From positions 1-35,050 of IMG/VR virus record IMGVR_UViG_3300032006_002535: DNA of 35,050 nucleotides; one strand, given 5' to 3'. This document shows positions 1 to 35,050 of this stretch, one piece after another. A program made the position numbers and the translations under genes. A model generated the notes under the pieces. It was not told the origin of the DNA. It made no database searches and saw only the letters and a list, made by a program, of their open reading frames with translations. Source of the stretch: a virus. How positions within the stretch are numbered: position 1 is the stretch's first letter; the number at the start of each line of letters is the position of its first letter.

Positions 1-163
1 AGTCTGTCCGCTCACGCGACTGGAAAATTACCTACGAACGTCTCTTGGGATGTCCAGAATAGGTGGGTTCATAGGGCATTACATGGTTAAGCCGTTCAGA
101 AGAATAATTAAAACTTATAGATTTGGTCTCAAGGCACAGGAATCACGCGATGATAAAAATTGA
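1..163 (+). other. Left-edge tail of an upstream gene, frame ambiguous
   Basis: The first 149 bases hold the end of at least one gene that begins outside the window. Frame 2 is open from the edge to a TGA at 161-163 (about 53 residues, basic and protein-like, with an internal ATG at position 50) and would overlap the next gene by 14 bases, as is usual in this genome. Frame 3 gives a 19-residue tail ending TAG at 60-62, and frame 1 gives 29 residues ending TAA at 88-90. Frame 2 is favoured only because it fills the gap before the next gene. No function can be assigned. Confidence 0.35.
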
Positions 164-743
164 AGTAACTCAGGAAATGATAGATAGCGCTATTTCAAAG
201 GCGAAATCTTTAGGGTGGATTAGAGATTCAGCCACCGAAGGCCGTGGAAATCTCGCTGGCTATCTAGGAGAGGAGGCGTTGGCGCGTCACCTCGGAGCTG
301 ACATTGTTAGCAACGACAGGGGGCGAGAGAAATATAATTACGACCTTGTGCTCCCAGATGGACGCCGAGTGGAAGTTAAAACAAAAAGAAGAACCGTGGC
401 GCCTAGGCCGCACTATGACGTTTCTGTAGCACAAACCAGTAAGCATCAGCAGCCCGACCTCTACGCTTTTATAAGCTTGGAATTTGAACGAGCTACGAAA
501 ACTCACCCTAAAGAATATCACGGCCTCCGAAATGCTTGGCTGTGCGGGTATATGACGGCTAAGGATTTTTGGGAAAGGGCCGATTTTTGGAAAAGTGGAC
601 GAATCGACACCTCCAATAATTTTAAAACGCATGTTGACATGTATAATATGAGGATATCAGACATAAGCCCGGTTCTTGAGAGCCTAAACAATTCGGAAAA
701 AGCAGATGAAATTTGTGCCACTACACGTCCACTCCGAGTATAG
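150..743 (+). CDS. PD-(D/E)XK-type nuclease-like phage protein
   Basis: A 197-aa protein that looks like a small nuclease of the PD-(D/E)XK superfamily, which cuts or processes DNA using a metal held by Asp/Glu/Lys. Visible elements are an early Glu in LGEEALARHLG, an Asp in YDLVLPDG, and then RRVEVKTKRR, which matches the D...(E)xK core. The C-terminal half (GYMTAKDFWERADFWKSG) is a pattern I associate with phage hypothetical proteins, but I cannot name a family. ATG at 150 is preferred over an in-frame TTG at 123 because it has AGG nine bases upstream. The gene overlaps the following polymerase gene by 38 bases, which suggests a role in replication or recombination. The exact activity is inferred. 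Confidence 0.6.
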   Translation: MIKIEVTQEMIDSAISKAKSLGWIRDSATEGRGNLAGYLGEEALARHLGADIVSNDRGREKYNYDLVLPDGRRVEVKTKRRTVAPRPHYDVSVAQTSKHQQPDLYAFISLEFERATKTHPKEYHGLRNAWLCGYMTAKDFWERADFWKSGRIDTSNNFKTHVDMYNMRISDISPVLESLNNSEKADEICATTRPLRV

Positions 744-2574
744 CTTGCTCGATGGGCTTTCTAAGACCTCTCAAATATCTAAAAGAATAGAGGAAACGGA
801 GACGCATGTCTGCGCCCTCACCGACCATGGAACTGTGTCCGGGGCTGTTGATTTCTACCAGACGCTCAAGGCTTCCTCCCAAAAGCCTATTTTAGGATGT
901 GAATTTTACATATGCAAAGACGGCAACGCTGCGGATCGGCACCCTGATAACAAGAGTCTTTTACATCAGGTTGTAATTGCCAAAAACTCGGAGGGGTGGA
1001 AGGATCTTCTTTCTCTGGTTTCTCTGTCCAATCACCCTGATCATTTCTACTACAAGCCAAGAATAGACTTTGAGCAACTGGAGGCCATTGCAAGCAAGGG
1101 AAACCTCATCTCTTTTAGCGGCCATCTGGGATCCCACTTGGCCAACTGCATTCTAGAAGACCAAGACGCAGTTTACGAGGCTCAACGACTACAAGATATG
1201 TTTGGAAGGGACAATTTTTATGTCGAAATCCAATTAATAGATGCAGCAAATAACGAGACTTCTCGCATCGTAGCAGAACAGCTACGGGACGTGGCACGCA
1301 AGGCAAAAATCGATGTCGTTGCGACCCCCGACGCCCACTATCCAACACAAGATGACGCAGAGGATCAGAGAGTTCTCTTATGCACCGCATTCAAAAAGAC
1401 TATAGGTCAAGTCCAGCGGGAAATAAAGGGGGGTAAGGGTAAGTCTTTAACACCATTCTTTTCATCAAACAATTTTTATATTCCTTCATATGAAGATATG
1501 AAACGATGGCATACAGACGAAGAAATCGCAAACACTGTTAAAATAGCAAGTGATTGCGATGACTATGACATTTTAAGTCACCCGAACCCCCCTGCCTTTC
1601 CATGTCCCCAGTCAATGTCGGACGCCGACTACCTCAAGTCGCTTTGCCGTCATGGCTGGAAAGAGAAGATGGGGCATGTAAAAAAAACCCACCCTGACTT
1701 CCTTGAATACGGAAAACGTATAGACAACGAACTCAGCATTTTTGCAGGAGCGGGCCTAAGCAGCTACTTCCTTATCGTCCAAGACATTTTAAAATTCTGT
1801 CGCACCAATGGCTATCTAACTGGCCCCGGTCGTGGGAGCGCAGCGGGATGCATGGTTTCATATCTCATCGGAATTACACAGATAGACCCTGTCAAGCATG
1901 ATCTAGTTTTTGAGAGATTCTACAATGCGGGCCGCAATACTGATGAAAGAATCTCTATGCCAGATATTGACATTGACGTGCCCAAAGAAGCTCGTGGCAA
2001 AATCATTGAGCATGTGAAAAAAAAGTATGGGGATTCAAATGTTGCTCAGATCATCAGCTTTCAAACACTTAAGGGAAGAGCCTCCCTAAAAAGGGTTATG
2101 CAAGCCCGTGGCAATATTTCTTTCGATGAACAGAATGCCATAACCCAATACATTATGGACGAGTCTAAGATAGCCGACGAACTCCAAGACATGAAGGAAG
2201 AGCTCGGAGAATCATCAATAGTTTTGTGGGCCTTGAAAAACAAAAGAGACAGTCTAAAGGAATGGTGCGAGATAGGGGATGACGGCAAGCTTGAAGGGAG
2301 AATGGCCAAAGTATTTGAGCAAGCAATCAGGCTTGAAGACACCAAAATTATTCAATCGAAGCACGCCGCTGGGGTAGTTGTTTCCCCAGTACCCATCTCC
2401 GAGACTTGCCCCATGATACATTCGTCAGACAAAGAGGACAAAAGTCGCCTAGCAGGCTTTGAAGGACCAAGTTGTGAAGATGTAGGACTTCTGAAACTGG
2501 ACGTTCTGGGAATCAGAATGCTTGATAAAATTATGGAAGTCCCCACTATTCTTCAAAAGGGAGCATTCTCATGA
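706..2574 (+). CDS. dnaE: DNA polymerase III alpha subunit, N-terminal piece (PHP and palm)
   Basis: This 622-aa protein is the N-terminal half of a DnaE-type replicative polymerase. The PHP domain (about residues 1-270) starts with the metal motif HVHSEYS at 7-13 and contains LTDHG and TPDAHY. The palm has GPGRGSAAG near 373-381, the catalytic pair in MPDIDIDV (D422 and D424) and the third Asp in LKLDVLGI (D599), equivalent to E. coli D401, D403 and D555. The protein stops 23 residues after that last Asp. The rest of the polymerase is a separate gene at 3596-5239; the two together total 1169 aa, close to the roughly 1160 aa of E. coli DnaE. Intact PHP metal residues leave open an intrinsic exonuclease activity. 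The stop overlaps the next start (ATGA). Confidence 0.95.
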   Translation: MKFVPLHVHSEYSLLDGLSKTSQISKRIEETETHVCALTDHGTVSGAVDFYQTLKASSQKPILGCEFYICKDGNAADRHPDNKSLLHQVVIAKNSEGWKDLLSLVSLSNHPDHFYYKPRIDFEQLEAIASKGNLISFSGHLGSHLANCILEDQDAVYEAQRLQDMFGRDNFYVEIQLIDAANNETSRIVAEQLRDVARKAKIDVVATPDAHYPTQDDAEDQRVLLCTAFKKTIGQVQREIKGGKGKSLTPFFSSNNFYIPSYEDMKRWHTDEEIANTVKIASDCDDYDILSHPNPPAFPCPQSMSDADYLKSLCRHGWKEKMGHVKKTHPDFLEYGKRIDNELSIFAGAGLSSYFLIVQDILKFCRTNGYLTGPGRGSAAGCMVSYLIGITQIDPVKHDLVFERFYNAGRNTDERISMPDIDIDVPKEARGKIIEHVKKKYGDSNVAQIISFQTLKGRASLKRVMQARGNISFDEQNAITQYIMDESKIADELQDMKEELGESSIVLWALKNKRDSLKEWCEIGDDGKLEGRMAKVFEQAIRLEDTKIIQSKHAAGVVVSPVPISETCPMIHSSDKEDKSRLAGFEGPSCEDVGLLKLDVLGIRMLDKIMEVPTILQKGAFS

Positions 2575-2744
2575 CCTCCAACCCCCTTCTTTGCTACAGC
2601 TGTAAAAATGAAATTTCTGCAACCGACAAGGCTTGTCAAATCTGCGATGCCACCGTTCTTTTCGACGCGATTGATCAATCTGTGGTAGAATTTATGACAG
2701 AGGGAACCCACCCCCACATGGGTCCACGATCCGATAACGGCTAG
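2571..2744 (+). CDS. Small zinc-ribbon protein within the split dnaE locus
   Basis: A 57-aa protein whose ATG overlaps the stop of the N-terminal DnaE gene. Cysteines at 8, 11, 22 and 25 form a CxxC-x10-CxxC pattern expected to bind one zinc ion. The rest is a short acidic tail. Its position between the two polymerase pieces suggests a small accessory DNA- or protein-binding factor, but there is no direct evidence of function. The coupled start and the well-spaced cysteine pairs support a real gene. Confidence 0.65.
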   Translation: MTSNPLLCYSCKNEISATDKACQICDATVLFDAIDQSVVEFMTEGTHPHMGPRSDNG

Positions 2745-2754
2745 CTTGGCAATT

Positions 2755-2916
2755 ATGATCATTTATCTTACTCAAGACCCCTCTTTTTATGGGAGTTACC
2801 CGGAATCTGGCATCAAGGGCTACGAAGGCCCCGGCTGGTATATCTGGGACCATACGGGCTTAGTTGGCCCCTTCAGCACAGAACAAAAAGCACAGGATTC
2901 AAAAAACAAACAATAA
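2755..2916 (+). CDS. Small hypothetical protein, 53 aa
   Basis: A 53-aa reading frame beginning ten bases after the zinc-ribbon gene and ending 11 bases before the exonuclease gene. It has no cysteine pairs and no membrane segment. Its core pattern, GWYIWDHTGLVGPFST followed by EQKA, resembles short aromatic, Gly-rich phage peptides with a 'GPFxTxxxA' ending, but I cannot assign a family. Co-orientation and tight packing suggest it is translated together with its neighbours. Function unknown. Confidence 0.55.
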   Translation: MIIYLTQDPSFYGSYPESGIKGYEGPGWYIWDHTGLVGPFSTEQKAQDSKNKQ

Positions 2917-2927
2917 AGGGCTTTGTA

Positions 2928-3599
2928 ATGAATAAGCGATGGATTATTGTCTTCGACTGGGAGACGGATGGAAAAGACCCCCGCACATGCAATCCGGTAG
3001 AGCTTGCGGCTGTTCCAGTGGACCCACGCACCCTTGAGATTAAGGAAGACAGGTCCTTCAAAACGGTCATCAAGCCAGATGGCTTCGGGACCGACGAGTA
3101 TTTTACAGATGAAAGGCAAAAAACCATTGAATGGCACGCAAAGCAGAGGGGCGTCGATAGCTCGGATATAATAAAGAGTTGGAAGAAGGGCAAGAGTGAA
3201 AAAATTGCATGGAAAAGCTTCTGCGACTACTGCAAAAAGTTCAACATTGAAAAAACTCCCGGCAGTTGGTACACAGAACCAATATCAGCTGGCTACAACA
3301 TTATTGGATTTGACCTCCCCATTTGTGAAAGAATGGCCGCTAAACATAAAACAAAAATGCCCTTCTCCAAGACGACCAAGATAGATATAATGGACCTTAT
3401 GTTCTATTGGTTTGAAAATCTTGAAGAACCACACAACTTTAGGCTCGACACTTTTAGAAAATTTTTCGGAATAGAGGCAGCCCAAGCTCACGAAGCCCTG
3501 TCGGATACCATTGACTCGGCAAAGCTCATGGTACAGTTTCTTCGGTTCCATCGTCGACAAGCAAGTGTTGAAAAGTTTAAGGGCGCGTTTTCTAAATGA
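2928..3599 (+). CDS. DEDDh 3'-5' exonuclease (DnaQ/epsilon-like proofreader)
   Basis: A 223-aa exonuclease of the DnaQ-like DEDDh class, which removes mispaired 3' nucleotides. Exo I is FDWETDG with D10 and E12. Exo II is in YNIIGFDLPI with D129. Exo III is AHEALSDT with H188 and D193. All five catalytic residues are present. The gene lies between the two halves of dnaE, and its stop codon overlaps the start of the C-terminal half (ATGA), so the three products are probably made together. This placement supports a role as the phage's epsilon-like proofreading subunit. Whether it binds the PHP domain, as E. coli epsilon does, is inference. Confidence 0.9.
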   Translation: MNKRWIIVFDWETDGKDPRTCNPVELAAVPVDPRTLEIKEDRSFKTVIKPDGFGTDEYFTDERQKTIEWHAKQRGVDSSDIIKSWKKGKSEKIAWKSFCDYCKKFNIEKTPGSWYTEPISAGYNIIGFDLPICERMAAKHKTKMPFSKTTKIDIMDLMFYWFENLEEPHNFRLDTFRKFFGIEAAQAHEALSDTIDSAKLMVQFLRFHRRQASVEKFKGAFSK

Positions 3600-5239
3600 A
3601 AAAGTTTATGTGTGGCTGCTCTTTTGAAACAGATGCAGCAGGAAGCGTTATATTTTCCCCCGACATTTCCCAGCTACCGCTTACATGCGAAGCGACTTGG
3701 GAGATGATTTGCGAAGGAAATACCAAAGGGGTTTTCCAGCTAGAGTCTCAGCTTGGAAGAAGTATGTCCAGCCAGACTCAGCCTAGAAATATAGAGGAGC
3801 TCTCAGATCTTGTCGCAATTATTCGCCCCGGCTGCATGGAGGCTATGGTCAATGGTAAGAGCCTGACCAATCACTACATAGACAGAAAACACAAACGAGA
3901 CCCCGTTGACTATCTACACCCCTCTCTTGAGCCGATTCTCTCCAATACACACGGTATTCTAGTGTATCAGGAGCAGGCTCTCCTTATTGCCAGAGACATC
4001 GCTGGATTCGACCTCCAAGAGGCAGACATATTAAGAAAGGCCATTGGAAAAAAGAACGTCTCCCTCATGGCAGACCTGAAGGAGAAATTTATATCCGGAG
4101 CCCAGAGAGTGGGCCTCGTAAGCAAAGAGCAGGCCGTCGAGATTTTTGGATGGATCGAGAAGTCTCAGAGGTATTCCTTCAATAAATCTCATTCTGTCAG
4201 CTATGCCTATAATGCCTATCTGACAGCCTATACCAAGGCGCACTTTCCCCACGAGTTCTTCACCTCATATCTCAAAAATTCGATTGGAAAGCCAGACGCC
4301 TATGCCGAAATAGAAGAGCTTGTAAATAATGCAAAAGTGATGGACATTGAAGTAATGCCACCAAATATCAAAAAGATGAACAAGTCCTTTTCCCTAATAG
4401 GAAAAAATCCCACCTTCGGGATTACTGAAATAAAAGGAGTAGGGGGCTCTGTTTATGACAAGATGATAGAATGCGTAAAAAAGAATAACATCCCCCTAGA
4501 TAGCTGCGACTGGGAAACTTTTCTAATAGGGTTTGGTAGATGCATAAAGATCGACTCTTTTGAGGCGCTGATTTTAAGCGGAGCTCTTGACTGCTTCAAC
4601 CTTTCTAGATCAAAGATGTGTCATGATCTTAAGATGTTTAGAGAGCTTAGCAAGAGAGAGATACCTTGGTTGGAAAATTACAAGAAAAATAATCCCGACC
4701 GTTCCCTCCTCGGCTGCATTAGAGATATGATTCGATACAATGAGTGGGATGACCCCAAAAGGCCCATATACAGAAAAGACAGGGTCGATGTTGTCGAAAG
4801 TATTGCGGATGCCATGCAAGATGCAGGGTATAATCTAGTAGACTCACCCAGTTGGCTTGCCCTTCAAGAAAGTAAATATCTCGGAACAGCATTAACCTGT
4901 GCGAAGGTTGATGAGTATGACGTAAGCGACGCTAACTGTACATGTAAGGAGTTCATTAACGGGTTTAACTCTAGGAACGGCATTCTTATAGCTGCACAAA
5001 TAGAAGCTATAAGAGAATGGAAAATTAAAAGAGGGTCAGCCAAGGGTCAGAAGATGGCATTTTTGACAATAAGTGACGCGAGCTGTAGTATGGATAACGC
5101 TACTATGTTTTCAGAAGAGTGGGATAAACACCGAAAGCTCGTGAAAGAGGGAGAGGTCTTGTTGTTAAAAGGAAGTCGAGATCTAAAAAGAGGAAGTTTT
5201 CTAATTAAGTCAGTTTCTACGATCAAAAACTTACTTTAG
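3596..5239 (+). CDS. dnaE: DNA polymerase III alpha subunit, C-terminal piece (fingers and OB-fold)
   Basis: A 547-aa continuation of the split DnaE. After an N-terminal stretch with a CGC motif it enters the conserved fingers at NTKGVFQLES, then shows LVAIIRPGCMEAM, GILVYQEQALLIARDIAG, ADILRKAIGKK and SFNKSHSVSYAYNAY, all DnaE hallmarks. A helix-hairpin-helix-like and beta-clamp-binding region would follow. The last 100 residues (from about GILIAAQIEAIREWK) look like the OB-fold. It has no palm catalytic Asp of its own, so it needs the protein encoded at 706-2574. The N-terminal piece lacks the linker normally found between the third Asp and the fingers, and part of that linker begins this protein. 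No intein motif is seen at the junction. Confidence 0.95.
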   Translation: MKKFMCGCSFETDAAGSVIFSPDISQLPLTCEATWEMICEGNTKGVFQLESQLGRSMSSQTQPRNIEELSDLVAIIRPGCMEAMVNGKSLTNHYIDRKHKRDPVDYLHPSLEPILSNTHGILVYQEQALLIARDIAGFDLQEADILRKAIGKKNVSLMADLKEKFISGAQRVGLVSKEQAVEIFGWIEKSQRYSFNKSHSVSYAYNAYLTAYTKAHFPHEFFTSYLKNSIGKPDAYAEIEELVNNAKVMDIEVMPPNIKKMNKSFSLIGKNPTFGITEIKGVGGSVYDKMIECVKKNNIPLDSCDWETFLIGFGRCIKIDSFEALILSGALDCFNLSRSKMCHDLKMFRELSKREIPWLENYKKNNPDRSLLGCIRDMIRYNEWDDPKRPIYRKDRVDVVESIADAMQDAGYNLVDSPSWLALQESKYLGTALTCAKVDEYDVSDANCTCKEFINGFNSRNGILIAAQIEAIREWKIKRGSAKGQKMAFLTISDASCSMDNATMFSEEWDKHRKLVKEGEVLLLKGSRDLKRGSFLIKSVSTIKNLL

Positions 5240-5243
5240 AAAG

Positions 5244-5249
5244 TATAAT
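5244..5249 (+). promoter_or_regulatory. Possible -10 element ahead of the sigma factor gene
   Basis: TATAAT occurs in the 33-base gap between the polymerase and sigma factor genes, one of the few real gaps in the + strand block. It is a perfect bacterial -10 match, but no good -35 hexamer lies 16-18 bases upstream and there is no extended TG. Chance occurrence in AT-rich DNA is possible. Confidence 0.25.
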
Positions 5250-5272
5250 ACATTGAAGGGAAGGCTTCTTTG

Positions 5273-5731
5273 ATGAAGGATCTTGTAGAAGAAAATATGG
5301 GTCTTGTTATATCTATAGTCAATAGATTTAACCCCAAAAATACCACCGAGAGAGACGATTTTATACAGGCCGGGCGAATAGGGCTCTGGAAAGCTATTGA
5401 AAAATTCTGCGAGTCCCGTGGCACAAAATTCTCACCTTACGCATGGAACCCTATTAGGTGGGAGATTATGAAGGAGATAAGGTCTGCCATGAAACACAAG
5501 CATGTCTCTCTAAATCTTGATGATGAGGATAATCTGGGAGAATACCTTTCCCCCGAGTCCTTTTGGGAGCTTGTGCCCTCCAGTCTTACCGAGGATGAGA
5601 GGGCCGTAATTACTCTACGCCTCGAAGGGCATAATTTTAAAGATATATCCGAAAAGCTTGACCGAAATAGATCGTCAGTAAAGAAGGTCTTTAACAGCGC
5701 CATAAAAAAGATCCGAGACAATAATGAGTGA
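5273..5731 (+). CDS. Sigma-70-family RNA polymerase sigma factor
   Basis: A 152-aa sigma factor with a region 2-like core at about residues 3-70 (NMGLVISIVNRF, then DFIQAGRIGLWKAIEKF) and a region 4-like helix-turn-helix at about 100-150 (LTEDERAVITLRLEGHNF, then an HTH). It would direct host RNA polymerase to a set of phage promoters, as phage-encoded sigma factors commonly do for middle or late genes. The ATG at 5273 is preferred to a TTG one codon earlier, and AAGGGAAGG upstream supplies the ribosome binding site. It overlaps the start of the following glycosyltransferase by eight bases. Which promoters it serves cannot be told from this window. Confidence 0.85.
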   Translation: MKDLVEENMGLVISIVNRFNPKNTTERDDFIQAGRIGLWKAIEKFCESRGTKFSPYAWNPIRWEIMKEIRSAMKHKHVSLNLDDEDNLGEYLSPESFWELVPSSLTEDERAVITLRLEGHNFKDISEKLDRNRSSVKKVFNSAIKKIRDNNE

Positions 5732-7391
5732 TAAAAAAAGGGTCTTGCTAGTAAGCGAAGCCCACTACTTAGCGTCTGGATTTGGCACTTATTCAAAGCA
5801 AATCCTTCGCAGGCTGCAAGACACTGGCAAGTATGAGCTTGCGGAGTTCGCTTCCTACGGCAAGGCGTCTGCCGTAAATGATACAGACTGGCTATTTTAT
5901 GCCAACATGCTAGATAACGACTCTCCGTGCCCAGAGCTTGACGAATACAACCGCAACAACATCCACCAGTTCGGAGCTTGGAGGTTTGACAGAGTATGTT
6001 TGGACTTTAAGCCCGACATAGTCTTATGTTATCGAGACCCGTGGATGGACATGTGGATAAAAGACTCGCCTCTTCGCCCATATTTTCACTGGGTGTGGAT
6101 GCCGACCGTGGACTCGGCCCCGCAGCGCCAAGAGTGGATAAATGGCTTCTCTGAATGCGATGCGCTGTTTGCGTATTCCGAGTTTGGGGTTAAAGTTATG
6201 AAGGAGCAGGGCAAGAAGAGGGTGAATGTAATTGGATGTGCTTCACCCGGCATAGACCCATCGGTTTACGTGCCCGTTGCAGACAAAAGAGAGCATAGAA
6301 AAACACTAGGAATTGACCCAGACGCTTTTATAGTTGGAACGGTCATGCGAAACCAGAAAAGGAAGCTCTTTTTTGAGCTGATGAAAGCCTTTCGGATCTT
6401 TCTAGACACAGCACCTCCTGAAATAGCCAATAAAAGCTATCTGTATTTACATACCAGCTATCCGGAGCCACAAGGCTGGGACATCCCTGACGGCATCATG
6501 CAAAATGGTCTTGGGGGCAAGGTACTCATGACCTATCTTTGCAGAAACTGCAAAAAGCTTTCCTGCCAGACATTCAATGACGCCATGACTTGGTGCCCTC
6601 ATTGCAATAATCTTAGCGCGGTTTGTCCAACCGTCTCGTTCGGCGTCACAATAGAAGATCTAGTGGGAATTTACAACCTGTTCGATCTATATGCGCAATA
6701 TGCCATCTGCGAGGGTTTTGGGATGCCTCAAGTCGAAGCCGCTGCGTGTGGAATTCCGGTTGCTGCTACAAACTATAGCGCCATGGAGGATGTAATCCAT
6801 CATACCAAGGGCTTTCCGATTCCGGTTAAAACATTCTTTAGAGAGCTTGAGACCAATGCGGAAAGAGCCTACCCAAACAACGAAGTGATGGCAGACACTA
6901 TGCTAGCATTTTTCCAGTCCACTGAGACCGAGCGACTTAAAAAGTCAATGGAGGCGAGGGCTGGGGCAATTTCAAGGTATGACTGGGATGACACAGCCAA
7001 ACAGTGGGAAAACTACATAGACAACTACACTCCTGTTGAAAAACAGGGTGTTTGGGACTCCGCTCCTGTTTTCCCCTCCATTCCTGAAGCCAAACCGGAC
7101 AATTTTTCTAATCATAATGAATTCATAGAATGGATATTTTCCGACGTAATGAAGGAACCACAAAAGATTCATAAAGAAGAAGGCGTAAAGCTCGTTAGAG
7201 ATCTAAACTTTGGAGCTCAAATTAGCTTTGGGTCTCTTAATCCTATTGATCAACAAAAGATTTTTGACCTGTATAAAAACCGTGCCGTTAACAAGCTTCA
7301 GACCGAAAGAGTCAGATGTGGCCTCCTCCCAATAACAAATCCTCCCTTTATTGCCGAGGCCTACAACAGAAAGAGAAAAGAAAATGGTTAA
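5724..7391 (+). CDS. GT4-type glycosyltransferase with inserted zinc ribbon
   Basis: A 555-aa GT-B fold glycosyltransferase. The N-terminal Rossmann half opens with RVLLVSEAHYLASGFGTYS. The C-terminal donor-binding half has VGTVMRNQKRK and the acidic E(x7)E motif in CEGFGMPQVEAAACG near residues 328-342. A zinc-ribbon-like insert with C273, C276, C291 and C294 sits between beta strands of the C-terminal domain, which is unusual for the family. About 120 residues beyond the normal end form an extra C-terminal region. The enzyme would move a sugar from a nucleotide donor to an unknown acceptor. It heads the glycosylation cassette and overlaps the sigma gene and the channel gene at its two ends. 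Confidence 0.85.
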   Translation: MSDKKRVLLVSEAHYLASGFGTYSKQILRRLQDTGKYELAEFASYGKASAVNDTDWLFYANMLDNDSPCPELDEYNRNNIHQFGAWRFDRVCLDFKPDIVLCYRDPWMDMWIKDSPLRPYFHWVWMPTVDSAPQRQEWINGFSECDALFAYSEFGVKVMKEQGKKRVNVIGCASPGIDPSVYVPVADKREHRKTLGIDPDAFIVGTVMRNQKRKLFFELMKAFRIFLDTAPPEIANKSYLYLHTSYPEPQGWDIPDGIMQNGLGGKVLMTYLCRNCKKLSCQTFNDAMTWCPHCNNLSAVCPTVSFGVTIEDLVGIYNLFDLYAQYAICEGFGMPQVEAAACGIPVAATNYSAMEDVIHHTKGFPIPVKTFFRELETNAERAYPNNEVMADTMLAFFQSTETERLKKSMEARAGAISRYDWDDTAKQWENYIDNYTPVEKQGVWDSAPVFPSIPEAKPDNFSNHNEFIEWIFSDVMKEPQKIHKEEGVKLVRDLNFGAQISFGSLNPIDQQKIFDLYKNRAVNKLQTERVRCGLLPITNPPFIAEAYNRKRKENG

Positions 7392-7890
7392 GCACATGCT
7401 ATTCCTCAAGTGGTGGCTTTTTATGGCAGCAGTGACTGCCTTGGGGGCCTTTTTTGCCACACAGGGGGGATTGGGCGTTCTATGGGAGCAGGACCAGACG
7501 AAGCTGAGCTTTCTTCTTTTGCTTATATTCACCCATATGTCAGCTTGGTGTGGCTATAAAACATGGAGGCTTAGTAAATTTTTAGACCGTGATGAGACTG
7601 AAAAATATCTTGTTGAAAAAATTGAGGAATTAATGGAGGCGGGATGGTTTGCGAGCGACCTCTGTCTCAGTATTGGAATGGTGGGGACTGTTATTGGTTT
7701 CATAACAATGATGTCGGGGTTTGCAACCATAGATGTCTCGGACATGACAACCGTACAAGACATGATCAAGGGTCTAGGCTCCGGCATGTCAACCGCTCTT
7801 TACACAACACTAGTAGGTCTAATATGCAGCTCTCTTTTGAAAATACAATATTTTAATCTGAGTCAAGCTATCGATAAGGCAAGGAAATGA
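7384..7890 (+). CDS. ExbB/TolQ/MotA-family proton channel protein
   Basis: A 168-aa inner-membrane protein of the MotA/TolQ/ExbB channel family, which uses the ion gradient to drive a partner that acts in the periplasm. Four hydrophobic segments are visible at about 8-27, 40-58, 91-110 and 134-153. The family signature covers the last two: GMVGTVIGFITMM and then GSGMSTALYTTLVGLICSS. Charged helices between segments 2 and 3 fit the cytoplasmic region. It is shorter than typical ExbB (about 240 aa). The ATG at 7384 overlaps the stop of the glycosyltransferase and is preferred over an upstream extension that lies inside that gene. Its stop overlaps the start of the ExbD-like gene, so the pair is probably made in concert. 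Confidence 0.85.
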   Translation: MVKHMLFLKWWLFMAAVTALGAFFATQGGLGVLWEQDQTKLSFLLLLIFTHMSAWCGYKTWRLSKFLDRDETEKYLVEKIEELMEAGWFASDLCLSIGMVGTVIGFITMMSGFATIDVSDMTTVQDMIKGLGSGMSTALYTTLVGLICSSLLKIQYFNLSQAIDKARK

Positions 7891-8507
7891 AAAGAAATTA
7901 CCACACGAGCCTTTCGTTCTTGGACCTGCTATTCAATACGGTCCTGTGCTTTGCCGCTCTTTTTGCTTTGTCTTTCATTCTTATTAATCCAAGCAAGCAA
8001 GATAAAAACGTAGAAGTTAAAGCTGAATTTATCATTACTGTAACTTGGCCCAACGACTTGAACAACGATGTAGACACCTATGTTGAAGACCCACAGGGCA
8101 GGCTCGTGGCCTTTATGCGTCGCGAAGAGGGTCTAATGCATTTGGACAGAGACGATGTCGGCAAGTTTAATGACATACTTTCCACTCCGTTTGGAGATGT
8201 GGAATATAATGAAAACCGAGAAGTGGTCACTCTGCGGGGAACTATCGAAGGAGAATATGTAGTGAACGTCCACATGTATATGCAGAGAAGCGAGCAAAGC
8301 CCAACTCCGGTTAGGATTCAGCTAGATAAAATAAACCCCTTCCAAATCGTAACGGTAAAAGATGTTGTTCTTGACATTACAGGCAGCGAAAAAACAGCGT
8401 TCCGCTTCACCGTGGACAAAGAGGGCGAAGTGAGCGACATTAATGAGCTTCCTAAGACTCTAACTAGAGAAACCGTTCCCCCTCTATCAATCAACAGAGG
8501 TCGATGA
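7887..8507 (+). CDS. ExbD/TolR-like membrane protein with DUF2135-like outer domain
   Basis: A 206-aa protein with one N-terminal membrane helix at 12-33. D13, in SFLDLLFN at the helix entrance, is placed like the ion-carrying Asp of ExbD, TolR and MotB. After the helix comes a periplasmic-type beta-rich domain. From about 48 to 130 it has WPNDLNNDVDTYVEDPQG, an LDRDD loop and GEYVVNVHMY, which resemble the DUF2135 (YfaP-like) beta-sandwich rather than the usual ExbD or OmpA-like domain. It overlaps the ExbB-like gene by four bases, supporting an ExbB-ExbD type pair. The helix role and gene pairing are strong; the DUF2135 comparison is from memory of the motif. Confidence 0.7.
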   Translation: MKRNYHTSLSFLDLLFNTVLCFAALFALSFILINPSKQDKNVEVKAEFIITVTWPNDLNNDVDTYVEDPQGRLVAFMRREEGLMHLDRDDVGKFNDILSTPFGDVEYNENREVVTLRGTIEGEYVVNVHMYMQRSEQSPTPVRIQLDKINPFQIVTVKDVVLDITGSEKTAFRFTVDKEGEVSDINELPKTLTRETVPPLSINRGR

Positions 8508-8514
8508 GGTTGCC

Positions 8515-9117
8515 ATGACTATCCCCCTAGTGTTTTTCTCGCTGTTTATACTGATCCTTTGGTTCATAATAGGATCAAGGGGTCACTGGGCCCTGAAGGC
8601 TGTAGTCATAGCGATGACCTTGCATTTCTGTATATCAATTGGCCTTTCACTGGAAGGCTTCGCGGGATGGCCCTCTGCTGACGGCCTTCCCGACAAATTT
8701 ATAGTTCACTGGATAGTCGTAGAAGAGCCGGATAAAAAGACAAAGGCGCCGGGATCGATTTATATATGGGCCACAGACCTAAGCCGCGATCACGAGACCC
8801 CAGAGACTTCCGGATGGAAAAAGTTTTTTCTCAGCCTGTCTCCTTCCGGCGAAGGACAGCCCCGAGCCTATGTAGTGCCCTACTCGAAGGAGAAGCATGA
8901 AGATGCTGACGGCGTCTTGACTCAAATAAGAGGTGGAAAAATCGTCCTTGGGGAGAGGGGCGAAAATGGAGGCGAGCCGGGAGAAGGGGAGGGTGGGGAT
9001 GGTGACGGAAATGGAAGCCCCGAAGGATCGGAGGGAGGGGGCAGCTTCAGTCGCAGCGACGGCATAACTTTTCATGAGCTTCCCCCTACAAAACTTCCCA
9101 AGAAGATAAGGAAATAA
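8515..9117 (+). CDS. Third membrane protein of the channel cassette, unknown family
   Basis: A 200-aa protein with two hydrophobic segments at about 3-20 and 26-47, then a soluble domain (IVHWIVVEEPD, GSIYIWATDL, RAYVVPYSKEKHED). A very Gly/Glu/Asp-rich linker at about 147-180 (DNA near 8950-9055) leads to a basic C-terminal end. It follows the ExbD-like gene by seven bases with GAGG as ribosome binding site. Position and membrane topology suggest a third subunit or the load driven by the ExbB/ExbD-like pair. I do not recognise the soluble domain and give no function. Confidence 0.6.
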   Translation: MTIPLVFFSLFILILWFIIGSRGHWALKAVVIAMTLHFCISIGLSLEGFAGWPSADGLPDKFIVHWIVVEEPDKKTKAPGSIYIWATDLSRDHETPETSGWKKFFLSLSPSGEGQPRAYVVPYSKEKHEDADGVLTQIRGGKIVLGERGENGGEPGEGEGGDGDGNGSPEGSEGGGSFSRSDGITFHELPPTKLPKKIRK

Positions 9118-9123
9118 AGCAAA

Positions 9124-10242
9124 ATGAATATACTATTTGTAGGCCCTTATAAGCAGTATAACGAATGGGGCAGAAAGAGCCGAGCTCTTCTGGGTGCTTT
9201 GAAAAAAACCGGACACACGGTAACTTCTCGACCCATATATTTTTCTCCCGTGCGATGGGAGTATCACGAAGAAGCCGAATTTTCTACCTGTAAAAGTTAC
9301 GACTCGGTGATTCAATTCACACTCCCTACATTTGCAGTCTATAACGGGAAGTTTAAGAAGAATATAGGGGTTTTTAATACTGAAACCATAGATGATTCCA
9401 TCTTTTCCACGGCTCTCAGTCGCATGGAAATTCTTGACGAGGTGTGGGTGGAAAATAAAAAGGTTTACGAGCACTTACAGAATAGGCTTTCTACCACACA
9501 AATTTCTCTTATTGAGCCATACATGGACACGTCTCTTGAAAATGATGCGTCACATGGTAGATTTGATGAAGGGATACTTAGAAAGGGGGCATTTGAAGAT
9601 AAGTTTATGTTTTATGCGATTGGGTCTTTAGATGAAAGGGAAGGCTGTAAGGAGCTAGTCTGCGCATATCTTTCAGAATTTTCCTCCTCCGATAATTCTG
9701 TACTAGTGTACGTTCTTGAAAACAGCGCCGACCCTGCGACTGTAAATGAGTTCATCAACGGATGCTTTAAGGCAATAGGTGCCACGAAAAATACAGACCA
9801 AAGGCCTATGCTGCATATCATGAATCCAGACAGCCCTCTTCCCATTGAAGCGAGGCTGACCGTTCACAAGGAGGGGGACTGCTTTATCTCTCCCGACTAT
9901 TCACTGAACTGTAGCAGCCTCATACTAGAAGCTGTTGCTGCCGAAAGCACCCCTATTGTGACTAAGGGAACCGCTGCCTACGAGCTTCTAGGTGAAAGTG
10001 GATCATGGGGGGTGGAGTCCTATGAGGAAAAGTGCATTTTAAACCACAGAGCTTTTGATGACATGTTTACATGCGATGAAACCTCGATGAGGCCCACGAT
10101 AAGATCTCTGTCCCGTCATATGAGAGAGGCTTATACTGATAAATTCTTGCGTGAAAAGAAGAAGGCTCATAACAAAAAAACAAGAGAGCTTTTTGAAAGC
10201 GATGACTATTACGATACCCTGAAAGACTTACTATGTTCCTAA
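9124..10242 (+). CDS. GT-B-fold glycosyltransferase
   Basis: A 372-aa protein with a glycosyltransferase-like start (NILFVGPYKQYNEWGRKS, then LLGALKKTGHTV) and a C-terminal half resembling the donor site of group 1 transferases (CFISPDYSLNCSSLILEAV and TPIVTKGTAAYELLG). The first strand, the glycine turn and the acidic Glu in the second motif are recognisable, but identity to well-known families appears low. It follows the three channel genes and overlaps the next glycosyltransferase by ten bases, so both probably serve the same glycan. Donor and acceptor are unknown. Confidence 0.7.
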   Translation: MNILFVGPYKQYNEWGRKSRALLGALKKTGHTVTSRPIYFSPVRWEYHEEAEFSTCKSYDSVIQFTLPTFAVYNGKFKKNIGVFNTETIDDSIFSTALSRMEILDEVWVENKKVYEHLQNRLSTTQISLIEPYMDTSLENDASHGRFDEGILRKGAFEDKFMFYAIGSLDEREGCKELVCAYLSEFSSSDNSVLVYVLENSADPATVNEFINGCFKAIGATKNTDQRPMLHIMNPDSPLPIEARLTVHKEGDCFISPDYSLNCSSLILEAVAAESTPIVTKGTAAYELLGESGSWGVESYEEKCILNHRAFDDMFTCDETSMRPTIRSLSRHMREAYTDKFLREKKKAHNKKTRELFESDDYYDTLKDLLCS

Positions 10243-11243
10243 TAGAAAATGTAATCCGTTCTGCGTCGCGTAGGTCCGATGAGGGGCCTCTTAATGTCTT
10301 GATAGTAGCAGAAAACAATGAAAAATACATAAAACTTGTTTGTCAGACAGAAAACAACTTTTACCTATGGTCTTCTTCTGGAAATGCTTGGAAAAAGGAG
10401 ATAGAAACAAGGCCCGAAAATCTACAGGTAATTAATCAAGAGTGGCCCACTTCCTATTTCGACATGATCGTGTGCAACAATCGGTTGGAACAGTATGATT
10501 TAGCTTCGTCGCTAGCCAACAAGTTTCATCTACCCATACTCTTAATAGACCACTGCTCCAGCTCGGCTGTAAAACCCACGAGCGCTCTTGAAAGTATCGC
10601 TCTTTCCAACCCACAGGCTCTTTACAAAAATCCTAGCGTAGTTGTCCCCATCAGCGAGCCTGTCAGTCTCTCATGGCCAAGCGGAAATCTTCGCCTAGTA
10701 ATTCCAGCTGGAATTGACACTGAAAAATTTCACATCCCAGAAAAACGACCACTGCATGCCTCCTTCGGAATAGAGATGACAGAGCACCGAATAATATTCG
10801 ACAATAATACCTCTCCTCAAGTTGGCGAGGCTATATTTAGAGCTTTTGGGAAAAAAATGTATACGGTAATTCCTACCGACTCTGACATAAAAGATAAAGA
10901 AGATATTTATCAACAAGGAGACTACTTTATTAACCCCCAAAATCACGTGACAGTGAAAATGCTTGAATCAATGTCGTGTGGAAATATTCCGATCTGTTTT
11001 GCCAAGACGGATCTTATCGAATTCATAGAAAACGGGGTTGACGGTTTTCTTGTAGATAAAATTGAAGATATCCCAGTCCTTCTCCGCAATCTCGACAGAC
11101 TGTCGCCAAAAGAAAGGTCCAGTATTGGCGAAAGAGCTAGGGAAAAGGTGATAAACACACAGCTTGCCCCTAAAGATTTTGCCTCTAAGTGGAAAAGTGT
11201 TTTTAATTATATGAAAAGTCAATATTACACGGCGCAAGTATAA
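10233..11243 (+). CDS. GT4-like glycosyltransferase
   Basis: A 336-aa protein of the GT-B glycosyltransferase fold. The N-terminal half is divergent. The C-terminal half has PAGIDTEKFHIPEKRP, a donor-site-like stretch MLESMSCGNIPICF, and the usual end AREKVINTQLAPKDFASKW. The first E of the normal E(x7)E motif is hard to place, so catalytic competence is less certain than for the enzyme at 5724-7391. It starts inside the end of the previous glycosyltransferase, supporting joint translation and a shared pathway. Confidence 0.72.
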   Translation: MFLIENVIRSASRRSDEGPLNVLIVAENNEKYIKLVCQTENNFYLWSSSGNAWKKEIETRPENLQVINQEWPTSYFDMIVCNNRLEQYDLASSLANKFHLPILLIDHCSSSAVKPTSALESIALSNPQALYKNPSVVVPISEPVSLSWPSGNLRLVIPAGIDTEKFHIPEKRPLHASFGIEMTEHRIIFDNNTSPQVGEAIFRAFGKKMYTVIPTDSDIKDKEDIYQQGDYFINPQNHVTVKMLESMSCGNIPICFAKTDLIEFIENGVDGFLVDKIEDIPVLLRNLDRLSPKERSSIGERAREKVINTQLAPKDFASKWKSVFNYMKSQYYTAQV

Positions 11244-11262
11244 ACCACAAGGATACGGTACT

Positions 11263-11664
11263 ATGAAAGTTAATCTGATCGTCGATAGCTCCCAGTCAAA
11301 AGAGGGCTACGAAAACATCACTCTGAATCCAGAAGGCATAAACGGCATTCCAGACAGCGCTTGTAAAGAACTCATGGTAGATAACGTCTTCGAGTTTCTC
11401 CCCGAACAAATGACCGCGACCGTTCTAAAAAAGCTGCGGAAGGGAGGGACTTTAGAGATACGTTCCCCGGATGCGCAAGAGATTTTTAGACAATTCGCAA
11501 TAGGTTCTGTAGACTTTGAAAATACCTCCTCTCTCTTAACAGGGGGAAGGGCAAGGATGAGCACTCTAGGGCAGACGCGATCTATATTGGAGTCTAACGG
11601 TCTTCAAATAGAGTTTGCGGCCCTGAATGGCGTCTATTACAGAATAACGGCCAGAAGATCATGA
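11263..11664 (+). CDS. Reduced methyltransferase-like protein
   Basis: A 133-aa protein resembling the C-terminal half of class I SAM-dependent methyltransferases of the kind found in sugar and O-antigen clusters. The recognisable part is VFEFLPEQMTATVLKKLRKG, followed by GGTLEIRSPD, equivalent to the strand 4-helix-strand 5 region. A glycine-rich SAM-binding loop is not visible at the N terminus, and the protein is well under the usual 200 aa or more, so it may be inactive or a binding subunit. It lies between a glycosyltransferase and a small membrane protein and overlaps the latter by four bases. Confidence 0.5.
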   Translation: MKVNLIVDSSQSKEGYENITLNPEGINGIPDSACKELMVDNVFEFLPEQMTATVLKKLRKGGTLEIRSPDAQEIFRQFAIGSVDFENTSSLLTGGRARMSTLGQTRSILESNGLQIEFAALNGVYYRITARRS

Positions 11665-11801
11665 TTAGGTTTAGCGGAATAGCGACAATTATGGCCCTTG
11701 TTTCCTCAGCGATTGGTGGGTTTCGCCCCTCTCACCTAACAGAGTTTCTACTATGGGTAGCATGCATTATGTTCGTATACGAGAGAGACCATGCAAGATA
11801 A
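11661..11801 (+). CDS. Small two-helix membrane peptide, 46 aa
   Basis: A 46-aa reading frame starting on the stop codon of the methyltransferase-like gene (ATGA) and ending 11 bases inside the next gene. It has two hydrophobic stretches, about 5-20 and 27-40, joined by a short polar turn, and a charged C-terminal end. Stop-start coupling on both sides supports a real gene. Such peptides occur at three points in this window (also 19356 and 21852). Function unknown. Confidence 0.55.
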   Translation: MIRFSGIATIMALVSSAIGGFRPSHLTEFLLWVACIMFVYERDHAR

Positions 11802-12696
11802 AAAAGACGAACCGAAGGGTCTGGCAATACAGGCGTCGGTTTCCACGACCTCGTGCCGCCAGTGCATCTTTGCGCAATACAATGACGATAATGAGCAGGT
11901 AAATTGTGCAGCGGGAAGGTTTGAGGTGTTTGAAGAAAATGGCGTAGACCTTATGTTTGTCGGGGATGAGGAGAAAAAGTTCTTTTTAGTGAAAGATAAG
12001 GCCTGCGCTTATTTTCGCCACCAAGAGCAGTTTGCAGAAATAGCCAAGGAGAAGAGTGTCGAAGAGATTTTAGATGACGTAAAAGCTTCATTAAAAATCC
12101 CCTATCACGCCATAGTCTTCTTGCGTCCAGCTCGCCCTTCAGCAAGTAGGCATCACCATCAGGCCATAACAACCGAGAAGCAGAGTCAAGAGCTCCTAGA
12201 GCAACTGAAAGAGAGGCTCGATGAACTGGACCGGCAGGACGTTAAGCCCGCCATTGTTACGGTGATAGACCGCACTCATTCGAAGATTGATCTCACCCCA
12301 AAAGTTGTAGGACTTTTTCATAACGAATACTCCTTTGCTAACTGGAGAACTCAAAGAGTGCAGTCTGTAGACCATTCCGACATGGGCATTATAGATGTAT
12401 GCTATGATAATGTTAAGTCGAAAAAGTATTTTTTTTACACAACCTTTGAAGTTACTAAACCAATCCCTCTTTCTTTTTCGGAAGAGATCCACCATTCTAT
12501 TCAAGAAAAAATGCAAAGCTTCGTGATATTGGAAGCGGACGAGGGTCACGGTAAAACAGTCCTAAAGCTTGCTCATGCAAAATATGGTGGCAACAGTTTT
12601 GATATAGATCTAAAAGACAAGCTAGTTCATTATAATGACGGGACCAATTTGATAAGAAAGGTGGAAGAGCTATGTCCGAGCCTAAAAGTGTCTTAG
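11791..12696 (+). CDS. Cysteine-motif protein of the glycosylation cassette
   Basis: A 301-aa protein. The N-terminal 80 residues carry spaced cysteines: CRQCIFAQ, then NCAAGRFEVF, then KACAYFR, a likely small metal-binding module. I recall similar modules at the front of phage glycosyltransferase-like proteins, but that is memory, not proof. The middle contains a long charged helix (about 130-155) and alternating strands and helices (VKPAIVTVIDRTH, VILEADEGHGKTVLKLAH), possibly a divergent GT-A fold. No DxD motif is certain. It overlaps the next gene by 25 bases, and the two may act as a pair. Function unresolved. Confidence 0.55.
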   Translation: MQDKKDEPKGLAIQASVSTTSCRQCIFAQYNDDNEQVNCAAGRFEVFEENGVDLMFVGDEEKKFFLVKDKACAYFRHQEQFAEIAKEKSVEEILDDVKASLKIPYHAIVFLRPARPSASRHHHQAITTEKQSQELLEQLKERLDELDRQDVKPAIVTVIDRTHSKIDLTPKVVGLFHNEYSFANWRTQRVQSVDHSDMGIIDVCYDNVKSKKYFFYTTFEVTKPIPLSFSEEIHHSIQEKMQSFVILEADEGHGKTVLKLAHAKYGGNSFDIDLKDKLVHYNDGTNLIRKVEELCPSLKVS

Positions 12697-13172
12697 TTGC
12701 GGTTGGGGCAGGCCCCAAGCCACGAATTCCCAAACAAAACTACGAAAACATAGTTACAAAATACAACATGGTCCCTCCGGTGCCCGATCCCGACTTTTTT
12801 AATCTCACTATAAATAAAATAGACCCCTCTGCCCCCCCTCACATATGTGGATTTATGAGAGGGAACCACTTCTATTCCTTCCCCGGAGCTATTCAGGAGA
12901 TAGTTGATGTATTCAACAGTGACGAGGGAATTGAGATAGTCACCGCAGATACTGTTGTAAAAAAGGTGCAAAACGGAGCGGAATATGTATCTTACGGACA
13001 CTCAGAAGTGATCATCGACACCCCCTTCTTTGTCAGAGGGGCCATTGCTAAAAGTATCGAGTTTAAAGAACACGCCGAAATCTTTAAAGAGGTTCTTCAG
13101 TCTCTGGTGAGTAACGGGAGGAAAATATACCACATAGGGGAGTCTCTGCTAACAGTAGAAGTTCATGAATGA
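12672..13172 (+). CDS. Hypothetical protein, possible GT-A fragment
   Basis: A 166-aa protein with no membrane segment or cysteine cluster. The stretch ICGFMRGNHFYSFPGAIQEI, followed by EIVTADTVV, EYVSYGHSEVIIDTPFFVRG and a final KIYHIGESLLTVEV, is weakly reminiscent of the second half of GT-A glycosyltransferases, where a test for acceptor-loop residues precedes a final helix. It is only an impression. The gene overlaps both neighbours (25 bases upstream, four downstream), so it is part of the same transcript as the nucleotidyltransferase that follows. Confidence 0.5.
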   Translation: MSEPKSVLVAVGAGPKPRIPKQNYENIVTKYNMVPPVPDPDFFNLTINKIDPSAPPHICGFMRGNHFYSFPGAIQEIVDVFNSDEGIEIVTADTVVKKVQNGAEYVSYGHSEVIIDTPFFVRGAIAKSIEFKEHAEIFKEVLQSLVSNGRKIYHIGESLLTVEVHE

Positions 13173-13861
13173 GCAAAAAGACGCCCCCTCAAATCACCGT
13201 TATCATTCCAGCTGCCGGTATAGGCAGAAGAATGAAGTCTTATGGACCCAAGCCTCTGATAATGATCGGGGAGTCTACCGTGATAAATATTCAGATTGAC
13301 ACCATAAGATCCCAAATAGACGTTCACGATATCGTCCTTATCTGCGGTTTTAGAGCAGAAAAGCTCATGAATGAGACCCCAAATAGTATAGTAAAGATAG
13401 AAAATGAATCTTACGAGTCTAGCAATGTCGTCAGGAGCATTGGAATGGGCCTACGGGCCATCAGAGATGCAGAGACTGTTGTTGTAGTGTATGGAGATCT
13501 TGTCTTTAACTCCGCAGCTATTGAAAACCTAAACTTAAATAAGTCTTGTATAATAATAGACGATATAAATATGGGTGTCGACGAAGTTGGCTGCATCATA
13601 GATAAAGACGGAAATCTGGCAAACATGATGTACGACCTGCCTGCTAAGTGGGGACAAATTGCTGTCTTTAGAAGTCGAGAGCTTGACCTGCTCAAAGAGC
13701 TGTGCTGGGATAAGAGAAACTATAGAAAGTTTGGTTTTGAAATAATTAACCGTATAATAGAAAGAGGGGGCTCCTTCGGATGCATTCGCAATGAAGATAT
13801 AAAGATTGTGGATATAGATACCTCTAAGGATATTCAAACAGCAATAGGAATACTGACGTGA
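13169..13861 (+). CDS. Sugar-phosphate nucleotidyltransferase-like protein
   Basis: A 230-aa protein of the nucleotidyltransferase family that activates sugar phosphates with NTP. It opens with the nucleotide-binding signature VIIPAAGIGRRM followed by GPKPLIMIGESTVI (the GxGxRL...PKxL pattern), then IVLICGFRAEKL, and VVVVYGDLVFN with the metal-binding Asp. A C-terminal KIVDIDTSKDIQTAIGIL resembles the end of CTP- or UTP-dependent enzymes. Length fits the short members (about 230-250 aa). It would supply nucleotide-sugar to the surrounding glycosyltransferases. The nucleotide and sugar are not decided by sequence. Its stop overlaps the GTG start of the next gene. Confidence 0.8.
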   Translation: MSKKTPPQITVIIPAAGIGRRMKSYGPKPLIMIGESTVINIQIDTIRSQIDVHDIVLICGFRAEKLMNETPNSIVKIENESYESSNVVRSIGMGLRAIRDAETVVVVYGDLVFNSAAIENLNLNKSCIIIDDINMGVDEVGCIIDKDGNLANMMYDLPAKWGQIAVFRSRELDLLKELCWDKRNYRKFGFEIINRIIERGGSFGCIRNEDIKIVDIDTSKDIQTAIGILT

Positions 13862-14736
13862 AAGTTTTAGTTCCAAATTTACATTTTTACCATTTTCGAA
13901 ACATAGCGGGGTGTCTTCAGACAGTTGGGCCCGAAGCCAATGTGCAAACATTTTTGTGGAATTCTGATGAGAAGCCCATAATAGACGTGTTTGACGAAAT
14001 CCGCCCCGACTTGGTATTTTTGCACGAAAGTCAGCTCGACGGAGCCTTTAATATTCTGTGCAGGGAATTCAATTTCGACTACGTCCTAGTGGGGTCTCGC
14101 GATTACCCACAAATACCAAAAAAACCCGCTGCCGTAATAACCTCAGAAAATTTTATGGACAACTTTACGGACCAAGAGAATGTCATGACACTGCTCCCGG
14201 CCGCAAAGGTAACGGAAATACACGCCGCCCAAAAACTAGAGGAGCTGGAATCTGAGGTGCTCATTATAACCGGCGTAGTGCCGAATACCGAGGCTGTTCT
14301 TGACAGCGTAAGATCTTTATGCCATACGTACCGCACTAAAATCATAGGAGAGGCTCCAGTTCCAATACCAAATTATTTGGGCAAAGTGAATATGTTTGAG
14401 AGGGCCAACTTTATCAAGTCAACAAAGGTTCTCGTTGACTTCGGCTCCTACGACTATTTAGATGCGGCCTACCTAAAAACCCCGGCTATCCTTGGGAGAC
14501 CCCCTCTTCGCGGTCTTGGATCGGTGAAAACATTTTCAGATATTCCTACTCTTATGGCCCTAGTGAAAAACCTTCTGGTCGACGAGAAAGGCAAAAAGGA
14601 ATATTCGAGAAAGATTTCTACACACGTTAGAGAAAACCACACATATTATCATCGCTGCTCTCAAATATTCAAGACTATAGGAAAAGATGATGTTTCAAAT
14701 GCGCTTTTGAGCTTTTTGAAGGAGCTGTTAAAATGA
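13858..14736 (+). CDS. CgeB-like GT-B glycosyltransferase
   Basis: A 292-aa protein resembling short glycosyltransferases of the CgeB type. It has an initial strand (KVLVPNLHFYHFRNIAGCLQ), a middle linker with IRPDLVFLHESQLDG, and a C-terminal half with VLVDFGSYDYLDAAYLKTP, which fits the donor-site region. The start is GTG at 13858, overlapping the preceding stop as GTGA; no better ATG is available. It overlaps the next gene by four bases. Activity is probable from context, but the acidic active-site residue is not clearly visible. Confidence 0.6.
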   Translation: MKVLVPNLHFYHFRNIAGCLQTVGPEANVQTFLWNSDEKPIIDVFDEIRPDLVFLHESQLDGAFNILCREFNFDYVLVGSRDYPQIPKKPAAVITSENFMDNFTDQENVMTLLPAAKVTEIHAAQKLEELESEVLIITGVVPNTEAVLDSVRSLCHTYRTKIIGEAPVPIPNYLGKVNMFERANFIKSTKVLVDFGSYDYLDAAYLKTPAILGRPPLRGLGSVKTFSDIPTLMALVKNLLVDEKGKKEYSRKISTHVRENHTYYHRCSQIFKTIGKDDVSNALLSFLKELLK

Positions 14737-15182
14737 TAGGTGTTCTCATGGGGTCTGTATATGATAGCCCCAAAAACATTCTCGCAGTAAAAAGTATAAA
14801 CAAGCTTAAAGACGAGGGGGTAGACTCTTGTCTTTTCTGTGACATAGTAAATTTAAACTTTAGCGTACCCGTCAAAACTAGCGTGCTACAGAGAGCGCAT
14901 GCATTTAATTTTAATGGGGCCATTATAACCCACGAGCTTTCGATGATTCAAGAGCTCAAGAATATGGTATATGCCAAAAAGCGGTATATTTATTTGTACG
15001 ACTTTGACTGGATGAGAATACAAGACCTCCACTTCTCCCACCTCTCAAACACCCTCATGGACGACCAAATAGAAATCATAGCCAGAAGTGATTCGCATGC
15101 AAAAATAATATCGGACCTTTTTAAGAAACCCGCCCATGTAATGAAATATTGGGATGTACAAGCCCTCAAAGAATTGGATTAG
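14733..15182 (+). CDS. Hypothetical protein, possible glycosyltransferase partner
   Basis: A 149-aa protein ending the glycosylation cassette. It starts like a nucleotide-binding strand (IGVLMGSVYDSPKN) and finishes with IEIIARSDSHAKIISDLFKK followed by a conserved-looking KYWDVQAL. The latter resembles the acceptor/donor interface of group 1 glycosyltransferases, so it could be half of such an enzyme or a regulatory partner of the protein before it. No catalytic residues are certain. It overlaps the upstream gene by four bases and ends one base before the endonuclease gene. Confidence 0.45.
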   Translation: MIGVLMGSVYDSPKNILAVKSINKLKDEGVDSCLFCDIVNLNFSVPVKTSVLQRAHAFNFNGAIITHELSMIQELKNMVYAKKRYIYLYDFDWMRIQDLHFSHLSNTLMDDQIEIIARSDSHAKIISDLFKKPAHVMKYWDVQALKELD

Positions 15183-15183
15183 T

Positions 15184-15951
15184 ATGAGCTCTAATACAGA
15201 CAATGACATCGTTAAGCTTTATAACTCTGGTAATTACAGCACCTACGAGCTGGCTGAAAAGTTTAACACCTACCCCAATAAAATTCGCAGGATTCTTCGC
15301 AAGAACGGAGTCCCTCTTCGAACCAAGAGCGCAGCCCAAAAAAATGCCCTGAAAAAGGGTCGAGCATCTCATCCGACAAAGGGGAAAAATCAATCAGAGG
15401 CCACTAAACGTAAAATCAGCGACTCTCAGGGTAAAATCTGGGACGAGATGACTGATGAAGAGCGGCAAAAGCGATCCGACAACGGGAGAGAGGCTTGGAA
15501 TAAAAAAAGCGACGACGAGAAAAACAGGCTGATCAGAAAGGCACAGGACGCCATCCGAGAGTCCAGCAAAATTGGCTCCAAAATGGAAAGATTCTTGCTC
15601 AGACGGCTAACAGAAGAGGGTTTTAGGGTAGACTTTCACAAGGACCATTGGCTTAGAAATAAGCAGCTACAGGTGGACCTGTTTATTCCAGCTCTCCGGA
15701 CTGCAATAGAAGTTGATGGCCCCTCTCACTTTAAGCCCGTGTGGGGTGTGGATAATTTAATTAAAAATCAGAAAGCAGACAGGCAAAAGACGGGTCTAAT
15801 TTTAGAAAGCGGGCTTGTCATGGTGAGAATCAAGCAGGAAAAAAAATTATCTCAACGATATCAGAGAGAGGTAGAGAGCAGGCTTTTTGAGTTGTTGAAA
15901 AAAATACAGGACAAATACCCAAAGGAAAACGAAAGGTACTTTGAAATATGA
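15184..15951 (+). CDS. Vsr/EDxHD-like endonuclease with HTH, homing-type
   Basis: A 255-aa protein with three parts. Residues 7-50 are a helix-turn-helix (IVKLYNSGNYSTYELAEKF, then IRRILRKNGV). About 60-85 (HPTKGKNQSEATKRKISDSQ) resemble the NUMOD3 DNA-binding repeat of homing endonucleases. From about 140 on comes a Vsr-like nuclease core, KMERFLLRRLTEEGF then LQVDLFIPALRTAIEVDGPS and H, matching an E-D-x-H type active site. Such freestanding phage enzymes typically spread themselves by cutting a sister genome. Start is ATG 15184; an upstream extension would lie inside the previous gene. It sits directly beside a recombination protein. Confidence 0.75.
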   Translation: MSSNTDNDIVKLYNSGNYSTYELAEKFNTYPNKIRRILRKNGVPLRTKSAAQKNALKKGRASHPTKGKNQSEATKRKISDSQGKIWDEMTDEERQKRSDNGREAWNKKSDDEKNRLIRKAQDAIRESSKIGSKMERFLLRRLTEEGFRVDFHKDHWLRNKQLQVDLFIPALRTAIEVDGPSHFKPVWGVDNLIKNQKADRQKTGLILESGLVMVRIKQEKKLSQRYQREVESRLFELLKKIQDKYPKENERYFEI

Positions 15952-16721
15952 GCACCACTAAGCAGGAAAACTACGAAGACATGGTTGAAGAATTGTCCGA
16001 TCTTGTAGACAGCATGGATATTGATGTGGCTGGTGAATACCCTGACGAACCTCAATATAGCGGGCCCTCAGACTGCGACGCAGAGTGGTCCGAGTATCTT
16101 CTGGATCAGCTGGGAGACCACGAGCTTATAAACGGGGCTCCCACCGTTGACGGACTTAGAAGAATTACAGAAAAGTGCTTTGGTGAAATCGTAGAATCTC
16201 GCAGTACCATCGTAGAGGCCCCTAGCGGCACCAACGGATTACGCTGCACTATATGCCATACACTTACTATCGTTAAACACCGCAGCCTCCGTACTGTGAA
16301 AGTGGATGGGTGCGTCGATGTTTTGCATTCCAAAACCCCTTACCCGTTCAAAGACCACTTGGTCGCCACCGCCGACACTCGTGCTGAAGGAAAGGCTCTT
16401 CGGAGGGCACTAAAGATTAGAGTGATAACGGCCGAGGAGCTTCAGAGCGAAAGCGAAGAGGAGGTCTTGGTTTCCGAAGAGGCTATCAATGATCAGCAGA
16501 TCCTAGCGATAAACCAGCTTTGTAAGAGGCTGGACGTAAACGTAGAGGGTCTGGTCAAGATGAAGTGTCAGGCGGCAGAAAATATTAACAGCATAAATAA
16601 CTTAGAAGCGAGATTGCTGATATCTCAGCTTTCTGAATTTCAACGCAAACCTGACAATATTGAAAATGAGAATGTCTCCGGTTATGATGAAAACTGGAAA
16701 GATACCTTTTACAGGAGCTGA
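15948..16721 (+). CDS. Candidate single-strand annealing/recombination protein
   Basis: A 257-aa protein. The stretch HLVATADTRAEGKALRRALK (about 138-157) is close to the A(D/E)TRA-x-GRAL signature of phage annealing proteins of the Erf and Rad52-like groups, which pair complementary DNA strands. The C-terminal part, INDQQILAINQLCKRLDVN, resembles the helical C-terminal domain seen in these proteins. An acidic N-terminal region precedes the core, and CTICHT is a single short Cys pair. Following genes encode a zinc-ribbon protein and a 58-aa peptide in tight succession. Erf versus Rad52 family is not decided. Confidence 0.6.
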   Translation: MSTTKQENYEDMVEELSDLVDSMDIDVAGEYPDEPQYSGPSDCDAEWSEYLLDQLGDHELINGAPTVDGLRRITEKCFGEIVESRSTIVEAPSGTNGLRCTICHTLTIVKHRSLRTVKVDGCVDVLHSKTPYPFKDHLVATADTRAEGKALRRALKIRVITAEELQSESEEEVLVSEEAINDQQILAINQLCKRLDVNVEGLVKMKCQAAENINSINNLEARLLISQLSEFQRKPDNIENENVSGYDENWKDTFYRS

Positions 16722-16723
16722 GT

Positions 16724-17110
16724 ATGAAGGCAAGAGTAAGAGCTACCGACGATCTGTGGTTTGAAATTGAAGGTGATCAAGAGGATGAGGTCTTCAAACA
16801 GATAGCGCGAGTTCAGGAAATTTTTCAACACAAGGGGTGTGGTGCTTGCCAAAGCACGAACGTTAAATTCATTTGTAGATTAGACAGCTCCTCCAACGAC
16901 TGGCTGGAAGTGGGCTGTAAAACTTGCAGGGCAAAGCTTGTGTTTGGAAGAACAAAAAAGGGAGGACTGATATTCCCAAAAATTAAATGGGATCAGCTTT
17001 CGGAAAAACAACAAGAGCAAAGAGCAAACGAAAAGTCTTATGCCGACAAGAACAGGGGATACTTACCTGATAACGGCTGGTATATCTATAAACCTAAAGA
17101 ACAAGGATGA
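16724..17110 (+). CDS. Zinc-ribbon protein next to annealing protein
   Basis: A 128-aa protein. C39 and C42 (GCGACQ), then C65 and C68 (GCKTCR) form a four-cysteine zinc ribbon with DWLEVG between them. The flanks are charged and include a Lys-rich C-terminal region ending NGWYIYKPKEQ. The gene starts two bases after the annealing-protein stop. This pairing suggests a nucleic-acid-binding accessory to recombination or repair, an inference from context and fold class only. Confidence 0.6.
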   Translation: MKARVRATDDLWFEIEGDQEDEVFKQIARVQEIFQHKGCGACQSTNVKFICRLDSSSNDWLEVGCKTCRAKLVFGRTKKGGLIFPKIKWDQLSEKQQEQRANEKSYADKNRGYLPDNGWYIYKPKEQG

Positions 17111-17114
17111 TAAA

Positions 17115-17291
17115 ATGCCAACAAGTAATGATGAAGCTAGAAAGATAGTCAGCATCATGAATGAATATTTAAGCGATTCAGATGCACAGAGTATTACTAG
17201 AAGGCTAGATGAGGAGGTGGGTCAGGCCAGCGACAATGACTCGCTAAAAGTCAGCCTACAAATGCTAAGGGCTCTGTACGAGGACAGATGA
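17115..17291 (+). CDS. Small acidic hypothetical protein, 58 aa
   Basis: A 58-aa protein beginning at ATG 17115, four bases past the previous stop, with AAGGA six bases upstream of the start region. It is mostly helical and acidic (EARKIVSIMNEYLSDSDAQ, TRRLDEEVGQ) with no hydrophobic segment or cysteine. An earlier in-frame start would lie inside the zinc-ribbon gene and is rejected. Its stop overlaps the next start by four bases. Function unknown. Confidence 0.55.
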   Translation: MPTSNDEARKIVSIMNEYLSDSDAQSITRRLDEEVGQASDNDSLKVSLQMLRALYEDR

Positions 17292-17848
17292 TGAGACTGG
17301 ACCATATTGCATATCGCGTGCAAGATCGCAACGTAACTGCAAAAAAGTTTTCGGAGCTGTTCGGGTATAGCATAGGCACAGAATTTGATATACAATTCGA
17401 TGATGGGTCGACTGCTGACTGCATAGCAATGGTGCCTCCGGAAAAGAACAACGAGCTGAACAGGATTATCCCAATTCCATGGAGCGTTGCGTCCGCAGGT
17501 GTAGGGAGGCCAGTAGAGCATCACTTGGCCCCTGAAATATTTATAAGCGACGGGACGGGAGATTCAATTGTTGGCAGCTGGGTGAGGGAGAGAGGGGGTG
17601 TCGGTGGCATTCACCATATGGCCTATCAAGTTAGCGATATCAAGGATGTCGTCAAGCAATGGCGTAAGTCGGGAATTGAATTTCTGTCGGCAGAGATTAT
17701 CGATTGCCCTGAAGACGACCTCAGACAAATATTCACAAAGCCCATTGAGGCGGCTGGAGGAGTTATCTTCGAACTTATAGAGCGGGGAGATAAAGGTTTT
17801 TGTCAAAACTCTGTTAAGGACCTAATGAACAGTACAAAAGAGGTATAG
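17288..17848 (+). CDS. VOC-superfamily protein, HPPD C-terminal-domain-like
   Basis: A 186-aa two-module VOC (glyoxalase/dioxygenase fold) protein. Module 1 begins RLDHIAYRVQDR, module 2 begins GGIHHMAYQVSDIKD, and the end has VIFELIERGDKGFCQNSVKD. The two His and the final Glu correspond in place to the facial triad of 4-hydroxyphenylpyruvate dioxygenase, and the 'ERG..GF...' ending is also HPPD-like. It is half the HPPD length, lacking the N-terminal domain, so methylmalonyl-CoA epimerase-like or other VOC activities are alternatives. It lies two bases before the aldehyde dehydrogenase gene, suggesting a shared pathway. Confidence 0.65.
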   Translation: MMRLDHIAYRVQDRNVTAKKFSELFGYSIGTEFDIQFDDGSTADCIAMVPPEKNNELNRIIPIPWSVASAGVGRPVEHHLAPEIFISDGTGDSIVGSWVRERGGVGGIHHMAYQVSDIKDVVKQWRKSGIEFLSAEIIDCPEDDLRQIFTKPIEAAGGVIFELIERGDKGFCQNSVKDLMNSTKEV

Positions 17849-17850
17849 AT

Positions 17851-19356
17851 ATGTGGGAAGCTAAAAATTACATTAATGGCGAATTTGTTATAAGTGAATC
17901 TGAGTCTGTGTTTGAAAATCTAGACCCCTGCACTGAAACGTCGCTGGGAACCTTCTTCAACAGCACGGAAGCGGAAGTCGACAAGGCGTATGACCATGCA
18001 AGATCCTCTTTCGAAAGCTGGAGATCTATAAGTAGGGTGCAACGAGCAGAATATCTTTACAAGATGGCCAAGCTTATAGAAGAAAACCGCAATTGGCTCG
18101 CGGAAATTGTCTCGTGGGAGACTGGAAAAAACTTTAACGAGTCCATTGCAGAAGTCAATGAGGCGCTTCATATGGCGCAGTATGCTTTTGGTTCTGGACG
18201 GACCCCTCAAGGAGAAGCAATTGCGTCCGAAATATCTGAAAAAGATGCCTATATGCTACGTAAGCCTAAAGGTGTTGTTGCTGTCATTAGTCCTTGGAAT
18301 TTTCCTCTTGCCATTGGCGCTTTCTGGTGCGCTGCTCCGGCACTGGTTGAGGGCAATACGGTAATCATCAAGCCTAGCGAAGACGCGCCCTACTCTTCTC
18401 AGGCAGCGATTAAGCTTTACCACGAGGCGGGTATTCCAGCGGGGGTTATTAACTTAGTTCACGGAGATGGCTCTGTAGGGGACTATCTTGCCAAAAAGGA
18501 CGTGGATCACATATGTTTTACTGGAAGCGCAGAGGTTGGACAGCACATTAGAAGGGTCTGCGCAGACAGTTGGCACAAAACATGCTCCTGCGAAATGGGA
18601 AGCAAGTCTGCGGTGATAGTATTTGATGATGCCAACTTTGACCTAGCCGTATCATCTGCTCTCGCTAGCGCCTTTAAGCTTTCTGGGCAAAGATGCGTCT
18701 CTTCGGGGCGACTTATCGTTCAAAGAGAGATTTATGAAGATTTTTGTAAGTCTTTTGCAGAGCATGTCAAGAATTCAATCTCGACAGGACCCCCTTTTGT
18801 GGACGGGGGATTTACCGTAGGAAAGGCGTGGACGCCAAACCAGCGAGACTATATGGGGCCACTTATAAACTCTCAGCAACTAGAAAGAGTGACTTCTTTT
18901 AATGATCAGGTGATTGCCGACGCAAAAGCTGAGGTTTTGGTTGCCCCAGTGTACAACAAGCCGGGCTATTTCGTTACGCCTCTGGTGTATAAAACTGAGT
19001 GGAGAGACGCTCCATACCTAAAGAACGAGGTGTTTGGACCCCATGTTGCAATCATCCCCTTTGATACTATTGATGACGCTGTCAGGATCTACAATGATAC
19101 TGATTATGGCCTCGCTGTTGGCGTGGTCACTGAAGACTTCAAGAAAGCTAGAATTTGTCGTGATCGGTGCGATTATGGGATGTGCTATTGGAATGGCGGC
19201 TCTATCGCTGCTGAATCTCACGTTGCATTCGGGGGGGTTAAAAAATCTGGAAACGGATATCCCTCAGCAGCTCGAACCTTCAGGGCCGTTACCCACGAAG
19301 TAACGTGGACAGTAAATCATGACGACAAGTTGACATTCCCCCAAGGCATGAAGTAA
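17851..19356 (+). CDS. NAD(P)-dependent aldehyde dehydrogenase
   Basis: A 501-aa enzyme that oxidises an aldehyde to an acid. It has the full family layout: SPWNFPL with N150, the cofactor turn FTGSAEVG, the general base E248 in CEMGSKSA, and the catalytic cysteine C282 in SGQRCVSSGRL; the E-to-C spacing of 34 residues is the family norm. The ELGGK consensus is changed to EMGSK. Substrate cannot be read from sequence; semialdehydes of amino-acid breakdown (aminoadipate, glutamate, ketoglutarate) are plausible given the oxidoreductases downstream. GAGG eight bases upstream supports the start. It overlaps the next gene by one base. Confidence 0.93.
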   Translation: MWEAKNYINGEFVISESESVFENLDPCTETSLGTFFNSTEAEVDKAYDHARSSFESWRSISRVQRAEYLYKMAKLIEENRNWLAEIVSWETGKNFNESIAEVNEALHMAQYAFGSGRTPQGEAIASEISEKDAYMLRKPKGVVAVISPWNFPLAIGAFWCAAPALVEGNTVIIKPSEDAPYSSQAAIKLYHEAGIPAGVINLVHGDGSVGDYLAKKDVDHICFTGSAEVGQHIRRVCADSWHKTCSCEMGSKSAVIVFDDANFDLAVSSALASAFKLSGQRCVSSGRLIVQREIYEDFCKSFAEHVKNSISTGPPFVDGGFTVGKAWTPNQRDYMGPLINSQQLERVTSFNDQVIADAKAEVLVAPVYNKPGYFVTPLVYKTEWRDAPYLKNEVFGPHVAIIPFDTIDDAVRIYNDTDYGLAVGVVTEDFKKARICRDRCDYGMCYWNGGSIAAESHVAFGGVKKSGNGYPSAARTFRAVTHEVTWTVNHDDKLTFPQGMK

Positions 19357-19625
19357 TGTTTTCAAAAGCGTTTGAAATTTTCTTAAACACACTAGCGTAT
19401 TCCTTCTGGCCCTTCGCGTTCTTTATCGCGGGTCTTTACATCTTCAACACGTATTTTAACGATTCTTATAAAAAGAAGGTGAAGAAGGAAAAAAAGATCA
19501 GGAATGTAGAACCCGAAGCGCATGAGCTTGCAGAAAAGGCATTAAATTTCAAAACTCCAAAGATAGAAACTTCTTTCGGAGATGAGAGAATAGGTGAAGT
19601 TCATGGGAATGAAGAAAAGGATTAG
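19356..19625 (+). CDS. Small membrane protein, 89 aa
   Basis: An 89-aa protein whose N-terminal third is hydrophobic (IFLNTLAYSFWPFAFFIAGL), enough for one long or two short membrane helices, followed by a very basic stretch (YKKKVKKEKKIR) and an acidic tail. The positive region next to the membrane segment predicts a cytoplasmic C terminus. Its ATG shares a base with the aldehyde dehydrogenase stop, and it overlaps the actin-like gene by 23 bases. It may anchor or recruit that ATPase, but this is inferred from linkage only. Confidence 0.6.
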   Translation: MFSKAFEIFLNTLAYSFWPFAFFIAGLYIFNTYFNDSYKKKVKKEKKIRNVEPEAHELAEKALNFKTPKIETSFGDERIGEVHGNEEKD

Positions 19626-20859
19626 GAAATTAATAGGGCTGCAAGAAACATTTATTGATTTAGAGAGCACCCAAAATTTTCACAAAGATATAGAGCCAGA
19701 AGCTCCTCCCGAAGAACCTTCTTTAGAGCAAGAAGTTATACAAGACGAGAGGGATTATTATGGCCAGCACATCCAATCCTATCACCCCCCAATACAAGAG
19801 GTATTTAAAATGACTGATCCTATTGAAACTCCTCCCCTCAGCGCTCGCGCAGTTGGGGTAGATATTGGCACCGGGTTTATTTCCTGTGCCGAGAAGGAAG
19901 CTGATAATGTAAAGTTTAGAAAAATTAGAGATGCATTCTTTAAACTTAACCCCTCAAAATTTCTTGAAGGGTCGGCAAATCAGTTTGGAGAAAGCATGCT
20001 CAAAAATGCCGGGGCGCACTATGTAAAGGTGGACGGTGTCCTGTACGTTTTAGGGGACGACGCGTTTAAATTTGCCAATCTTTTTCACCAAGAATGTCTC
20101 AGGCCTATGGCAAAAGGGGTGCTTAATCCCAAACAGCCCGTGTCCAACCTGATGGTGGGAGAGCTTGTGAAAGCTATTGCTGGCAAGCCCGTGGCGGATA
20201 GCGACGTGCTTTATTACTGTGTTCCCGCAGAGCCCATTGATGCAGATTTCGATGTCGAGTATCACAAGCAGATTCTGAGTGGCGTCTTTGATGACTTAGG
20301 ATATAAAAACGTTAACGTTATGACAGAGGGGCTGGCGGTCGTGTATTCAGAACTGGCTGACACCCAATACAGTGGAATCGGGATGAGCTTCGGGGCAGGC
20401 ATGTGCAATATTGTCTACTCATTTATGGGGATACCCGTTTTCTCATTCAGCTTGAGCAGAGGTGGAGACTGGATCGATGGCCACGCTGCCCAGCACACAG
20501 ATGAAACACACAACGTAGTGACGGCAGTTAAGGAGAAGGCTGACTTCAGTCTTTATGAATCGACCAATGGAATACAGAGAGCTATTTCTATCTATTATGA
20601 ATCCTTGCTAAGCTACGTAGTCGAGCAATTTAAGGAGCTTTACGAAAGAACCCCAAGAAAGCAGCTTCCAAATGTAACGACAGAGATGCCTATTGTTGTA
20701 GCCGGAGGAACCTCTTTGGTGGTAGGATTTGTTGAAAGGCTACGTGAGCTGATCGGGGACGACTTCCCGGTTCCTGTTTCCGAAGTAAAGCATGCAGAAC
20801 AGCCACTTTTCGCAGTGTCTAACGGATTATACCAAGCGGCAAAGCTATCACTTTCTTAA
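19603..20859 (+). CDS. Actin-like/Hsp70-superfamily ATPase (ParM/MreB-like)
   Basis: A 418-aa protein. The ATPase core starts near residue 85 with the phosphate-1 loop AVGVDIGTGFI, continues with a phosphate-2-like GIGMSFGAGMCNIVYSF and SLSRGGDWID, and has the adenosine motif PIVVAGGTSLVVGF near the C-terminal end: the actin/ParM fold. It could form filaments that move or position DNA or membranes. The first 70 residues are an extension: a basic amphipathic start (KKRIRKLIGL) then a Pro/Glu-rich linker. A second ATG at 19810, with AAGAGG eight bases before it, would give a 349-aa core protein. No ParR-like partner or centromere repeats were seen nearby. Confidence 0.75.
   Translation: MGMKKRIRKLIGLQETFIDLESTQNFHKDIEPEAPPEEPSLEQEVIQDERDYYGQHIQSYHPPIQEVFKMTDPIETPPLSARAVGVDIGTGFISCAEKEADNVKFRKIRDAFFKLNPSKFLEGSANQFGESMLKNAGAHYVKVDGVLYVLGDDAFKFANLFHQECLRPMAKGVLNPKQPVSNLMVGELVKAIAGKPVADSDVLYYCVPAEPIDADFDVEYHKQILSGVFDDLGYKNVNVMTEGLAVVYSELADTQYSGIGMSFGAGMCNIVYSFMGIPVFSFSLSRGGDWIDGHAAQHTDETHNVVTAVKEKADFSLYESTNGIQRAISIYYESLLSYVVEQFKELYERTPRKQLPNVTTEMPIVVAGGTSLVVGFVERLRELIGDDFPVPVSEVKHAEQPLFAVSNGLYQAAKLSLS
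19796..19801 (+). promoter_or_regulatory. Internal ribosome binding site for a shorter actin-like product
   Basis: AAGAGG lies eight bases before the in-frame ATG at 19810 inside the actin-like gene. The ATG begins MTDPIETPPLSA, immediately ahead of the ATPase core. The site is stronger than the one in front of 19603 (TAGG), so it may be the main start or may make a second isoform. Confidence 0.45.
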
Positions 20860-20871
20860 GTAGGAATAATT

Positions 20872-21870
20872 ATGGGAATGTTGGAAACGATTGACAATAT
20901 ATTTTTTAATAACAAAGGTATATTGGCAGCAGATGAAAGCTCTGGCACTATAGCAAAGAGATTTGACTCCGTAGAGATGGAGTCGACGACAGAAACTAGA
21001 CATGACTATCGACACACTATCTTTTCTACGCCGGGGATCTCTCCCTTCATAGGAGGGGTTATTCTTTTTGATGAAACTATAAATTCCCGTCTAACCATAG
21101 AACCGCTAAGAGCACAAAGGATAGAGCTTGGAATAAAGGTAGACGCGGGGGCGAAAGAATATGGGTACGGCACTCTGACAGAAGGTCTAGACGGGCTTGC
21201 AGACAGGCTGGAACAATACAGGGATTTGGGGGCAACATTTGCTAAATGGAGAACTGTTATTAAGCCCAAGGGCTACAAGAGCCCCCATGAGTGGTCTTTA
21301 GGAAATATCCAGATTAACTCTATGGTTATGGCCGTGTACGCTAAGAGATGTCAGGGGTATGGTATCGTTCCCATAGTCGAGCCGGAAGTGCTAATGGACG
21401 GAACCCATGGGATAGGGATATCTTACCAAACAACTAGTACCGCGCTGGCAGAGTTGTTTAAGGCTCTCGATAGTCAAAGAGTAGATCTCGAAAAGATTAT
21501 TCTGAAGCCCAACATGGTAGTAACAGGATACAGCTCAGCAGTTCGGGCCTCCAACGAAGAGGCGGCGCAAAAAACTGTAGAGTGCTTCAGGCGTCATGTC
21601 CCCGCAAGTGTTCCAGTTATTGCTTTTCTCAGCGGAGGACAGCAAGACGAAGACGTTCTAGACATTCTTGGACGGATAAGTCACTCATTCCATCTCCCAT
21701 GGAACATCTCTTTCTCCTTCGGAAGAACACTACAAAGAGGGGCGCTCCACTACTGGGCAGAGGGAAGAAAAGACGAAGCTCAAAAATGGCTTGCTCAAAG
21801 AGCGAGACAATGTTCGGAATCCGCAGGAAGAAGAAAAGAGGGCACTCATACATGGGACTCTGGGCTTTAA
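20872..21870 (+). CDS. Class I fructose-bisphosphate aldolase
   Basis: A 332-aa aldolase of the class I, Schiff-base type that splits fructose 1,6-bisphosphate into two triose phosphates or runs in reverse. Visible family marks are GILAADESSGTIAKRF, FAKWRTVI, VPIVEPEVLMDG, IILKPNMVV with the Schiff-base lysine K212, FLSGGQ, and NISFSFGRTLQ. The protein is slightly shorter than cellular members (about 340-360 aa), and its C terminus lacks the usual terminal Tyr. It would divert host sugar flow, possibly for nucleotide-sugar supply. AGGA upstream supports the start. The C-terminal end overlaps the next small gene by 19 bases. Confidence 0.93.
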   Translation: MGMLETIDNIFFNNKGILAADESSGTIAKRFDSVEMESTTETRHDYRHTIFSTPGISPFIGGVILFDETINSRLTIEPLRAQRIELGIKVDAGAKEYGYGTLTEGLDGLADRLEQYRDLGATFAKWRTVIKPKGYKSPHEWSLGNIQINSMVMAVYAKRCQGYGIVPIVEPEVLMDGTHGIGISYQTTSTALAELFKALDSQRVDLEKIILKPNMVVTGYSSAVRASNEEAAQKTVECFRRHVPASVPVIAFLSGGQQDEDVLDILGRISHSFHLPWNISFSFGRTLQRGALHYWAEGRKDEAQKWLAQRARQCSESAGRRKEGTHTWDSGL

Positions 21871-22019
21871 TATTATCTACCGTTCTATATCTAATAGTAA
21901 CGGCGGATCTGGCAATTGTAAGAAAAAACTATGCTCTTGCACTTATATTCTTTTGTTACGCTGTAGCTAACGTAGGGTACATATGGCTAGGCTATACCGA
22001 TAGGGGAATTTCATCATGA
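21852..22019 (+). CDS. Small two-helix membrane protein, 55 aa
   Basis: A 55-aa protein starting at ATG 21852 inside the end of the aldolase gene. It has two hydrophobic stretches, ALILSTVLYLIVTADLAIV and ALIFFCYAVANVGYIWLG, separated by RKNYA, fitting a helical hairpin. A longer reading would extend through the aldolase coding sequence and is rejected. Its stop overlaps the next start by four bases. Function unknown; it is one of three similar small membrane genes in the window. Confidence 0.6.
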   Translation: MGLWALILSTVLYLIVTADLAIVRKNYALALIFFCYAVANVGYIWLGYTDRGISS

Positions 22020-23101
22020 AGAAAGTAGGAATTATCGGACTGGGCCAAATGGGTCGTGTCATAGCTTGGGCGATGCATAAGATGGGCCATTCGTTGGTAT
22101 TGGTAGACTCTCATGTTAAGCGCCGATACGAATGCGGGCAGCTTCTAGATTCGGGAGATCTGCATGTGTGGGGTAAGTCCACGCCAGACCTTGCTGACTG
22201 CTCTCTTGTGATATCCGCACTCCCCTACCACCAGAATCTTAATGTTGCTAAGTTTTGTATAGACAAGGGAATAAAATATTGTGATCTGGGGGGAAGAGTT
22301 GACGTTAGCGAAGAAATTAACAGATATGCCGCCAAAGGCACAGCTCCAGTAATGACTGATCTCGGGCTAGCTCCGGGGTGGGTTAATATGGTAGCCGAAC
22401 ATCTATACCACCGCCAAGCTGCAAAGCTCCGAGGCCGTCCCCCTGAAAGTGTCAACATGATGGTGGGAGGTCTTCCCGTAGACCCCCATAATTTCTTAAA
22501 ATATGGATGTACTTGGTCTTATGACGGCCTTATAAATGAGTACAGGGACGACTGTGAGATCTTGTCTCACCGGGCTAAAAAAATTGTTCCGGGCATGGAG
22601 GGGCTAAAACATGTTGATACAAAAATTGGCATGCTAGAGGCGTTTTATACTAGCGGCGGAATGTCTCATACCCTTAGTGCTATGGAAAGAAGGGGCGTGA
22701 AGCATTGCGCCTACAGGACGCTAAGATATGTTGGCCATAGAGACGTGGTCAGATTCCTTATCAATGACTGTGAGCTGCGTGACGAGACACTGGTGCATAT
22801 ATTTAGAACCACGTGCCCGGCACTTGCAGATCTAGTTATTATGCGAGCTGAAGCTGACGACGAGATTATTGAAAAAATAGTATATCATTGCAAGCTCTTT
22901 AGCGCTATGCAACAGTGTACCGCATTCCCGATATGCTCCGCAGCAGATCTTATTTTAGATGACCACTTCAGCGAGGCGTCAACAATAAAGGACAACGTGC
23001 TAAGATACCGACACATACCCTACGCCCCGTTCGACAAGAGGGTACAGGCTTTATTTAAAGAGGCCACCTCGGGCAAAGAGGAGAGTGTCGACCCGTCATA
23101 G
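22016..23101 (+). CDS. Saccharopine dehydrogenase/lysine 6-dehydrogenase-like oxidoreductase
   Basis: A 361-aa enzyme with an N-terminal Rossmann domain (VGIIGLGQMGRVIAWAM, glycine-rich NAD(P) loop) and a C-terminal domain marked by DLGLAPGWVNMVAEHL, typical of the saccharopine dehydrogenase family and of lysine 6-dehydrogenase relatives. These enzymes interconvert lysine, saccharopine and allysine, or related imino compounds. Length is near that of lysine 6-dehydrogenases (about 365 aa). Substrate is not proven. It lies at the end of the + strand metabolic run and overlaps a small opposite-strand gene by 47 bases. Confidence 0.8.
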   Translation: MKKVGIIGLGQMGRVIAWAMHKMGHSLVLVDSHVKRRYECGQLLDSGDLHVWGKSTPDLADCSLVISALPYHQNLNVAKFCIDKGIKYCDLGGRVDVSEEINRYAAKGTAPVMTDLGLAPGWVNMVAEHLYHRQAAKLRGRPPESVNMMVGGLPVDPHNFLKYGCTWSYDGLINEYRDDCEILSHRAKKIVPGMEGLKHVDTKIGMLEAFYTSGGMSHTLSAMERRGVKHCAYRTLRYVGHRDVVRFLINDCELRDETLVHIFRTTCPALADLVIMRAEADDEIIEKIVYHCKLFSAMQQCTAFPICSAADLILDDHFSEASTIKDNVLRYRHIPYAPFDKRVQALFKEATSGKEESVDPS

Positions 23102-23279
23102 AGAACAGCAATCGTTTTAGCTCTATAATCTTTTGGGTATAGTCGCGAATAATCATCCTGTTTCTCGCTAAAAAAGCCTCTGCGGGCTCTTTCTCTAGCG
23201 CCTTGTTGGTCTTAGCGGCAACCCTCGCTCCTCTCTGAAATTTTCTAATCTTGTACTCTATGTCTTTAACACCAGTCAC
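23055..23279 (-). CDS. Small basic helical protein, 74 aa
   Basis: A 74-aa protein read from a GTG that overlaps the stop of the LDH2-type gene (GTGA). It is rich in Lys/Arg and predicted helices (EYKIRKFQRGARVAAKTNKA, then MIIRDYTQKIIELKRLL). It converges on the dehydrogenase gene of the other strand and overlaps its last 47 bases. The coupled start and even composition support a real gene; no family recognised. Confidence 0.5.
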   Translation of the reverse strand: MTGVKDIEYKIRKFQRGARVAAKTNKALEKEPAEAFLARNRMIIRDYTQKIIELKRLLFSMTGRHSPLCPRWPL

Positions 23280-24310
23280 GACTCTATCTCCAAACTAAAA
23301 TCAAATTCATCGGCTATATTTTGAAGCTCACTGTAGACATAGTCACTTATTTCTATAGCATTTTTACGCTTCTCTAGCCCCTCAAATTCTAAATCTCCTG
23401 CCACCAAAACAGAGTCTGCGGAACTTCTTAAACGTGACCTTATAGACGAAACCTTGTTCTTAAATGTTTTAATGTCTATAAAATGAGACGGGTCTATTAC
23501 TAAAAAAAGATGCCCCAAGTTGTACGGTTTATTCTTTAATCCCTCGTAATGGCCCCTAATTTCTTCCATAGAGTCACCGTTAGTAAGGGAAGAGCAAAGC
23601 ATCTCGATTGCTACGGAGAGACCATATCCTTTGTGTTCTCCAAATGCGCTAAGAGCCGCCTCTCCTCTCTCCAGCATTCCAAGCAAAATGGAAGCATCCG
23701 AAACAAAGGGGACTGAAGCCCCTTGCGGGACAGGCTGCTTTTCTCTCTCCCAGACCTCCACGTCTCCCCTTTGAACTATAGATGTAGAACAATCTATTAC
23801 GAAGGGGTGTGTCGTAGATGGAATAGCTATTGAATAAGGGTTCGTTCCTAAAAGGGGAAGGCTACCGCCAAAGGGAGCTACCGCAGGACGCGTGTTAGTA
23901 AAAACAACCCCTATCATGTTAGCTTTTGCGGCCATCAAGGAATAATAGCTACAAATACCAAAATGAGAGGAGTTTTTTACCACAACGCACCCAAGACCAT
24001 AGGTTAAAGCCTTTTCAATTGCTATGGACATAGAACGAGAGGCTATAACCTGCCCCATTCCATTACCACCATCCACTACAGCAGTTGTTAATTTAGAGCT
24101 TAGAACGCGAAATGGGGTACATGTATGTTGGACGCGGTCTTTTATTCTGTTTATATAGTAGCGAAGCCTGCTGACACCGTGTGTCTTAAATCCGTAGAGA
24201 TCAGCTGTAGCTATAACGTCTGCGACTGTCTCGCTATCGCCGGATGGCACTCCCAGCCTTAAAAAGACGTGCTGAGATAAGCCTTTCAATGTATCAAAGT
24301 GGATTTTCAT
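23276..24310 (-). CDS. LDH2/MDG2-family NAD(P)H-dependent oxidoreductase
   Basis: A 344-aa enzyme of the malate/L-lactate/ureidoglycolate dehydrogenase (LDH2) family. It starts MKIHFDTLKGLSQHVFLRLG, and has YGFKTHGVSRLRYY, GLGCVVVKNSSHFGICSYY with the catalytic-type His, FTNTRPAVAPFGG, NPYSIAIPS and a GYGLSVAIEML end region. The family includes malate dehydrogenases, ureidoglycolate dehydrogenases and piperideine/pyrroline-2-carboxylate reductases. Length matches the usual 335-360. An in-frame upstream extension (starting 24376 or 24328) would be antisense to the phosphodiesterase gene and does not look like family sequence. The chosen ATG is back to back with the + strand gene. Confidence 0.88.
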   Translation of the reverse strand: MKIHFDTLKGLSQHVFLRLGVPSGDSETVADVIATADLYGFKTHGVSRLRYYINRIKDRVQHTCTPFRVLSSKLTTAVVDGGNGMGQVIASRSMSIAIEKALTYGLGCVVVKNSSHFGICSYYSLMAAKANMIGVVFTNTRPAVAPFGGSLPLLGTNPYSIAIPSTTHPFVIDCSTSIVQRGDVEVWEREKQPVPQGASVPFVSDASILLGMLERGEAALSAFGEHKGYGLSVAIEMLCSSLTNGDSMEEIRGHYEGLKNKPYNLGHLFLVIDPSHFIDIKTFKNKVSSIRSRLRSSADSVLVAGDLEFEGLEKRKNAIEISDYVYSELQNIADEFDFSLEIES

Positions 24311-24316
24311 ATGCTC
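24305..24316. promoter_or_regulatory. Head-to-head start codons (CATATG) of two divergent genes
   Basis: The ATG of the LDH2-type gene (24310-24308, minus strand) and the ATG of the phosphodiesterase gene (24311-24313, plus strand) abut with no base between them, as the palindrome CATATG. Each gene's ribosome binding site must lie inside the other's coding sequence; AAGTGGA at 24297-24303 is a candidate for the + strand gene. Conserved residues begin within ten codons in both, so neither start can move far downstream. Confidence 0.7.
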
Positions 24317-24982
24317 AATATAGCTCATCGGGGCGCGTCTGCGTATAAGCCTGAAAATACGCTTGCGTCTTTCCAAAAGGCCATAGATTTAAATGTGGAT
24401 ATGATTGAGTTTGATATCAGGCTCTCCAAAGATAAAAAAATTGTTGTAATTCATGATGAAACAGTTAACAGAACAACAAACGGAAGAGGTAAGGTCCGTA
24501 ACAAGGATCTTGAGCAGCTTAAGCTCCTGAATGCTGGGGATGGAGAGTCGATTCCTACTCTAGAGGAAGTGTTGACGCTAATTGGGGGCAGATGCCTGAT
24601 TAACATTGAGATAGCAGAAAGAGGGATTGCAAAACGCCTAGTAGAAGCTCTACAGCCCTTTTATTATATGTGGGATTCGATAGTTATTTCCAGTTTTTCC
24701 TTCAAAGAACTAAAAATCTTCTATTATTATATGCCAACAATGAAGGTTAGCTACTTATCAGAGAGACTTACTGTTCGCAACATGAAAGAAATAAGCCAAC
24801 TTCCGATTTATTCCCTTAATCTAAGCAAAGAGCTGCTAAAGGAGGACTTGGTAGAATGGCTCCATTCTATGGACTTTAAAGTTTTTGCCTTTACAGTAAA
24901 CACAGAGAAGGGGCTGAAGCAAATGAGAAATCTGAACGTCGATGGTATTTTTACTGACTCTCCCGATATTTTTCATAGATAA
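24311..24982 (+). CDS. Glycerophosphodiester phosphodiesterase
   Basis: A 223-aa enzyme of the GDPD family (TIM barrel) that cleaves glycerophosphodiesters to glycerol 3-phosphate and an alcohol. Conserved residues are in place: H6 and R7 in NIAHRGASAYKPENTL, E33 and D35 in MIEFDIRLSKDKK, H48 in VVIHDETVNRTTNG, and a later Glu in CLINIEIAERG. It lacks a signal peptide, so it would act in the cytoplasm. It could release phosphate and glycerol phosphate from phospholipid breakdown products, useful in low-phosphate water. It is the only + strand gene within a - strand block and overlaps the next convergent gene by 32 bases. Confidence 0.9.
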   Translation: MLNIAHRGASAYKPENTLASFQKAIDLNVDMIEFDIRLSKDKKIVVIHDETVNRTTNGRGKVRNKDLEQLKLLNAGDGESIPTLEEVLTLIGGRCLINIEIAERGIAKRLVEALQPFYYMWDSIVISSFSFKELKIFYYYMPTMKVSYLSERLTVRNMKEISQLPIYSLNLSKELLKEDLVEWLHSMDFKVFAFTVNTEKGLKQMRNLNVDGIFTDSPDIFHR

Positions 24983-25907
24983 GCCGGGCCGTAACCACGT
25001 CCTCGATAGCCAATCCTGTTGCGTCAAATAGTGTTTGCTTATGCTCGGAAGGATCTACGGCTCCTCCGACAATGTGAGAAAGCGGACACCATGACTGAAC
25101 CATCGTGTGCTCCTCTTCTAGCTCATGTAAATATTGAATTTCTCCCGAATGAGAGCACTGCACCCACTCATCATAGGTAACAAGATCTATACCCTTCAAT
25201 ACGGACGGGTCGAGCTCCCTCTTGCCCTCTGCGTCTGCCCCTACTGCGTTGATGTGGACAACAGGCTTGAGCCAGTCGTGATGGACAAAACCCTTTCGAG
25301 AAGGAGTTAGGGTTGTTACAATATCCGCCTCGTATAGGCACTCTTCTAGACTGTCACACACACAGATGTCGCGATCAGGGAATCTCTTTGCAAGAGACTG
25401 CGCCCTTTCTTTGCTCAAATCAAATAGATGAAGCTTGGCTAGGTCTCGAACCCGCAGGACTGCCTCTATCTGAGAGCGAGTTTGGTTTCCACAGCCAATG
25501 AAGGCCCCAATCTTTGCGTCTGGTCTTGACATGTACTTAGTAGCCACGGCAGTTACCGCCGCTGTTCTCGTGGCAGTAATGACCTCCCCGTCCATAATGG
25601 CTAGAAGCTCTCCGGTGGCAACGTCATTAATAAGAACCTTGGCAAATATATTAACCTTCCTTTTGGTGCCCGTGTCGTCCATATGGACCCCGCACCACTT
25701 AATGCCCGCCGTACCTTTAACTAAAGCTGGCATTGATCTAAAATCTCCATTCTCTATGTCTAAATAGACTTTGGGCGGCATTTGTATTAGCCCACAATGT
25801 TCGTGCTTATAGTATTCTTTAAAAAGATCTTCAATTACATCAATACAATCAGGGATATTAAGTAGATCAGAAACTTGATCGTTATTGAGAATGATTGGAT
25901 TGGTCAT
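24951..25907 (-). CDS. Ornithine cyclodeaminase/mu-crystallin-family enzyme
   Basis: A 318-aa protein of the OCD/mu-crystallin family. These NAD(P)-dependent enzymes act on amino and imino acids: ornithine or lysine cyclodeamination, cyclic ketimine reduction, alanine dehydrogenase or siderophore amine formation. Visible are MPALVKGTAGIKWCGVHMDD (substrate-binding Lys), DGEVITATRTAAVTAVATKY, the nucleotide-binding loop GAFIGCGNQTRSQIEAV, HLFDLSKERAQSLA and HINAVGADAEGKREL. Length matches the family (about 320). The specific substrate cannot be read. Its start overlaps the PhoH stop (ATGAATGA arrangement), so it is transcribed with the late-strand genes. Confidence 0.88.
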   Translation of the reverse strand: MTNPIILNNDQVSDLLNIPDCIDVIEDLFKEYYKHEHCGLIQMPPKVYLDIENGDFRSMPALVKGTAGIKWCGVHMDDTGTKRKVNIFAKVLINDVATGELLAIMDGEVITATRTAAVTAVATKYMSRPDAKIGAFIGCGNQTRSQIEAVLRVRDLAKLHLFDLSKERAQSLAKRFPDRDICVCDSLEECLYEADIVTTLTPSRKGFVHHDWLKPVVHINAVGADAEGKRELDPSVLKGIDLVTYDEWVQCSHSGEIQYLHELEEEHTMVQSWCPLSHIVGGAVDPSEHKQTLFDATGLAIEDVVTARLIYEKYRESQ

Positions 25908-26584
25908 TCATACTCTCCTTCTTCGTAAAGACGAGCGAGGACTTTGGAAATAATATCGTGCCTGATGATATCGCTATCATCCAGTTCGCAAACAGCTACT
26001 CCGTGCAGGTCTTCAAGCCTGTCCATGCAAAACTCCATTCCTCCCTGCATTCGAAGTGGCAGGTCTGTCTGTCTCACATCTCCATTAATAACCGCTTTGG
26101 ATCTTCTCCCTATTCGAGTTATAAACATTTTTATCTGGTCAAAGGTAGCATTTTGCGCTTCGTCTAATATCATGAAAGACTCATGAAAATTTCTTCCACG
26201 CATAAATTCAAGAGGACATATCTCTATACATCCGGACTCTTTTAGAGCCTTGAAGCCATCCCTGCCTAAATAGGCATTCATTTCTTCTATAATAGGAACT
26301 AGATAGGGCTGAATCTTTTCGTCGAAGCCACCCGGAAGATAGCCGAGGCCATTTCCCGACTCGACTACGGGTCTAGTTACAACTATCTTATTGACTTTTT
26401 GATCTAGAAGATACTCACAGGCTAGCCCCACACACACCGCAGTTTTTCCCGAGCCCGCTGGCCCGCAACACACCGTGATGTGAGACTCAACCATATCTCG
26501 AATATAGTCGCCTTGATTCTCCGTCTTAGGGGAAAGTTTTTTTCTAGAACTATTCTGGGTCGATTTCTTTTTTCTTCTCGTCAT
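25904..26584 (-). CDS. phoH: PhoH-like ATPase
   Basis: A 226-aa P-loop ATPase of the PhoH group, common in marine phages and often linked to phosphate stress, though its biochemical job remains uncertain. It has Walker A in CCGPAGSGKTAVCVGLA, TRPVVESGNGLGYLPG, Walker B in FMILDEAQNATFDQIKMF and VINGDVRQTDLP. The N-terminal 25 residues are very basic. ATG at 26584 is preferred to a further upstream extension through the neighbour's coding sequence. It overlaps the Cys-rich upstream gene by 35 bases and is followed by the OCD-like gene. Confidence 0.93.
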   Translation of the reverse strand: MTRRKKKSTQNSSRKKLSPKTENQGDYIRDMVESHITVCCGPAGSGKTAVCVGLACEYLLDQKVNKIVVTRPVVESGNGLGYLPGGFDEKIQPYLVPIIEEMNAYLGRDGFKALKESGCIEICPLEFMRGRNFHESFMILDEAQNATFDQIKMFITRIGRRSKAVINGDVRQTDLPLRMQGGMEFCMDRLEDLHGVAVCELDDSDIIRHDIISKVLARLYEEGEYE

Positions 26585-27035
26585 TTTTTCTCGCAAAAGG
26601 AAAGAGTTCATTAAGGAATTGTTTTCTCTTACTGCATCCGCACGACGGAACTCCGAGAGCCTTCTCCACCTTTTCTGAGGTGACCCCAAACTTTGTAAGG
26701 ACGCCCTCAATTAAATCTCCAAGACCGCTCATATCTGAGCCCTGAGCTCTATCTTCAATTTCAGCCATCGCTTCGTCCAAGCCTCGCTCTCGCGCCTTTC
26801 TCTCAGCCAGCTGCCTCGCCGCCCTTTCCGTCGCCTCCTTTTCTCTAACGGCAGCCTCTGCTCGGTACTCCTCGGTTTTGACCCCCTCGAAGAAATTTGA
26901 AAAATTGTCTCTCCACACCTGACTGCTTTTACATTTAGAGTGCAGTCTTTCGCTCATCGTAAACCCATAGCAAGGACAGTGCCCCGGCCCTGAACAAATA
27001 CACTTACTACCACACTCCACTATATCGAGTTCCAT
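26550..27035 (-). CDS. Cysteine-bearing late protein, 161 aa
   Basis: A 161-aa protein with Cys clusters at both ends: CGSKCICSGPGHCPCYG and SKCK near the N terminus, and SCGCSKRKQFLNELFPF near the C terminus (eight cysteines). Between them is a long charged helix from about 55 to 100 (KEATERAARQLAERKARERG). I associate the C-terminal pattern with phage proteins found near tail genes, from memory. FTMSERL recurs in similar form (FTMSRSL) in the next gene upstream. Start is supported by AGGAG at 27044-27049. Likely virion-associated, but not proven. Confidence 0.6.
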   Translation of the reverse strand: MELDIVECGSKCICSGPGHCPCYGFTMSERLHSKCKSSQVWRDNFSNFFEGVKTEEYRAEAAVREKEATERAARQLAERKARERGLDEAMAEIEDRAQGSDMSGLGDLIEGVLTKFGVTSEKVEKALGVPSCGCSKRKQFLNELFPFARKNDEKKKEIDPE

Positions 27036-27043
27036 TGTATAGG

Positions 27044-27049
27044 CTCCTA
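27044..27049 (-). promoter_or_regulatory. Ribosome binding site before the 161-aa gene
   Basis: On the minus strand GAATAGGAGCC ends nine bases before the ATG at 27035, giving a strong AGGAG. The same GAATAGGAG string precedes the 389-aa gene at 28229-28236, so the two cysteine-rich genes share a translation-start context. Confidence 0.6.
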
Positions 27050-27050
27050 T

Positions 27051-28220
27051 TCAGTCACTGGAAGAAAGGAGTCCGGTAAATTTTACGAAAACGGATTTCA
27101 TATACCCTACTCCTGAAGGTTTGTAAATATCGTCGGGATCGCACATAAGATTGAACTGACCCTTGGCACAATCGCATTGAGACTCGTAAACGCCATCTAC
27201 TATAAGCATCAGCTTCCCAAGACAGCCAGTTTTTGTGCTATTCCCATCTCCGTCCAGAACGCAATCGCTAGGGCATTGTCCGCTACAGGTGGCTGACCCC
27301 GTGTGAGGGATCATCCCGCACTCCCTCGACCCCCGAGCAACATCGGGAGGGCACGTCGCCCATGTTTGCCATGATCCCATGTTTGCTCCCGTAGCTGTAG
27401 CATATTGTTCGCACCCCCATGTGCATCCACTGTGTTCGTCAATACCCGGCGAGCCGAAAATGCCAGTTACGGTGGGGCTCTGCAAAAAAGAGCACGGAGA
27501 GCATGCGCTCATAAAAGTTCCCGTCTGTACGGGACAGAGAACACTGGCGTCAATTTCATGACACTCAAAGGACTCCATTGTAAATTTATAACACATGGTA
27601 GCACATCTACAGGTGCTAGTTCTGTCTGGCAAGTTGGTCGAACTCCCCCCTGCGCACTTACCTCCTGCCGGGCCTACATTGTGATTATTCCTTGCTCCTG
27701 AAACTGGATCTGGACAGCAACAAAAAGACGCTCTTAGACACATGCCGTCACAGTTGTTGGCGGCAAAGTGAGGATCCTCCCATCCCGATGTTGGATCCAC
27801 GCCAGATTCTCTCTGCGGACCCCCTGAGCATGAGGTGCAAACTGTCCCGCTGAACCCCCACAGCTCATCTAAAGTGTCAATTCCAGTGCCGGTAGGCTGC
27901 CCAGCGCCAGTTCCAGTTGTGAGGCACGAGACTCCATCTGGACTCATATTGCCGGGGCCCATTCCCGACTGAGTACACATCAGGTAGCCAAGACTTCTAC
28001 TCATCGTAAAGGACATTCCCGAACAACATGAATCGATGGGATACCAATTGTCCATAAGGGTATCTGGATTTTCTTCCACATAATAGGCTTGACAATCGAT
28101 AATGTCGAAGTCAAGACCTCCGTTATTACTGCATTTACAGCACTTTGACGAGCATGGCTCGAACTCTTTTTGGTTGCAACATGCACATGCTGGACAGTCC
28201 AGCGCTTTAGTGGTCCCCAT
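27051..28220 (-). CDS. Very cysteine-rich late protein, 389 aa
   Basis: A 389-aa protein with 39 cysteines by my count, about one residue in ten, in pairs and triplets all along its length (CPACACC, CSSKCCKC, SFCCCPD, STCRCATMC, SQCDCAKG). There is no signal peptide or membrane segment. Gly, Ser and Thr make up most of the rest. The end (GVGYMKSVFVKFTGLL) is ordinary. Such density implies many metal sites or disulfides. It follows the 1495-aa virion gene by 19 bases in the tail operon, so a tail or fibre component is most likely. No family recognised. Confidence 0.65.
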   Translation of the reverse strand: MGTTKALDCPACACCNQKEFEPCSSKCCKCSNNGGLDFDIIDCQAYYVEENPDTLMDNWYPIDSCCSGMSFTMSRSLGYLMCTQSGMGPGNMSPDGVSCLTTGTGAGQPTGTGIDTLDELWGFSGTVCTSCSGGPQRESGVDPTSGWEDPHFAANNCDGMCLRASFCCCPDPVSGARNNHNVGPAGGKCAGGSSTNLPDRTSTCRCATMCYKFTMESFECHEIDASVLCPVQTGTFMSACSPCSFLQSPTVTGIFGSPGIDEHSGCTWGCEQYATATGANMGSWQTWATCPPDVARGSRECGMIPHTGSATCSGQCPSDCVLDGDGNSTKTGCLGKLMLIVDGVYESQCDCAKGQFNLMCDPDDIYKPSGVGYMKSVFVKFTGLLSSSD

Positions 28221-28228
28221 TCCTATGT

Positions 28229-28234
28229 TCTCCT
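28229..28234 (-). promoter_or_regulatory. Ribosome binding site before the cysteine-rich gene
   Basis: AGGAGA on the minus strand lies eight bases before the ATG at 28220. A second AGGA directly touches the ATG (28221-28224) and is too close to be used. Confidence 0.55.
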
Positions 28235-28239
28235 ATTCT

Positions 28240-31200
28240 CTACGTACTCGTTCCCATAAAACATCCAGACAGGAAGTTCATGTGCTTGTATTCCACCTCA
28301 AGAATATCTCCCACACACACTACGTCGTCCACATAACGAACACCCTGCGTCATCCCGCCTTTGCATCCGCCGTCACCGCCTCCTCCTCCCCCGCCCCCCA
28401 AGGGCCAGTGCTGACAGCTGTACGTGTCATAATGGGTTACGAGAATGTCGTCCTTCTCAATATCGCTACCCAGAAAATTGTCCAAATTGATCAGGGGTGG
28501 TATTCCGGTTTGAAGCCCCGTACCAATAGGCTGCCCCGACGCACCGGACGACAGCCCGGTAGGCTGGACAGTGACGATATCAGCAAAGCCAACGCCGTCT
28601 TTATCGTACATGTCACCGCCGCTCAGGACCTCCACTAGCCCCGTTGATCCTGCCGGGATAGACTCTATAGCCTTGACCTTCATTAGTCTATAAGGGGGTG
28701 GTGCTGTCCAAACACCTCTGGCGCGATCATAGCGAAGATCCACTGGCGCTACAGGCCAATTGGTAGCATCCGACAGCCAGTTAGGCGCAAATCTGTCGGT
28801 AAGCCCTGACTGGCCCTTTTGGTGCACGTTGCCGGTGTCCGCAACTTTGCTGGTGTCCCAAAGCCCGTATGCGCCCGTCTGGAAGGTAGCATCCCCCGAG
28901 TAGCCTCGTGAATTCGGCACTGGCTTTCCATAGGTGTCATACCCCCACGATTGAAGTACAAGTGGGCCGCGTAACGCCATAAACCTGTAGTCGCCTCTTC
29001 CCGAGTCGGAAACGGGCAGCGTCCCAGTGCCCCCTATCCCGGCGGCGTACCTGTCATTCATTCCCCCGATTATCATAGACTGTCCGGTAAACGTAGAGTT
29101 ACCTATCTCCTCTAGACCACGGGCGTCCCCTCTAGCAACCGATTCTATATCATGACCGCTAGCATAGGGATAAAGAGGAGATCCCGAAGTTCCAGAGCTG
29201 TGTAGCGAGCCAGTGGATCGGACTCCCGACAAAAAAGTGGCATTGGAAACTGGATCTGCAAGCGGATCAAGATAATTTGCTGCAATAATTATCCCCGTCA
29301 TCCCTCCTAGAGGAGGGGGAGGGGAGAGAACGCCGCCCACATTTTCATATTTTACATTGCCAGTATCGAATCCAGAATATGCTCCCGTTGCCTGTGGGAT
29401 GCCCGTGCCAGTACGCCAGCTTCCGCGACCACTCCAGTCAATGCCAAGCAATCCCGATATACCAGCGCCCGGACAGAGACCACTCTGATGTGACTTCATC
29501 GCAGGCAAGCCACCGTTGGTCCATGGAATCGCGGCTCCAGTCTTAGCAACGGGCCTAATAAGGCCGTCCATACTCATCATTGCCGTGTTTTCGTAGTCAT
29601 CATAAAAGGCAAAAGTATTCTTGTCCGCGACGAGCACTTCTTTTCTTTTCTCGTCTTGGCCAAATAATCTTCCGGCTAATATAACCCCTGCGCTGCTTGG
29701 AGAATACGCTGGCCCAGCCATCATCCTGCTTAGAAGAGTGTGACCTCGTCCAGACGCGTTCATCTGCCTGATAGCGTCCTTAGCTGTCTTGCCTCTGCGA
29801 GCCCTGTCAGCAGCAAGCTTGTTCCGTCCTATCGCCTTTATTCTGTCCGCGTTGCCCTTTGAAAATCTTCCAAAAACTGGTGTAAACGTACTTATAGTAT
29901 AAGACGTAGTGACCCCTTGGGGGCTTACCACCACGTTCATGTTAGATATGCTCGCTCCTGCTGCGCTGGCAACCAGAGTGACATATTGATAATTAAGACC
30001 GAAGAATACGGCGGTTACTAGGTTTCTTGCTGGAGCAAGGGTCAGGCTTGAGGTAATTGCGGCTCCAAGCCCTTTTGTGGGGTATCCCCCCACAGTGACC
30101 TCTCCTCTTTCCGCAACATTCATAGCTGTAGTAGCGTTTTCGACTTTCGACAAAGCTCCTACATTCATAAAATCAGTTCCGCCGTACTCCCATGGGCTGA
30201 GAGTGGTGTCCTGCTCTGCGTGAACAGTCCCGTAGGTCATTGAGGCGTTATGTGGAACTGCTTCTTTCCACCACGGCCCGTATGTTTGTGTATTGCTGAC
30301 AACAGGAACTGCGGCTGCCAGCGGGGGAAGCATTCTGCTTGCGTATGATCCCCCCAGCCCCACCATCGGCTGCTTCAGGGTCGAAAACACGACGGGCTTG
30401 TCTCTCATCCCAGACTGAACCATGAAGGTCTCTTGGGTTCTTTTCCCATCATTGGCGGGGAAGCCAGTATACACGGGATCGCAGGTGAGCAGAGCAAATA
30501 CTCGGTCTTGATCACTGTCTAAATAGGGACATCCTGTCACCCACTTTTCTGATATATCAGCCTTTTGCCAAACATAGAGGTCGGCTCCTGAGCCCTGTGC
30601 TGTGTCGTAGGTATTTGTAAGAAGGTTAGAAACTGGAACTTGATCATAGTCCAGTCCCGTTACACAGGGTTGGCGAGTACAGGGGTCGGCATGGGGGGCA
30701 TTTTGTGTCCACCTTAGTATGGGATTCAGCCGACCGTCACTGGTCTTAAAGCGATCCATAGCAACGCCCTGCCCCACCCCGAAGTGTTCAAGATCTAGAA
30801 CGTTATTAGCCTCTGTCCATGCTCCCTCGGTGGAGGGCTCGTCGGACCATCTAATCAGATCTGGGTTGCCAGTGTCCCCGGCGTAACAGGCGAACGGTAT
30901 TTCTACGAGCCACTTTCTTCCATAGTGTTCCTGCGCATACTGCTGTAGCCATTGGTGAACTTTCTGAGCGTCCTTAAGATAGGGGTCGGTCGGGCCCACT
31001 GGCCCCCTTGTCATATTCATCGTATTTATAGACGAAAGGAACGATGCATTCGGAGCAACGACGGGATTGCCAGATCCGCCGGAAGGCGTGACCGCCAGCT
31101 GGACCTGTCCTTGAAACGCTAAGTTTATGTCTTCTGCCCAAAGCTTGAGTACGGTCTTATCTCCGGCAGGAGACACGCAGCCGGTAGGATAAGTATTTCC

Positions 31201-32727
31201 TAATAGCAAAAAGTTGACGAAGCTATTAAGGCTGCCCATCGCTGCTCGTAATTCCCCTTCCCATACCCAACCCCTGCCGTCCGGAAGCAGCTTATGATAG
31301 GCTGTATAGGGCGTTCCATCAGGCCTCAGTTCCGTCGTCATTTTATGGTTAAGCTGACCGTTGATATCTCGAAAGTCCAGCCGAATGTTCCAGTCGGGAG
31401 GTCCAACCCAGTGATTCGCATTAGTCGTATCTCTTGTCTCACAGCTGCTTTGGTAAGAAAGGTTGAGCTTTCCGTCCAAGTCGCGGCCCCAATACGGTTG
31501 AATAGTCGCATCCCCACCAAGGATCGTGCCGCTATGTCGATAAACCGAGCGTTTCTTATCCCCAATAATAAAAGCGTTATTGGGGTTGGGGCGATATTCC
31601 CTACCAATAGTAGAACTGGTGGCTCCTCCTTGGCTGGCGGCGGTATTAATAAAGGCCGTAATCTCACCCATGGCTGGCTGGTTGGTCCGCAAAATAACTC
31701 TTACTTTTATCACCAGAGCCCTCGCCGTTGGCAATAGCTCTATGTAATAGTCACACCCCGCGTCCCGACACACCTGCGCAATCATTTCCGACGTACTGAT
31801 AACTGGTCCGCTAACCCGATAGAACGCAGGAGCGTCGGGAATTTCACTTAAATCGATTATATATGCAGCAGGTGTATTTAGATTGCCAATCCCACCCCCC
31901 GTGTATAGCTCGCCAAACCCCCCACGGTTTCCGGCGGTCCGAGGCGAGCCGGGAGGTCCGAGAATGTAGCCTTTGGAGAACTTGGGCGCGTTGGCTTGGG
32001 CCGAATTGCCGAGCAGGCACTGGACGGCCCTCTTTAGGTAGTTCCAAGGAACACCGGCAGCAATATCGGAAGAAGTGCCCCAGCCTCCCGCCGGAGATCC
32101 AAAGCTAGCTTTATTTTCTGGGTCGTCGGAAGGGTGCCCTACTTCTACAAAAGGACAGTTTTGATTAAGAGCATCTAAAAACCCGTAGGCGTTAACAATA
32201 TTTCCAAGCTGATGGGTAAGGGAAACCGGAGGCCTGTCCGGCGACGAGGGAACTCCTTGAATACCCCCTTGATATTCACCGACTATTACCTGAACATTGT
32301 CCAAAAGAATGCGCGGGTCGGTAAGCTTTACCGTGTAAACGGGGTTGCCGTCTGGGCCATTCTTCTTATTCCACGACTGCATAATTCCTGAATATTCAAA
32401 ATTAGCAACCCTGAAATAGCAGGGAGCGCCCGGAGCGGGTTCTGTAAAGCCGGGATCAGGTCCCGCATAGTAATACTTGGAAAAGTCACCCCGAGCCTCT
32501 GTTTTAAAATAGACCTTCCCGTATGGCACCGGATTTTGAGGGTCGAAGCCGGGAGGGGGTTCTTGGGCACACAAGTCCTGCACAAGCTCTATAGTAAGAT
32601 CAGAGCTTTGCTCGTTTACACCCGCATTGGCAGTGAAGCTAATGACGGTCAGCCCCAAAAACATTGTCTGCTCGAAGGGTCCGTAAATATTCTCAGGGGT
32701 GCAGATATGAGTAGCGGTATGGGCCAT
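28240..32727 (-). CDS. Giant virion structural protein, probable tail/baseplate component
   Basis: A 1495-aa protein, the largest in the window. The N-terminal part (PYGKVYFKTEARGDFSKYY, then YSGIMQSWNKKNGPDGN and VKLTDPRILLDNVQVIVGEY) resembles phage hub-type proteins that read 'sW...DPR.iL...', a weak likeness. Long middle stretches are rich in Gly, Thr, Ser, Pro and aromatic residues as in fibre or baseplate proteins. Near the C terminus is a glycine run (DNA about 28370-28400) followed by KGGMTQGVRYVDDVVC. It lies directly downstream of the 495-aa protein and tape-measure gene, supporting a tail-tip or baseplate role. Confidence 0.65.
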   Translation of the reverse strand: MAHTATHICTPENIYGPFEQTMFLGLTVISFTANAGVNEQSSDLTIELVQDLCAQEPPPGFDPQNPVPYGKVYFKTEARGDFSKYYYAGPDPGFTEPAPGAPCYFRVANFEYSGIMQSWNKKNGPDGNPVYTVKLTDPRILLDNVQVIVGEYQGGIQGVPSSPDRPPVSLTHQLGNIVNAYGFLDALNQNCPFVEVGHPSDDPENKASFGSPAGGWGTSSDIAAGVPWNYLKRAVQCLLGNSAQANAPKFSKGYILGPPGSPRTAGNRGGFGELYTGGGIGNLNTPAAYIIDLSEIPDAPAFYRVSGPVISTSEMIAQVCRDAGCDYYIELLPTARALVIKVRVILRTNQPAMGEITAFINTAASQGGATSSTIGREYRPNPNNAFIIGDKKRSVYRHSGTILGGDATIQPYWGRDLDGKLNLSYQSSCETRDTTNANHWVGPPDWNIRLDFRDINGQLNHKMTTELRPDGTPYTAYHKLLPDGRGWVWEGELRAAMGSLNSFVNFLLLGNTYPTGCVSPAGDKTVLKLWAEDINLAFQGQVQLAVTPSGGSGNPVVAPNASFLSSINTMNMTRGPVGPTDPYLKDAQKVHQWLQQYAQEHYGRKWLVEIPFACYAGDTGNPDLIRWSDEPSTEGAWTEANNVLDLEHFGVGQGVAMDRFKTSDGRLNPILRWTQNAPHADPCTRQPCVTGLDYDQVPVSNLLTNTYDTAQGSGADLYVWQKADISEKWVTGCPYLDSDQDRVFALLTCDPVYTGFPANDGKRTQETFMVQSGMRDKPVVFSTLKQPMVGLGGSYASRMLPPLAAAVPVVSNTQTYGPWWKEAVPHNASMTYGTVHAEQDTTLSPWEYGGTDFMNVGALSKVENATTAMNVAERGEVTVGGYPTKGLGAAITSSLTLAPARNLVTAVFFGLNYQYVTLVASAAGASISNMNVVVSPQGVTTSYTISTFTPVFGRFSKGNADRIKAIGRNKLAADRARRGKTAKDAIRQMNASGRGHTLLSRMMAGPAYSPSSAGVILAGRLFGQDEKRKEVLVADKNTFAFYDDYENTAMMSMDGLIRPVAKTGAAIPWTNGGLPAMKSHQSGLCPGAGISGLLGIDWSGRGSWRTGTGIPQATGAYSGFDTGNVKYENVGGVLSPPPPLGGMTGIIIAANYLDPLADPVSNATFLSGVRSTGSLHSSGTSGSPLYPYASGHDIESVARGDARGLEEIGNSTFTGQSMIIGGMNDRYAAGIGGTGTLPVSDSGRGDYRFMALRGPLVLQSWGYDTYGKPVPNSRGYSGDATFQTGAYGLWDTSKVADTGNVHQKGQSGLTDRFAPNWLSDATNWPVAPVDLRYDRARGVWTAPPPYRLMKVKAIESIPAGSTGLVEVLSGGDMYDKDGVGFADIVTVQPTGLSSGASGQPIGTGLQTGIPPLINLDNFLGSDIEKDDILVTHYDTYSCQHWPLGGGGGGGGDGGCKGGMTQGVRYVDDVVCVGDILEVEYKHMNFLSGCFMGTST
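28370..28400 (-). repeat. Polyglycine low-complexity stretch
   Basis: A GGN-rich run on the minus strand codes for eight consecutive Gly and then DGG near the C terminus of the 1495-aa protein. It probably forms a flexible hinge before a small Cys-containing end domain (C in DGGCKGG, DDVVCVGD and SGCFMG). Confidence 0.7.
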
Positions 32728-34215
32728 CTAGCAGCTTCCTACAGTCCACGATTGATTGAGGTTAAATCTTCCTGTTTTGGGATCCCACGTCTTGGATGAG
32801 GCCGTTACAAAAACTTGCTCATAATTATTAGACAATATAGAAGCGTAATTAAGTACAAACTGATCGTATGCGTCCGGGGCATCGTAGAAGTCGTTCTCGT
32901 AGGTGGTGGCGTTCAGGTAGTAGCAGCTTGTGGGTCTTGGCAAGATAGCTTCAATAGAAAGTTCTCTGGTACGCGGTCCTATGGTTCCTATACTTTGAAG
33001 AAGGGGTCCTGATACTTTTCCTAAAACGGTAAGAGACGCAAAAACGTCGTTAGGCTCGGTCTCGGTAAAGGTGATATTTTCTGTAATTGCGTGATCATAA
33101 CAATGAGCGGGACGATTATCGTAAGTAAATGAATAAGTAACTGTTCCCGCTATAGGATTATAGCCAAACGTCTGAGTTAATGGGTTGGGATTTAAAGTTC
33201 CAAGTGGCATTCCGGAAAGTCCAGAGCAAACTCCAAATACAGCGTTTGCCCTAGCAAACATGGAGCCCGATATGCCCTCCCAGTGGCTCATCGCATTGTT
33301 AAATTTTGGCGTTCCGCTAGCGGGGCACCCATCATACGAGACCACAGACATGCCGTTAACCGTTCCGTCAACTGTGATCGAGATATTAGGATCTTCTAGA
33401 GACTGCGAGGTGTTGACTTCAAAGTCTTCATACGCAGTTCCACCAGTTAAAGCAATAAAGGTCTGGTTAAGAGAAACCGTACCCTCGGTCTTGTTGACAC
33501 TAAGGCTTCTAAAATTATTGGCGAATGCGCTGCCGGGACACATCAGACCGCTAAGGCCCGTCGCGTCTGCCGGAAATCCTGCCTTGCCCTCTACGAATAA
33601 TTTTGCACGCTCCCACGGATTCTCGTAGGTCCCACTGGGCGCCTGAGCATCCCCCTGAGCGCTGATATTACGTTGAACCGAAAAGAGACTCGGTACGTCG
33701 GTGCCAAATACTGAGAGCGTTCCCCCTGTTCTCTCGTCCATAAACTCCACGGTGAAGTCGTCTGTATAACTAATTATGCCATCCGAACTAAAGTCATTCC
33801 CGCCGGGCCCTACGGGATCAAAGCCAGAGCCTGTTAGAGACGGCAGCTCCAGCGTAATGGTATAGTTGGCACGAACCACATAATTATCGCTTGCGTTATT
33901 TACTTCAAACGAGGTGATACGGGGATATCCGCTAACGATAGGATCGCCACCATCGTCGCAATACAGGCTGAGAAGCTGATAGTCAGAGTTAAAGGCCTCT
34001 CGAAGAGTATCTACTCCGCTAAAGACTTCCTGAAGTCCAGCCTGCGGACTTCCGCCCGGAAGTTTTCCAGTCTTTGGTATAATTTGCCCCTCTAGCGTAA
34101 GCGTGTATCTCGTTCCCAGACCCATTTGAGAGGGGGTCTTAATGTATTCTTTCCCTATCGTAAATAACGGCTTTGGGTTAAAGCTATAGGATCCGTAATT
34201 AAATAGTAGAGCCAT
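32728..34215 (-). CDS. Tail-associated virion protein, 495 aa
   Basis: A 495-aa protein lying between the tape-measure gene and the 1495-aa protein, with no spacer to the latter (TAG directly before ATG). It opens ALLFNYGSYSFNPKPLFTIG and continues in a beta-rich pattern (RYTLTLEGQIIPKTGKLPGG, VFSGVDTLREAF, YTITLELPSLTG) with aromatic strands and loops of Gly/Asn. This composition and position fit a distal tail, tail-completion or baseplate protein. No catalytic motif is seen and no named family is recognised. Confidence 0.65.
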   Translation of the reverse strand: MALLFNYGSYSFNPKPLFTIGKEYIKTPSQMGLGTRYTLTLEGQIIPKTGKLPGGSPQAGLQEVFSGVDTLREAFNSDYQLLSLYCDDGGDPIVSGYPRITSFEVNNASDNYVVRANYTITLELPSLTGSGFDPVGPGGNDFSSDGIISYTDDFTVEFMDERTGGTLSVFGTDVPSLFSVQRNISAQGDAQAPSGTYENPWERAKLFVEGKAGFPADATGLSGLMCPGSAFANNFRSLSVNKTEGTVSLNQTFIALTGGTAYEDFEVNTSQSLEDPNISITVDGTVNGMSVVSYDGCPASGTPKFNNAMSHWEGISGSMFARANAVFGVCSGLSGMPLGTLNPNPLTQTFGYNPIAGTVTYSFTYDNRPAHCYDHAITENITFTETEPNDVFASLTVLGKVSGPLLQSIGTIGPRTRELSIEAILPRPTSCYYLNATTYENDFYDAPDAYDQFVLNYASILSNNYEQVFVTASSKTWDPKTGRFNLNQSWTVGSC

Positions 34216-34226
34216 TTTTTAGTCCT

Positions 34227-35050
34227 TTATGCTCCAGAATTTGGTTGACTAATAGAGGGGTCTTTGGAAGACCCGTCCACATTAGTTCGACTGTTAAATG
34301 CGCTTGCAATGGCGTTCTTTATGGTGCTCTGGGTCTTCTTCGCCTGATCACCCGTAGCTCCGTTACCAGAGAGTCTTACGTCAACTCCCATGTTGCCTTT
34401 CATTTCTATGGAAGTGGCGGCAATGCTTTCCTTCATCTTCTGCCCAACAACGCCTCCTAGCTGAGCAGCCAGATTTTCAGGAGCAAGAGCCGCCCTTATA
34501 GCGTCTCCAACCATCTGGGCACCCTTGGTGAAGGCGCCTATAATACTGTCGGCAGCAAGCTGAGCTCCTCTCTCCAGATCATTTGCTTGACCAACGTTGC
34601 TGGAAGTGCCTCCGACCGGAGGGCCCGTGCGGCCGCCACCGTTAAATTTTAGGCGGTTAACATCATCCATAAACTTATCGCCATACTTTTGAACCGACTC
34701 TCTTTGCATGACATATTCGCCCGCAGTAAGATAGGCCGGGATTGAGTCTACATTTCCACCCCCTTGGTAACCGGGAACGAAGCCACCCCGATTGTACATC
34801 CCGAAGCCCTTGGCTCGTCCCTTGGCCGTTCGGCCACCCATGGACCCGCGTGCTTTCGCTGGGCGAGGAGCCCCGAAGCCACCGAAGCCACCCGAGTGCC
34901 CAAGTCCTAGCCGCTCGGTTTTTTCCTCGTCGCTTTCGCTGAACATCCAGTTCAGCAAGTGCCCGGCTGCTCTCAGCGGGGCCAGTTTGGGATTGCGAAT
35001 GCCCACGGGCAAACCCTGATCGACCCTGCCGCCCTTTTGATAATAAGCCC
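34227..35050 (-). CDS. Tail tape-measure protein, C-terminal part (runs off window)
   Basis: An open frame from the window edge to a stop at 34227 (273 residues seen). GGFVPGYQGGGNVDSIPAYL followed by TAGEYVMQRESVQKYG is a signature I know from the C-terminal ends of phage tape-measure proteins. Gly/Arg-rich linkers precede it (GHSGGFGGFGAPRPAKARGS), and long Ala-rich helices follow (AQMVGDAIRAALAPENLAAQ). The first visible residues continue upstream with no stop, and the only start candidate at 35012 is a TTG within this open frame, so the gene's true start is outside the window. Tape-measure proteins set tail length and pass into the host during DNA entry. Confidence 0.8.
   Translation of the reverse strand, partial: AYYQKGGRVDQGLPVGIRNPKLAPLRAAGHLLNWMFSESDEEKTERLGLGHSGGFGGFGAPRPAKARGSMGGRTAKGRAKGFGMYNRGGFVPGYQGGGNVDSIPAYLTAGEYVMQRESVQKYGDKFMDDVNRLKFNGGGRTGPPVGGTSSNVGQANDLERGAQLAADSIIGAFTKGAQMVGDAIRAALAPENLAAQLGGVVGQKMKESIAATSIEMKGNMGVDVRLSGNGATGDQAKKTQSTIKNAIASAFNSRTNVDGSSKDPSISQPNSGA

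Follow-up and report, generated by a model that had tools for sequence, protein, structure and literature searches.

Ion-driven motors of the MotA/TolQ/ExbB class supply the energy for flagella and gliding, for the import of nutrients, for maintenance of the outer membrane and for defence against phages. A partner protein with a single transmembrane (TM) helix and a conserved aspartate is the defining feature of the 5:2 ion-driven motors, and in the AglRQS gliding motor one channel protein serves two such single-helix Asp proteins (PMC9389320). Here, we focus on three adjacent genes, A, B and C, in a marine phage represented by the viral record IMGVR_UViG_3300032006_002535. The window is the whole analysed stretch of 35,050 nucleotides, and all coordinates refer to it (Table 1). 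The ORFs of all three genes are present where the original prediction had placed them. Gene A begins with the ATG at 7384 and overlaps the end of the upstream gene, whose stop lies at 7391. A and B are joined by an ATGA overlap (7887-7890), and 7 nt separate the stop of B from the start of C. Between relatives, 69-89% of the synonymous sites in A, B and C differ, as opposed to 11-34% of the nonsynonymous sites. This excess of synonymous divergence indicates that purifying selection acts on all three and that none of them is a chance ORF.

Table 1. Coordinates of the A-B-C genes, their conserved elements and flanking genes in the window.
Feature	Coordinates	Strand	Description	Basis
Sigma-factor-like gene	5270..5731	+	Context; ~2.6 kb before B	Pfam PF04542, phrog_351
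Upstream flank	5724..7391	+	GT4-type glycosyltransferase; outside the conserved unit	Pfam PF00534, E 9.5e-11
Gene A	7384..7890	+	168 aa; predicted MotA/TolQ/ExbB-family channel subunit	Pfam, PDB profile matches, conservation
GMVGT motif of A (residues 98-102)	7675..7689	+	Aligns with TolQ 'GLFGT', channel core; conserved	
Thr142 of A	7807..7809	+	Aligns with the TolQ 'ALIAT' threonine, last TM helix; nearly invariant	
Gene B	7887..8507	+	206 aa; predicted ExbD/TolR/MotB-like partner	AlphaFold2, hydropathy, conservation, DUF2135 profiles
Asp13 codon of B	7923..7925	+	Predicted ion-binding residue; invariant in 98/98 relatives, phages and bacteria	
Outer domain of B (~residues 45-190)	8019..8456	+	Sequence akin to DUF2135; predicted fold resembles TerD	
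Gene C	8515..9117	+	200 aa; putative third subunit	AlphaFold2, constant position in loci
Downstream flank	9124..10242	+	372 aa; glycosyltransferase-like by eye only	

Judged by its sequence, A is a MotA/TolQ/ExbB-family protein. The lack of a significant match of 7384-7890 to MotA_ExbB (PF01618) was one of two outcomes that would have refuted the original prediction, and such a match is found at residues 96-164 with significant scores (E 4.9e-9, 36.4 bits, cut-off 22.9), confined to the last two helices. A profile of the A family retrieves MotA, TolQ, ZorA and ExbB chains from the PDB, the one exception being a photosystem chain (E 0.08). ZorA profiles also match A, and among the named subfamilies ZorA gives the window protein its highest score. 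The same family assignment extends to relatives: bacterial A homologues match MotA_ExbB with E 7.8e-10 and 1.2e-7, the A protein of rhizobiophage N3_19 with E 3.3e-6 and other rhizobiophage A proteins more weakly, while 12 viral records hold one MotA_ExbB gene apiece, 11 of them above the cut-off. Residues D37, G98, G101 and G145 are invariant in 20 relatives and T102 and T142 nearly so; the latter two align with TolQ threonines and represent the core-helix threonines of the family. Alignment and inspection by eye place about four TM helices in A, with a short cytoplasmic loop and no long tail, and the protein terminates directly after the last helix. Hydropathy alone yields two clear helices in the window protein and three to four in relatives. 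Hence, the assignment of A to the ExbB/TolQ/MotA family is supported, but the protein appears to have about four helices, of which two form the core.

B likewise resembles the partners of 5:2 motors in having one TM helix with a conserved Asp. Its single hydrophobic helix spans residues 15-33 by hydropathy (KD 2.44) and residues 7-33 in the AlphaFold2 model (pLDDT 90.6), which consists of one helix and a beta-sandwich and includes Asp13 within the helix. The predicted layout is a cytoplasmic N-terminus, one TM helix and a periplasmic DUF2135-like beta-sandwich. Both features of the original proposal, a single-helix partner with Asp13 and an outer domain that is DUF2135-like instead of a usual ExbD domain, agree with these data: the helix is of the ExbD/TolR/MotB type with an invariant Asp13, and neither the window B nor bacterial B matches ExbD/TolR at E up to 1. 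B also matches phrog_1735 (4e-5), an uninformative family of unknown function.

The kinship of the outer domain with DUF2135 was found by profile comparison in both directions. Aligned by hhalign, domain and family reach a probability of 96.8 (E 2.5e-10), with 20 shuffled controls at or below 3.7, and a DUF2135 HMM run over 7,857 ORFs gave 188 matches, 187 of which are B proteins. The profiles thus support DUF2135 kinship in a wider sense; the Pfam model itself (PF09906, 48 positions) does not match B at E up to 1. The DUF2135 relatives examined are YfaP and VIT-domain proteins, and the short stretches read show no Asp-helix motor partner. In its predicted fold, the B domain resembles TerD of the tellurium-resistance family (3ibz: Z 11.7, rmsd 4.5 Å, 142 residues aligned). 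Further TerD-fold matches are 2qng (Z 10.3) and 2qz7 (Z 9.9), and the next rows score 6.1. The B domain also contains invariant Asp/Glu residues. The model therefore suggests a shared TerD fold, while kinship with the TerD sequence family is unconvincing (hhalign probability 0.7, no Pfam TerD match). We know of no mechanical role for a DUF2135/TerD-type output domain, and the searchable open-access papers yielded no description of a DUF2135-like output domain in such a motor.

The AlphaFold2 model of C (pLDDT 81) contains two N-terminal TM helices (residues 2-20 and 25-46), and both ends of the protein are predicted to be periplasmic. This bears out the expectation of a two-helix protein with a soluble domain as the third gene. 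The soluble part is small and strand-rich, with a Gly-rich loop and a conserved C-terminal LPP..LP.K strand. Its best fold matches are OB-like (eIF5A, SSB, PriB, SilF) and weak, with Z below 6. Neither B nor C has a curated Pfam or NCBIfam family, and C has none in PHROGs either.

Among the described motors, ExbB-ExbD and TolQ-TolR share with the three genes the MotA/TolQ/ExbB channel core, an adjacent single-helix partner with a conserved Asp, overlapping genes and a condensed cytoplasmic part. In contrast to these systems, A is shorter, B carries the DUF2135-like beta-sandwich, and the two-helix protein C stands at the place of TonB or TolA. Among the neighbouring genes scanned, Pfam named no TolA, TolB, Pal or TonB. 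The flagellar stators MotA-MotB and PomA-PomB are similar in the core helices of A and the Asp of the B helix, but the set described here has no large cytoplasmic torque domain and no peptidoglycan-binding OmpA-like domain. AglRQS is likewise a three-gene MotA/TolQR-like set; its third protein, however, is of the B type, whereas C has two helices. Zorya resembles the locus in its channel protein ZorA. Yet A lacks the long cytoplasmic ZorA tail (168 aa vs 420-699 positions in ZorA models), B lacks the OmpA-like domain of ZorB, and PADLOC, run over flanking ORFs to the left and right (5270-14736, in a record that is a 35-kb fragment), gave no Zorya match and thus no ZorC, ZorD or ZorE. With neither the tail nor these proteins found, we reject membership in Zorya.

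A, B and C form a conserved unit. Their order is constant in practically all of ~160 viral, phage and bacterial loci, as the original prediction required of related phages, with C in the same position and with variable flanks. It persists even in phages 16-3 and X2_25, where other genes are inserted between the three; in 16-3, the trio consists of p038, p040 and p042. IMG/VR contigs with the trio number at least 194, and 27 rhizobiophage records carry it, always annotated as 'hypothetical protein'. The search of the phage collection rested on B as tblastn query, and A or C as queries gave no matches there. No paper on a phage-borne trio was found in the open-access literature; subscription journals and preprints fell mostly outside the scope of this search. 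Beyond what had been expected, the trio is not phage-specific: it is chromosomal in 43 of 289 alphaproteobacterial and 31 of 274 gammaproteobacterial genomes sampled (~1/8 overall), and Azospirillum brasilense Sp7 and Tistrella are among the bacterial carriers. In a tree of B, phage and bacterial proteins fall mostly into separate groups.

The surroundings of the trio vary, and no gene in them names its task. The original placement between glycosyltransferases holds for 5724-7391 and 10233-11243, both with Pfam support, but not for the immediate downstream gene 9124-10242, which matches neither Pfam nor PHROGs and has related ORFs in 6/85 trio loci. The upstream glycosyltransferase is not recurrent beside other trio loci, and glycosyltransferase-like flanks are found in the window, L001 and L004. 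Elsewhere, the neighbours include GDP-mannose dehydratase (after the trio in ~15/85 loci), ClpP, topoisomerase, PolI and late sigma factor; sigma-factor-like genes lie nearby in 9 of the 23 loci counted. Besides the trio, every family is limited to at most 16 of the 85 loci. Secreted trypsin-like peptidases occur near ~10/85 loci, which is too few without a background rate, and this link was dropped. In bacteria, the setting is chromosomal and non-prophage, with SfsA and an M24 peptidase (methionine-aminopeptidase type) identified by Pfam, enoyl-CoA hydratase and, by eye, RelA/SpoT, RecO and ParC nearby. At the loci examined, an origin of the bacterial copies from prophage remnants is thus unsupported. 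Apart from the trio itself, no gene is constant beside these copies.

We propose, with a probability of roughly 0.68, that the trio is one inner-membrane motor of the ExbBD/TolQR/MotAB class with a new output domain and a third subunit, serving an envelope task. A would build a ring-shaped channel that holds two B helices, probably in a 5:2 assembly. Protonation of Asp13 might then move B relative to A, possibly as rotation, and B would transmit this motion to its periplasmic DUF2135/TerD-fold domain, which takes the place of an ExbD, TolR or OmpA-like domain. C, anchored by its two helices, may be a partner that the machine requires at its outer face, where it would receive or anchor the motion of B. 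The operon is common to phages and Pseudomonadota. Most probably, the phage expresses a version of its own for energised work on the envelope of the infected cell.

Several other tasks are conceivable. The host operon might be an envelope-maintenance motor, whose phage copy sustains the envelope during host shutdown. The chromosomal copies in both sampled bacterial groups fit this idea, as does the position of the trio in several phages near replication, repair and late-sigma-factor genes and away from structural and lysis genes. However, the mostly separate phage and bacterial B groups indicate that most of these phages have not borrowed it recently, and we regard a spare host system as possible but rather unlikely. 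Membrane proteins carried by phages often serve exclusion, and the ZorA score of A is compatible with a compact Zorya-like motor that senses when a second phage damages the envelope and then blocks the DNA of this competitor. Such a function appears improbable, given the Zorya components missing from A, B and the neighbouring ORFs scanned and given bacterial copies that keep no other constant neighbour.

Glycan export or receptor masking, as originally suggested, would tie the trio to the adjacent glycosyltransferases. The flanks in the window, L001 and L004 and the recurring GDP-mannose dehydratase speak for this, but sugar genes are absent beside the trio in most phage loci and in the bacterial loci examined. 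Because glycosyltransferase neighbours are limited to the nearest kin of the window and replaced elsewhere, this task is unsupported and very unlikely. Least likely of all is lysis or membrane depolarisation, in which protons would escape through A and B at a late stage of infection. An unplugged proton channel could collapse the gradient; however, lysis families are not among the recurring neighbours of the trio in the 85 loci, which deprives this earlier suggestion of genomic support, and chromosomal retention in bacteria argues against a self-toxic leak.

Returning to the envelope motor, the chances are about even that it represents an undescribed three-subunit class, with a DUF2135/TerD-fold output and a two-helix transducer, which is widespread in Pseudomonadota and whose phage versions manipulate the host envelope. 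Occurring in about one-eighth of the sampled proteobacterial genomes and in no fewer than 194 viral contigs, a further motor class would extend the range of work that such motors are known to do. The trio is amenable to experiments in ordinary laboratory systems, among them phage 16-3 with its laboratory host Sinorhizobium meliloti, Rhizobium phages and Azospirillum brasilense. Should phages indeed supply a motor of their own, infection would include energised control of the envelope.

Listed as a virus record of 35,050 bases, the window covers part of the genome of a tailed phage, and its genes include a split DNA polymerase III alpha, an exonuclease, a sigma factor, PhoH and a tape-measure-like protein. 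Genes A, B and C lie tightly packed in the same direction; A overlaps both its upstream gene and B, and B and C are separated by 7 nt. When the trio is compared with its relatives, differences affect 69-89% of the synonymous positions, against just 11-34% of the nonsynonymous ones. Hence, the three reading frames are real and constrained. The anatomy of the trio is that of an ion-driven motor with a channel, an Asp helix and an outer domain. From family membership, a 5:2 (pentamer:dimer) assembly, ion use and rotation would be expected.

Coordinates of the trio, other window features and features of related loci (L numbers, loci holding the trio in other sequences)
Feature	Sequence	Positions	Strand	Remark
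A	window	7384-7890	+	168 aa
B	window	7887-8507	+	206 aa
C	window	8515-9117	+	200 aa
DNA polymerase III alpha, ORF 1	window	706-2574
Exonuclease-like ORF	window	2928-3599		between the two polymerase ORFs
DNA polymerase III alpha, ORF 2	window	3596-5239
Sigma-factor-like gene	window	5270-5731		phrog_351; directly ahead of glycosyltransferase
Phage 'partition protein'	window	19594-20859		PHROG match
1,495-aa ORF	window	28240-32727	-	adjoins tape-measure-like gene; no PHROG match found
A (EVB99_065)	L023, Rhizobium phage RHph_N3_19	5562-5993		annotated 113 aa; open frame 143 aa
Secreted trypsin-like peptidase	L003	9810-10772
Secreted trypsin-like peptidase	L025	4247-5146
Secreted trypsin-like peptidase	L027	4577-5224
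Secreted trypsin-like peptidase	L068	2354-3232

Residues 96-164 of A match Pfam MotA_ExbB (E 4.9e-9). Named subfamilies match weakly, with ZorA at the top (E 4e-7 in PADLOC, 9e-7 in NCBIfam), followed by MotP, PomA and TolQ. A profile built from 20 A proteins matches PDB chains of MotA, TolQ, ZorA and ExbB (E 6e-4 to 0.14), and its alignment to TolQ places GMVGT of A opposite GLFGT and Thr142 opposite the Thr of ALIAT. The loop and tail of A are short, resembling the 'generic ion transporters', a group with condensed cytoplasmic domains (PMC12505986). The annotated start of EVB99_065 may be too late, and the longer frame may restore part of the absent N-terminal region.

The structure predicted for B (pLDDT 90.6) has a single helix at the N-terminus and, after it, a beta-sandwich. 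Asp13, just within the helix, is identical in all 98 relatives compared, which come from both phages and bacteria; in known 5:2 motors, a helix Asp of this kind is the ion-binding residue (PMC9389320). Trp54, Asp61, Asp63, Asp89, Asp90, Glu112 and Asn127 are likewise invariant, and the acidic residues among them make calcium binding a candidate property of B. No ExbD/TolR match was found in Pfam or NCBIfam for the window or bacterial B proteins. At the sequence level, the outer domain is DUF2135-like: hhalign against seven DUF2135 sequences gives a probability of 96.8 (E 2.5e-10), with 20 column-shuffled control profiles all at or below 3.7, and 187 of the 188 matches of the DUF2135 HMM among 7,857 ORFs are B proteins. 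The fold predicted for this domain matches that of TerD, with 3ibz at Z 11.7 (142 residues aligned, rmsd 4.5 A), 2qng at Z 10.3 and 2qz7 at Z 9.9; the next group starts from 6.1. Profile comparison of B with TerD revealed no clear sequence kinship. We infer that DUF2135 and TerD domains have one fold in common.

In the predicted structure of C, helices at residues 2-20 and 25-46 are joined by a positively charged loop, and thus both ends are predicted to lie outside. The helices are followed by a small domain with a Gly-rich loop, built from five strands and one helix. Neither Pfam, PHROGs nor NCBIfam offers a family for C, and Foldseek returned nothing significant; VIA-align of the soluble part gave OB-like folds, all with Z <6. 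Of the 85 non-redundant loci of viral or phage-like type, 79 have a C-type ORF (BLAST clustering); in bacteria, such an ORF lies behind B in 65 of 67 loci. Based on position and constancy, C is probably a transducer or anchor.

B occurs in at least 194 viral contigs (pattern plus tblastn). The 27 annotated phage records with B are all Rhizobium or Sinorhizobium phages, where it is labeled 'hypothetical protein' or with a number only; they include 16-3 and P10VF, the latter with a sigma-factor-like gene directly behind the trio. Extra genes are inserted between A, B and C in 16-3 and X2_25, and the trio is nonetheless kept together. Among bacteria, B was detected in 43 of 289 genomes in the class of Tistrella (E 1e-6, a few matches weak) and in 31 of 274 in that of an uncultured gammaproteobacterium (E 1e-10). 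Each Azospirillum megaplasmid carries the gene twice, as does Mesorhizobium kowhaii (L155, L156). In a tree of 104 B proteins, all 25 bacterial sequences form a single branch (support 99/93), the window B falls in a phage-only set, and rhizobiophage proteins take two positions, one adjoining the bacterial branch. By these placements, the phage versions of the trio fall into two or more distinguishable lineages; the root is arbitrary and the tree therefore gives no direction of transfer. MAG contigs labeled Parcubacteria, Verrucomicrobiota, Rokubacteria and others (L108-L120) carry copies that cluster with phage versions in this tree; these contigs may therefore represent phage DNA assigned to bacterial bins.

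Beyond A, B and C, every neighbor family is present in at most 16 of 85 loci; GDP-mannose dehydratase (16) and ClpP-type protease (14) recur, and about 10 of the 85 non-redundant phage loci have secreted trypsin-like peptidases (Trypsin_2) in the vicinity of the trio. Glycosyltransferase flanks are confined to the window and its closest kin. No recurring lysis family was found beside the trio in the 85 loci. In 9 of 23 loci, sigma-factor-like genes are no more than a few kb away from the trio, and housekeeping genes neighbor the bacterial chromosomal copies in the loci read. We found no description of the phage-borne trio or its bacterial operon in the searchable open-access literature; the class of machine is already known, and the output domain, third subunit and phage distribution appear to be new. 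Since replication and sigma-factor genes are nearby in several phages and chromosomal copies exist, we argue for a putative role of the trio in energized envelope upkeep or remodeling rather than in lysis.
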